Positions 1 through 64,000 of a DNA stretch of 64,000 nucleotides are shown here, piece by piece. Positions within the stretch are counted from its first letter, which is position 1. Each line of letters starts with the position of its first letter. A model generated the notes under the pieces. The model did no database searches. It saw nothing but the letters and a program-made list of their open reading frames with translations, and was not told the origin of the DNA. The translations under genes and the position numbers were made by a program. This DNA comes from Nymphaea colorata (taxonomy: Eukaryota > Streptophyta > Magnoliopsida > Nymphaeales > Nymphaeaceae), in NCBI RefSeq assembly GCF_008831285.2, contig NC_045148.1, forward strand, positions 20,205,002 to 20,269,001, written 5' to 3'.

Positions 1-385
1 GCATTAGGTGTAACTTTAGTAGGGAAAAAGATGGAAAAGGTATGAAACGACCTAATTCCGTGATTCAATTGTGAAATACATTTGTAATGATAATTGCCGG
101 AAAGATTGATGATCATCTACGCTAGTTTTCATTTGTTGCTCCGATAGGAATTAATTGAAGCATACAAGCAATAAGTTAGTATCCCATAAGAATAAATGTT
201 CGAAACAATTTTTGGCTACGCCATTGCAGCTGGAAATATGGATAACTCTGGAACTTGGGCAGAACCTACAAAACACATGTTAAGTTAATTTTGGGCTGTG
301 GATGCTCGAAATACTTGTGTCAGTATATGTCTGAATTTTGCAAAGGCAGTAATAGAAATTGCGGCAACAAGCAACAACCAACTTA

Positions 386-664
<279 letters not shown>

Positions 665-731
665 TTATCCTTTACAGTAATGTTATATAACAGTTAAAAA
701 ATAAAATACAAACTATTTAACGGCCAACAAC

Positions 732-736
<5 letters not shown>

Positions 737-815
<79 letters not shown>
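737..815. repeat. (AT)n microsatellite followed by short (GA)n
   Basis: About 79 bases of uninterrupted AT dinucleotides followed by a short GAGAGAGA run. It lies in the intron between the second and third kinase exons of CRK-A. Such tracts are length-unstable; no function is implied. Confidence 0.95.
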
Positions 816-817
<2 letters not shown>

Positions 818-1383
818 GAGAGAGAGAGGACCAGTGTGCCCTGTTTCTGAAGAACAACACTTGTTACTCAATCAAATGGTGGTATAGATAGACAGCCTTT
901 GCGTTTGTATATCGTGCCATGTCTCATTTTTTGGATGTGAAATCATGAATTTTAAACCATATAATTGGATAGGTGTTAGCCGTTGATTTTCCCCCATTTG
1001 ATTTTCCTTGTTGTACATCAAAAGGACTATGTACAACATCCATGGAACAGTTTGGGTCATTCGAGAAAGATGGTTTTTATGTTTATTCAGCAGATAGCAT
1101 AACTTGTGGCGCATCTACTCCCTTGTTTATTATCATTACCTGAAAATGGCTTCGTGTGTTATGCAGAACTATATTATTCTTAGAATAATTTTCTTTAAAT
1201 TTCTTGGGCGTTTGATACTACGAACTTTATCAGGGTGCACAGACTTATGCGAATTTTACCTATCGTACAACCATAAATCACAAAAAGGAAAATATTTTTA
1301 AGGAAATATTTTACCATTACTATTCATTACATACATTTTTTCCCAGAAAAAAAAACTCAAATTGAAAGATATCGCCTGCCACC

Positions 1384-1640
1384 TTCTTGTAACATCTATG
1401 CTCCCACCACTAAACCTTCAAAACATCCCCATGAGAAAAAACATAACAAATTGTCCAGACTACCGTTAGGCACATATTCATAGATGACACTTTCTCGTAA
1501 CATCTATGCTCCCACCACTAAACCTTCAAACCATCCCTATGGAGAAAAAACATAACAAGGAGAAAATGAAACCATCTTACCGAAGAGAAAATTGTCCAGA
1601 CTACCGTTGGGCACATATTCATAGATGAGTATCTTCTCTT
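1384..1640. repeat. Imperfect tandem duplication spanning a CRK-A exon end
   Basis: Two copies of a segment of roughly 105-145 bases begin near 1384 and 1492. Both share 'aacatctatgctcccacc' and both contain 'tgtccagactaccgtt' with 'gcacatattcatagatga', which encodes the '[11 protein letters not shown]' kinase segment in reverse. The left copy carries only a fragment of that exon, without the coding sequence ahead of it. It is a local duplication of an exon end and adjoining intron in an already decaying gene. Confidence 0.8.
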
Positions 1641-3875
1641 CACCTTCCATAAAGCCTCCTAAAAGTCGGACAAGATTTCTGTCTGCACTTCATTGTCGAA
1701 TTGCTTTGGACCATGCCCTGTATTCCGTGACAGCCTCTTTACAGCTATTTCTAGACCATCCAGTAGTCGGCCCTGACAAACCGATGGTTACTGAAGGAAA
1801 TTAGCAAGCTTAGTAACTTGGTTTCAGTGGCATTTCACTCTCCCTCCCTCTCATTTCCTGACTGATGCTTCCTCACATTTTCATGTGCTGCATTGTTCAA
1901 ACAGAGGGAAAGTAAAGGAGTAGTGAATATATATACCCTGTAAACTGCACCAAATCCTCCTTCCCCGAGCTTATTTCTGAGTGCAAAATTGTTGGTGGAA
2001 GATCTGGTAGTGGCCAGGTCGAATGTTGGTCCGTCCATCGGATCTGCTCTCCTAAAAGCTGAAGAGAAGAACTCCACATGTAAACCAGAAGGTAAACGGG
2101 TTAGTGGTCAGGGTGCTACTCGTCGAGCAAGACAAGGTAAATCTTGCCATTTAGGGATTATATCTATCATCCCAAGAATCCAACATCAAAATTGAGGTGG
2201 AAATATTGAAACATGCATGTTTGAAAAAGTAGTCGTCCAAATCCGTTGCGGGGACGTGTGATTCTAGACCCTGCTATGTTCAAATAGTGTAACGTATCGT
2301 TTTTTATTCTTAAAGTTTTGTGGGCAATTTGCGTTCAGTTGTACGGTTGAATTTTGAAGCTCAGCAAAAAAAATGACTAGATTAGCAGATAGCTGGCGAA
2401 CTATATATATATATAATAACGAAAAAAGGAATATATCATAATTTGACAAAGTTGAAGCCGTCAACTTTAAAAAGATTTATGAAATCAAATTAATATGTAG
2501 ACTTTGGGTAGGAGGAACATAACTGTTGGAAATGTTGCCCAAGGAAGAGGCTGGGAGATAGAGTGACTACCGACCATGTATGATTAAAATGTCAAAATTT
2601 AAGGAGAGTTTGGATAATGAGAACAGTTTGTTACTGTTTCGTAAATTTGTTGATTGATGATAAAAGAGTTGAGGTAGACCAAACGCTCTAGCTCCACAAA
2701 CGCGGGGACCCACCGTGTAATTAATTCACCACATTGGCGGCCACGTGTAATTAATCACGCGCAAAGAAAAGTCGTTCTTGTTTCTACCAACCTTGTTGTT
2801 CCAAGGCTGCCTCCTCTTCTCCCATCCCGCTCAACTTCTTTCTCCAAAAGCAACAAAACTCTCTCTTCCACCAGCAAAACCCACAAATGGCGCATGTAAT
2901 CGCGAGAACCGCAATCAAAACGGAGATGACAATCGCTTTTCCGATTATAATATTGCCCGTCCCTGCGATCCCGTGAGAGTGAGAGAGAATGAGAATTTAA
3001 TTAGCCTGGGAAGAAGATATCCCCGAAGTTATAGAACGAGAGAGGGGGAAAGAGAGAGACTGGCCTGGCATAGTGTTGGATGCGCCATTTGATGGAGGAG
3101 ATGGGGTTGGAGTGGTAGTAATGCCAAAAAAGAGCCGGGTATCATACCTTACACGGCAACTTCCCGTGACAATTTCACAGCCTTCCGCACCGTTGCAAGT
3201 CGATTGAATCTGGGAGCTGAGGTTATTCAAACATTCCTTGCAACCATTGAGGCTGGTGTCCCCGGTGCACTGCACCAGCTCGTATAGCGTCTCTAGGTTT
3301 GTATACGGCATCTCTCCCGTAGCAAACATCGTCCCTGAAGGCTCATTTGTCGCTTTGGAAGTGAGGTTACTCTTCAGCAGGCTTGCCAACTTGTCATACA
3401 AGGCTTTAGGATCTTCCGCTTTGCGATCGGCAGATGAACTAGAAGGAACTTCGACGTTTAGGCTGCCAAAGAAGTCGATGTTGGAGTAGCGGAGCTGGCA
3501 CTCTTCATACCATATGGTTGCATCCAATGAGGCGCCGCAGTATACATGGACGATTTGGTCGGTGGAATTAGAGATGCACTTGTTGCAGGTCTCCTGATCA
3601 ACGTCGCCCCTGCACTGAACCAGGCCCTAAATCCTTTCCGATCCTTCACCTGCGGTGGCCTTGGCAAAACCATGGGGATGGGCAGCGTTTGTCAAGTTAC
3701 TAAAGACGCTGCGCACATTCATTTCGTACTCGCGTTTGGTGGCGTAATCGCCTCCAAAGCAGAGGCTACTGATATAGTTATTGCTGCTCATTGCACGGTC
3801 AATATGGAGGGAATGGTGGAGAAGGAGGAGGAAGCCAACTTTCAACCTGATTAGCCCCATTACAGAGTGAACCAT

Positions 3876-6430
3876 CTCTAGCTACATCTGCTTGCTAGCC
3901 AGGGACTGGGGGAGGACACTCGGGAGTTCGTCCTCTTCATTTGCAGAAGGGGAAAAATTCCAAACCATGCATCTTGAAAGGCCCTCGTCTAAAAGATGAC
4001 TGTCCTGCTGTTATCTTGGCAGACTTTTGAAGCGCATTCAAATTCTTTGAACTACCTTGAGCATGGTTATTTAATAAGGAAGTTGGGACTTCAATGAAAG
4101 CCTCTCTGGGAACTTACGCTCCCCAATTCAATAGGAAAGTTGGGACTCGCTTGAGCTTCCTTCGTCATGCATATTTTATTGTAAATTTTTCTTTTTACTT
4201 GCAGACTTGCTCATTTCTATTTTATGGATATCCAGTGACCAATAATGCAACTCATATACCTTTTCTCCAGAACTACTTACATGCGCCGTTGTGCACGCAA
4301 CTTATATACAACTTAAGAGCAGGTGAGACATATTGGTAATTTTCTAAAAAAACCTTTTTTATAGTCTTTTTATTTTTTCTATTTTCATTTTTATCTTTAG
4401 AATAAGTTTTCTTTTTTAAAATCAATAAAAAGTATTCTTATCATTAACCATTTTACACAAGAAACTTCATGCACTAATATGGTGCATATAACAATGTTCA
4501 TCTTTTCTCAAGGTTTCCAACCTTTTCAACCCATTTTTGGTATCCCTCCTTCTGTAATTGAAATTTATAGGTAATGCCACTTCTATCAATTGCAAGAATA
4601 TTAATTTGCACAAAGTATGCTTACATTATTACACTACTAATTATGCTATAGCTATATATAAATATATATATATATTGCCTATGACTCCAAGCTACCCTTG
4701 CTCCCTTTCCTCACCATTAATGGTACACTGGGCTCTGTGGTCCAATAACTTATCATGGGTTCCAATCCCAGCCAACTTAATCGCCTCCATAGTGGTCACT
4801 TCAATTTTGAACTTTGTGGACCTCAACTTTTCAGACAGTAGTATTGTATAAACTTTCATTTCTTACGGTCCCAATGGTTCAAGAACTAACAATTCCAGCA
4901 GCCAGCTATTTCTTTCCAAAACCTTAATGGCTTTCATTGCTGCCAGCTAAGCTTGGGCCCATGTAATTCAAGCCCCTTTACCTATCCACTCTCTCTAGCC
5001 CAATTGGCTGGGTTAGTAACCACGTGTTTAGTTTGAGTCGTGGAGGATAATGGTATTGAAGAATGTTAATCATGGAATTAGAGGCACTACTAAAGGAACT
5101 GCTGACTAACAGTTAAAGGTTTGAGTTCCCATGTAGTTGTCATCTCTTGATTCATTCAAGCTAAAGCAGTGCTACCAGTTTGAATATACAAGTCAATGAC
5201 ACATTGATTTTGACTTTGTGAGCAATGCATGGGTACAACTGATTGGTTGGGTTAGGTGGTGTACGATAAGCACGTCCTTAGTTTGAATCCTAAAGGATGA
5301 TGTTAACCATGTCCTTAGTTTGAGTCTTGGAGGATGATGGTATAGAAGAATGCTAATCTTGGAATTATAGGCGTTGCTAAAGGAACTGCTGGCTCTTTGG
5401 GAATCACCTTGACTTGCCTGACTCGGTTGCAGTAAAAATACGTCATGACCTGACTCAACCAAGTCGACCAGACCCAGTGACCCAATCAACTGCTAATCCA
5501 AGTTCGAACCACGAGACTCCCTTTTTAACAGGAATATCCATTCGAGGAGAGCTAATGTGGCCCGGTCTCCGGGCTAATTGTGTTTGTTCTTTCTGTTCCA
5601 GCTGGGACATTAAAAACAGAGTGTTCTCTTTTTGGCGTTTAGCAGACCTCTGAATAATTCTGTTATATAATGGACTTTTATCAGGATAAATAGGAAAATG
5701 TGAGTTCCCTTGCTTCCCAAATCGAACGCTGATTTTCCACCTGGTTTTGCCCTTGACTATGATAAATGACTCAGCAGTATTCAAGGCTTTGACAGCTTGA
5801 AATTTTGATTTTAGAATTAAAATTTTGAAAAACAAAATTCCACCTCAAACTGGAATTGCAATGAAAATTTTAGTTATCAACTTCTATAGAATCTTGATTC
5901 TAAAATTGAAAATGATGTGTTATGTAAAACAAGAATTAAAATTATACAACAGATGAATTAAAATTATCACGACACATGCACATTTGATGCATAGAAAATA
6001 TACTGTGCATGGAAGGGATTTTGCACTTTTGGTACGATTTGTACCTTTGTAATCAAACGGAGGTAAAAAATCCCTGCCCAAATCGTGAGACCAGGGTAAA
6101 TTTACCCTGGAACGGGAACTTTGTTTTGCCCGTTAGGACTTCTTCACTTACCGAGCGTATTGTCATCACAGAACAATGCAACGTCATTCTCTTCTCCTTC
6201 GTTTCTCTTTCTCATCACAAAACAGCCAGCGCGGCGATTGAAAACTGCCATCCACAACTCCCTTGCCGTAGACATCTTCACAGATGTCATCGGTCTTCTT
6301 GCAGGAGTAATACCCATTCTGAGGCATCTCTCACACACACTCCTTCATCCCACAATTTCCTCACAACCCAGACGCAAAACTGTAAAAAAAGCCAAAATCC
6401 GAGTGGAAAAAATGACAATGGAAAACGCGT
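3876..6430. other. Intergenic stretch with possible tRNA-related (SINE-like) repeats
   Basis: I see no protein gene here. Most of it is AT-rich. Two similar segments near 5028-5105 and 5312-5392 share 'ggaactgctg' and 'tagtttgagtc' contexts. 'ggctgggttagtaacc' followed by 'gtttgagtcg' (about 5000-5045), and 'ggttccaatccc' near 4760, resemble pol III A and B boxes. These may be degenerate SINE copies; I could not define ends or target duplications. Confidence 0.3.
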
Positions 6431-7239
6431 ATGGTGAGCCCCCTACACTATCATCGCCTTTTCTCCCTCTTCGGCTTTCCCCTTTGTCTCTCTTGCTAGA
6501 GAAGGGGGGTATTTGTTCATTCGCCTCTTTGGCCTCCTGGAGTGCTACTTTCAAACAACCAAAAAAACCGTGGAGTGCTACCTTCGTTTTCTATTTGCCC
6601 TTTTTAGGCTTTTATGATTTTTGTTGTTCGACTCAAGATAGAGGAAGAGAATCCATTAGGTTATGTTAGAGATTCTCCCTTGGTGATGCAAACGTTTATA
6701 TAGTTTCTGTCTACTGTGGGGTACTTTCTCTTTAGCAGGTCATGAAATACTTGTTTCACTGTTGTTGATTATTCCCCAATTTTTATCACTTATGCCTGTG
6801 CTTTTCTGTTATTGAATATTTTTGTTCATTATTGCTAGTGCAACTTCAGTTAGTCTACTAACGGATTGCTATAGCATGAAAAATCGAGAATATTTTATAG
6901 TATTTGTCATCATATGCTGCTTCTCTTTCGTTTCTTGTATTGTTCCTAGAAATCATTATAGGTTATAGTTTCACTGTTACTTATCTGAAGCACTTCGGAC
7001 AAAAGCACTAATGTTTGTGGTCAAATTCATCTTTGGTTTTTGCATTTCCTAATGTATCCATGTAGCTGTTTTTAGTTTATTCTTATGATCTATGATTTGT
7101 CTTTCAGCTTGATGGGGCTGAAATGAAGAAGAAAAATAAAGGTTCTGGTCGTTTTCCAGTTGGTAAGAAGAAAGTGAAGACAACGCTATCAGCACTTGCA
7201 AAGGCAAAAGCTGCACAAGCAATGGAAATTGACAAATGA
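6431..7239 (+). CDS. Possible small two-exon gene for a lysine-rich 44-residue protein
   Basis: Exon 2 (7108-7239) follows a good acceptor (tttgtctttcag) and reads in one frame to TGA at 7237-7239. It encodes a basic peptide containing GSGRFPVGKKKVKT and LSALAKAKAAQAMEIDK. A donor-like GTGAGC at 6434 follows an ATG at 6431-6433; joining them gives Met plus 43 residues, with the start codon being the last three bases of exon 1. A start at the internal ATG (7123) would give 38 residues. The pyrimidine- and A-rich DNA just upstream could be a 5' leader. I do not recognise the protein. The compact lysine/alanine composition and clean reading look gene-like, but this could also be the last exon of a longer or degenerate gene. 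Confidence 0.3.
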
Positions 7240-9068
7240 GATCAGTCTCAAGGATTGGTGGCTCCATTGTACCTCTTTCTGGTTATATGGGAATTTTATT
7301 GTCAGCTATTCATCTTCCCGTCACTGAGCGTCTTAGTGACGGGAAGAAGAAGGTATTTAACTGATATTGTGCACTAAGTGCTTTGTTTTATTTTGCTCTT
7401 GTTACTCAAGCAGCCTCTCCTTGTTAGTTACGAGCTCTGCAAGCTCTGCAATCAATCGTACACAAGATCTACACAAAGATTTTATCCACCCAAAATTTTC
7501 CATGTCCAGTAAACACCTAAGTTTTTTTCTCGAAAAGAAATTCTGGGCCATCAAACATGGCCTGGATTTGCAAAAACTGGAAATTTTTTGCCGTACATTT
7601 TCCTTGCATTTTTTTTCTTGAAGAAAACTCCACCTAAAAAAATTCTGTGCCATCAAACGGGGCCTTAAGGACGGATAAAAAAAATTCTAAAATTCTATAA
7701 TCACAATTTCACTTCCTAGGACAGAATCACAATTTAAGAATTTTTATTCAAGAATGAGCCCATAATTTCAGAATCAACTATTGATAGTGGCTTTAAAGGC
7801 AGGGGGTGACCATAAGAGATCTTTAAAAGTGTACAGAACCAAAAGGAGTCGTAGAAGTCAATCTGATGATATCTTGTGAACCTAAGATGGCTATGGGTAT
7901 GGATATGTAAATCCCTAACAATAGGTATGGAGGCTTAGAGGTTATTTGACAATAAGAACAATGTGCAAGTGCTTTATGAATTTGTCTCAAAATTTGCAGT
8001 AAATTTTAAAACAAATGTCTTATTAATTTACACCAAATTTTGAAGCTGAAATAGATTCATGTAATACTTTCATAATGTCTCTGTTACCAACAACCCCTTA
8101 GAGACTACAATAAATTATCCGGCATATTTGGGGGAGAAGACTGCCCACGGACAGTAAACACGTGAATTGTTTGTTTGTGGGGACTACCTTGGCATGTAGC
8201 GGAAAATTTTGCTGCACAACCTCATATCTAGGGGTGGAGCCAGGAATTTTTTTAGGGGCGGGCCAAATGGAGGTTGGGTTTTGTGGGTTGGATTTGGATA
8301 TGGCCAAACTGAACTCACATTAAAAAAAAAAAAAATTAATTTTTACACTATATATCTATATTTTCATTTGGTTGGGTGGGGCTATGGCCTAGGTGCCCGC
8401 CCCCCCCCCCACCCCGGGGCGCCCCTAACTCATATCGGTTCAAAAGTGTTGACGACCGGATGCTTGCAGGAAGCCGACCAACCGGTGTGGGTGAATTTAG
8501 CTTCCAAAGGGAGGACTTGGTCAAAACCTATGGCTGTATGAGAGATGCAGAATTAGATGGTCTTCGCCTTCCTGGGATCTAGTGAGCTAGGCTTCCTAAA
8601 AAAAACAAGAGGATTCTATTCAATATTGTAGAGCTTCAGGTGTAATTAAACAACATACCAACTCACTTACCATGATATTGCACCATGTACATTTTTTCAT
8701 CGGGACATCTATGCGAGATACTTGTGCCTTTTTATTTCTGCTACAGAATACCAAAAGCACTTATCTCCTTGCATAGTGGATTTGTTGGTGAACCAGACAA
8801 GTTGTAATACTTGCACTACTTCGTTGTCTCTTCTACCATAATAACACCGTGCACCCATTTTCTATTTCATCAGCCCAGAGTGATTAAAATTCAAACTTTA
8901 TATAATTCCCTTAATTCTCTAGACTAACATGCAAAACCCAGAAAGAAATTGTAAATGTTAGATCATAAAATTTGTGTCAATCAAAATACAAGGACTGGGT
9001 TATCACCCCGTGGCCAATCCATCTCCCACAATAATTCCAAATTGAAAAAGGTCTTTAAGTAGCATTTG
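7240..9068. other. Intergenic, old transposon debris
   Basis: No gene seen. Similar short segments at about 7540-7560 and 7645-7665 (ccatcaaacatggcc / ccatcaaacggggcc) look like remnants of one repeat. At 8220-8440 a stretch beginning 'aggggtggagccaggaattt', with a run of C and 'ggggcgcccctaa', resembles a dispersed plant repeat; a similar phrase (ggctgagccagaattttt) occurs near 30182. Neither has ends I can define. Confidence 0.4.
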
Positions 9069-11312
9069 TTATCTAGCTTCAACCTTGGAAATGGTCATAT
9101 CATTTTCAGATTTTGGGACTAAACCACTCCGTGACATGTCTGACTCCGTTCTTGCTGCAGATGAGGCAGTCTTTGAGGTGTCTGAGTACACTCTGCTTCT
9201 CCCCAAAATGAAAGCAGGAGCCGAAGGCGCACGAAGAGTCAAAGAGCTGCTACTGAGCATGAGAACAATAGACGACATTGTTGGCCTTCGTGTTGCATCC
9301 TCCTGAATGCATAGCAACCCAATATGGATGCACCTTGTCACTTCACTTCCGTCGCTTGAATGAGTCAGTGATTCGTCTAATAGTTCAGTTGCCCTGTTTT
9401 CCCTCCACAGCCTCCACGCCTGTGTCATTTCCACATAAACTTAGAAATCTGAAGTAGCATATGTGCATACGAAATTAATCTGTTGTTGCAACAAAATGCT
9501 TACATAGTCAAGCAGGCTTAGACCATATTGTGAATGAGGGAATGAAGAGTTCTTCAGGCCACTAATAGTCTCTAGCATCAAGACTCCAAAGCTGAACACG
9601 TCTGACTTGACAGAAAATTGGCCTTGCATAACATATTCCGGTGCCATGTAGCCACTGACAAGAAAACAAAGTGAGCTCAATTTTTATAATTTGTGGCATT
9701 CCAAACGTTATAGGTCAGTCAGAGAGGTTTCTATATGGGGAAAAGAATGAATTGGCTGAAGTCCTTATGGTGTTAAAGGGATCTTGTTGTTTGTAATTTA
9801 GTGGCATTTTACCAGCGGAGGCCAGTTAGGGAGCATTCTACAGCGAGAAAAAAATGAACTGGCAGAAGCTTACGTAGTATTAAAAACTTTCGTGTACAAG
9901 ATCGGTATTTGACATGGAGGTTAGAATACAGAACTTACTATGTGCCAGCAACTTTACTCGTCTTGCCTTGTGTTTCTTCCACTCCAACAAGGTTTGCCAT
10001 GCCAAACTCTGAGATCTTAGCGGTCATATCCTGATCTAGATGATGATTTTAAGTCGAGAATCTTTATGAAGATAGAGAAGTCCTGTGGCAACGCCAGATG
10101 TTATTTATTCACGTTGATGAAGGGTAAATGAGTGAACGACACAATGCACCAAAGACCACGGCAAATATTCATAAATGGCACTTTCATGAATCTAGGTTAG
10201 TTTTTGGATGATGAAAATGAACTAGTGCATCATTGGACAACCAGGTTGAGGCATAGCCTGTATCTAATTCAATGTTAATCCAGTGAAAGATGCGATCTGG
10301 AAGCACAAGAGGGCATAATAACCGGTAAGAAACAAAAAACAGAAAAAAATTGTTTTGTGAGATTCCACCATATGATTTTGGGAATGCCAATTGAGAGCCT
10401 TCACGAGTAAAACATGGAGGCAGCACTGTTAAGACAGTGGGCACTGTTGTTTTAGTTGCTCAGATAAGGAGAATAGATGGTCGTTCAAGAACGTGAAGCA
10501 GTGTCCTTAATTAGCAATGTCCTTAATTATAATATACCGGTTACCCATCTTAAGAAGGAAATCAAGGTTACTAACAACAGCACATCTAATTACTATTGGT
10601 AACTTGGATGCTGATATCTGCAGAAGACTGGACGCTGTGAAGTCGTTTGGTCCACAAATGAACCGAGATGACTAACCAAATAATAACTTGTCAAGGCTTC
10701 TATTGGGTACGTATTCGTAGATGAGTATCTTTTCCTCCCCTTCAATGCAGCAACCAAGAAGGCGAACCAAGTTCCTGTGCTGAAGCTTTGCCACCAACTT
10801 CACCTCATTCTTGAACTCAGTTGAGCCTTGACCCGAGTTCCTCGACAACCATTTTACTGTTATTTGCTGTCCGTTGACAATTGACCCTGAAGAAATCCCA
10901 TTCAGTTTTTTTTTTTATACTTTTTATGAAATTCTACTGAAATTTATAAAACTGATATTGGTATGCAATCTCAAGTAGATAGGGGACCATTACCTTGTAA
11001 ACAGGACCATACCCTCCCTCCCCAAGTTTGTTGGCATTGGAAAAGTTGTTTGTGGCAGCTCTGATGACGTCCAAGTCAAAAACCAATGAGAAGTTGCTTT
11101 CAATTTCTTCGTCACCATAACCTGAATAGGAATATTTAATCTTAGCAACAGGAATCTTGGCGAAGCTTGGTAATGTTTTTCTTGTTGGCTTTCTTGGAAA
11201 ATAAGAAAAATGTCAGGAGGCATAAAAGTAATGTTGATGGAACCAAGACAGAGACAATGATCATCGTGCTTGTTCTTGACTTGCGGGGACCTGCATGTAT
11301 TTATACGGAAAA

Positions 11313-11892
11313 TGTTGGTGTTCTCCCGCGATTCACACTCAATCCCTCTCTTTTGGTAATGGCAAAATGAAGAGAGGGACCGTAGGCTGCAACACACCAA
11401 CGAGGGAAAGGGCAGAGAGAGGGAGCAGCTGTACACGGGCAGAGAGAGAAGCAAGCTGCGTCTAGGGCAGCGTGAGAGAGAGAAGCAAGCTGCGTCTAGG
11501 GCAGCGTGAGAGAGAGAGTCAAGGACGGCAGGAGAGAGAGAGTAAAGAGCGAGAGAGGGAGGGAGAGAAAGATGGAAACTTTCTTCTCCTCTTTTGGCGT
11601 TAACTTCTCGACAACTCATTTTAGTAAAAAAAGCTAACATTTAAAGAGAATAAAAAAAAACTGAAAAACTTAACGAGTAAGTTTAGCAACTCGTAGATCG
11701 TGCTTTCTCACGATCCCTCCGCTTCAACTTTTTCAGCTTCCACCATTTTCTCCACTCCTTATTAACTGCCCATGATTTGAAACCGCACACACTTTCTCTT
11801 GTTTTCACTTTTCACTCCTTCACGCACTCACGCTTTTCCCACGAGCTCCACACGTTCTTACGAGCTCCTCCACTTCAGGAGTTAGAGCAACA
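11313..11892 (-). repeat. 3' LTR of Copia-A
   Basis: 580 bases, TG to CA. It differs from the partner LTR by about six substitutions (nearly all transitions), one single-base indel and an extra 34-base tandem copy of a segment containing 'gaagcaagctgcgtctaggg' near 11440-11510. That duplication accounts for the length difference (580 against 547). Confidence 0.95.
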
Positions 11893-11904
11893 ATCTCCCC
11901 CCTA
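11893..11904 (-). other. Polypurine tract of Copia-A
   Basis: Read on the minus strand, AGGGGGGAGAT directly precedes the TGTTGC end of the 3' LTR. This is the expected primer site for plus-strand DNA synthesis. The polyprotein stop codon (TAG, 11902-11904) overlaps its start. Confidence 0.9.
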
Positions 11905-14900
11905 ATCCTGATGTGGCCCGAGCTCTTGAACACCAAGTACGTGTCGCATTGTTGCCAACTTTGCCGCTGATAATGCCTTTGTCATAAGATCCACTCGTTG
12001 TTCATCTGTGCGTACAAAATCCACAATAATATGTCATCTTTCGACACATTCTCGAATGAAATGGAACTTTGTATCAATGTGTTTACTACGTCCATGAAAA
12101 ACTGGGTTTTTCATCAGTGCGATTGCGGACTTGTTGTCCACATACAACTTCACCACTTGCGGCTCTCTCCCAATCAGTTCGGCCAAGAGTCCTCTAAGCC
12201 AAAGTGCTTGACATGCCGCCGCAGTTGCTGCCATGAACTCAGCCTCGCATGAAGACAGAGCAACGGTCTTCTGCTTTTGCGAGTTCCATGAGACTAGGCT
12301 TTCATTTACATAGAACGCCATGCCTCCGGTGCTTTTCCGATCATCGACGTCGCCCGCCAGGTCACTATCCGTGAACCCGACAATCACTTCTTCTCCTTTT
12401 CCTCTGGTGTATACAAGACCGAAGTTGATTGTGCCTTTCAAATAACGCAAAATCTGCTTCACTGCTTTGTGGTGCATCACTATCGGTCTCTCCATGAATC
12501 TACTAGCTACACCGACAGCATACGAAAGATCTGGTCTTGTGTGGAGAAGATACCTTAGACATCCGATGACTCGTCGATACTCAGTTGCATCCACCGGTTG
12601 TCCTTCGGGATCCTTGTTCAACTGTGACCTTGGTTCCATAGGGATTTTAGTAGGATTGCAATCAAACATGCCAAATTGAATTATTACCTTTTTGGCATAG
12701 GCTGCTTGTTTGATCCAGATACCGTCTTCACCTTGTTCCACCTCAATCCCAAGGTAATAGGTGAGCAGGCCGAGGTCGCTCATCTCGAACTCAGCCATCA
12801 TCTGCTGCTTGAATGATGCGATTGCCTCCGAATCCTCCCCTGTTACAATTAGATCATCAACATAAACTCCGACGATGATACCGGTACGGTCTTTTCCCCT
12901 CGTATACATGGCTTGTTCAAGCGCGCACTTTGAGAACCCAAGGTGTTTCAGGCTTCGATCCAGCTGCGTGTTCCAAGCACGAGGTGCTTGTCGGAGGCCG
13001 TACAATGCCTTGCTTAGTTTGAGCACCATATGCTCCTTGTTCTTCACCGTGAAACCTTCTGGCTGAGTTACATAAACCTCCTCCTCAAGTTCGCCATTGA
13101 GGAATGCTGATTTGACGTCGAGGTGATGAACTTGCCACCCACGGTTGACTGCGACGGCAAGGATGACTCGCACGGTGTCGAGCCTGGCGACTGGTGCAAA
13201 CACCTCATCGAAGTCGATCCCTTGCCATTGAACATAGCCTTTTGCGACTAGTCTGGCCTCGTGCTTGATTACCTCTCCGTCTGAGTTTTTCTTTAATTTG
13301 AACACCCATTTGAGTCCAATTGCTTTGGTTCCAACCGGTAGGGTTGTCAGCGTCCAGGTCGAATTTTTTTCAATGGACTCAATTTCCTTGGCCATCGCAT
13401 CCACCCATGCCGGTTGTCCCATTACCTTTTGGTAACACGATGGCTCCTCTATTGCCGCAAGCATGGCCTCTTCTTCGACGTCTTCATCATCGAGCTCGAC
13501 ATGCCGAGCGTCTCGCATGATATCATCGATATGTCTATACCGAACGGGTCCGTCATTACTGTCCTCCATCTCCGACGTTGCGGCAGTTTCATCCGCCAGC
13601 AATCTCCGAGCCGGCGCCACCACCGGCGTTGCTTCGCCACCCATCGGTGTCGATGAAGAAGTAGGGTAGCCTAGATCCATGGATAGCGACCTTCCTGCTT
13701 GTCCGCTTGCAACTGAGTTGTCCACTGTTGATTCATCCTCAACAGTGAAATTCGACGAATCACTGCCTCCTGCATCCATGTTCTAATTCCACTTTAATTT
13801 TTCTTCAAATTTAACATCACGACTTACATGGATTCTCCCGCGCCGCAGATCGAATAATCGGTGTACCTTGCAGCCATCCTCGACGCCGAGATACACCATT
13901 GGCTGGCTGCGATCATCAAGCTTCTTGAGGTGTGGTGTTGTCACCATGGCATGCGCCGTGCAGTCGAACAATCGAAGATGTGCAAGATCCGGCTTCCTAT
14001 GCCTCCAAGCTTCATACGGGGTGCGCTCGCCCATGGCCTTCGTAGGCAAGCGGTTCAACAGGTAGACTGCGTGTCGTACCGCCTCTCCCCAAAATCTTCC
14101 CGGCATGCTCATGCTCTTGAGGAGAGATCATGCCATCGCCATCACCGTCCTGTTCCTCCTCTCCACCACACCGTTTTGTTGTGGTGAGTATGGCGCAGTG
14201 AGGTGTCGCGCAATGCCCGCCTGTTCACACACATTGGCGAACTCAAGGGAGAGGAACTCGCCTCCATGATCGGTTCGGAGCGTCTTGACGTGATGCCCGC
14301 ACGCGTTCTCGGCCAGCGCCTTGATCTTCATAAACACTGAGCATGTCTGGTCTTTTGTTCTGATCACGCACAACCACATCCAACGAGTGAAGTCATCAAC
14401 TATTAGTAAGAAATAGCTATTATCGGCAGGGGTGGGTGGCGTGATCGGGCCGCAAAGATCAGCGTGCAAGAGTTCGAGTGGCTCCTTCGCTCGATAGATG
14501 GCTGCCGACGGGAACGATTGTCTCGTCTGCTTCGCCACCAAACACTCTCGGCATAACTGAGCGGGATGAGAGATAGGCGGTACCCCGGTTGCCATCTTCT
14601 TGTTTACAAGCATCTTCAATGCTTGAAAGTTGACGTGGCCGAGACGAGCATGCCACAACCATGCCGGATCCTCGAGGTTTGCCAAGAGACACACTGTCCT
14701 TGCAATCTGCAGCTCGATGCGATAGAGACGATTTGGCGTGCGTCTCACCTTCATGATCAACTGCCCTGGATTTTTGACCAATACCTCTAGTTTGTCTTCA
14801 TCCATAACCACCTTGTGGCCCACCTCAGTGAGTTGCCCGAGACTCACAATGTTGCTGCGAAGCTTTGGAATATAATATACTTCCTGGAGCAGCCATTGAT

Positions 14901-16179
14901 CATCATTTTTGCATTTAAAAAGAATTGAACCCTTACCCATGATCTGCACCGATGAGCCGTCGCCGAACTTCACCTTGCCGGTGATTGCCTCGTTCAACTC
15001 CATAAACTTGACCTTGTCTCCGGTCATGTGGTTGCTGGCACCGTTATCCAGGTACCAGGTGTCGGTAGTTTCTTTACCGTGCTCGGTCCCATGCAGTTCG
15101 GGCCATACTTGCTCTTCATTCAGCAGGACGGCTTCCTGTCGTTCCTGCCATTCTTGTCTCTCAGGTGCAGCGGGCACTGCTTCTTCCAACTCTGCAAGCA
15201 ACAGAGTTGGTTCGGTGTCGTCAGTTTGTGTGAGATGCGCCTCTTCCTTCTTTTTGGGAGCCTTGCACTGGTTCGCATAATGCCCCAATTCGTTACAATT
15301 GAAGCAACAGATGTGACTCTTGTCACGACCATCACCTCCAGAGCCACCTGCTCTGTCTTTCAGTGGGAAGTCGCCTCGTCCGCCTCTCCCGCGCCCTCTA
15401 CCGCGCCCGCGACCACCCCGGTTGCGAGCACCTCCTTCCCTGTGACCCGTCTCCTTTCGGGTCGAGGACGTGTCGCTGCCGCTTCTCTTCTGTCGTGCCT
15501 CCCACTCAGCCTGAGTGAGAAGCAGTTGCGCATCGCCATTGCCACCGGTACCGAATGCTCAGGGACGAGAGCGTTCTTCGTACGTCTTGAGTCGTCCCAC
15601 AGCCTCTTCAAACAACATTGTGTCGAGGTCGCAAAATTGCTCTATGCTCGCGATTACGCTAAGAAACCTATTTGGAACGGTGTCAAATAGCTTCTTGACT
15701 AAGGCGACATCGCTTAGGGTGCCCCCTAAGTTGGCATACCTGACGGACATTCCGGTGAGTCTGCCTGCATATTGATCCAACGACTCTCCTTCTTGCATCC
15801 TCATGGCATCAAAGTCACTCTTCAACGTCTGTAGGCATGCATTCCTCACGCGATCTGCCCCGACAAATCTCGTCTTGAGGCAATCCCAGACCTCCTTCGC
15901 CGTCGCCTTCTTTGCCACTTGCATTAGGAGATCCTCTGGGAGGGCTTGGAGAAGATGCGACCTCGCCTTCTTGTCCTTCCTCGTGTCGATAGCCACACCG
16001 GCCGTCGGCTCGACTGCCTCCCAGACGCCTTGATCTTCCATCATGGCCTGGACCCTAATCACCCAGCTGGTGTAGTTGGTCGCCGTGAGCAGCGGATATT
16101 GGAACGTACCACTGGCAATCTCCCGTGCTGCCTCGTTTGTGATGATCAACATCGGCTTGAATCGAGGGAGCTTTGGCAT
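11902..16179 (-). pseudogene. Copia-A Gag-Pol polyprotein, one frame with four internal stops
   Basis: A single frame runs from the ATG at 16177-16179 to TAG at 11902-11904, about 1426 codons. Order: Gag; CCHC zinc knuckle CFNCNELGHYANQC (about 15265-15306); protease DNGASNH (about 15040, Asn where DSG/DTG is usual); integrase zinc finger (HARLGH, CREC); integrase core with HADLCGP, TDHGGEF and the downstream Glu in NGVVERRN; RT with YVDD (12853-12864); RNase H with DNKSA. In-frame stops lie at about 15559, 14128, 13783 and 12034. The one at 14128 fits CGA to TGA, and the one at 13783 fits TGG to TAG. No frameshift is visible, so decay is by point mutation only. It could not make full-length Gag-Pol, but its ends would still allow mobilisation in trans. 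Confidence 0.92.
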
Positions 16180-16186
16180 ACAACCT

Positions 16187-16199
16187 GGCTCTGATACCA
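16187..16199 (-). other. Primer-binding site of Copia-A (tRNA-Met type)
   Basis: On the minus strand the sequence is TGGTATCAGAGCC, two bases inside the 5' LTR. It matches the initiator-tRNA-Met primer site typical of plant copia elements. An apparent polyprotein extension upstream of 16179 merely reads through this site from a TTG codon; the first ATG is at 16177-16179. Confidence 0.93.
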
Positions 16200-16201
16200 A
16201 A

Positions 16202-16748
16202 TGTTGGCGTTCTCCCGCGATTCACACTCAATCCCTCTCTTTTGGTAATGGCAAAATGAAGAGAGGGGACCGTAGGCTGCAACACACCAACGAGGGAAAG
16301 GGCAGAGAGAGGGAGCAGCTGTACACGGGCAGAGAGAGAAGCAAGCTGCGTCTAGGGCAGCATGAGAGAGAGAGTCAAGGACGGTAGGAGAGAGAGAGTA
16401 AAGAGCGAGAGAGGGAGGGAGAGAAAGATGGAAACTTTCTTCTCCTCTTTTGGCGTTAACTTCTCGACAACTCATTTTAGTAAAAAAAGCTAACATTTAA
16501 AGAGAATAAAAAAAAACTGAAAAACTTAACGAGTAAGTTTAGCAACTCGTAGATCGTGCTTTCTCACGATCCCTCCGCTTCAACTTTTTTAGCTTCCACC
16601 ATTTTCTCCACTCCTTATTAACTGCCCACGATTTGAAACCGCACACACTTTCTCTTGTTTCCACTTTTCACTCCTTCACGCACTCACGCTTTTCCCACGA
16701 GCTCCACACGTTCTTACGAGCTCCTCCACTTCAGGAGTTAGAGCAACA
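16202..16748 (-). repeat. 5' LTR of Copia-A
   Basis: 547 bases, TG to CA, nearly identical to 11313-11892 but with one copy of the 34-base GA-rich segment. The promoter end of the element faces away from the TM and kinase exons of CRK-B. Confidence 0.95.
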
Positions 16749-18308
16749 GAAAACACACAATTGTTGGAGTTTGTGGCAAGAAATTTTTTTGAAATGAATG
16801 TAAGAAAAAATAACATGCAATTGCTGCATGGATGCAAGAAATCACTCTTAAAACCGGAGGGGAAGAACGACAGCCCATAAACAGGAACACTTACATCCAA
16901 GCAAAGTAGAAACAAGTGATGAAACAGAGCAAAATGAAGTCTTATAGTAGAAACGGGTGGTGAAAAAGAGCAAATGAGCATTTTTCATTAATAATGAACC
17001 ACAATCTCATGCTTTCCGCAAAGCAAACCATGTTTCAAGAGAACAGTTTGAATGTTCATTTCATATAAGAATAATTAGCTTAGGAATTAAGCGATTTAGA
17101 TAAGCAATGTGATTATTACCAGTCAAAGTGTTGGGCAGAAAAGCAGAAAAACAAAATAAAGCACAACAATATTTCAAACTAATGGAGAAAAAAGAAAACT
17201 AAAACGCAACAGTACTACAGAAAACTATGGAAGAAAACAAAAAGCTCGAGTAGAAGAATAAAGTTCTCATCCGTTGATATATAGAAGAAACTGTTAGCAG
17301 CATCGACAACACCGATCGCTGATTTGGCAGAGTTCATGCTTTTAAAAAAGAAAGAGAGTGAGAAGGCTGAGAGGTGATCAACAATGCAGTTATCTAGTTC
17401 ACGTGACATGGACAACCTAAGCAGGCATCCAAAAATGTTGCATGAATTATGCAAGAAAACAGCGGAAGAGCCTCGGAAACTAAATAATTATCAAAGGAGA
17501 AGTTTTAAGAGTTAAGGATACCAACTGTGTACTGCATTGGAAGGGGGAAGGACGATGCTTGCAGGGGGACTGGCTGGTGGTGAAGCCCCTACAGCATCTG
17601 GAGAAGGATGAGGCCCCACCAGGCCGTAGAAGAAATGGTACATCTCGTACCTCACCTTGCAGCTCGCCATGACAACCCGACCGCCCACCTTGCGGTCGCA
17701 GCAACTCGGGATCCGAGACATGGCTGTGGACAGAAAATTCATGCAGGCAGAGGCAGAGATATGCCTTGTGCACTGAACCAACCCATATATCTTCTGGCGG
17801 TCGTTGAACCTCATCTCTTCGGTAGCAAACAGCAGGCCAGAGGGATCAGACGTCGCGTTCGAGGAGAGGCTGTCCAAGAGGCCCCCAAGCAGTGAAGTGA
17901 AAACATTGACATCTAACGTGTCGTCGGAATTTGCCATGGTGAAGTAGACATCGCTATTTACCATTCCAAAGAAGTTGACATTAGAGTAGCGCATGTGGCA
18001 GTAATCGTACCATACCATTGCCGATTTCCCTTTGGGACAGAATTGGACTATCCAGAAAGCTGCATGCGAGATACAGGCCATGCGATTGTCCCCAGGAACG
18101 TCGCTGCGGTGGAGGACGAGGCCATGGACCAGATCCGGGCTGCGGCCCTCCATGGCAGTGGCGAAGCCACTCACGGATGCATTGGAGGAGGAGGACAAGA
18201 AGCGTAAAAGGGCGTCATGGTGTCGCTGATAGGTGCTATTGGCAGTGAAGATGAAAGTGGGTGGGCAATAGTACCGCATAGGTATGCTAGATTCTGGTGA
18301 AGCTGCAA

Positions 18309-19017
18309 GAGAAGCAAAACGTTAAGAATGTGGAAAACTTGCAAGTAGAAGCCAAACGTAAAAAAGTGGAAGATGCAAAGTCAAAGAGGAAGACGAAAGA
18401 AAAGGTCGTAAAGGATTCTGATTTATAATTGAAAAGAGTTTTTTTTTTTAAAATTGATGTGAATCTATAAGAATGTAGAAGATTGAGAAATATCAAAGAA
18501 GCACTAATAACAGAATGGATATGTCATTTTCTGTTCAATATAGTTTTCGTAAGAATATGTCATTTACTATTTTTTTCTTAATATTCTGTTCTATTTGCAT
18601 ACTAGGTCTTACCCGGAGTCCTGGAAAATACGAAAATATCTAGATTAATGTGATTTTATTTAGTAAAGCTTTTATTTTCACCCTTTTGTCCACTACGTAG
18701 AAAATATGTCAAATCTAATTATGATTTTTTAGTAATAAAAAGGTAGGGAACTTATCTGCCAAATTGATCAATTAACAGAACATAAAGCTTGAGACGTTAA
18801 TGGCCAGGACAAGGCAGTGGATTCTTATTGTTTGATGTGCTGAATTCGACTAAACAGAATGTTCACATGGTTAAATTTTTGGACTCAGACCTTAATTTTC
18901 TTAATTAAAAGAAAGAATAAGATTTTTTAAAAATTCAATATTAAATTAAATTTTGGAGTCACAAATATATAGATCTCTTTCTCTCAATAAGCATGATTTG
19001 CATGGAAGAATAAGATT
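18309..19017. other. AT-rich spacer
   Basis: No gene or clear repeat ends. It holds the region 5' of CRK-B. At 18960-19017 'gatttgcatggaagaataag' is partly echoed by 'gatttgtatggaaga' at about 19038; this may be the ragged 5' end of Copia-B. Confidence 0.4.
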
Positions 19018-20276
19018 TTGAAGACAAAGGAAGGCGTGATTTGTATGGAAGAACTGAGTCCAGGATCACACAATGTCTACATAGAAAACAACTCATATTG
19101 TGATGTCATGGGAATTGGGGCATATCGACTGAACGTTGGGGGTACCAGTTTCGTTCTTAACGAGGTTTTGTATGTCCCCTCCATAAGAAGAAATTTGGTG
19201 TCTGTTCCCACACTGACTGAAAAAGGTTTTGAAGTTCGTTTTATTCTAGGAAAGGTAATAGTGGAAAAACATGAAAAGGTCCATGTTCAATAGAAAATTT
19301 GTAAAAGTACATGTTATGTTCAAACTTAATGATATGAATAAAGCTTCCAGTTCTGCTTATTTCGACTTGGCAATGAGTGTGAATATAAACTTATGGCATT
19401 AAAGACTAAGTCATATAAGCATAAAAAAAATAAATACTCTAGCACAACAAGATTTAATACCTGACATAAGTATAAATGATTTCACGAAATGTGAGTCGTG
19501 CATATACAGAAAAATAGCAAGGAAACCATTTCCGTCTGAAGTAATTCGGGTCACTGATTTATTGGAAATAATCCACACTGATATGTGTAGACCTTTCAGA
19601 GTCCAAACTCATAGTGGTAAATTATACTTCATAATATTTATTGACGACTTCTCAAGATTTGGCTATATTTACATGTTTAGACACAAGTCGAAAGTACTTA
19701 AGAAATTCAAGGAATATAAATCTGAAATCGAGAAACAACATAGGAGATATATTAAAGTTGTAAGGTCTCATCGAGGAGGAGAATACACTTGTAATGAAAT
19801 CCTCGAATACTGTAAATACCTTGGAATTAATAGGCAAAAGATAATGGATAGGACACCACAACAGATTGGTATGGCTGAGAGGTGAGGTGTAACAGAACCT
19901 TCTTGAGCATGTTGAGATACATGTTGACAGGTGCACAATTACCAAAAGTATTTGGGGTGAAGTAGTGTTGATAGCTATGTATACAATAAATTGAATGCCC
20001 TGCAAAGCAGTCCCAACTACTTACGAGAGATTGACTGGTGTAAAATTAGATCTGAGACATCTGATGAGATGGAGATCTGTAGATCCAAAAATGGATAAAC
20101 TAGATAACAGATCAATAAGATGTGTATTTATTGGATATTTAAAAGGATCCAAAGGCCTATCATTCGACTATGGGACTTATAGAAAGCAGAGATGTAGAGT
20201 TCTTAGAAGAACTCAATAATAAAGATATTGATCTAGTTGAAGATCAAAATGATGTATTGGATGATCTGATTTATTC

Positions 20277-20410
20277 AGAGGAACTGTTTGGTAATGAACC
20301 GACTGGAGATCAGTTTGGTAATGAACCAACTAAGCATGAATCGTCTGAGGAACAGTCTGTTAATGAACCGACTGAAGATCAGTTAGGTAATGAACCAACT
20401 GATCTGAGTA
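20277..20410 (+). repeat. GNEPT-type repeat in the Copia-B linker
   Basis: The integrase-RT linker contains GNEPT or a close variant four times (LFGNEPTGDQFGNEPT, QSVNEPTEDQLGNEPT) separated by short acidic spacers. The DNA unit is about 36-54 bases. A decayed version with the same phrase lies at about 40240-40415 inside Copia-C, so the expansion predates the separation of these copies. Confidence 0.8.
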
Positions 20411-22226
20411 TCTCATCATCTCAGACGTTATTATGTCATAAAAAACGTAGAGCTCCTCCTTCGTATTTAAGTGATTATTATGTATATCTTGTAGAGAAGC
20501 TATGCTATTTAGCAGATATTGACGAAATGTCTGACATATGATGAAGTTGTAAGCTCGCATAAATCGTCAGATTTGGTGAATGTTATGGATGAAGAACTTG
20601 AATCTATTGAAAAGAATAAAGTCTGTGAATTAGTAGATCTTCCTAATGATGGAAAACCCATTGGATGTAAATGAGTAATAAAGAAGAAGTGTAAAGCTGA
20701 TGGATCAGTCAAGAAATTCAAAGCTAGATTGGTGGTGAAAGGTTTTTCCCAAAAGGAAAGAATAAATTAGTCAGAAACTTATTCGCTGGTTGCAAAGTTT
20801 GCATTAATTAGAATAATTTTAGTTGTCGCAGTATTCTATGACTTGGATATTTTTCAGATGAATGTGAAAATTGCTTTCCTGAATGGTGAGTTGAAGGAAA
20901 CTATATATATAACTCAACCACAGGAGTATATCATTAAGAAAAAAGAAGACAAAGTGTACATGTTAAATAAATCGTTATACGGATTGAAACAATCACCTAG
21001 GCAGTGGTATTTTGCCTTTCATAAAGTAATTACAAATCTGAGGTTTGTTACAAACCAAATAGACCACTATGTATATGTGTGAAAAAGTGGGAGCCTTTTT
21101 TGTATCTTATCATTAGATGTCGATGACATCTTATTAACAGGAAATGATAATGACATGATATGTAAAACGAAGACTTGGTTGAACAAGAATTTCGAAATGA
21201 AGGATTGGGTGAAGCATCCTATACATTATGAATAAAGATTACTCGAGATAGAAACTCAAGAATTTAGAGTTTAAGTCAAGAACGTATATTGATTATATCT
21301 TGAAAAAAATTCGCATGCTAGACTACAAACGAATTGAGACTCTTATAGTTAAATGAGCAAACTTAAGCAGGAGTGATTGTCTAGAGAAGTATAACAAATT
21401 AAATATTCCTTATGCATAAGCTGTTGGTAATTTGATGTATTTAATGCTTTGTACTATACCAAACATAAACTTTCCTATCGGTCTGGTGAGTCGTTATCAA
21501 AGTAATCTGGATTGCCTCACTGGCAAGCTGTTAAAAAGATTTTTCGGCACATTAAAGAAATGAAATGATTGAAATTGTCCAACCAAACAGATAAGCTAAC
21601 CTTAGTTGGCTATTCTCATGCGGATTTTACATGATGCAAAGACGATAGTAAGTCTACTTCTAGATATATATTTTTTTTTGGAGGTGAAGTGATAGCTTGG
21701 TCCTGTAAGAAATAGGGATGTGTTGCTCATGCACTCAGGAAGCAGAGTATGTAACATATAATGTTGCAACTACTTTTGCTATCTGGATAAATCGGTTCTT
21801 GAAATTAGATCTTGACCATGAACCGATTCAACTGTATTGTGATAATCAAGCAGCGATATCTTTTATGAAGAATGGAGCTGTTAGCTCAAAGAGTAAACAT
21901 ATAATGGTGAAATACCATTATGTTCATAAAATGATCGAGAAAAATGAAATCTTGGTTAATTATTTGCCTACTAATGATATGGTAGTTGATCCCTTAACTA
22001 AGGAAATATCTGAAGACTTGTTTTTAAAACATGTAGCCCATATGAGGCTAAGATATATTTGAAAGGTTGCGAAGGAAAAACCATTGAATGAAAAACCTCA
22101 CTGTAAACATAGAATAAAGTTTACGTTACTATGGATAAACGAACTATAGAAAACTACATAACTAAGTAAATGAGAAAACACACAGATCGTGGAAGCAACT
22201 TGCGGTCTCATGGCCAAGTGGGAGAT

Positions 22227-22407
22227 GTTGGATAGTGGTCATTGAGCCCAATCTAGATATTTCATAACTGCTAAGACGAGATTATCGTGGGAGCTGATCC
22301 TTCCCTAAAATCTCTCCCTCATCCAAACCGCATGTTGGGTAAAGGGGAAACCTAAGGGAATGTTCTATTTAAGCCCAACAGTTTTCAGTTTAGGGTTTAC
22401 TTATCAA
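22227..22407 (+). repeat. 3' LTR of Copia-B, interrupted by M1
   Basis: Begins TGTTGGATAGTGG directly after the polypurine tract. The Copia-C 3' LTR at 41180 also begins TGTTGGATAGT, but the rest has diverged. The LTR is cut at 22407 by the terminal repeat of M1. Whether it resumes after 26133 I could not establish. Confidence 0.7.
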
Positions 22408-22886
22408 CTATGTCACCTAGGTACGGGTACCGGTGTTGATATGGGTACGGGAAAATGGGTATGGGTACGAAATTTTTACAAATCTTGGTACGGTGGTACG
22501 GCTTTAATATTTATTTTTTTAATTAAAAAAATTGTAAAAAACTCGATAAAAGCATATGCAACACTGCAGGCAGCCCTCAGCCCACTTTCATCTTCATTTT
22601 TTCAATTAACAACATTAATGGTTTCTATCAATTTCATTCTATGCTATCAAAAGAAAGATGTTTTTACATCGTAGGCTCAGCAAAAAATGGAACGGACAAT
22701 AAATTTTCCTTTCTGTGATTTTTGAAAACATCTTTCCAAAAAATGAACCGGCAGTAACTTCCCTTCCCCTTTCCCCTTCTATTCTTTCCCTCTCTTGCTG
22801 CTTCTTCTTTCCCCGCTCTCCTCCCTTGCTCTTTCCTCTCCTCGATGGAACGAAGAAACAGAGGCAAAGAGGAAAAACCGCATAAG

Positions 22887-22951
22887 AAGAGGGGAGAAGC
22901 AAAGACTACTGAAGGTAGAAGAGGGGAGAAGCAAAGACTACTGAAGGTAGC
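22887..22951. repeat. Two 32-base tandem units
   Basis: Two adjacent near-perfect copies of a unit containing 'gaagcaaagactactgaagg', inside M1. Simple tandem duplication. Confidence 0.85.
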
Positions 22952-23069
22952 TCTTTTCTCTCCCCTCGCCCTTTCTTCTTCCCCTTTGCAAAGCTCGTCA
23001 TTTCTTCTCCCCTCGTCCTTTCGTCATTTCTTTCTCCTCTTCTCCTCCTCCTTTCTTTTCCCGTTCTCC

Positions 23070-23320
23070 TCTGTTGCTCTTTCCTCTCCCCTTGTCCGCT
23101 CTTCTTTCCCCGCTCTCCTCCCTTGCACTTTCATCTTCCCTCGTCCTCTCTTCTTTCCCCGCTCTCCCCACTTGCTCTTTCCTCTCCCCTCGTCCTCTCT
23201 TCTTTCCCCGCTCTCCCCACTTGCTCTTTCCTCTCCCCTCGTCCTCTCTTCTTTCCCCGCTCTCCTCTCTTGCTCTTTCCTCTCCCCTCGTCTGCTCTTC
23301 TTTCCTCGCTCTCCTCCCTT
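23070..23320. repeat. Polypyrimidine minisatellite, unit about 49 bases, about five copies
   Basis: Units contain 'ttgctctttcctctcccctc' then 'gtcctctcttctttccccgc'. The two central units are identical. Long open frames on both strands here are compositional artefacts. M2 carries a different pyrimidine-rich repeat at the equivalent internal position (49280-49460). Confidence 0.88.
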
Positions 23321-23431
23321 ACCACGTTAGGTTTTCACTTTTTTTTTGTTTGGATATGGTTTGGATCTGGTTTCAACTCGAAACCAAATCCAAACATACC
23401 ACCATGTACCTGCGTATCGGTACAGGTACGC

Positions 23432-26090
23432 TGCCACGACCCAAATTTTGACACCAAATTTTTTTTTAATATAAATAATGGCAAAAGCAACATTGAGTCA
23501 TGACCAAAACATAAAGAAATCCGATACTGTTTTATTTCAACAATAAAATACTTGGACCCAAACAAAAGTAACCACAAATCCCCAAAACCGACACAGTGTC
23601 CAGAATGTCAATGCCCGTCCATCACAAGACTGAGGTCGTCCTTCCATGAGCCATGATCTATCTAGGACTACCTGTAAAGATATAAAGAAGGGTCAGAATT
23701 CCTCTGAGTATGGAAAAATCTAGCCATCAATGAAACATGGCCTTACAAAATAATATTTGATTCTGTAAAATAAATGTCTTCAAATCTTAACACATATTAC
23801 AGTTACAACTCATTAACACAAATGAGGTGTTTCAAAACCTTCAAAATTTTCGTAGACTTCTAACTGTGGTTCTTTGACAATGTCATGGTCATCGTGCCGA
23901 GCAGCAACAAAAATCCTCGTGGACACTCACGGGCAGAACATAACATCTCTTCACCAGGCGTTCCAACAAATCGAGGGTAACCTGTAGTGAAGCCTCCTGA
24001 GGTATCCCAGATCACCGCCACGATAACATGGTCCCTCTAGGAAACCGGGGTGAGGGACTAGAAGATGCCTCGCTCTCCTACAACAGCAGCAAAATCCCGG
24101 GCCCTTGTGCTGCTCAATACCCTGTGGACCCTCCAGTACAGACAGAGGAGTGTGCTACAACAGTGGGTTCACGCGCGCCACTAGCTCCCGGGACAAAACC
24201 AAATACTGGGCAAAATTACAAGCTCGCACTCGCATAAACCATTGCACACAGTCCACATTTCGCCTTTGAATTTCAAATGTGAGAGTTTCTCATCATTAGA
24301 CATCGTCTATTACCTCTCCTAGGAACTGCCCTTAGGCTCAGTTTCTCAGACAAAAATAAGCCATTTTAAGTCTTAATTTAATGGCAACAAGGCAAAGTCA
24401 GACATGCATCTATACTTTGTATATCACGTTCAAAAATTTCACATAGTATATTGTAATCATCGTATACAACAAAAGATTTTCAAACCCTTATTCTGAAATT
24501 ATAATTAAAACTAAGGGTACCAACAAGCAATAATACATCACAATTCATTTTTCTACTCAAAGTTTAAACAAATATATGAAAACCTGGGTGATTTCTAAGA
24601 ACTCCGATGGTGCTATTTCGTACGAGACATTAGGCTCATGTTGAAAATAATTTTTACGAGCCCTTTTTCGTAAAAGATTTTCACAAAAATGTAGCGGCAT
24701 GAATGCTTAAAAGTTATAACAGCTTTTTCGTAAATTTTGCTAATAAGGAGGACTAATTTTGAAAATTTCAAAATGAATGCAACGTTCGAGCCCTAACCCC
24801 CTTCTCATTTTCATGTTGGCTTTCTCTCTCTTCGTGAGCTCTCCTTCTTCTTCATCTCGTTCGTGTGGTGATGGAGCCTCCTTCCGTCTCCAACGAAAAC
24901 AAACCAGAGAGGGAGATGACTCTGTCCCGTACGAGGTCTCCTTCCTCACCACCTGGTCTTGCCGACGGTGGCTTCCACCGTTTGAGAGGGATCTCGATAG
25001 ATCCCTGCACCTTCAAGCGACCGAGAGGAAAAAGGGTCGTCGGGTCTTTCCTCCGTCCGGTGGCAACGGAAATAGAGAGCAAAGTGGGGAGCGCGGAACT
25101 CCTGGACTCGTCCTTAGTTTCTGTCAACAAGGATGAGTTGCAGGTAGGTTCCACCGGAAGCAAGTGGACCAGCCGAGAGCGACTGGTCTCTCACCTTATT
25201 TCCCCCTTCTCGAAGGCAGAAAACTGATGCTCTCATAAGCCACCCGTGTTAATGTTTTGACATCGCAAGAACACAAAGGGAAAAGAAAAAAAAAACGGCA
25301 AGCAATTAGCGACAACAAGGAGAAACAATCGGAATTCCGTCTCGCTAATGTATGCAAAAATGGACCCCTGCTGCCGACGCCTATGACAGAAGCAGGGGAG
25401 TCGAGAGTTTAACACTCTGCTAAGGGGAATGACTGAGCAGGGGTTTGCATCTAACCTTGGAGATATGGGGACATGGCCAAATCCCACGGTATCAATCATA
25501 CCCCCTGTTACTTTTGCCACTATGTCATTACATTTTATCCATGCCTTACACTTCACATCTGTATCGAGCATGACTCCTAGAAAATCGGAGATAACTCAAC
25601 TAGAAACACTGGATAACATATCAATATGCACCAGTGTGTACTAATACATAGATTCTCATGCATATTTGTCTATAAGCAATTAAAAATACAATGGCTTCAT
25701 GCTACATTCACAACTGAATGTTTCCATACCTGTTAACCGAGATGAATTTCCAGCACCAACCCCTTTCCGCTTCTTGTTCCTTTCCAGCAGCCACCAGCAC
25801 AAATGGGGATATCTCCTTCATGACTCATTGAGCCTCCTCCTTTATGAATGCAGTAAAGAAATGATCATTTTCTGAAACATGGAGTTAAATAAACCCTCTA
25901 CCAGACCTCCCTCCTTGTCATTTGAGATTCGTTTTCAGTTTCTCACAACAAAATGGCCTTCAGTTTTCTTTCCCATTTCTTTAATTTTTTTCAGTTAGGA
26001 AATCCTTCATTTCTTTCTTTAATTGTTCTCTTTATAATAAAATTGACAGCTTTGAAAGAAAATGGAAAGAGACACGTCCTGGGTTTTACA
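23432..26090 (+). mobile_element. R1: long solo-LTR-like element
   Basis: 2659 bases, begins TGCCACGACCCAAATTTTGA and ends GGGTTTTACA, flanked by TACGC (23427-23431) and TACTC (26091-26095), a 5-base duplication with one change. It aligns along its length with R2 (41727-44615) and, inverted, with R3 (35483-38671). TG-CA ends and a 5-base duplication indicate an LTR. I see no primer site, polypurine tract or gag-pol, so it is a solo LTR of an unknown element or a non-autonomous element. The part near 24780-25230 resembles a CT-rich leader with short open frames on both strands; I do not call a gene there. Confidence 0.78.
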
Positions 26091-26149
26091 TACTCTGGTC
26101 AACCTAGCGTACCACGGTGACATAGCTTATCAATTGCTACCCTAAACTG

Positions 26150-26861
26150 GCGATGACTTGCAACTTCCGCTGCCACTTCTATTGCTCCAACATCTTACAC
26201 TGCAGCTCTCTTTAACAACCTGGCCACCCTGCTTCCCTTCACAGAAAGTCGGGATTTCTAAGAGGGCATCCTTCAGGCAAGCACTGCACCAGCCCATACA
26301 AGTTTTTGAACTCATTGAACTTCATGTGTCCGGCTGCGTAAAGCTGGCTGGACAGATCGGCCGTCGCCGTTGAAGTGAGGTTGTTCATGAGGAATCCAAG
26401 TAGTGACTTGACGAGATTGGGGTTCCATACGTCGTTGGAATTTCACATATAGAACTTGTTAATGGTATGGACCACTCCAATGAAGTTGTGACCGAAGTAG
26501 CGAAGGAGGCAGTTGTCATACCATATTATCCATTAGGGTAGTAGTTGACCCGCTCCGTGGCCTCATCCGACGTGCAACTCGTGCAGTTCCTTGGGGAGAT
26601 GTCGCCGCGGCAAAGGGCGTGGCCGTAGGCCAGGTCGGGGCTTTGGCCGGCGGTGGCAGTCGTGAAGCCGCTTCTGGACTCATTGGAGATGAGGGAGAAG
26701 AGGATGGTGTTCAAGTTTTGGTGGTAGGTGCTGTTGGTGGAAAAGCTTAAGAAGTTGAGCACATGAAGTACAGGTAAACAGCAGATTTGGCATTGCGAAA
26801 TTGAGCTGAAGCTAGAAGCTACTACTAGAAGCAGAAGCAGAACGAGCTCCTGTCTGGCCAT
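26150..26861 (-). pseudogene. CRK-C: ectodomain remnant of a CRK
   Basis: Starts with an intact-looking signal peptide (LVLLLLLVVASSFSSIS) and DUF26-1 (ALCRGDISPRNCTSC, full C-X8-C-X2-C) from the ATG at 26861. It hits a stop at about 26526 through a frameshift in 'PNGxxIWYDNCLLRY', then shows further stops. In DUF26-2 the text runs from 'YGLVQCLPEGC' almost straight to 'CEGKQGGQVVKESC', so the middle of the domain is deleted. No membrane or kinase exon follows on the left, where M1/R1 and Copia-B lie. It probably belonged to the same minus-strand series as CRK-A and CRK-B. Confidence 0.85.
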
Positions 26862-27911
26862 GGAAAACCGCTTTTCGGGTTACATGCAATGCAACATGCG
26901 TGGCGAAGGAAGAAAAAAGAGACTGTGTCGCATGCAACGGGTGTGCAGGGTTTGAAGTATTTTAAGAATTTTTTTAAGAAAATGTATATTTTAGAATTTT
27001 AGTGTTTTTATAATTTTTTTCGTTCTCTTAAAAAGTATATATTTTTTACTTTGTTCAGGCAATTTGGTTATTTCGCACAATTTAATTTTTGTCTACGCTC
27101 TTGTGTACGTAAGCAATTTCAGAGCAAAAAAAATCGAGATGTGTGCACAGGAGTAATCATGAGCAAGAAATGTGGACTTCCGACGGTTCAATGGCGTGAT
27201 CCAGCCACCCCATTGACACAAGGCTGACGTAGTTTTCATTTTTTTAATTTCTAGAGCCCATCTTTAGTAATTTGAAAAACATTTTACATTTATAAATTGA
27301 AAACAATGAGCCAATTGCAATTATGCTTGCTTATTGCAAATATGCTGATGGGTTGAACAAACTGATGTGGTGGTGATATTATTTTTTTTTCGACTCTCCA
27401 AATCACATTGACTTCTCGAAAATAAAAAAATATATAAGTAAAAAAATTAACAATAAGGTTCAGCCTTACTTTTGCCATGTATCGTTTTTATATTTTAAGA
27501 GCTATTTGTTTCAATAAAATCTTATATATATACTCTTTTAAATGTTTAAGACAAAATAGTACTTTTTGCCAATTCATAAGCGATTCATTGAAATAGTGAA
27601 TAGGCTAATTTACGAACTCAACAGTTTAGACAATTTGATAACCAGTCTCGTTTGAAATTCTAGGCTCCTTCTTGAGTTAACATTTTGGAATTGTTATTCC
27701 ATCCTAAATGGTAAAATTGTGATTTTAGAATTTTTACATGTCTCTTTCTGACAAGTCATGATGATTTTAATTCATCAATTCTATTTTCTTTTTAATTTTA
27801 TCAAGCACATCTTTTTCAACGTTGGAATCAAAATTTCAGATTATTGAGAACAAAAGAAAACTAGGACTAAAATTTTCATTCAATTACAGTTTGAAGTGGA
27901 ATTTTGTTTAG
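26862..27911. other. AT-rich spacer between divergent CRK remnants
   Basis: No gene seen. Runs of T and A predominate. It separates the minus-strand CRKs to the left from the plus-strand CRKs to the right and is the apparent inversion point of the cluster. Confidence 0.5.
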
Positions 27912-28178
27912 ACAGAGTTCATCGACCCAGTCCTTAAAGATGGTTCTACTTCAACAAGTGATCAAATGCTAAGGTGTTTGCATATTGCCTTTCTTTGCAT
28001 TCAAGAAGATCCTGCAACCAGGCCATCCATGCCCACGGTAGTTCTCATGCTTGGGAACAATTCTTTGGACCTTCCCTTGCCCAAACAACCTGCACTTATT
28101 GTGGAAAAAATTGCACGATCAAGCCTACCTCGTTATTCTGTTATTTGGTCTATTGCTTCTAAAAGCACGATAGAGTGA
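27912..28178 (+). pseudogene. CRK-D: last-exon remnant of a CRK
   Basis: Encodes only the C-terminal kinase segment and tail ([37 protein letters not shown]) to TGA at 28176-28178. It is closest to the last exon of CRK-E (50696-50990). Similarity starts abruptly at 'acagagttcatcga', part-way into the exon, and continues past the stop into non-coding DNA. It keeps the two bases that CRK-E has lost after 'gggacagag', so the copy was made before that lesion. No upstream exons exist here. Confidence 0.88.
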
Positions 28179-28510
28179 AAGCAACGAAAGTTGCAACCAG
28201 AATGTACGTGAACATGGAAGACATTCTGCCAGCGTACGCAAATCATGCATTGGAAAAGTAAACATATGCCTAATGGATTTTATCAGATTTGTAATACTTC
28301 AGATTTCAAGTCTCCAACTGGAAGAGAAACAGATCTCCCTTGGGTTAATCAACAGATCTTAATATTGCCCACCATATGAAATAAGTAATGCTTTGAGCAA
28401 CATCATATGCCAAATGAACCAACCTTCTTGTGCTCAAGCTCATCTCTTATAGTAATTAGCCAAGAAAAATTCAAGCCCGTGACAATCTTAACTAGTACAG
28501 ATGGACTACT
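28179..28510. repeat. 3' flank duplicated with 50991-51300
   Basis: Shares long phrases with the DNA after CRK-E, such as 'aaatcatgcattgga', 'acatatgcctaatgga' and 'gagaaacagatctccctt'. It shows that CRK-D and CRK-E ends arose by segmental duplication rather than retrocopying. Confidence 0.85.
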
Positions 28511-28591
28511 AAAAGGCTCATTTTCAAGAAACATGCATCTCTAAGCTTAATTCCAGAGACTCAAAGTTTATAAATCAAAGACCAAAGTTTA

Positions 28592-29984
28592 GTGGCTGTC
28601 TGGATGATACTTCAGAACCTGGTTTTGGAGGCGAATCCTGGTTTTGTCTCCAAAACCAAGTTTTGTGAGTGTTTGAATTGCGAACAATCACCGATCAACG
28701 TTTGGTGATTCACCAAACGTTCCAGGTTTTTCATCCAAAATCGAGTTTTGGTGTTGGAGAAAGTTAACAAAAAATTGAAAGAAAGAAAAGTTGAACGCGA
28801 ACTCTGCAGATGATGGGAATCCAGTAGGATGAAGGGGGAGGCCGGCTGGAGCGATCCCCTCCAAAATATATTGAGGTCAAAATAAATGAACGCATCGCAA
28901 TGCAGCAGAGGAACCCGGGGGTTCAAATCCAGAAAAACTTACAAGAAGGGGCCGGCTCTGTTGAGGCAATGATTCAGCTCACAAAAAACGCAAATAAAAA
29001 TGCGAGAAAGAAGTCAGTCGTTTAAAACTTAAGAAAATACGTTTTTTTTTAAAATAAATGCCGAAACATTATTTTCACATTCTTTTTTATTTCAAGTGTT
29101 TTTTTCATGTTTTTAATGTCAAACTGCTTGATTGCATTTTTAAAAATGTTTATTTGTTTACTTTATATTATTATTTTCTTTTTTATTTTATTTTTCCTTA
29201 ATTTTTAAGATTTTTAGCTTTTTAAATTTACCACACCGAGAAAAAAGAAAGGAAATGTGAATTAGCGGACCAGAGGCGACACACCTGATCTCTGGAACCT
29301 CACCGACCGTGGGGTGGGGTAGAACCCGGACGCCGCCTTTGCCGCGGTCGCCGGAAAATCCCCCACATTGTCCATATCTACCGACACAGATAACAGTGGA
29401 AGCCATATTCATCCACATTTTTTCTCATCCGTTCCAATATTCAAGTAATTCTTGATGTTGTAAATCATGTTGTCTGTAAATATGCAATTGACACGAAGAA
29501 TTAATACTATAAAAATTGAGAGTAGTCTATTGATTTTATAGTTTCAATCGTCAATGCCCATCCTCGATGCTTGTTGAGTATTTGAAGGCTTCCTATCTAT
29601 AATTTTCTAGTTGGAAAAGAATTTCCAGTATTTTGTTTATGTTCATCTTTTCATAAGTCCACGCATTTTCAAACTTACTGGTTAGACCACATAACTTTTT
29701 ACTGCAGATGAAAACCCCCTTTTATATAATTTTCTCTTATTTTCCTTAAATATATATATAATTGCAATAATCATATTTTTTTATTGTGTATAATTGTCAT
29801 ATAACTGCCATTAGTATTCAGCTGAGCCTGTTCTCTACAGCACCCTCAAAAACCAAGTTTCTGTTTGGATAACAAAAACCAGGTTTTGAGAAAATGAAAA
29901 CCTAGTTTTTGTCTTGCCATTCAAATATGCAAACCAGGTTTTCAAAAGAACAAGATTTTTATAAGGTGTCATCCCAACGCCCGT
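28592..29984. mobile_element. Possible degenerate inverted-repeat transposon
   Basis: The left end 'ggatgatacttcagaacc', with repeated 'cctggttttg' words, is mirrored at the right by 'ataaggtgtcatcccaacg' preceded by 'aaccaggttttc' words. That is an inverted arrangement about 1.4 kb apart. No transposase frame is seen and I could not find a convincing target duplication, so ends are approximate. Confidence 0.4.
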
Positions 29985-30469
29985 TAACATGCACCTGAGA
30001 CCCATAAATACAAAGAGTCGTGTATCAATGAAGGTTGAAGGTGTGAACTCGTTGGGTCCACCTAAGTTAGTTTAATTACATAATGGTGCATTATAATTTA
30101 ATTAATTGATTGATGACACATTAACACCCTTAAAACTAACTTTCTTTTCAAGAATTTAAAATTACGTCACCAGAACAGGAGGCTGAGCCAGAATTTTTGC
30201 ATTGAGGGGCCCAAATTCTTGAAAGCCATATGCTTGACTGTGCCACACTTGGTTGCTTCTTTGAGCTCCACAAATTATAATTGCTACCAATAAATGTACT
30301 GATGTTGAGCACCTAGTAGGAGTGCAGCCTGCATAGTTTGCATAAAATGTTCATGACAGAACAGTTTTAACCCATGTTCAAAGGTACCTTTGATTTTTCA
30401 TAAAATGCATTGACAAGTTGAAAATGACTAACTGTACGAGCCTGCATGATTTGACTTACAACATTAACA

Positions 30470-30900
30470 ATAAAAGAAGTCTCAGGTCATGAGCTTCCAA
30501 CCATGCTTCCGTAATTGTTTACATCTGGAAAAGGAGCCAAGTTGGACTCGGCAAGGGTCTTTTTTTTTGTGGCATTGGATTATTCATTAGCTTTGAGTCC
30601 ATCATCTTCAATCGTGAAAGCAAATCCTATTCATATTTTTGTTGGTTAAGGAACATTCCGGTGTCATCTTGATCAAGTTGAATTCCTAAGAAATATTGGA
30701 GCTGCCCCATATCCTTAATTGCAAAGCATGTTTCCAGAGTTGTCACTAATGAACTTAGTAAGGTTGGATAACTACCTGTTCAAATGAGATTATCAACATA
30801 TATGAGCAGAATCATAACCTTCTCTTGATTGTCTCCGCACAAACAAAGAGGGATCCTCAACAGTGCTGCAACTCTGATACCATAATGAATTTTGAGGCTG
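30470..30900 (-). pseudogene. Copia fragment: leader fused to reverse transcriptase
   Basis: On the minus strand TATGGTATCAGAG (a primer-site-like phrase) is followed after a few tens of bases by RT: LLIYVDNLI, then DMGQLQYFLGIQLDQDDTGM, LLSRLKMMDSK and PFPDVNNYGSMVG. YVDD reads YVDN and stops interrupt the frame. Gag, protease and integrase are missing between leader and RT, so this is an internal-deletion derivative. It is a different copia lineage from Copia-A. Confidence 0.8.
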
Positions 30901-30960
30901 GAAGAATAATAAATTATGAAAATTGAAAATGAGAAAAAACACCTAGTTCGATTTCTACAT

Positions 30961-31107
30961 GTCACTTTTATTTCTTTGGTCTTGTAAACTTCTGCATGTG
31001 TGCTGCCATGTCACTTTTATTTCCTTGGTCTTGTAAACTTCTGCATGTGTGCTGCCATGTCACTTTTATTTCCTTGGTCTTGTAAACTTCTGCATGTGTG
31101 CTGCCAT
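30961..31107. repeat. Three tandem 49-base units
   Basis: Exactly 3 x 49 bases; units start at 30961, 31010 and 31059 with 'gtcacttttatttc' and end 'gtgtgctgccat'. Units 2 and 3 look identical and unit 1 differs by one base. It lies just right of the copia leader remnant and may be an amplified piece of its LTR. Confidence 0.93.
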
Positions 31108-31320
31108 GGTTGACTTTGCTATGAGATCATGCTGTTCCAATAACATGTCAATTCCTCTATTAATTTTTTTGAATGGGGAATTTATTATGTACTATTGTGT
31201 GGCATGAAGACATGCAACAAGGCACTGGCCGTCAAATTGTGTTTAACATTAAATTTCTTGGGTTCAGAAGTATATGAGATCGTTATATACCTATACAACA
31301 CAATTAATTGCCTGATGTCA

Positions 31321-31335
31321 TAGCCAGCACATTGA
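31321..31335 (+). promoter_or_regulatory. Conserved 15-base upstream word of CRK-E
   Basis: TAGCCAGCACATTGA, about 390 bases before the CRK-E start codon. The identical word precedes CRK-F (53004-53018) and CRK-G (59511-59525). It may be a promoter element or simply conserved duplicated flank. Confidence 0.5.
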
Positions 31336-31831
31336 ATGATATACAGCAGAAGAGGACATCTATGACCTTGTTAGTGAGTGAATTGATAAAATATGACTGG
31401 GAAGCCCAATGGGCAAATTAGAGTTGGAATTCTGAAAGGAGGCTTCTGAAAGTTGCTCGATGATTTGGTCGTCAGAAATGGACGTCACAAGATTAATTAT
31501 TACAAGAAGATTAATTAAATTTTTTGGTCCAGGCCTGAATTTCAACTGTTCAGATGCTGCGTACATGGAGGCTTGGAGGATGTTGAGCAGAGAACATATA
31601 AGAAGGGAGGAAGAAACAACCAACTCAAATTTCCTTCCTCCTCCATTGTTTCCCAATTGTACCCAGAAGAATTCTAGCATTGATTGCACAGTGGTGAGGC
31701 AATGTGGAGAAAAAGGTGAGGCAATGTGGAGAAAAAGCTGCAGCCTCAATTTCTTAATTGTCTTTCTCCTTCCTCTGAGGCTAGTCAACAAGGCTGAGAG
31801 CCCCTATTGGTCTTGCACCGGCAGTTCAAAC

Positions 31832-32277
31832 TGTAACACCCGAGAAGTTTAGTTTCGTAGCGAAGATTGTGAGAAATCTTCAAGGGCTTTTAAAGGGAGG
31901 CTTTAATGAGATGATTGTCCTGGTTCCTAGCCTTTTTAAGATTGGAACCGAAACTGCTAGAGAGCGGGTTGGGATCCGTCAAACCAGGGGCCCGAGCCCG
32001 GGAGTGGGTCGGGTTGTTATAGTGGTATCAGAACCGGTTCAACACTCGGACCTGGGGTCCCACACGAGCGGACGCGTGTACCTTAAAAGGGGTGGATTGT
32101 AACACACCAAAAGTTTAGTCTCGTATCAAAGATTGTGAGGGATCTTCAAGGGCTTTTAAAGGGAAGATGATTGTCCTGGTTCCTAGCCTTTTTAAGATTG
32201 GAACTGAAACTGCTAGAGGGCGGGTTGGGATCCGTCGAACCAGGGGCCCGAGCCCGAGAGTGGGTCAGGTTGTTATA
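31832..32277 (+). mobile_element. TRIM-1: terminal-repeat retrotransposon in miniature
   Basis: 446 bases in CRK-E exon 1 with a perfect duplication CAAAC (31827-31831, 32278-32282). LTRs are 31832-32021 and 32098-32277, TGTAACAC to TGTTATA. The 76-base interior begins GTGGTATCAGAACCGG (primer site) and ends AAAAGGGGTGGAT (polypurine tract). It has no coding capacity, so it depends on proteins of another element. LTRs differ at roughly a dozen sites and by a 9-base gap, so insertion is not recent. CRK text joins cleanly across it (CTGSSN | HAPSSTFGHNLQ). Confidence 0.95.
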
Positions 32278-32705
32278 CAAACCACGCGCCGAGCAGCACC
32301 TTCGGCCATAACCTGCAGTAAGCGCTAGCCTCTCTAGTGGCCAACATTTCTGTCACTGGCTTTTACAATGCCACCGTGGGCAACAGCCCTGACCACGTCA
32401 TTGCCATTTTCCAATGTCGAGGTGGCATCGATGTCGAAGCTTGCCAGGTCTGTGTCTCTGATGCAGCCTTCCAGGTCACCCTGCGGTGCCCCAGCAACAG
32501 ATCAGCTGTTATTATCTTCCCAATCTGCATCGTCTACTTCCATGACGGCAACTTCACCGTGCGTCAAGCATTTATGCATTTATCCACCCAGAGCCCTCGG
32601 GACATCTCTGACCAACAAAGGTTCAAGCCCATGCTCCCCCTCTTCTTCTACAAGCTGCTTGTTTCAGCCACCACCAATCCCTCGGGCTGCTTGTTCTGGG
32701 GTGAC

Positions 32706-33046
32706 TGTTCAAGAGAGCCCACTTTGAATTACAAGATTGAATTGCTAATTAAGATTGAAATTAATATTGCCTTTAATATTCAATCAATCTTTCAGAAAGT
32801 AACCACCCTCTGGGCTAAGGGAAAACCTATAAGGCAGCACGATACATGTCCAGCTATTCTTTGATCTTGGGTAACATGTTGATTGCCCTAAATCAGAGCT
32901 TCATACAAGCAAACCCATAAACATACTTATTCCTCTTCATCTCTATCTGCTTCAAATGCTGCTTCTTGAGCGAGATGCCATGTGAGAATCTGCTGCGCAA
33001 GCGAAGGGCTGAACATAGGTGACGTTTTACTGCTGTAAATCCATCA
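32706..33046 (+). repeat. 5' LTR of Copia-C
   Basis: 341 bases. Shares long phrases with 41180-41575, for example 'aagattgaaattaatattgc' and 'ttctttgatcttgg'. It ends ATCCATCA. Divergence is much greater than between the Copia-A LTRs, so this is an older insertion. Confidence 0.88.
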
Positions 33047-33696
33047 GTCAGAGCCTTACTTGTTGAACTCCAGTAAGTGAAATTCGACTACTGTGGTGCC
33101 TGAGCAGGTGCCTGAGCAGATTATACTACCTGTGAATGCATGTGTGTCGTCTGTGCATCATGCCTGCATTCTTTTCAGATCTATTTTCCAAAAATAAAGC
33201 ATGCTAGACTAAACTGAGTTGAAGCATGATAGTCATGATTGGGTTTGGAATTCTCTGTTTTCTATAGAATGTCGTCTTTTTTTTTCTCTTTGTGTCTGCG
33301 AGAGACCAGAGAACGACAGAGAGCAGAACTTGCTCTGCTCGATAAACAAGAGAATACTAAGGGAAAGAGGGAAGAATAAGGGACTTTACATGGAGAAATT
33401 AACTCTGCTCCCTCTTCCGTTGGACCCCAAATGACTGGTTTCTTAATCCTCGACCTCTCTGCTCCAGCCTCCTTCTGCCGACTAGCGTTCTGTTTCTTCA
33501 TTGCCTTCCCTGTACAGGGACACACAGGTCAGTCTATGCGAGCAGACACGCAAGAACACGGACTACACGCAAGCACACGGACTACCCCGTTCGGTTATCT
33601 CTTCTAGCAGAGACCCAAAAACCCTAGCAGAAGTATGAGAGTTGCTTCAGTCTGTGCGGCCAAAGACCCTCTTTCGCACCTTTTGTTTTGCCCATC

Positions 33697-33960
33697 AAGG
33701 ACCTTGCCCGGAACGGTTCCCGGGTACTCGACTATCATATCCCCGCTTCCCTCGAAGTAGTTCGCGTAGTTCAGGAGATGCGGCTCTCCTTGCTCCTTGC
33801 TGTATGGAGCTAGCGCGCCCAAGAGGTGCTTGATCATCATGTCCTTTTGTGGAACAAGCTCCGGCGGGTTGTTCTGAATGTACCTCGACTCCCCAATGAG
33901 GTTAGAGAGAAGGGTGACGAATGACTCCCCATCGAGCACGCCCAACTCCTCTTTCAGAGA
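33697..33960 (-). pseudogene. Captured fragment of an acetylornithine deacetylase (ArgE-like) gene
   Basis: About 88 codons, uninterrupted: SLKEELGVLDGESFVTLLSN, LIGESRYIQNNPPELVPQ, then MIVEYPGTVPGKVL. This resembles the N-terminal part of plant acetylornithine deacetylase, the M20-family enzyme of arginine/ornithine synthesis that removes acetate from N-acetylornithine. It ends after 'PGKVL', before the metal-binding His/Asp residues, so no activity is possible. No ATG lies in frame directly upstream; the GC-richer DNA to about 34300 may be captured 5' leader. The fragment lies inside Copia-C, antisense to it, between the 5' LTR and R3. Either Copia-C acquired it or another element carried it in. 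Confidence 0.82.
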
Positions 33961-35035
33961 CCCACCCTTTTGTCCTTTGACAAAGAGGAAAGGATGAACT
34001 CTCTGGTCGGGAGACGCGGAGGAGATTGCCCAATTTCAATCTGAACTGGTTGCAGGAGGGACGAAATCGCTGAAGTGGAGTTGTGAGAAGGCCTCAGGTG
34101 TTCTCTGCTCTCGTCAGCGGAAGCTTCACCTGGCTCTCTCGCCTGAAGACCTCTTCTTATTCCTCATGGTGGCGGTGGAAAGGAACGAGCAGAGGCGGCG
34201 CCAGAGGCGCGGCGGGAGAATACTAGCAAAGGCAGAGGTTTGGCGAGAGAGAGACGAGAGGATAGAGAAATCGTGCAAAAAAATGAGGAAGGAAAACGGT
34301 CGAACTGAATTTATACTCAAAATCCAAAATTATGAAATTAGTCCACTTTTTTGTCAATTTTTTAAAAGGCTATCAAATTTATGGAAAATTAAAACCGGCT
34401 TTTGCTGAAAATTTTTTCGAAGCTTGCGAAAGTTAATTTCAGAGTTATTATAAATTGCTGTAAAAGGATTCTGAAAATTTGTTATGCAATTTCGGTGAAA
34501 AACCGAGATATTATGTACAATTTCAGATAGATACCTTCAATCTGATTGAAAATTATAGAAAAAAGGTTTTAAAAATAACTTGAATATGATGAAAAGGAAT
34601 ATCTAAAATTTAATATTGAGTTTTCACATGTGATAGTTTAGAATGCTATTGAAGATCTCTTGATGTGTTATTTGTTTTTGTTACTTTTCATGTATTATTG
34701 TTTTATATTTGTTATAAAAATTAATTTAGAAATGACTTCAAGAATGGAAGCCTTAGAATTGACTAAGACCGAAAAACCAAATGGTTAACAACATATATGC
34801 CTATGCAATTTTGTTATTATGTGGGTGCATGACTCCATGATGGTTTAGACCTTGTGTTTCTAACTAACTAAAATCTTATTTGGATATGGATATTATATTG
34901 AAACATATTCATGTTGAATTTGATTTTGGATCCTCTTTATTTGTTTAGATATATAACAATTCTATTAGTGACATCATTATGTTTGGATTCAAATTGGTAT
35001 GATCTGAATCTAGATAACCATCTGAATTGGTGCTT

Positions 35036-35187
35036 TGGATCTAATTGTTACATAAGATTCATATTTGTATTCAGTTGAGATCATGACATATTCATATCTG
35101 AATTGGTTTTGGAACTAATTGTTACACAAGATTCATATTTGTATTCAGTTGAGATCATGACATATTCATATCTGAATTGGTTTAGAT
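35036..35187. repeat. Two tandem units of about 76 bases
   Basis: Both copies contain 'aagattcatatttgtattca' and 'gagatcatgacatattcata' and differ at a few bases. Local duplication in the Copia-C filler. Confidence 0.9.
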
Positions 35188-36393
35188 ATTGGTTAAAAAT
35201 CTGTATCCTAATTATGTTGGTTCAAATATATGTTATTATACTTGCCTTACAGATATTCATCCGTCATTTTGGTTCCATGTTGATATTATGCATGACCAAA
35301 ATTTTATTTTATGTATCCATTAGTTGTTGAATTTTGGATCTCACAGTAAACGTTGTATTTTTTGGAGATTTGACTCGTTTATACCTTTTGCACAAAATCA
35401 AGATCTTGTTTGTACTAGATCTAAACATATTGCGATATGCATTGATTTTTAGATCAAATGACTTTACGAGTTGTACATTTTCTATAAGGCCCACGATTTT
35501 CTTTCCTTTTTTTAATTATTGAAAACGTTAATATGGGGATAAATTATAAATGGTAGATTAAATGATTGTTAAAAATAGCTGAAACTGTTAACTATATCAT
35601 TAAGGGGGAGGTTATGAAAAGAAATGAATGGGTTGCAAGTATATACCTGGCTGCTTGTAGTAAGTGAAATTAGTAGTAAGTGAAATTATTAAAGGAAACG
35701 AGAGATGATTGAGGGCAACTGAGAAGCCTTCCTCAAAAATCTTGTATGGGGGTGGTGCTGGCCATATATTGGCCTTATTTGACCCCATATTGCAACATTT
35801 TAGATTCCAATTCCTGCAGCCATAGTGATTAGGGTTCTAGCAACTAGAAATTAGGGAAAAATGAGAGCTAACCCATGTTTTCCTGTGTTTTGGGGTGAAG
35901 ATCTAGAGCAAAGCGTGACTGGTTTACGTGCTTCTCATCCGCATCTTGGAGGATCAAAGGAGCGAAGGAACAATGGGTTGAAACGGGGGACTGCAGAGTT
36001 GGAGTGACAGCCCTACAAGGCAACGGAATCAGCTACAACCTAGAGCAATAAGGTATGAGAATGTTCGGTTATGAGTGCAGCATGTAGCCCTTGTACCTTT
36101 GTGGCTTAGATATGTATATATATGTGCATGTTATAGTACTAGATCTATGTGTTTACCTGCCTATATATGAATTGATCTATGAAGTATGTCAGGCTGGAGA
36201 CAATTCCTAGCCCTAGGACCATGCTATCTATCCACAAGATTCATACTAAAAGAAAATCCAAGGAGACCACGTGCTGGTGCATGAACACTTGCAGTACTTA
36301 TATAAATCATTTAGTTTTCCTCTATGACAAATGAAATATGTAGTGAGGTAAGGAGACTTATCTAGGCAGCAAGCCTAGGAATGAACTTAAGCT

Positions 36394-37105
36394 TCCAGCG
36401 AACGGCGTTGTCAGCTCCGGTGTCGGAAGATGTCGAGTAAGGGCGTGTTGGATTCACCGCTTCTGGAGATTCTGCCTGTAAAATTTCATAATTTTTGGAG
36501 CAGCCGATAAAAAGATATTGATTTTTGAATGACTGCGTGTTGCTGGAGTGCTTTCTACGATGGAAGATTCGAAACTACGTCGGATTCCAGCGACCGGCAC
36601 TGTCAACTCTTGTGTCGAAAACTATCGAATAAGGACTCATTGGATTCATCTGCTTCTAAATATTATTTTTGTAAAATTTCATAATTTTTGGGTGAGCGGT
36701 TGCGGAGATATGGATTTTTGATTGACCGCCTATCACAGGAATACTTCCCTGTGAAACAAGAAACTGAACCAGATTCCGGCGACTGGCGCTGTCAGCTCCG
36801 GTGTCGGAAATATTGAGTAAGGGCTTGTTGGATTCATCAGCTTCTAAAGATTACTTCTACAAAATTTCATAATTTTTGGATAAGCGGTTGAGGAGATACA
36901 AATTTTTGAATGACTACCTGTTGCTAAAGTGCTTTCCATGACAGCTGAAGAACCAGCAACTTCTGGCAACTGGCGTTGCCAGCTCTGATGTCAAGTAAGG
37001 GCTCATTGGAATTGTCTGCCTCTGAAGATTCTACCAGTACATTTTAAGAAAATCCAATGAAAAGATATGAATTTTTGAGTGACTACCTCTCGCTGGAGTG
37101 CTTTC
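36394..37105. repeat. Four diverged tandem units of about 190 bases inside R3
   Basis: Units begin near 36394, 36586, 36775 and 36962 (periods 192, 189, 187) with 'tccagcgaacgg'-like text. Each later has 'attggattca'- and 'aaatttcataatttttgg'-like text. Divergence between units indicates an old amplification. Confidence 0.85.
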
Positions 37106-37530
37106 TGCCATGGTTGAAGAACCAGCGGCAGAACAGTTGTATCCTGTGTTATCCTCGTCAAATTCAGCTGGTGAGCAGGTTTGAGGATTTGATCCTAAGT
37201 CCCTTGGGGTCCCTCAGACCAAATTTCGAAACATTTGGAGCTGTGGGTGAAGTTTGGCGAATTTTACAAGAGTCGCTACCCTACATTGAGAGTCCTAAAT
37301 TTACGACGGTTGATGGCAGACACAAGAATGGTGGAGATTAACCAATGTATATTGTATAAAAATATATAAATATATATATATACACAGATATGAGGTGTAT
37401 TTGATACCAGTGGATACGCATAGTCATGAATTGATAACGGACATTAAATAAATAAGAAGTTGATTATTGATACCTGACACATATGTTAAAGTTGTTATCC
37501 CTAGTTTTTGGGAGTTGGAAGTGGCCAGAT

Positions 37531-37698
37531 CATGAGAGTGGAGCCCAAGGTTGGCTTTAGTGGAAACTACTAAACTTTCTCTAGTAATGGTAAACCCCAC
37601 ATTGAATGCATATGTCATGAGAGTGGAGCCCAAGGTTGGCTTTAGTGGAATTGACTAAACTTTCTCTAGTAATGGTAAACCCCACATTGAATGCATAG
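37531..37698. repeat. Two tandem units of about 84 bases inside R3
   Basis: Copies begin 'catgagagtggagcccaagg' near 37531 and 37615 and share 'aaactttctctagtaatggt'. Nearly identical, so more recent than the 190-base array. Confidence 0.9.
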
Positions 37699-40600
37699 AT
37701 GAAACGTGGACTATGTTTTATGCAATGGTACATCCGAGTGCGAGTATGAGTTTTGGTCCAGTGGTTGGTTCCGTCCCGGGAGGTAGTGGTGTGCATGAGC
37801 TTACTGCAGTCGCACACTTCTCCGTTCGCACTGAATGGCCCATAGGGTATTGGGCAGCACAAGGGTCCGTGATTTTGTTATGCTTTTGATTGGAGAGCGA
37901 GGTGTCTCCTGGTCCCTCGACCCGGGTGCCTAGAGGGGCCGGTCCATCACTTCAGGTAGCACCGGTGGTTCGACCTTGCTACTGCAGCGGCGATCTGGGA
38001 TATCTCATGAGCCTTCACTACAGGTTACCCTCGATCAGTTGGATCGTCTGGTGAAGATATGTTCTGTGCTACCTCTGAGTTGTGCCCACAGGGTTCTCTG
38101 CTGTTGGCTCGTCACAATGACCATGACCATTGTTATGATAGACCACCGTTGGAATTCTATGAATATTTGGAGGTTACGTACACCTCGTTCATGATAATCT
38201 AACAAAATTCTAAGGTGCATTAAGGATTGATGACTTATGGATGTTGGCCATAGAGTCGTCTTATGAATTTGTTTGGCATGGTTATATATTTACTTTGTCG
38301 GACTATGTTTTACTCATGGCTGAATATTTTCATACTCAGAGGAAATCTGACCCTTCTTCATATCTCTACAGGGAGTTCTTGAGTGATCGTTGCTACAGGA
38401 TTGACGTCCTCAGACCTTGTGATGGACTGGCATTGGCAATCTAGACACTATGTCGAGTCTGAGATTTGTGGATACTTTAATTGTTTGGTCTAAATGTTTT
38501 TTGTTGAGTCAAAGAGGGTGTCTCCTAAAACAATGTTAGATGTTTGATTGGCATTTGATTTGTTTTTTGTTTTGGTCATTGCTCATGTTTTTTTGGAGTA
38601 AGACTCATGTTGCTTCCGCTATTATTTATTAAAAAGAAAAAAAAATTGGTGTCAAAACTTGGGTCATGATAATTTCTAAGTGAGTAGCAATAGAGTGCTA
38701 AGAGATGACTTTCTTTTGCTCTTTATGAAAGAATATCCTAAGACAAAGATTACATTATTGTATGTTTAACATAGTTAAAAGGAATGATTATATTACTGTA
38801 TGTTAAGAGGTGTAAATCAACACTCTTAAACATGATGAGATCCATATGACATTGTGCACGGTTCATGATAGATTTGGATCCAAGCTAACCTGTTTGGATC
38901 ATTGGCTCCAAATACCCACACTTACATTGAATCCAATATATCATCATGTTTGTCCTTTTGCCTGCAGTTGTAAGGTAATACTCTTAAGCATGATAAAAGT
39001 TATATTAATGAAATATTTTATTTGAAGATCTATTGTACTAAAAGTTCTAGTACATAAAAATTTTATTTGCTCTTATTAGAGATGACTACGGGTATGAATT
39101 TAGATTTGCACCATATTAAAAGTAAGAAAAGGAAAAATCTTTGGTGGTGACTTAAGAGAACTAGATTGCCTTTTGGGACGAGATATTTGTTATCTTTTCT
39201 TATTGTTGTGTTTGGATCTATATTGATATGATCCGAATTTCAATATTTGAACTGATGAAATCCACATTACATAAAGTTTAGCTTCAGATCTAAATTGACT
39301 TGTTATGGATAGGTGGGAAAAATTCATATCTTGTTTGCTTTAGTTCTAATATAAGTTATCATGTTTGCCTTTGGATCTAATCAGATTGTAATCTTTGTTG
39401 CTCTTCTAGATTCAAATATCATTCTAAAGAACTATTGAATAAAGCTTCATTTGCTTCTCTTTCTTAGGAAAATAAATTTGTTTTAATGCATGCTCAAGAG
39501 ATGTAATATAACACTCTTGAACTAAAATTCATATTGGCAAGAATGCATTTATTTGAAGCTTTATAGCACTAAAGTGCTAGTACATGATAACTTGATTTTC
39601 TAAATAGAGAAATGAGTTAGCATTGATCCAAATATGGTTGTTGAATTGTATTGTATAATATTTCTATGAAAATCATGTGCTTTAAATTCATATTAGTTGT
39701 ACTGTGGACATTACTAGTCTGGATCTATGCTAATATAATATGGATCTTAAAATTCATGTAGCTTTTGGAATTGGATCTATTGATTGTTTGAGATCCACCT
39801 TACATGCAGCTTTGATTCAGATTTGAATATATATTTGGATATATGGTTAAACATCTATATCTTGTTTGTATTAGATCCAAACATGTTAAGTTATGCGGTT
39901 ATTTGTGGATCCAAATATGTTAGTATGCTACTAAGCAAGTTCTTGTCTGAGAATGAATTTGATTTCAATATTTGTCATGAGGTGTAAGATAACACCCGTG
40001 AATATAATAAGATCTACACTAACTAGATCCATATTGATATCTTTAGAGATATATAATGCATGTTAAGTTTATATCTAGAAGTTGAATAACATGTGACTAA
40101 ATGCATATGTATTGAATACCCAAATGAAGGTAGGGTATATGATGTTTTATGCATGAGATTGAGGTGTTCAAATAATAACACCGAAGACAATGATCCAGTG
40201 GGAGATCATAATCGATCTAATGGATGATATGATTTATTCAAAAGGTCAGTCTGGCAATGAACTGACTGGAGAATAGTTTGGTAATGAACCAACTGAACAT
40301 GATTCGTCTAAGGATTAGTCTGGTAATAAACTAACTGAAGAACAATTTGGTAATGAACCAAGTGAGCATGATTCATATGAAGATCAGTCTGATAATGAAC
40401 CGACTGGGCATTAAGTCCATTGATCATCTTGTGTATTGATTTATGGATCAATTAGGGAAATAACCAACTGAGTATAATTTTCTATTCTTCAGACATTGAT
40501 AATAGTCGCGAAAGTGAATAACTCCTACATGCATTTGTCGGTGGAGCTATGTATTGACCTTGATGAGTTAAATGAAATTCTTTTCTATAAGTGGGTATAT

Positions 40601-41179
40601 TAATGAAAACTGTACAAGAAGAAAAGTGCTTGAATGAGCGAGTATGAGCTAATTCCTCATTCTGTTAAATAGTCATAATAAAAATTAGGCATTGCTAATC
40701 AAATTGATGACTATGTAAATATTTGAAAAGTGGGAGCAGACTTAAATATACCATTTGCTATGTTGGAAAACAAATAAGTGTTTTGTTATATAATTATGTA
40801 TTGCATGAATTTAGAATGAAAGTTTTGGAACTCTTGTTGTTCAAATAGTTAAGTAATTGTGGAAAACAATAAAAGGAAAATATATCATTTACTCTCACTG
40901 TATACTAGTTTGTGTGTTGGACTTGATACAAGCTTTACAATTTGACTTGTCATTATACACTGAAAAAGTCTAGGTTGGCATTATTTTATGGCAGTTAAGT
41001 GTTTTCAGATATATTTGAAAGGTTGTGATGGAAAATCATTGAATGGAAAACTTCGTTACAAACCTTGAACAAAATTCAAGTTACGATGAACAAACTAATA
41101 AGAAAAACCACATAACTAAAAGATAAGAAAACCTACACATAGTGGAACCAAACTGGCGGTCTCATGGCCAAGTAGAAAA

Positions 41180-41575
41180 TGTTGGATAGTATTCCTGAGC
41201 CCTATCCTTCACCTCGTAACAGCAAGGGGGCCCACTTGCAGTTACAAAATTAAATTGCAAAACTGTTTTCATTATTTAAGATTGAAATTAATATTGCCTT
41301 TAATATTCAATCAATCTCTCATAGAAAGTAACCGCTTGTTGGGTTAAGGGAAAAGCTATGAGGCAACACTATATATGCCCAACTATTCTTTGATCTTGGA
41401 TAACATGTTGATCACCCTAAATCGGAGCCTCATAGAAGCAAACCCGTAAACATACTTCTTCCTCTTCTTCTCTATCTGTTTCATATGCTGCTTTTTGAGC
41501 GAGATGTCATGTGAGAATCTGTTGTGCAAGTGAAGGGCTGAACATAGGTAACGTTCTGCCGCTGTAAATCCATCA
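41180..41575 (+). repeat. 3' LTR of Copia-C
   Basis: 396 bases, begins TGTTGGATAGTATTCC after a weak polypurine tract (aagtagaaaa) and ends ATCCATCA. It resembles the start of the Copia-B LTR at 22227. Confidence 0.88.
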
Positions 41576-41726
41576 GCGACAAGTTCAAGTACACCCGAAA
41601 CTTTGACTATCTATGGCATTGCTCAGTGCGTTCAGTCAATGTCCCCAAGGCGCTGCAGATCTTGCTTAGAGATTGCCTTTGGCCAAATTCTTAGGGATGA
41701 TGGCGGTTCCATGGGTGTTTTAGTTT

Positions 41727-44615
41727 TGTCACGACCCAAGTTTTTGACACCAATTTTTTTATTATAATAATAACGAAAGCAACATTGAGTCATGACCAAA
41801 ACCAAATCAAATATACTGTATTAAAAAGACATTGATTTATTTCAACAATAAATCACTTGGACTTAGTCAACAAATGTAACCACAAAGCCCAAAACCGACG
41901 CAGTGTCCAGATTACCAATGTCCATCCATCACAAGACTGAGGATGTCGATCAAGTAGCCACAAACTTTCAAGAACTACATGTAGAGATAGAAGGAAGGGT
42001 CAAAATTCTTCTAAGTATGGAAGAATCTAGCCATGAATGGAACATGACCCAACAAAGTAATATTTGATCTCGTCAAACAAATACGTACGAGACCTTATGG
42101 TCAACAGCTATAAGTCCCCAAATCTTAATGCACATTAGAGTTACGTCTCATTATAAAAAACGAGGTGTACATAACCTCCAAATATTCGTCGACTTCCAAC
42201 CGTGGTCTATTATAATAATGTCATGGTCATTGTGCTAGGCAACAACAGAAAACCCCGTGGAAACAACTCACAGGTAACAAAGAACATATCTTCACCAGGA
42301 GATCCAACCACATCGAGGGTAACCTGTAGTGAAGCCTCCTGAGATATGCCAAATCATCGCTGCAGCAGCAAGGTCCAACCACCGGTGTTACCCGAAGTGG
42401 TAGACCAGCCCCTCTAGGCACTTGGGCTGAGGAACCAGGAGACACCTCGTTTTCCAACAAAAACAAAACAAAATCCCAAACCCTTGTGCCGCCCAATACC
42501 TTGTGGGCCCTCCTCCAGTGCAGACGGAGAAGTGTGCGGCTACAGTGAGGTCACGTGCACCACTACCTCCTGGGACGGAGCCAACCACTGGGCAGAAACT
42601 GATAGCCATACTCGCATGTACCGTTGCATACACAATCCACGTTTCATCTACGCATTCAAAAGTGAAGATTTATCGTTACTAGACAATCTATTACCTCTCA
42701 CGGAAACCGACCTTAGCCTGGTTTCCAAGACAAAACCAATAAGGCATTTTCTAACTTCATTAAATGGCAATAGAGCAAAGTCGAATAGACATGAAACAAC
42801 ACAAGGAGTAATATAATATAATCATCCTTCAGAAGCAAGAGAATTATATTTTAAATTCTTAGAAGGTGACTTTCGTCCTCTAATTTTTTACTTTATTTTC
42901 AGAACCCTTTGTTTGAAATTTTAAACAAAACTAAGGGCATCAAGCAGCAAGAAAACATAACATTTCATTTTTACATTCAAATTACAAACAAATTTATAAA
43001 AACCCCCTTTTAGCAATTTTTAAGAACTTGGAGGGTACTACTTTGCACTTTCGTATGAAATCTCCTGTTTTTGCTGAAATTAACTTTTCCAAGCATCTTT
43101 CTGAAAAAAGCTTTTAGCAAAAACATTGCGGTGTGAATTTATAAAAATTATAACAGCTTTTTTTAGAAATTCTCTAATAATATGGATCCTTTCTGAAATT
43201 TTTGAAATGGATACAAATTCGATCAAACCCTAGCCCTCTTCTCATTTTCTCGCTGGGTTTTCTCTCTCCTCTCTAGAGCCCTTCCTCGTCTTCTTGTTTC
43301 GCCCGACGGTGGCTTCCACCAACCTTCAACAACCAAAACCAGAGAAAAACGGGGCCAGAGGGAGAGATCGTCTTCCTCCCGCGAGCTCTGACGCTAGGGT
43401 TCCATGCCACTGTGCCACCGACCGACCGACGCCTCCAACCACCGCCGCCTCTTCCCCTGCTCTCATTCATTCAGCACTGTCATTTTGCTGCGACGGGGAT
43501 GAACCACAAGCCAAGAGGAACGGCAGGAGGAGGACGATGTGTTCCACCTTTACCCAAGTCGCCTCTCTGCCACCAGCGTGAGGAAGATGGCTGGTTTTCT
43601 AGTCGATCGGGTGACGGCTTCTACTCGTTGGTAAAAACCTATCATCTTTCCTTCCTTCCCTCAGATTTGGGTGTTGATTTTAAGCTTACTGTATGTCGAG
43701 CAGAGTCGGCCTTGCCCTCTGCCGGTGACAGTCTGGATTGCTCTTTTTTTTTTCTGTAGTTGGTTTGAATTCTCTAACACAACTCTTATTTCATATATGC
43801 ATGCTCTGTTCTAGGGTTGACTCTAGTCTCGGTTTTCTCACAAATAGAATAACAAAAGAAAATAAGGAGAATCAACTTTAATATAGGCACCAGAGAGTTT
43901 CAACACCCATCCAAGACTAACATGCTTCACACTTCAAATCAGAATCTAGCATGCTTTATACCTAAGAAATCAGAGATACTAGAACCAAGAGCATGAAGTC
44001 TCATTCCAACATACAACACCTCACACGTCTATTTCTATCTAGGCATGTAAATACATAAATTCACATGCATATCTATCTCTAAGCAATAAAAAGTACAAGG
44101 GCTTCATGATACATTCATAGCCGAATATTTCCATACCTTTCAAATCGGAGATAAATTCCCGTCAGCCACCTCTATGCCTCTGGTTCTTTCCCAGCAGCCA
44201 CCAACTTCGATCTTCTCCAAGAAGAAAGCAGAAATGAGGACCTTTCTCTCACTTTCTCTCTCTTTCTCTCAATTTCTCTGTTGTTGGACGTTCACCTCTA
44301 TGGCTGCAGCAAAAAGAGTGATTATTTGTTGTAAAACAGGGTTAAATAGACCCCTTTTCAATCCTCCCAAAACTGGCATACGAGTTTTGCAATCTCTTTC
44401 TCAAGGAAAGAAAATGACCTGTCCGTTTTCTTTCTCCTTTCCTTTAATATTTTCAGTTAGTAAATCATTCATTTCTTTCTATAACTGTTCTTTTTATGAT
44501 GAGATTGACAGTTTCAATTATATTTAACAGCCCTTTAAATCTACCGTTTATAATTCCTTCCCATATTAATGTTTTCCATAATTAAGGAAAAAGAAAGAAA
44601 ATCATGGGCCTTACA
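41727..44615 (+). mobile_element. R2: R-family element in CRK-E exon 1
   Basis: 2889 bases, TGTCACGACCC to GGGCCTTACA, with perfect target duplication AGTTT (41722-41726, 44616-44620). Joining the flanks restores the CRK frame exactly (SMGVLV | YHNVKCILKF), which fixes both ends. It matches R1 from end to end. No gag-pol, primer site or polypurine tract seen. The region near 43200-43750 has GC-rich short frames on both strands that I do not trust as genes. Confidence 0.88.
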
Positions 44616-46203
44616 AGTTTACCATAACGTCAAGTGCATTCTAAAATTCAGAACCTTTCCCATTTTCGTCCCCCCACCCCACAAGATTGCTCCTAGCAGA
44701 GCCATTTCCGTCTCTTCTAATTGCTCCCCAACAGCATCTAGCAACAAGGTTGGCAGCCCCCTTCACAGAAACCTCAAGGCTCTTTTCTCTTATTTTAGAG
44801 TGTGTGCACCTCTCTCGGGCTTCTACAGTTATACTGTGGGACTAGGCTCCAGCCAAGTCTATGGCCAAGCCTTGTGCCGAGACGACATCCCTGATGACGT
44901 TTGTTGGGAGTGCATTGCCCTGGCTTCTTCCAAAATCCAAGAATTATGCCCTAATAGTAGAAGGGGAATCATATGGCTCGACCACTGCCAGTTGCGCTAC
45001 TCTGACAAGAACTTCTCTGGCAAGGTAGATGTCTATGACAGGGCATGCCAACCAGCAGTGAACAATGCATCAAATCCTTCGAACTTCTATCAGAGTTTGA
45101 GAATCCTTGTAGCCAACCTGACCTCACTGGTGACGCAGAGTTCTCCTAATCGCTTCTTCACTAAGGGTGTCTCTGTCCTTGAGGAAGCAGAGAGGATCTA
45201 CGCTCTGGTGCAGTGCGTGAAAGATATACATGCAGACCAATGTGGGTGGTGCTTACAGAATGCCAGCTCCGATATTGCAGGATGCTTTAATAGAAAACAA
45301 AGCGGTCGCATCCTCAGGGGAAGCTGCAACTTGCCTTTTGGAGTGTGGCCTTTCTTCTCCAGCGATCCTACTGTGATATCACTTCCGAAGCCCAGTCACA
45401 GTGAGTCCACTCTGTGGCATCACATGCTTAAACAGATCTAAAATCCTAACCGTAAGCACCATTTTGGACAGTAGTGATGTAGAGAGACTGGTTCTTTTCT
45501 GTAGCTCATTGTGTTTCCTTCATATTTTTGTATTCTTTTCTGTTTGCAAAAGTAGGAAGTGATCCCTCCAGCAGGTTTTTGGGGTGTTTGCATTTAAGTG
45601 TAGATGCAACTTGGCGGATGACCAAATCTGCCCTCATCTGTTGCCAACAAGAGCAAGCTTGGAATTCTAATTAGTTGTTCCACAAACACCTCGATGAATG
45701 TCTGTTTGGTAAAGTGGACTGGTCTCCCATTCTCTTCACCTGTCCTTTGTCCTGTTGAAGCAACTAACTTTTTTGCTGTTGAATTTGGAATACCTATACT
45801 TCATCATGGCAGCAGGGTGTCAGGTCTTTCTGTTTTATTAGCTTATCAAATTGTATTTTTCTGCTTCCTTTTTACAGCTTCTTTACGTTCATTTTGTCCA
45901 TAATTAATTGATGGCAAGGACTTCCCAAAGTTGTCGGCTTTGTTTTGCTTTGGTTACTGAATTTCTCTGATTTGCTGACAATACCTTGTTCTACTTTCTC
46001 AAAAAAAGAAGAAAACAATCATACCCAACATAGAAGCTGCTGCTAGATGCTCCTGTGCCTTATGGGACCTTTACTTTCTACAAATTTTTGGACAACAATT
46101 GTACGTTGTAGTTGTGTTTAGTCCACATTGGACATCGAACAATTTGTAAACAACCACAAAGTATGAAAAACATAACAATTATCGTTTCAAAACAGGGCGT
46201 AAG

Positions 46204-46643
46204 TGTAATGCCCCAAATGTTTAGTCTCATATCGAACATTGTGGGGAATTTCAAGGGTTTATAAAGAGGGTCATTGATGAGAAGATTGCCCTGGTTCCTA
46301 GCCTTTTTCTGGTTAGGGCCGAAACTGCTAAAGGCGGGTTGGGATCCGTCGAATCAGGGGCCCGAGCCCGGGAGTGGGTCGGGTTGTTATAGTGGTATTA
46401 GAGCCGCTTTCAACACTCGGACCTTGGGTCCCACACACCTTAAGGGGGCTGGATTGTAATGCCTCAAATGTTTAGTCTCGTATCGAACATTGTGGAGAAT
46501 TTCAGGGGTTTATAAAGGGGGTCATTGATGAGAAGATTGTCATGGTTTCTAGCCTTTTTCTGGTTAAGGCTGAAACTGCTAGGGGGCGGGTTGGGATCCG
46601 TCGAATCAGGGGCCCGAGCCCGGGAGTGGGTCGGGTTGCTATA
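46204..46643 (+). mobile_element. TRIM-2: second TRIM, inside the transmembrane exon of CRK-E
   Basis: 440 bases; LTRs 46204-46391 and 46455-46643 (TGTAATG to TATA). The interior starts GTGGTATTAGAGCC (primer site with one change) and ends GGGGGCTGGAT (polypurine tract). Flanks GTAAG (46199-46203) and ATAAG (46644-46648) are the duplication. Removing it leaves exon 2 at exactly 105 bases, the length in CRK-F and CRK-G, encoding IYVVICFVGVLLLTTACVF. Same family as TRIM-1. Confidence 0.93.
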
Positions 46644-48249
46644 ATAAGCACTGGTGGATTTATGTTGTCATATGCTTTGTTGGTGTGCTACTGCTAACAA
46701 CAGCGTGTGTGTTTTGCTTAGTTTGGAGATGAAACCAGCATCCAGGTAAAGTTCATGTCCCTTTGAAAGGCTGTATAAGCCATCGATCTCACAAAAAAAT
46801 ATTCATATCTTTGATCGTCTATTTCATGTCGTCTTAGAGAATCAAAAACAGAAAGAAGCAACTTCAATGGATTCAGAAAAAGTAAAAGAGAATGAGGCAA
46901 CCTATAATTTACCACAATTCAGCCTGAGGACAGTGGGAGGTGCTACGGATAAATTTTCAAGATCAAATAAGCTTGGAGAAGGTGCTTATGGCCCTGTCCT
47001 CAAGGTAATTAGAGTAAATATTAACTCTTCTCTGATTCATCCTCCTATTATTTATTATTAATGAGAGAAAACTACCATACAGTTCTCCCTGTCACTTATT
47101 TGTAACAAAATGGTCGATTTATGAGTTCTTTAATTATACAGTTCAAAGGAGTTTAGTGTCTCAACGAACTGAAATTTTGTTCTCTTCTTTGATCTACGAG
47201 GGGAAGCTCCAAAAGACAGTCTCTTAGTAACACCCATTAAACTTTAGCTCTATAATCTAACAATTGTAAAGAAACCGTGTGACCTGGATGATATTTGAAA
47301 AATAGAAAGATGAATAATCTTTTGAAAATTAAGGGGAAAAAATTGATCACTGAGTTGAAATTTCTCTACAACGAGGAGCGTATGTTCGGTGATATGTCAC
47401 ATATGTTCAAGGTGTGAATGCAGGAATGAGTTGCTCACACTCACATCCATATATGCATATAATTGTCTATAAACAGTAAACCAATATTTTTTTTCTTTCT
47501 AAAAAGACCATGTTACTCAGGTTTGGAGAGTATTTACTCTTATTAGAATCACAAATGTATAAGAATTGGTGATGTTTTCCTTCCGAGGGAAACTTCCTGG
47601 TGGACAGGAAGTAGCTGTCAAGAGGCTGTCTGGTCGCACTGGGCAAGGCTTAAAGGAGTTAGGAATGAAGTTGAGTTGATAGCCAAAATTCAACACACAA
47701 ACCTGGTTAGGCTTATTGGTTTCTGCTTGGAAAATGATGAGATGATACTCATATATGAATATATGCCCAACAAAAGCCTTGATTTCATCCTTGAAGGTTA
47801 GTAGTTTTATTTGTTTAACATTCTTACACACACACACACACACACGCGAATCCAAGTGTGGATTTCTTGCTCAAAGCCTTCAAGGAGTATGCACAAAGAG
47901 GTCCGCATTAGTCGAACATACAGGTCCTTTTTCTGCATGTCGAGAAGATGTCAGCAGCTGGTATGCCTTAAAAGCTGCCTCCCCAGAGCATGAATTCATG
48001 TGCTTTCAGAAATAGCTTCAAGTTTTCCTACATAGATTACAAACTTAATGTCATGTACATGGCAGTAGAAATAACATTTTCCCATAAACCATGTGAACAA
48101 GGTATGAGACATTTGGAAGCTCCTTGAGCCCAAGATAAAATGTACTCTAATATTTCGAAAATTCAAATGTTATTGGAGGGTATGGGACATATATCATATA
48201 TCTTATGTCATCTCACATGGAACTGGACTCTTTTGAAACTTTGCAAGGG

Positions 48250-48290
48250 GGGAGAGAAAGAGAGAGAGAGAGAGAAAGAGAGAGGTTAGT
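48250..48290. repeat. (GA)n tract before CRK-E exon 5
   Basis: An interrupted GA repeat ahead of the exon-5 acceptor. Longer pure tracts occupy the same place in CRK-F (57012-57056) and CRK-G (63743-63797), so the tract is inherited from the common ancestor gene. Confidence 0.9.
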
Positions 48291-48719
48291 CAACTTAAAG
48301 TTATTAAACAATACAATGTGCAGATCCGGAAAGCCGTGCTTCATTGGATTGGGAGAAGAGGTTCAATATCACCATAGGAATTGCAAGGGGAATGCTTTAT
48401 CTTCACCAAGATCCTCGACTTAACGTCATTCGTCGGGATCTCAAAGCTTGCAACGTGCTGCTAGACGAGCAACTGAATCTTAAAATTTCTGATTTCGGAT
48501 TGGCAAGTATCTTCAATAGAGTTTTGGGGTAGGCAACCACCAGTATCATTGTTGGTACTTTGTAAGTACAATGACAAAACAAATACTGATTGCTGATCAA
48601 CAAGTCTTTATAATCACCATGTGTCTTCATTGTAAATTTTCATAATTCCATGGTTTTCTGGCCAACTTACTCCGTCTACATGGAGTGAAACATTGTAATT
48701 TTACTTATTAACTGGTGGC

Positions 48720-48814
48720 CTATGTCACCAGAGTGCGGGGTGCGGGTGCCCGTGCCGGTGCGAGTGCCGGCGCGGCACATCTCAAAAAATTTAGGTGCGG
48801 CAGTGCGGGAAGAC

Positions 48815-48849
<35 letters not shown>

Positions 48850-49570
48850 TTATAATAATAATATATATGACAAAATTATCTCTAAACCATAAAATTATTA
48901 AATATCAAAATCAAAATTACAATTTTCCCCATTCCTTTCTTTCTTAATAAGGAGGTTAGCTGTTTAGGTTCGGCGTGGAAGGGACGGGGCGAAGCGCTCC
49001 GTTGTTCATTAACGAGCATTATTCTTATAATAATTTTGGTTTTAGATATGTCGAATTGGATCAAGATCCAAATCCAGACCCGAACTCTATCACTGCCCGC
49101 GGGTTCCCCTTCCTCTTCTTCCTCTTCCTCGTCTTCTTCTCTAATCTCTATCTCCCACTTAGTTGCCCTCTCTCAGGTGAGCATCCACACAGAGAACAGA
49201 GAAGAAGAAGGTGGAGGAAAGAGCAGTGGCGGTAGCGGCGGTGCAGCGCGGTGGCGATTTGGGTAATTAGGTCTTCGCTCGAGCCCTCTCTTCCTCCCGT
49301 CCTCACCTCTCTTCCTCCCTCTCCCATCTCTTTCCCCCTCCTCTCTTCCTCCCGTCCTCACCTCTCTTCCTCCCTCTCCCATCTCTTTCCCCCTCGCTCT
49401 GGCCCTCTCTTCCTCCCGTCCTCACCTCTCTTCCTCTCTTCCTCCCGTCCACACCTTACCCATCCTCTCTTCCTCCCGTCCACACCTCTCTTCCTCCTTA
49501 CTCTCCCTCTCTGTTTCCCCCAAATCCTGTCCATTTCTCCCCCAGGTACTGCCGTACCCTGGTGACATTG
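48720..49570. mobile_element. M2: inverted-repeat element in an intron of CRK-E
   Basis: 851 bases. The left end CTATGTCACCAGAGTGCGG is mirrored by the right end CCGTACCCTGGTGACATTG with few mismatches. Inside are repeated 'ggtgcggg' words, an ATT run (48825-48845) and a pyrimidine-rich block with a roughly 56-base tandem unit (49280-49460). Same plan as M1. It lies between kinase exons 5 and 6, where CRK-F has no such insert. I found no clear target duplication. No transposase. Confidence 0.65.
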
Positions 49571-51300
49571 CTAGAGAAAAAACGCAACAAGTAGTCTTTT
49601 TTATTTTTTATGTCAGAGAAACTTACAAAATTTGGTAATCACATGTTGTAAGAAAACAAGAATGCAAGTCCAAAATTCTTTTCTTACTGATCGTCAGCAA
49701 TGAAGGTGAACTGCATAATTGTCAGGCTTTTTATTTTAGTCGGTACGGTCTTCTGAATGACAGTTCAGTAAAGCGACTGCCTTTTACGTTTATAAGAATC
49801 AACTGATGCATTTCTTTTGCTTCTTCCAGAGGATATATGGCTCCAGGCTCCAGAGTATGCCATGAATGGCCTGTATTCTACAAAATCTGATGTCTACAGC
49901 TTTGGTATTTTATTGTTGGAAATCATTGGCGGCCAACTGGAAGTACGTTTTCTAGCAACCCATTAGGGTCCTGGTCTTGTTGAGCATGTAAGTCTCTTAA
50001 TCTCCCCCAAAAAAGATCACACCAAATGGCATTTTTCATCTGACAACTACATACAAAAAAACTCTTTAATCTGTCAAAAAGCAGTCTCCAGTGGTGTTCA
50101 TGAGAAGATGGCTATTGGCTACTGATATCATAAGCGTTCACAAAGTTTTTCAATTTCTCCATGTCTGATACTTGCATTTGCAACTTCATTTGCATATGGA
50201 TTTCATGGAGTTGTTAAGCTAAGTGGAAACCCTTCCTGGTCTTGTTGGCCACCTAGAAAATTGAACATCCGTATTATAGCTTCACCGTTTGACAGCTTTA
50301 ATGACCATCTGTATCTATAACTCAACATGTGACCTGAACTTTGATTTGCACTTCAAAAACTACAAATAGATTGGTGATATGACGATGGGCATTTAAATTT
50401 TGAAATTTTCTCCAAATCAACTTAGTATTATTCTTAAGTTCTCGCATCTAAGGAGGTACAATCAGCTCCCTTTCAACTGCACGCATCAGCAAGTGTGAAA
50501 CCTAAGGTCCGAGTGATGAGCTTGACTTCAATCATAGAATTTATAAATTTTAGAACTGGCAATATAGCCTGTGAGTGTTTAAACTCCTAATAATACAAAA
50601 ATTGTTCTCAAGTCCTTAAATATGGGGTGCTAGAAATTCTACTACTGTACCAACAAAAATATATACATATAACTTCAATTGATATTGGCGAGCAGGCATG
50701 GAGCTTGTGGCGTGAAGGGAAAGGGACAGAGCATCGATCCAGTCCTTAAAGATAGTTCTACTTCAACAAGTGATCAAATGCTAAGGTGTTTGCATATTGC
50801 CTTTCTTTGCATTCAAGAAGATGCTGCAACCAGGCCATCCATGTCCACGGTAGTTCTCATGCTTGGGAACAATTCTTTGGACCTTCCCTTGCCCACACAA
50901 CCTGCACTTATTTTAGAAAAAATTGCAGGATCAAGCCGACCACATTCTTCTGTTGTATGGACTACTGCTTCTAAAAGGACGGCAGAGTGAAAGCAACAAA
51001 AGTTTCACCCAGGATGTATGTGAACATGGAAAACATTCTGCTAATGTACGAAAATCATGCATTGGAGAAGTGAACATATGCCTAATGGAATTTACCTGAT
51101 TCGATATATTTATTACTTCATATATTAGTCTCCAACTGGGAGAGAAACAGATCTCCCTTGGGGTTAATCCCCAGATGTTAATTCCCAACCATATGAAGGA
51201 AGGAGTGGTTTGCACAACATTAGATGTCAAATGAACCGACCTTGTTATACTCAAGCTCAGCTCTTGTAGTAAGTACCCAAGAAAAGCTCATTTTTATGAT

Positions 51301-53003
51301 TGATGCATCTCTAAAAGCTTAATTCTGCAGCTTCAACTTTTGATAAATTAAAAGCCAAACAGATTATTGAAAAGCTTAATCTCTTTCTAGTCCACTGTCC
51401 ATCCACATGGTCGGAACATGGTTTCAAAAAGATTTCAAGATTGGTTACGTTATTAGCAGAGGAGAGGATGACATTATTGACATGAACGCATTCCATAGAT
51501 GTGGCGACTAACTGCTGCCTGAGCCCAAGCTTCTTGACTACTGCCATTTACACCAACGTCAAAAAATGCCAAGGAGCCATTCGCCGCTCAATGGATGGCA
51601 GGAACAAAGTGGCCAATAAATTGCCAGGCTTTTCGCAGCTTACTCCTAATATTTTGCTGACACTAGCTCCCACGTGACTCCGCCTCTAAGTACCACTATA
51701 TACAAAAAGTGAATCTTTTATAGCACAAATATTAAAAATAAATAATTTTTATAAGTTTGGTGTGGACAACTAGCCACACATGCCTACATATGGCTCTACC
51801 ACTGATTGTCAATAATCAAATAGCAATAGCCAATGCTATTGCACGAAATGAAGGCTTTGCCTGAATGAAGGCACTAGGGTGCAAAGTTATGCACTAAATG
51901 GATACTATGCTTTCAGAAAATGATTCTTAGTTATACTGGTGCCAATTATCACAGAAAGTAGTATTTGCAGAGAGCAACCCAATTTTGTTTTATCGGTAAT
52001 TGTAGTGCACAGCAGTATTGACAATTAAATTACTTGCAATCCATCTGCTGAGAAATGGACTATTCGGGAACTTAAACTTTCCTTCCACTAACTTTAGGAA
52101 GTTTAGTGTTTGGCACAAATTAAACGTTTCAGTAGTTTGAATTGGGTCCGGGTCCGAGTTGGCTCGACCTATTGAATACCTCTACCTCTACTTGAGCTCG
52201 AGTTGTGCTCGGGTTGGTTCTACTTAAGGTGTGTGATTGGGGATGAACACACTAAATTGTGTCCAAGACCCACCCTCGCAGCATTGCCTCTGCACCTGGA
52301 TAAAATGGATAAACTATTTCTAGTTATTCCATTTTGTTCTATAAAGGGAAGCACATAATTGATGCACTAAGGTGCCAAATAATCAAAATGCCTCTAGTAT
52401 GTTAAAGGAAAAACCCTCCTCATATTGATTAGAAAATGGAAACTAACAAATTAAATTTCCAAAACATTCTGTTTTTCCTTTTTCAATTTTTTTTTTTATT
52501 TAGTATCGGTGGTTCATTCCACCATTATGAAGAGGTGTCACTGCCTCCCCCTTATGCCCTTTACCCTTAAGATTTACAGAGTTTGCTTCAGAATTTATTA
52601 TGATTTAAAGGAAGAACACATTAGGGTGTGACAACAACCATAAAATTTGTGCATCGTAGCGCTGTTCAACAAGTCTAGCTAACTCGAACTCGCTTGATAA
52701 ACTGGACTCGAAATGAACTCGACAACCTAAATGAGTAGAGCTCGAGTTTAATGAAATTGAACTCGACTCAAGTTCAAATCGAGTTTACTTTTTTTTCAAG
52801 ACACTCAGTCGAATTGAGCTAACTCGAGTTCTACTCCAACTTGCTCATGAACAGTCTTAGTGTATCGGATCCTTTTTAAAGTGGGCCTCCGCCAATTATT
52901 TCAAAGGACCATCCACCTAAATGATAGTAAGAGTCGTACGTTTATTAGATAGAGAGGGAGATGACAATTTATTTTCAACGGAACGTTCGTTGATTGCATT
53001 AAA
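51301..53003. other. Intergenic between CRK-E and CRK-F
   Basis: No gene seen. At about 52140-52240 and 52660-52855 the DNA is dense in 'ctcgag', 'aactcga' and 'gactcga' words in both orientations. This resembles the subterminal repeats of a degenerate DNA transposon. Ends were not found. Confidence 0.4.
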
Positions 53004-53018
53004 TAGCCAGCACATTGA
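53004..53018 (+). promoter_or_regulatory. Conserved 15-base upstream word of CRK-F
   Basis: TAGCCAGCACATTGA, about 550 bases before the CRK-F ATG, preceded by ATTAAA as in CRK-G. Function unknown. Confidence 0.5.
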
Positions 53019-53571
53019 GAGATACTATCCATAAACACATTATCGTAGAGAAGCTTTCATTTAAGGGTCTGTTTTTTATTATATTCAAATATAAGCCTCA
53101 CATTTCTAGTTCATCTAATACGGGCCTTACTTTTGCTAGCAACTGCTAATAAAGGGTTCCAATTAACGTGACAGTTAAGACGTAAAAAAAAATTGTGTTT
53201 ACTTTAGATCATTGTTTTAAAATTAAATTAACAAAAATATGTCGCCTTTTTGTGCAATAGAAAAGTTCGCCTTTCTTATTTTCTATATTCCTAATGCTTC
53301 TGCCAAAGTCCACACACATTACGTAATGTACGCCCTTGTTAGTAAACTGAAGCCATAAAAGTAAATGGGGCCTATGTTTGATAATATGGGCAAAGGAAAG
53401 GAGCCATTTGAATGAAAACCATGAAAGTTGCAAACTGACCTGGTCGGAAGAGTTTACATAACGAGGAAGAAACAGACGATCTGAATATACTGCATGCTTC
53501 TTGGTTCCTCCTCCTCTGTTTCCCATTTCTACGCAGAAGAATCCTGTCATCGTTCACATGGTGGTGGAGCA

Positions 53572-56500
53572 ATGTGCAGAACATGCTGCAGCCTCATTTT
53601 CTTAACTGTCCTTCTTTCTCTGCAACTCGCCGAAATGTCTGAGATCCCCAACTGGTATTGCATTCCGACCCCAACCTACTCGGCGAATAGCACCTTCAGC
53701 CACAACCTGCAGCCAGCACTGGCCTCTGTGGTAGCCAACGCTTCCATCACCAGCTTCTATGATGCCACCGTGGGCAACAGCTCTGAAAAAGCCATTGCCA
53801 TGGGCCAATGTCGAGGTGACCTCGACGGTGAGGCTTGCCAAGTATGCCTCTCCGATGCTGCCACCCAGATCACCCAGCGGTGCCCCGTGAACAGAGTGGC
53901 TATGTTGTTCCTCCAAGGCTGCATCTTGCACCACCATGACGCCAACTTCACATTACCTCAAATATTCGTGAATATAACTCAATCGAGAAATGAACTCATT
54001 CCCGACCCCCAAAGATTCAGGCCGATACTGACTTCCTTCTTCGACAAACAGATCGCTTCCGCCATCATCAACCCTTCAGGCCGCTTATTCTGGGGCGACA
54101 AGTTCAGGTACACTCGGAACTTGACTATATACGGCACCGTGCAGTGCGTTCAGTACCTGTCCCCAAACCGCTGCAAAATTTGCTTAGACATAGTTGTCGA
54201 TCTAATGCTCAAGAGAGTTGCAAATACACAAGCCGCTGTAGCTTACCATAACTTCGAGTGCGTTTTAAGATACGACACCGTTCCCTTTTTCATTCCCCAA
54301 TTACCTCACAAGATTTCTCCAAGCAGCGCCGTCGCAACTAACTGCTCTCCGCCAGCATTGAGCAACAAGGTTGGCAGCCCCTTTCACAGAAATCTCATGG
54401 CTCTACTCTCTTATCTGATAGTGCATGCACCTACCTCTGGCTTCTACAACGATTCCGTGGGCCTGGGCTCCAGCCAAGTATACGGCCAGGCCTTGTGCCG
54501 AGGCGACATCCCTGATGACGTTTGCTGGGAGTGCACAGCCCAGGCTTCCACCAAAATCCAGGAGTTGTGCCCCAGCAGTAGAAGAGCAATCGTATGGCTT
54601 GACCGTTGTCAATTGCGCTACTCTGATGAAAACGTCGCCGGCGTGTTAGATGTTTATAATAAGGCCTGCCAACCAGCAGCGGAGAATGCATCGGATCCAA
54701 CCAGCTTCGATCACAATTTGGGAATTCTCATATCCAACCTGACGTCGCTGGCAACTCAGAGCTCTGTCAATCGCCTTTTTGCTACGGGCGTTTCCGTTCT
54801 TGCGGAATCGAAGAGGATCTACGCTTTGGTGCAATGCATGAGAGATATCTCTGCAGACCAATGTGCGCTGTGCTTGCAGAACGCAAGCTCTGATATTGTG
54901 GGATGTTCTAATGGAAAGCAAGGCGGTCGCATCCTCAGGGGCAGCTGCAGTCTGGCTTTTGGAGTGCACCCCTTCTTTCTCGGCGATCCAACACTATTGC
55001 TTTACCAGCACAAGCATGGTGAGTCCCCACTCTTACTCTGCCGAATCACATCCTTAAAGAGATCTAAATTCCTAACCTTTAACATGTTTTGGTGAAAGAC
55101 TGTCACCATTTTGAGTAGTAATCATGTCGGACCCGTCATTTTTATTGAAAATTGTTTGAAGAAGCAGTTGGTGGCTGTGATGAAGGAACTAGCTTCTTGC
55201 TGTTGAACTTGGCAGACTTGTACTTGATTATGAGAACAGGGTCTCAGGTCAGGTCTGCTCTGTTTTATTAGCTTCTGAAAGTATATATTTCTTTCTATTT
55301 ACCAGCCTCCCCATGTTCGTTTTGGCCTTCGGTACTCGATGGCAAACTAACCTCCCACTATAGTCACCTTGCTTTAGGTTCGTTTTATTGCATTTTTTTC
55401 CAAATCTTCACATTTTCTTCTTCTACTTTCTCTAACAAGAAGAAAACAGTATTTTCCAACTTAGAAGGTACTTTTAGATGCTTCTGTGCATTATAGCCTT
55501 TTCTTTCTATATATTATTGGGTAACAGTTGTGTGCTACAGTTATATCTGGTCCAGATTTGGACATCTAACAATCTGTGAACAACCACAACTCATCATACA
55601 AAAAAAAATCTCCTTTTTTATACAGGTAATAAGCTTTTGGTGATAGTTCTTCTCATCTGCTTAACTGGTGGGCTCCTGCTAGTAGCAGCCTGTGCATTGT
55701 GCTTAGTTCGGAGAAGAATGCAACATCTGGGTAAATGTCATGTGCCTTGAATGCTTATCTAGGTCCTTGTCCAGAAAAAATCTCATAATTTCAATTTCCT
55801 ACTTCATGTCATTTCAGAGAAGCTAAAACAAAAAGAAGCAACCTCAATCGATACTGAGAATGTCGAAGAGAATGAGGAGGCAAACTATGATTTACCGCAG
55901 ATCAGCCTGAGGACAATAGAAGACGCTACGGATAAATTTTCGGAATCAAATAAGCTTGGGGAAGGTGGATATGGTCCTGTCTATAAGGTAATTGGAGTAA
56001 TTGATTTAGTCGATTAATCTTTTTCATTGTCAATGACAGAATTACTTTAAACCTCAGCTCAATTTTCTAGGCGCGCGGCAAGCATTAAACTTGAGCTCTA
56101 TAGTGAAACTGTGTAAGAAAACCTGTGACTTGAACCGTATCTGAAAATTGAAAAAGGTGAACGATTTTAAAAACTAAGGCGAAAAATTAATCCAAATCAA
56201 TTCTTTCTATGATGAGGAGTTCAAGTTCTGATCCTATTTCTGTATTAGAATGACAAATACAACATCATTGGTGATGCTTTCCTACCAGGGCAAGCTTCCT
56301 AATGGACAGGAAGTCGCTATGAAGAGGCTGTCTGGACGGTCTGGGCAAGGTTTGAAGGAATTCAAGAATGAAGTTGAGTTGATAGTCAAACTTCAACATG
56401 TAAACCTGGTTAGGCTCATTGCTTGCTGCTTGGAGAAAGGGGAGAAGATGCTCATTTATGAATATATGCCCAATAAAAGCCTAGATTTCTTCCTTAAGGG

Positions 56501-57008
56501 TTAGTATCTTTCATTCTTTTACCTGAGGTATCTGATTATCAGAAACTGAATCTTTTACTCAATGTCCTTGACGTCTATGGGAAAAAGGTTTTTCTTTGTC
56601 AATGTCGCACCTGCGAGAGAGAAGGTGGGGGGCCAAAGTTCCCTGCTTACGATAGTCTCTTCAGGTTCATAAATTTAGTTGCCTGTGAGTAGTGCAGATT
56701 ATGCTCCGCATTAATAATTGAAAATTCAGTTTCTTTTCTGCATGTCAAGAGAAGCCACCTATTACGCCTTAAAGGCAGCCTCCTCTAAGCACCTCCTCTA
56801 AGCATGAATTCGCATGCTTTCTGAAATAAATTCGAGTTTCTCACACAAATTACAAAGTTAATTTATTCTACATGGCAGTTGACGAACATTTTCCCGAAAA
56901 GCATGTGCGAAAGGTCTGGAGCATTTGAAAACATCAAAGTTACTTGGTGGGGGACATATAGCTTGCCTTTATCTCGGGTGGAACTGGACTTGTTTGGAAC
57001 TGTACATT

Positions 57009-57059
<51 letters not shown>

Positions 57060-58881
57060 ATCTAATTACAAATATTGAACATTACATTGTGCAGATCTAG
57101 AAAGCCGTGTATTGCTGGATTGGGAAAAGAGGTTCAATATCATAATAGGAATAGCAAGGGGGATCCTTTATCTTCACCAAGATTCTCGACTCAATGTCAT
57201 TCATCGGGATCTCAAAGCGAGCAATGTGTTGTTAGACGAGCAATTGAATCCTAAAATTTCTGACTTTGGATTGGCAAGGATTTTCAGCGGAGTTCAGGGA
57301 CAGGCAACTACCAGTATCATTGTTGGTACATAGTAAGTTCAAAGCTACCATAAATTTTGGTTACTAAATAGGTCTTGATAATCACCATGACTTCTCTCTT
57401 CATCAATTGTAGTTCTGTGCTTCCACCATAGGATCTGATCCGAAAGTCAAATTCTATATGCTTCCTTCATTTACATTAGGTGAAACACTGTGATCTTTTT
57501 TAGTGAAGTAGTATCAGAAGATCTGCAGAAACAAATCATTTCTTTTATTTTTATGACTAAACGGCATGCGGATTTGACAGTCCTATACATATAGGATTAC
57601 AGAGTTGTTGTGACCTCAACTTGTCAAAGAAAAGAAGCAAAAAAATGCTAGTCAAATCATCTTTTTTCAGGTGCTAGTGAACACTGGAGGTGAACCGCAT
57701 AATTATGTGCCTTGTTTGGTTTAGTCAGTGGGTGATATGAAAAGCAGTTCTATGAAAGCGACTGCCATTTTAAGTTACCTAAGAATCAACTAATGCATTT
57801 TCTTTCCTTCTTTCAGTGGATATATGGCTCCAGAGTATGCAATGGATGGTGTGTTTTCTACAAAATCTGATGTCTACAGTTTTGGCATTTTATTGTTTGA
57901 AATTATCAGTGGCCAACTGAATTCTGCAATCATTTCTGCAACTCTTCAGGGTCGTGGTCTTGTTGAGCATGTAAGTTTCTCTCTCCCTCTCTCTCTCTCT
58001 CTCTGCGTGTGTGTGATTTGAACATCCCCCTCCCCATGATAATGTTGGCTGCAAGTAGTGGTTTTTATCATGGAAATGCATTCAGAGAACTCTTTATCTT
58101 TTGAACGGATTTAAGAGATGCCCATCAGAGAGATTATTGCTGGCACGATAAGCACTCAGCAAATTTTCAATTTCTCCATGTATAATTGCATTTGTAACAT
58201 CAATTGCTGTGCATATTGCTTGTCGTCCATGCAAGAAGATCTATATTCAGGCTGTCTACTTAACAAATTTCGAGGACCATATACATCTGTGCCGCAACAT
58301 GCAGCTGAAAAATTAGTACTACGGCCCATGGCCATTTAAATTTTTGAATATTTCTCAATCTTGAACATAGTTTTAGTCTGATCAAGTCTTGACTTATTGG
58401 GTATTGTGATCTATTCCACTTACACCACACAATCCACACATGGGTATGAGAGGTGAATTACTTCCTTCAAAGAGCTATGAACTAGAACAAATGGTAAACT
58501 TGTAGAACAAATGGTAATCTAGCCTATGAGGAGCTAGGAATTCAAGCAACATATGAACAAATATTTACTTCAATTGATGAACAGGCATGGAGCTTGTGGA
58601 GCGAAGAAAAAGGGACAGAGTTCATCGATCCAGTCCTCAAAGACGCTGCTACTTCAACAAGTAATCAAATGCTACGATGTCTGCATATTGGCTTTCTCTG
58701 CATCCAGGAAGATCCTGCAACCAGGCCAACGATGTCAACGGTGGTTCTCATGCTTGGGAACGATTCGGTGGACCTTCCCTTACCCAAGCAACCTGCATCC
58801 TTTGGGGAAAATGTTGCAGATTCAAGCCAACGATGTTCTTCTGTTATTACGTCTGTGGCTTCTGAAATTACCACAAGGTAA
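53572..58881 (+). CDS. CRK-F: intact cysteine-rich receptor-like kinase with four DUF26 domains
   Basis: Seven exons: 53572-55018, 55626-55730, 55818-55987, 56289-56499, 57095-57332, 57817-57970, 58585-58881; all introns GT-AG; 873 residues. Signal peptide residues 1 to about 22. DUF26 cysteine motifs C-X8-C-X2-C start at residues 80, 192, 309 and 422. A Pro/Ser-rich linker (about 241-266) between the pairs suggests duplication of a two-domain head. Membrane helix about 484-510 ([20 protein letters not shown]). Kinase about 560-835: GEGGYGPVY loop, AMKRL lysine, HRDLKASN (RD type), [29 protein letters not shown]. It should phosphorylate Ser/Thr at the plasma membrane; CRKs generally act in stress and immune signalling, and the ligand is unknown. 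An in-frame ATG at 53494 would add 26 residues; I chose 53572 because it gives a normal signal peptide. Confidence 0.95.
57012..57056. repeat. (GA)n tract in intron 4 of CRK-F
   Basis: About 45 bases of pure GA, 38 bases before the exon-5 acceptor. It corresponds to tracts in CRK-E and CRK-G. Confidence 0.95.
57978..58004. repeat. (CT)n tract just after exon 6 of CRK-F
   Basis: About 27 bases of CT repeat starting a few bases after the exon-6 donor. In the transcript it is complementary to the GA tract in intron 4, the two flanking exons 5 and 6. Confidence 0.93.
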
Positions 58882-60321
58882 GGGCAACAAAGGTTGGACC
58901 ACCAAGAAATCTGAAGAAAAAGATGTATGCAAGAAACTACGAGTTAATTGATTCTACCTGTATCTAAAGAAACCTTGCACGTTGGCAAACTCTCCGATGA
59001 TGCCCAACTCCGCTCTGCTTCTCTGAAGAAGCTAAGATATGCTCAACCCGTTAGATTGGGTCTCAGCTTGAGATCGACAAACCTGATTATCAGTGCCTCC
59101 GTTCAACTTTTTGGGAAGATAAAAATAAAAATAAAAAAAAATTATAAAGAACTTATCTTTTCAAAAAATTACTAAAATATCTCTCAGTTGCGCACGCATA
59201 ACGGCGCACACAACTTGCTCTTGTAATGCAACAGAAGATAAACGAGTGAATGATATTTTGGTTCCGCACGTTGACAATGGCACCTCTGACGCCACTGTAT
59301 ATGACGTTATTGTGAGTTATGGGGGAAGACGGGAGACTGCAACTTATAAACTACTCTCAAATGGTTCTGCTTGAGCTACCCATCGACTAAAATTTAGATA
59401 TATTTGTGCCTCACCCACATAAATTTCTGGGTCACATCATTCAAAACGATGACTGCGTACTAACTCTGCAATTTATTTCAAGCGTTAGTTGTTGGTCGAA
59501 ATACATTAAATAGCCAGCACATTGACTGACGTTAATAATGCATGGAACTCACCTTATGGCTTTTTAGCTGCTAGATATTTATGTAATAATCTTTTTTTTT
59601 TTAAGTTGGCTACACGGATGGCCGTGGCTGTTACGTTTCAAAGCCAAAAAAGCCAAGTTAAAACAATAAGGTGCTTTAGCGTTTTGCAAGCAGAAGATCA
59701 TATGTGTTTTATACGGGTCTTTTTCAAAGATTCGGGTAGAACTACAACAATTAAATGCTTTCAATTTTTTAAAAGCACGCAATTTATTTGAGCTTAGTTG
59801 CATAATATTTTCCCGTAGCTGTCCAAGGAGGTGTGACATGGTGAAGCATGATGGGACTGCTAGGGCTATAAAAAATTAATCCTCACCCACGAATAATTAA
59901 GAAAAAAACCTGCTTGGATGCCCAAATGACGAAAGCGTGCCTTAATAAAAGTGCACAGCCGACAGCACCTTAATATATTAAAATAAAAAAACTTTTTAAT
60001 GTTGAAAATTAATTTGGAGGTCATGTCATCGATTAATCCAATGAAGTGGTTGTGCACATTCAACAAGTACGGACAAAAAATGCGGTTTCTGTTTCTCATA
60101 AACTAATATTACATAAATATTTGTGTGCGGTCGCATAAATCTATGAATCCACCAATTGTTGATCATGGCAGGAACAATGGAGTCTTCAACTTGAAACTAT
60201 ACATGACTTAGCTGAGTAATCATACGCCAACTCGTCAAGCATGCCACTTAGCTCCCTCTCCTCCTTTGTTTCCCAAACTTACACGGAAGCATTCTACCAT
60301 CGTTCACACTGTGGCGACGCA
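58882..60321. other. Intergenic between CRK-F and CRK-G
   Basis: Contains the 3' flank of CRK-F and the 5' region of CRK-G. No other gene or clear repeat seen apart from the conserved upstream word. Confidence 0.6.
59511..59525 (+). promoter_or_regulatory. Conserved 15-base upstream word of CRK-G
   Basis: TAGCCAGCACATTGA, about 800 bases before the CRK-G ATG. Same word as in CRK-E and CRK-F, at variable distance. Confidence 0.5.
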
Positions 60322-63300
60322 ATGTGCAGAACAGGCTGCAGCTTCATTTTCTTAATCGCCCTTCTCCTTCTTCCAGTGCTCGTCAAGTCGGCTGAGAGTC
60401 CCTATTGGATTTGCATCGGCGGCGTAAACCTGGCGAACAGCACCTTCAGTCACAACCTGCAGCAAGCACTGGCCTCTCTTGTGGCCAATGTGTCACTCAC
60501 CGGCTACTACAATGTTACCGTAGGCAAGAGCCCCGATCAAGTCATAGCCGCCGTCCAGTGTCGTGGTGACATTGACGGCGAAGCTTGCGAGGTCTGCGTC
60601 TCTGATGCTGCCTCACAGGTCACTCTGCGATGCCCCAGGAACAGAGTGGTTGCCGTTGTCCTCCAGAGCTGCTTCATGTACGTCACCGATCCCAACTTTA
60701 CGATTCCTCGATCGTTTATGAATGTCTCCTTCCAGACAGCTGAAGCCGTCCCCGACCCTGAAAGATTCAAGCCCATGCTCACCTCCTTCTTCAACAATCT
60801 CATCATTTCCGCCACCACCAACCCTTCAGGCCGCTTGTATTGGGGAGACAGTTTCAGGTATACTCAGAACTTGACTGTCTATGCCATGGCGCAGTGCCTT
60901 CAGAACCTAACACCAAAGAGCTGCAAACCTTGTTTAGACCAAGCCTTGGCTATAATGCTTAAAGATGCTACAGATACAACAAGCAGTACAGTTTTCCTTA
61001 ATATCGAATGTGGTGTAGGTTACGACATCTTTCCCTTTTTCACTCCCCCACCTCACAAGATTGCTCCAAGCAGCGCCATTTCCATCTCAACTAGCTGCTT
61101 CCCACCATCGTTGATCGACAAGGTTAGCAGCCCGTTTCATAGAAACCTCAAGGCCTTGCTCAATAATTATCTGATAGTGTATGCACCTTTCCCTGGCTTC
61201 TACGACGAAACCGTCGGCTTGGGCTCTAGCCAAGTTTACGGCCAAGCCTTGTGCCGAGGTGACATCACTAAAGATGTTTGCTGGCATTGCATAGCCCAGG
61301 CTTCTACCAAAATCCAAGAGTCATGCCCCAGCAGCAGAAGGGCAATCATATGGCTCGACCTCTGCCAATTGCGCTACTCCGACGAGAACTTTGCCGGCAC
61401 AGTTGATGTCCAGAACAGGGCATGCCAACCATCAGCGGAGAACACATCGAATCCGACGAGCTTCGATGAGAATTTGAGAATCCTCATCTCCAACTTGACC
61501 TCCAAGGCCGTGCAGAGCTCTCCCAGTCATCTCTTTGCTACAGGAAAGTCCCTGCTTCCTTACTCACAAACGATCTACGCTTTAGTGCAGTGCGTGAGAG
61601 ACATATCTGCAGACCAATGTGGGTGGTGCTTGCGGAATGCCAGCGCTGATATTGACGGGTGCTTTAATGGAAGGCAAGGCGGTCGAATCCTCAGGGGAAG
61701 CTGTAGCCTGGCTTTTGGGATGCAGTCCTTCTTTTCAGGCGATCCGGCGCTGGTTTCATCTGTGCAGCCTAATCATGGTGAGTGCGACTCTTACTCTGCC
61801 CCTTACATGCTCAAGGTCCAAGGAGATCTACGATCCTAATTGTCAGTCCGCCATTTTGAGCATCAATTGTGTTAAAAATGGTTTGAAGACGGAACGCGAT
61901 CAAGCAGGAAAGTGCGTTCAAGGGTTGCCACGAACTCGTTCTAAAGCATTTTAGTCCTTAATTTTTTACTTTCATCTTAGGATGATTAATCCCACTGCCC
62001 GAACTAGATTTGAATCCCTCCTCACTAGAAGCGGTGAGATCATCTCTACTTGCTTCAGTGGCCCACGTCAGCCCATAGAAGCTACTCTTAGATGGTTCTA
62101 TGCCTTGTGGGGGCCTTTTTCTTTCCAAATATAAAGTTTGTCAGATAACTCCTGTACGCTGTACTTCTGTCTGCTCCCATTTGCACCGTCTAATATTTTG
62201 TAAACAACCATATCATACACATAACCATTATACTTTGGAAACAGGGCACCGCCGCCGATGGATGCTGGTTCTCATTTGCTTCATTGGTGGGCTACTGCTT
62301 ACAGCAGCCTTCGCTTTTTGCTTAGTTGGGAAACTAAAACAACATCTAGGTAAAGTTGACGTGCCTTGAAAGACTCTACAGGCCTAATGTTCACCATAAA
62401 AGTTCATCATTTTGATTCCCACTTCTTCATGTCCTTTTAGAGAAGCTAAAACAGAAAGAGACAACTCTCACTGATACTGAGAGTGCAGAAGAGAATGAGA
62501 CAACTTTTGATTTACCACAAATCCGCCTGAGGACAATACAAGATGCTACAGATAAATTTTCGGAATCAAAAAAGCTTGGAGAAGGTGGATATGGACCTGT
62601 CTACAAGGTAATTGGAGTAATTAGTTCTTCGTCGATTCATTCTTCTGTTATTCATTCTTATATTTAACAAAATTACTGTAATGGTGATCCATGGGATCCT
62701 GTCACTTAATTGTGACAAAGTGTCGATTTCTGAACTTCTTGATAAGGGTCACCGACTTTCTGACAATAGTCAGAAAACGACTTAACTTTCTGACCATGCG
62801 TTGGCAGAGTTTACCGTCCCAATCGAATTGAAATTTATTTCTCTTATTTGATTTACTCGGAGAAGTTCTTACACATCAGTAGGTAACAGGCATTAAACCT
62901 GAGTGAGCTCCATGTTGTCAAAGAGCTGTAAGCGTGTGACCCGGACCATATCTGAAAAATAAAGTAGCGAAAAAATATTCAAAATGAAGGGAAATTAATT
63001 GATCCCAAGTTGGAGTTTCCCTACATGCATTAACGAGGAGCAGAAGCTTGGAGATTATTTACTTTTAATAAAATGGCAAATAAATAATTGATGATGCTTT
63101 CAAACTAGGGGAAGCTTCCCGATGGACAGGAAGTAGCTGTGAAGAGGCTTTCCGGACGATCTAGGCAGGGTTTAAAGCAGTTCAGGAATGAAGTTGAGTC
63201 GATGGCAAAACTTCAACACACAAACCTGGTCAGGCTCATTGGTTGCTGCTCAGAAAAAGGGGAGAAGTTGCTCATATATGAATATATGCCCAACAAAAGC

Positions 63301-63738
63301 CTTGATTTCATCCTAAGGGGTTGGTATTTTGATTTCTTTCACACGGTTACACATACATAGAAAGGGCACGTAAAGTCTGAATGGAGTAGTTTCATGAGGT
63401 TTAGAGATTCGCCGCCTATGAGAACCACATATGGTGGCCTGCAAAATGTACTGAAAATATAGTTTATTTTCTGCATGTCAAGAGATGCCAGTATATCTTG
63501 TGCTTTTAGATGAAATTTTCAAGTTCACCACGCAAATTACAAACTTAATTTCAACTTGGTGGCAGCATATGATCATGTTCGATGAAAACAAGTGAGAAAG
63601 GTATGAAATATTTCGAAGGAGGACCCCGACTAAAGACATAGTTTAGTCAAATTTCGAAAATTCAAGTGCTGCTTGGAAGTATAGGACACATACCTTGTTT
63701 AATCCCACGTCTAGCTATAACTTTTCTGAAACTCTGCA

Positions 63739-63799
<61 letters not shown>

Positions 63800-64000
63800 T
63801 GCTCAAATGAAAGTTATTAAACAATACAATGTGCAGATCCAGAAAGGCGTGCATCGTTGGACTGGGAAAAAAGGTTCAATATCATCATAGGAATTGCAAG
63901 GGGGATGCTTTATCTACACCAAGATTCTCGACTCAACATCATTCATAGGGATCTCAAAGCTAGCAACGTGCTGTTAGACGAACAACTGCATCCTAAGATT
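60322..64000 (+). CDS. CRK-G: four-DUF26 CRK, 3' end outside window
   Basis: Exons 60322-61777, 62245-62349, 62441-62607, 63109-63319 and 63837 to the window edge. Lengths 1456, 105, 167 and 211 keep the same phases as CRK-F, and no stop or frameshift is seen. Signal peptide [20 protein letters not shown]. Four complete DUF26 motifs: [52 protein letters not shown]. Membrane helix [29 protein letters not shown] loop, AVKRL lysine, [11 protein letters not shown], then HRDLKASN before the edge. The 'KLKQHLGEKLKQKE' juxtamembrane segment matches CRK-F. It is probably functional as far as visible; the activation segment and C-lobe are not in the window. As in CRK-F, an in-frame upstream ATG (60241) exists, but the second Met gives the better signal peptide. 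Confidence 0.92.
63743..63797. repeat. (GA)n tract in intron 4 of CRK-G
   Basis: About 55 bases of pure GA, 39 bases before the exon-5 acceptor, at the same place as in CRK-F. Confidence 0.95.

Follow-up and report, generated by a model that had tools for sequence, protein, structure and literature searches.

The window, the whole stretch of 64,000 nucleotides that was analysed, contains a tandem array of cysteine-rich receptor-like kinase (CRK) genes; features lie on its forward strand unless stated otherwise. CRK-E (31724–50990, from ATG to former stop) is a dead cysteine-rich receptor-like kinase gene with a DUF26 ectodomain and a kinase. Its reference neighbour CRK-F (53572–58878; exon 1, 53572–55018; exon 2, 55626–55730) has its aligned kinase stretches in open frames. 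CRK-G (60322–64000; exon 1, 60322–61777; exon 2, 62245–62349) is open over its visible part, and the gene is cut by the window end. The exons and introns of CRK-E were co-linear with those of CRK-F and CRK-G by BLAST. The DUF26 (PF01657) ectodomain was found in a CRK-E open reading frame (ORF) at 44569–45441 (E = 4e-32), as well as in CRK-F (E = 8.8e-61) and CRK-G (E = 8.9e-60). The transmembrane exon, followed by the kinase exons, came in the same order as in the neighbours according to the co-linear BLAST matches and the translations. The kinase was assigned by its motifs (HRDLKA, DFG).

The exons of CRK-E were interrupted by three inserts in exon 1 (TRIM-1, 446 bp; Copia-C, 8870 bp; R2, 2889 bp) and one in exon 2 (TRIM-2, 440 bp). 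All four started with TG, ended with CA or TA and were flanked by 5-bp duplications, two of them exact and two matching at four of five bases. The empty site was rebuilt by removing each insert plus one copy of its duplication. Between the ATG at 31724 and the GTGAGT donor, exon 1 was then 1457 bp long (CRK-F: 1447 bp, CRK-G: 1456 bp), and exon 2, counted from the AG acceptor, was 105 bp in all three genes. These are the lengths given by an earlier sequence-only reading, which had proposed splicing out the inserts and aligning the product with the neighbours; when this was done, exon 1 aligned with CRK-F and CRK-G over all three junctions. BLAST matches of CRK-F to CRK-E broke at most 2 bases from 32278, 32705, 41576, 44616 and 46642, and those of CRK-G at most 2 bases from 46198. 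At the remaining insert ends, local matches to CRK-E ended up to approximately 55 bases early, and CRK-G gave no BLAST match in the stretch between Copia-C and R2. An exact 5-bp match at one given pair of ends has a chance probability of 1/1024, and a match at four or more of five bases one of 16/1024. Since duplications were present at all four sites and the alignment to the paralogues broke there, chance is not a reasonable explanation, and a chance origin of the inserts was ruled out. An origin of any insert as an assembly join is also extremely unlikely. Each of the four has flanks that adjoin in one or both of the paralogues, each shows a target duplication together with proper element ends, and no evidence favouring joins was found; an assembly origin was ruled out on these grounds. 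With ends, duplications and paralogue alignment in agreement, the exons of CRK-E received four insertions of ordinary LTR-type retroelements, all of them resolved to the base, as the sequence-only reading had claimed.

TRIM-1 (31832–32277) consists of two LTRs (31832–32021 and 32098–32277; 92.8% identical) around a 76-bp interior, and is flanked by CAAAC at 31827–31831 and 32278–32282. Its interior contains a purine-rich stretch (AAAAGGGGTGGAT) and a primer-site-like stretch (TGGTATCAGAAC), which we presume to be the TRIM primer site. TRIM-2 (46204–46643) has LTRs at 46204–46391 and 46455–46643 (93.1% identical), a 63-bp interior and the duplications GTAAG (46199–46203) and ATAAG (46644–46648). 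At 440–446 bp, both elements probably lack coding capacity. They were 79.7% identical to each other, compared to approximately 93% within each LTR pair, and therefore represent separate insertions; a single local duplication was ruled out. No Rfam family reached the gathering score anywhere in the window, and hence neither TRIM had a 5S (Cassandra-type) match.

Copia-C (32706–41575) has a left LTR at 32706–33046 and a right LTR from approximately 41218 to 41575, 87.1% identical without gaps, the start of the right LTR being approximate. It is flanked by GTGAC (32701–32705) and GCGAC (41576–41580). Its present length of 8.9 kb includes the nested element R3, and it was smaller before R3 arrived. 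No Pfam match above the cut-off was obtained in nine of its 12 frames (all six of the left piece and the three forward frames of the right piece), and two weak matches below the cut-off (E = 0.049 and 0.075) pointed to families with no relation to it. A tblastn search for integrase or reverse transcriptase (RT) with the window's own Copia RT and integrase gave nothing better than E = 4.3. Two patches of approximately 200 bp each (40184–40365 and 41007–41206) matched 20222–20402 and 22051–22253 of the Copia remnant, whose coding part (19087–21942) served as the comparison element. Given that no RT or integrase was detected, Copia-C would be Copia-derived at most, a kinship suggested by these two patches. 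Of the label that the sequence-only reading had given it, the LTR pair and the duplication stood, and a Copia domain was not found in the nine frames.

R2 (41727–44615) has TG and CA ends and is flanked by AGTTT at 41722–41726 and 44616–44620. Internal direct repeats of at least 30 bases were not found in R2, which may be a solo LTR or a non-autonomous derivative. R3 (35483–38671, reverse strand) belongs to the R2 family but lies in the opposite orientation and ends in TA..TA instead of TG..CA. It contains internal tandem repeats, with no LTR pair at its ends, and is flanked by TTTTC (35478–35482) and ATTTC (38672–38676), which bears out its nesting within Copia-C. R1, R2 and R3 were 2.7–3.2 kb long and had 5-bp duplications and no domain in the frames scanned (for coding domains, six in R2 and the three forward frames in R3); R1, like R2, starts with TG and ends with CA. 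A parental element with two R-type LTRs was not found in the window, so that a solo LTR and a non-autonomous element could not be separated. R1, R2 and R3 may be solo LTRs or large non-autonomous LTR-retrotransposon derivatives. R2 has no LTR pair and may predate Copia-C. M2 (48722–49568, no strand assigned) is a GC-rich insert, placed in a CRK-E intron in agreement with the sequence-only reading. Its ends were set by imperfect terminal inverted repeats (ATGTCACCAGAGTGCGG / CCGTACCCTGGTGACAT), and inspection of its flanks by eye showed no convincing duplication.

Six small lesions, two nonsense mutations and four frameshifts (three called by script, one by eye), were present in the CRK-E ORF. 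Exon 1 contained a premature TAA (32319–32321; CCA in CRK-F, CAA in CRK-G) and a +1 T frameshift at 41602–41604, the extra T already suspected there. The kinase exons contained a −1 frameshift (47656–47670) and a premature TAG (48530–48532; CAG in CRK-F, CRK-G being beyond the window). A 7-bp tandem duplication of GGCTCCA (49839–49853) shifted the frame; the automatic alignment misplaced its gap, and its position rests on reading by eye against CRK-F. A −2 frameshift in the last exon (50724–50736) did not occur in the fragment at 27911. In addition, HRD in the catalytic loop was changed to RRD (48431–48439). The six lesions and the HRD change, on top of the four exonic insertions, confirm the claim that CRK-E is dead.

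Selective constraint was estimated from dN/dS on 651 codons of exons 1, 3 and 4 and part of exon 5, with exon 2 excluded, gapped codons removed and one more codon removed for a stop; exons 6–7 were without CRK-G owing to the window end. Branch dN/dS was 0.40 for CRK-E (branch dS = 0.294), 0.26 for CRK-F and 0.37 for CRK-G. CRK-E retained much of its constraint along its own branch, and its dN/dS was above that of both neighbours in just 62% of bootstraps. The constraint-free time of CRK-E in substitutions per site was 0.038 when pooled (95% interval −0.027 to 0.087), 0.019 when stratified (−0.079 to 0.078), 0.063 for the kinase exons (0.019–0.103) and 0.023 by a nonsense clock (two in 819 codons; 0.003–0.082). 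The sequence-only reading had proposed dating each insertion from its LTR pair, which was feasible for Copia-C, TRIM-1 and TRIM-2 (K80 distances of 0.145–0.152, 0.077 and 0.074, respectively), and not for R2 and R3 since they have no LTR pair. The K80 age of Copia-C was 0.076 (standard error 0.012, assumed). Differences between LTRs were skewed to transitions (transitions:transversions of 34:12, 10:3 and 12:1), so K80 ages can be inflated. Transversions are less subject to methylation effects. With transversions only, the age of Copia-C was 0.036–0.088 over six yardsticks (0.066–0.088 in four, 0.047 and 0.036 in the others).

A loss of constraint 0.02–0.06 ago, compared to a Copia-C age of 0.076 (K80) or 0.036–0.088 (transversions), makes Copia-C a good candidate for the killer. 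That Copia-C came first and was the killing event, with TRIM-1, TRIM-2 and R2 as later neutral passengers, seems to us an evenly balanced proposition. Alternatively, a small lesion (the TAA, a frameshift or the HRD change) or R2 may have killed CRK-E, with Copia-C and the rest arriving later, and the six small lesions provide candidates. The point estimate of the kinase-exon clock exceeds both TRIM ages and, under two of the six transversion yardsticks, the Copia-C age. With K80 ages this clock gave a probability that death came first of 0.84–0.86 for the TRIMs and 0.30 for Copia-C; with the yardsticks placing Copia-C at 0.047 and 0.036, the latter rose to as much as 0.68 and 0.83. Over all four clocks, however, the probability of death before Copia-C was 0.03–0.30 with K80 ages, and two nonsense codons in 819 are the expectation for a neutral time of only approximately 0.023. 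We consider this alternative plausible, though it falls short of an even chance. The probability of death before the TRIMs was 0.28–0.86 over the clocks with K80 ages. The sequence-only reading had the kinase die and then become a landing site. The clocks do not establish this order: the intervals for death and insertions all overlap, the probability of death before Copia-C was 0.03–0.83 with transversion-only ages, and the overall lean is to Copia-C first.

Direct observation covers the elements with their duplications, the alignment of the empty site, the nesting and the lesions. From these, the following history can be proposed. Purifying selection would have acted on CRK-E for the greater part of its past, and the insertion of Copia-C in exon 1 would be the likeliest cause of its loss of function. 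With selection gone, TRIM-1, TRIM-2 and R2 could enter the exons and persist as neutral passengers; R3 would have landed in Copia-C while small lesions built up. Each insertion resembles what integrase normally produces, with a target duplication of 5 bp. We assign a probability of roughly 0.45 to the reading that Copia-C alone killed a constrained kinase in a tandem array, that the loss of selection let later insertions persist and that death and decay can be ordered.

Eight element queries gave no match to CRK-F or visible CRK-G with the low-complexity filter on, and with the filter off R2 shared GA-rich repeats alone with them. The claim that these neighbours stayed clean therefore held for CRK-F and for the part of CRK-G up to 64000, the only part of the cut gene in which it can be tested. 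Clean neighbours are expected from purifying selection, and no special property of CRK-E as a "tolerant landing site" is needed. Clustering of the insertions in CRK-E was weak to null: four insertions in 2152 spliced bp gave a scan-statistic P of 0.03–0.21 under uniform landing, from rough inputs (8–12 insertions, 36–38.5 kb of element-free sequence). We regard it as improbable that CRK-E was a preferred target, by chromatin or sequence, that drew insertions beyond the effect of relaxed selection. All four insertions fall in exons 1–2, which make up 1562 of 6602 bp of the gene (LTR inserts subtracted, M2 kept; P approximately 0.003, post hoc), and plant TRIMs are reported to be enriched in or near genes (PMC4717578); both points favour such a preference. 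Apart from the scan statistic and its rough inputs, it speaks against such a preference that the locus was picked for study because it was hit, and that by eye CAAAC, GYGAC, AGTTT and RTAAG share no common motif.

As a record of retroelement decay in a tandem array of CRK genes, CRK-E is ordinary and well preserved. It reveals no new mechanism. Its value lies in its textbook clarity, as each event is readable to the base and open paralogues serve as controls, and in its use for comparing insertion clocks with gene-decay clocks. The locus was not found described in the accessible portions of the literature on TRIMs, CRKs, four-DUF26 proteins and retrotransposon-cut pseudogenes.

Copia-C shares the LTR pair and the 5-bp duplication with Ty1/Copia elements; the Ty1/Copia order with integrase upstream of RT was not recovered in its nine scanned frames. 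In the Ty1/Copia remnant, the two stretches that Copia-C matches flank the RT region, and the part of Copia-C in which RT would be expected by this comparison is approximately 640 bp long, not 1650 bp. TRIM-1 and TRIM-2 resemble plant TRIMs in size, in their direct LTRs of 180–190 bp, in their 5-bp duplication, in their site inside a gene and in the primer-site-like and purine-rich stretches of the 63–76-bp interior. Their exonic position is a minority site, since an average of 2.7% of TRIMs are reported to be recruited as exons (PMC4717578). As in soybean, where CRKs (GmCRKs) form tandem arrays, the CRKs occur here in tandem copies. As reported for 11 of the 91 GmCRKs (PMC6237359), the CRKs of the window have four DUF26 stretches within an ectodomain that a single exon encodes. 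The array here differs in including one heavily interrupted pseudogene.

Plant cysteine-rich receptor-like kinase (CRK) genes are arrayed in tandem in the window; among them, the dead gene CRK-E (31724–50990, plus strand) lies upstream of its paralogues CRK-F (53572–58878) and CRK-G (60322–64000, cut by the window end), co-linear with both and split into blocks. The open exon-1 frames of CRK-F (53494–55095) and CRK-G (60241–61839) matched DUF26 (PF01657; E = 8.8e-61 and 8.9e-60) in four stretches each, an arrangement known for 11 of 91 soybean CRKs according to PMC6237359. The aligned kinase stretches of CRK-F were in open frames upon translation (frames only, splice sites aside), and CRK-G was open up to the window end. 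A CRK last-exon stub with 3' flank at 27911–28468, 86.6% identical to CRK-E 50725–51285, is a partial duplicate of the CRK-E lineage; it does not carry the −2 deletion of CRK-E.

Four elements part the CRK-E blocks: TRIM-1 (31832–32277; duplications CAAAC/CAAAC), Copia-C (32706–41575; GTGAC/GCGAC), R2 (41727–44615; AGTTT/AGTTT) and TRIM-2 (46204–46643; GTAAG/ATAAG). All start with TG, end with CA or TA and have 5-bp flanking duplications. Exon 1, rebuilt by joining the flanks and removing one duplication copy per insert, aligned to CRK-F and CRK-G across all three junctions. The element ends, the duplications and this alignment confirmed the insertions described in the sequence-only reading. 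Its exon lengths were likewise correct: exon 1 measured 1457 bp (CRK-F: 1447, CRK-G: 1456) and exon 2, counted from the acceptor in CRK-E, 105 bp in all three genes.

The LTR pairs of the terminal-repeat retrotransposons in miniature were 92.8% (TRIM-1) and 93.1% (TRIM-2) identical, with interiors of 76 and 63 bp containing what we take to be a primer-site-like and a purine-rich stretch. Since the two elements were 79.7% alike, they represent separate insertions of related copies. R2, R3 (35483–38671, reversed inside Copia-C; TTTTC/ATTTC, ends TA..TA) and R1 (23432–26090; TG..CA ends, near-duplication TACGC/TACTC) form one family. No domain was detected in R2 (six frames) or R3 (three frames), and a repeat search found no LTR pair in either. 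Towards the left side of Copia-C, and not within R3, two short stretches (33194–33266 and 34443–34578) matched R2 in antisense; they may be a further, more decayed nested R copy.

The Copia-C LTRs were 87.1% identical, gaps excluded. Scans of its left (six frames) and right piece (three frames) found no Copia domain, only two weak sub-cut-off matches to unrelated families, and the window's own Copia reverse transcriptase (RT) and integrase gave no match better than E = 4.3. Two patches near its 3' end matched sequence bordering the Copia RT at 20576–21942, so Copia-C is at most Copia-derived. Elsewhere, a Copia element at 11313–16748 had 93% identical LTRs, GAAAA duplications and minus-strand RT and integrase ORFs, and a minus-strand Copia RT remnant just upstream of CRK-E (30543–31010; tblastn E = 1.5e-9) overlapped a 49-bp tandem repeat (30958–31108).

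CRK-E is dead on further grounds beside the insertions: premature TAA (32319) and TAG (48530) codons, frameshifts of +1 (T, 41602–41604), −1 (near 47656) and −2 (near 50724), a 7-bp tandem duplication (49839; identified visually, its gap being misplaced in the automated alignment) and HRD changed to RRD (48431). At its start, an exact 22-bp tandem duplication (31693–31737) yields two ATGs out of register (31702, 31724).

The sequence-only reading had proposed that the gene died first and was then invaded. Over 651 codons, the CRK-E branch had a dN of 0.117 and a dS of 0.294 (ratio 0.40; CRK-F: 0.26, CRK-G: 0.37), and its ratio exceeded both others in 62% of bootstraps, so that constraint probably held over most of the branch. 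The unconstrained time was 0.038 substitutions/site (95% −0.027 to 0.087) with a pooled clock, 0.019 (−0.079 to 0.078) with a stratified clock and 0.063 (0.019 to 0.103) for the kinase exons; a nonsense clock gave 0.023 (0.003 to 0.082), from 2 nonsense in 819 codons. On the same scale, LTR ages (half the K80 distance) were 0.076 for Copia-C, 0.038 for TRIM-1 and 0.037 for TRIM-2. The estimated probabilities that death preceded insertion (pooled, stratified, kinase exons, nonsense) were 0.09, 0.04, 0.30 and 0.03 for Copia-C, 0.47, 0.31, 0.84 and 0.28 for TRIM-1, and 0.50, 0.32, 0.86 and 0.30 for TRIM-2. LTR transitions exceeded transversions (34:12, 10:3, 12:1), as methylation would give, which inflates K80 ages. 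Transversions alone (n = 12) dated Copia-C to 0.069, 0.047, 0.066, 0.070, 0.088 and 0.036 over six yardsticks, differing in fourfold sites or intron parts. Across three clocks and these yardsticks, the probability of death before Copia-C spanned 0.03 to 0.83, and therefore neither the death-first nor the Copia-C-first order is demonstrated. As the event that killed the gene, Copia-C is still the strongest single candidate, given that its K80 age and four of the six transversion ages predate every point estimate of constraint loss. The insertions stand as described.

The locus had also been proposed as a tolerant landing site beside clean neighbours. Eight element queries had no match in CRK-F or the visible part of CRK-G with low-complexity filtering on, and with filtering off R2 shared only GA-rich repeats with them. 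Special tolerance, however, is not needed, as element-free paralogues are the outcome expected from purifying selection. The four insertion points lie within 2152 spliced bp, a cluster that random placement of 8–12 insertions on 36–38.5 kb (rough accounting) produced in 3–21% of trials; the location of all four in exons 1–2 had a post hoc P of 0.003. TRIMs are described as enriched in or near genes (PMC4717578). Overall, CRK-E is an ordinary, well-preserved pseudogene interrupted by elements of familiar types.
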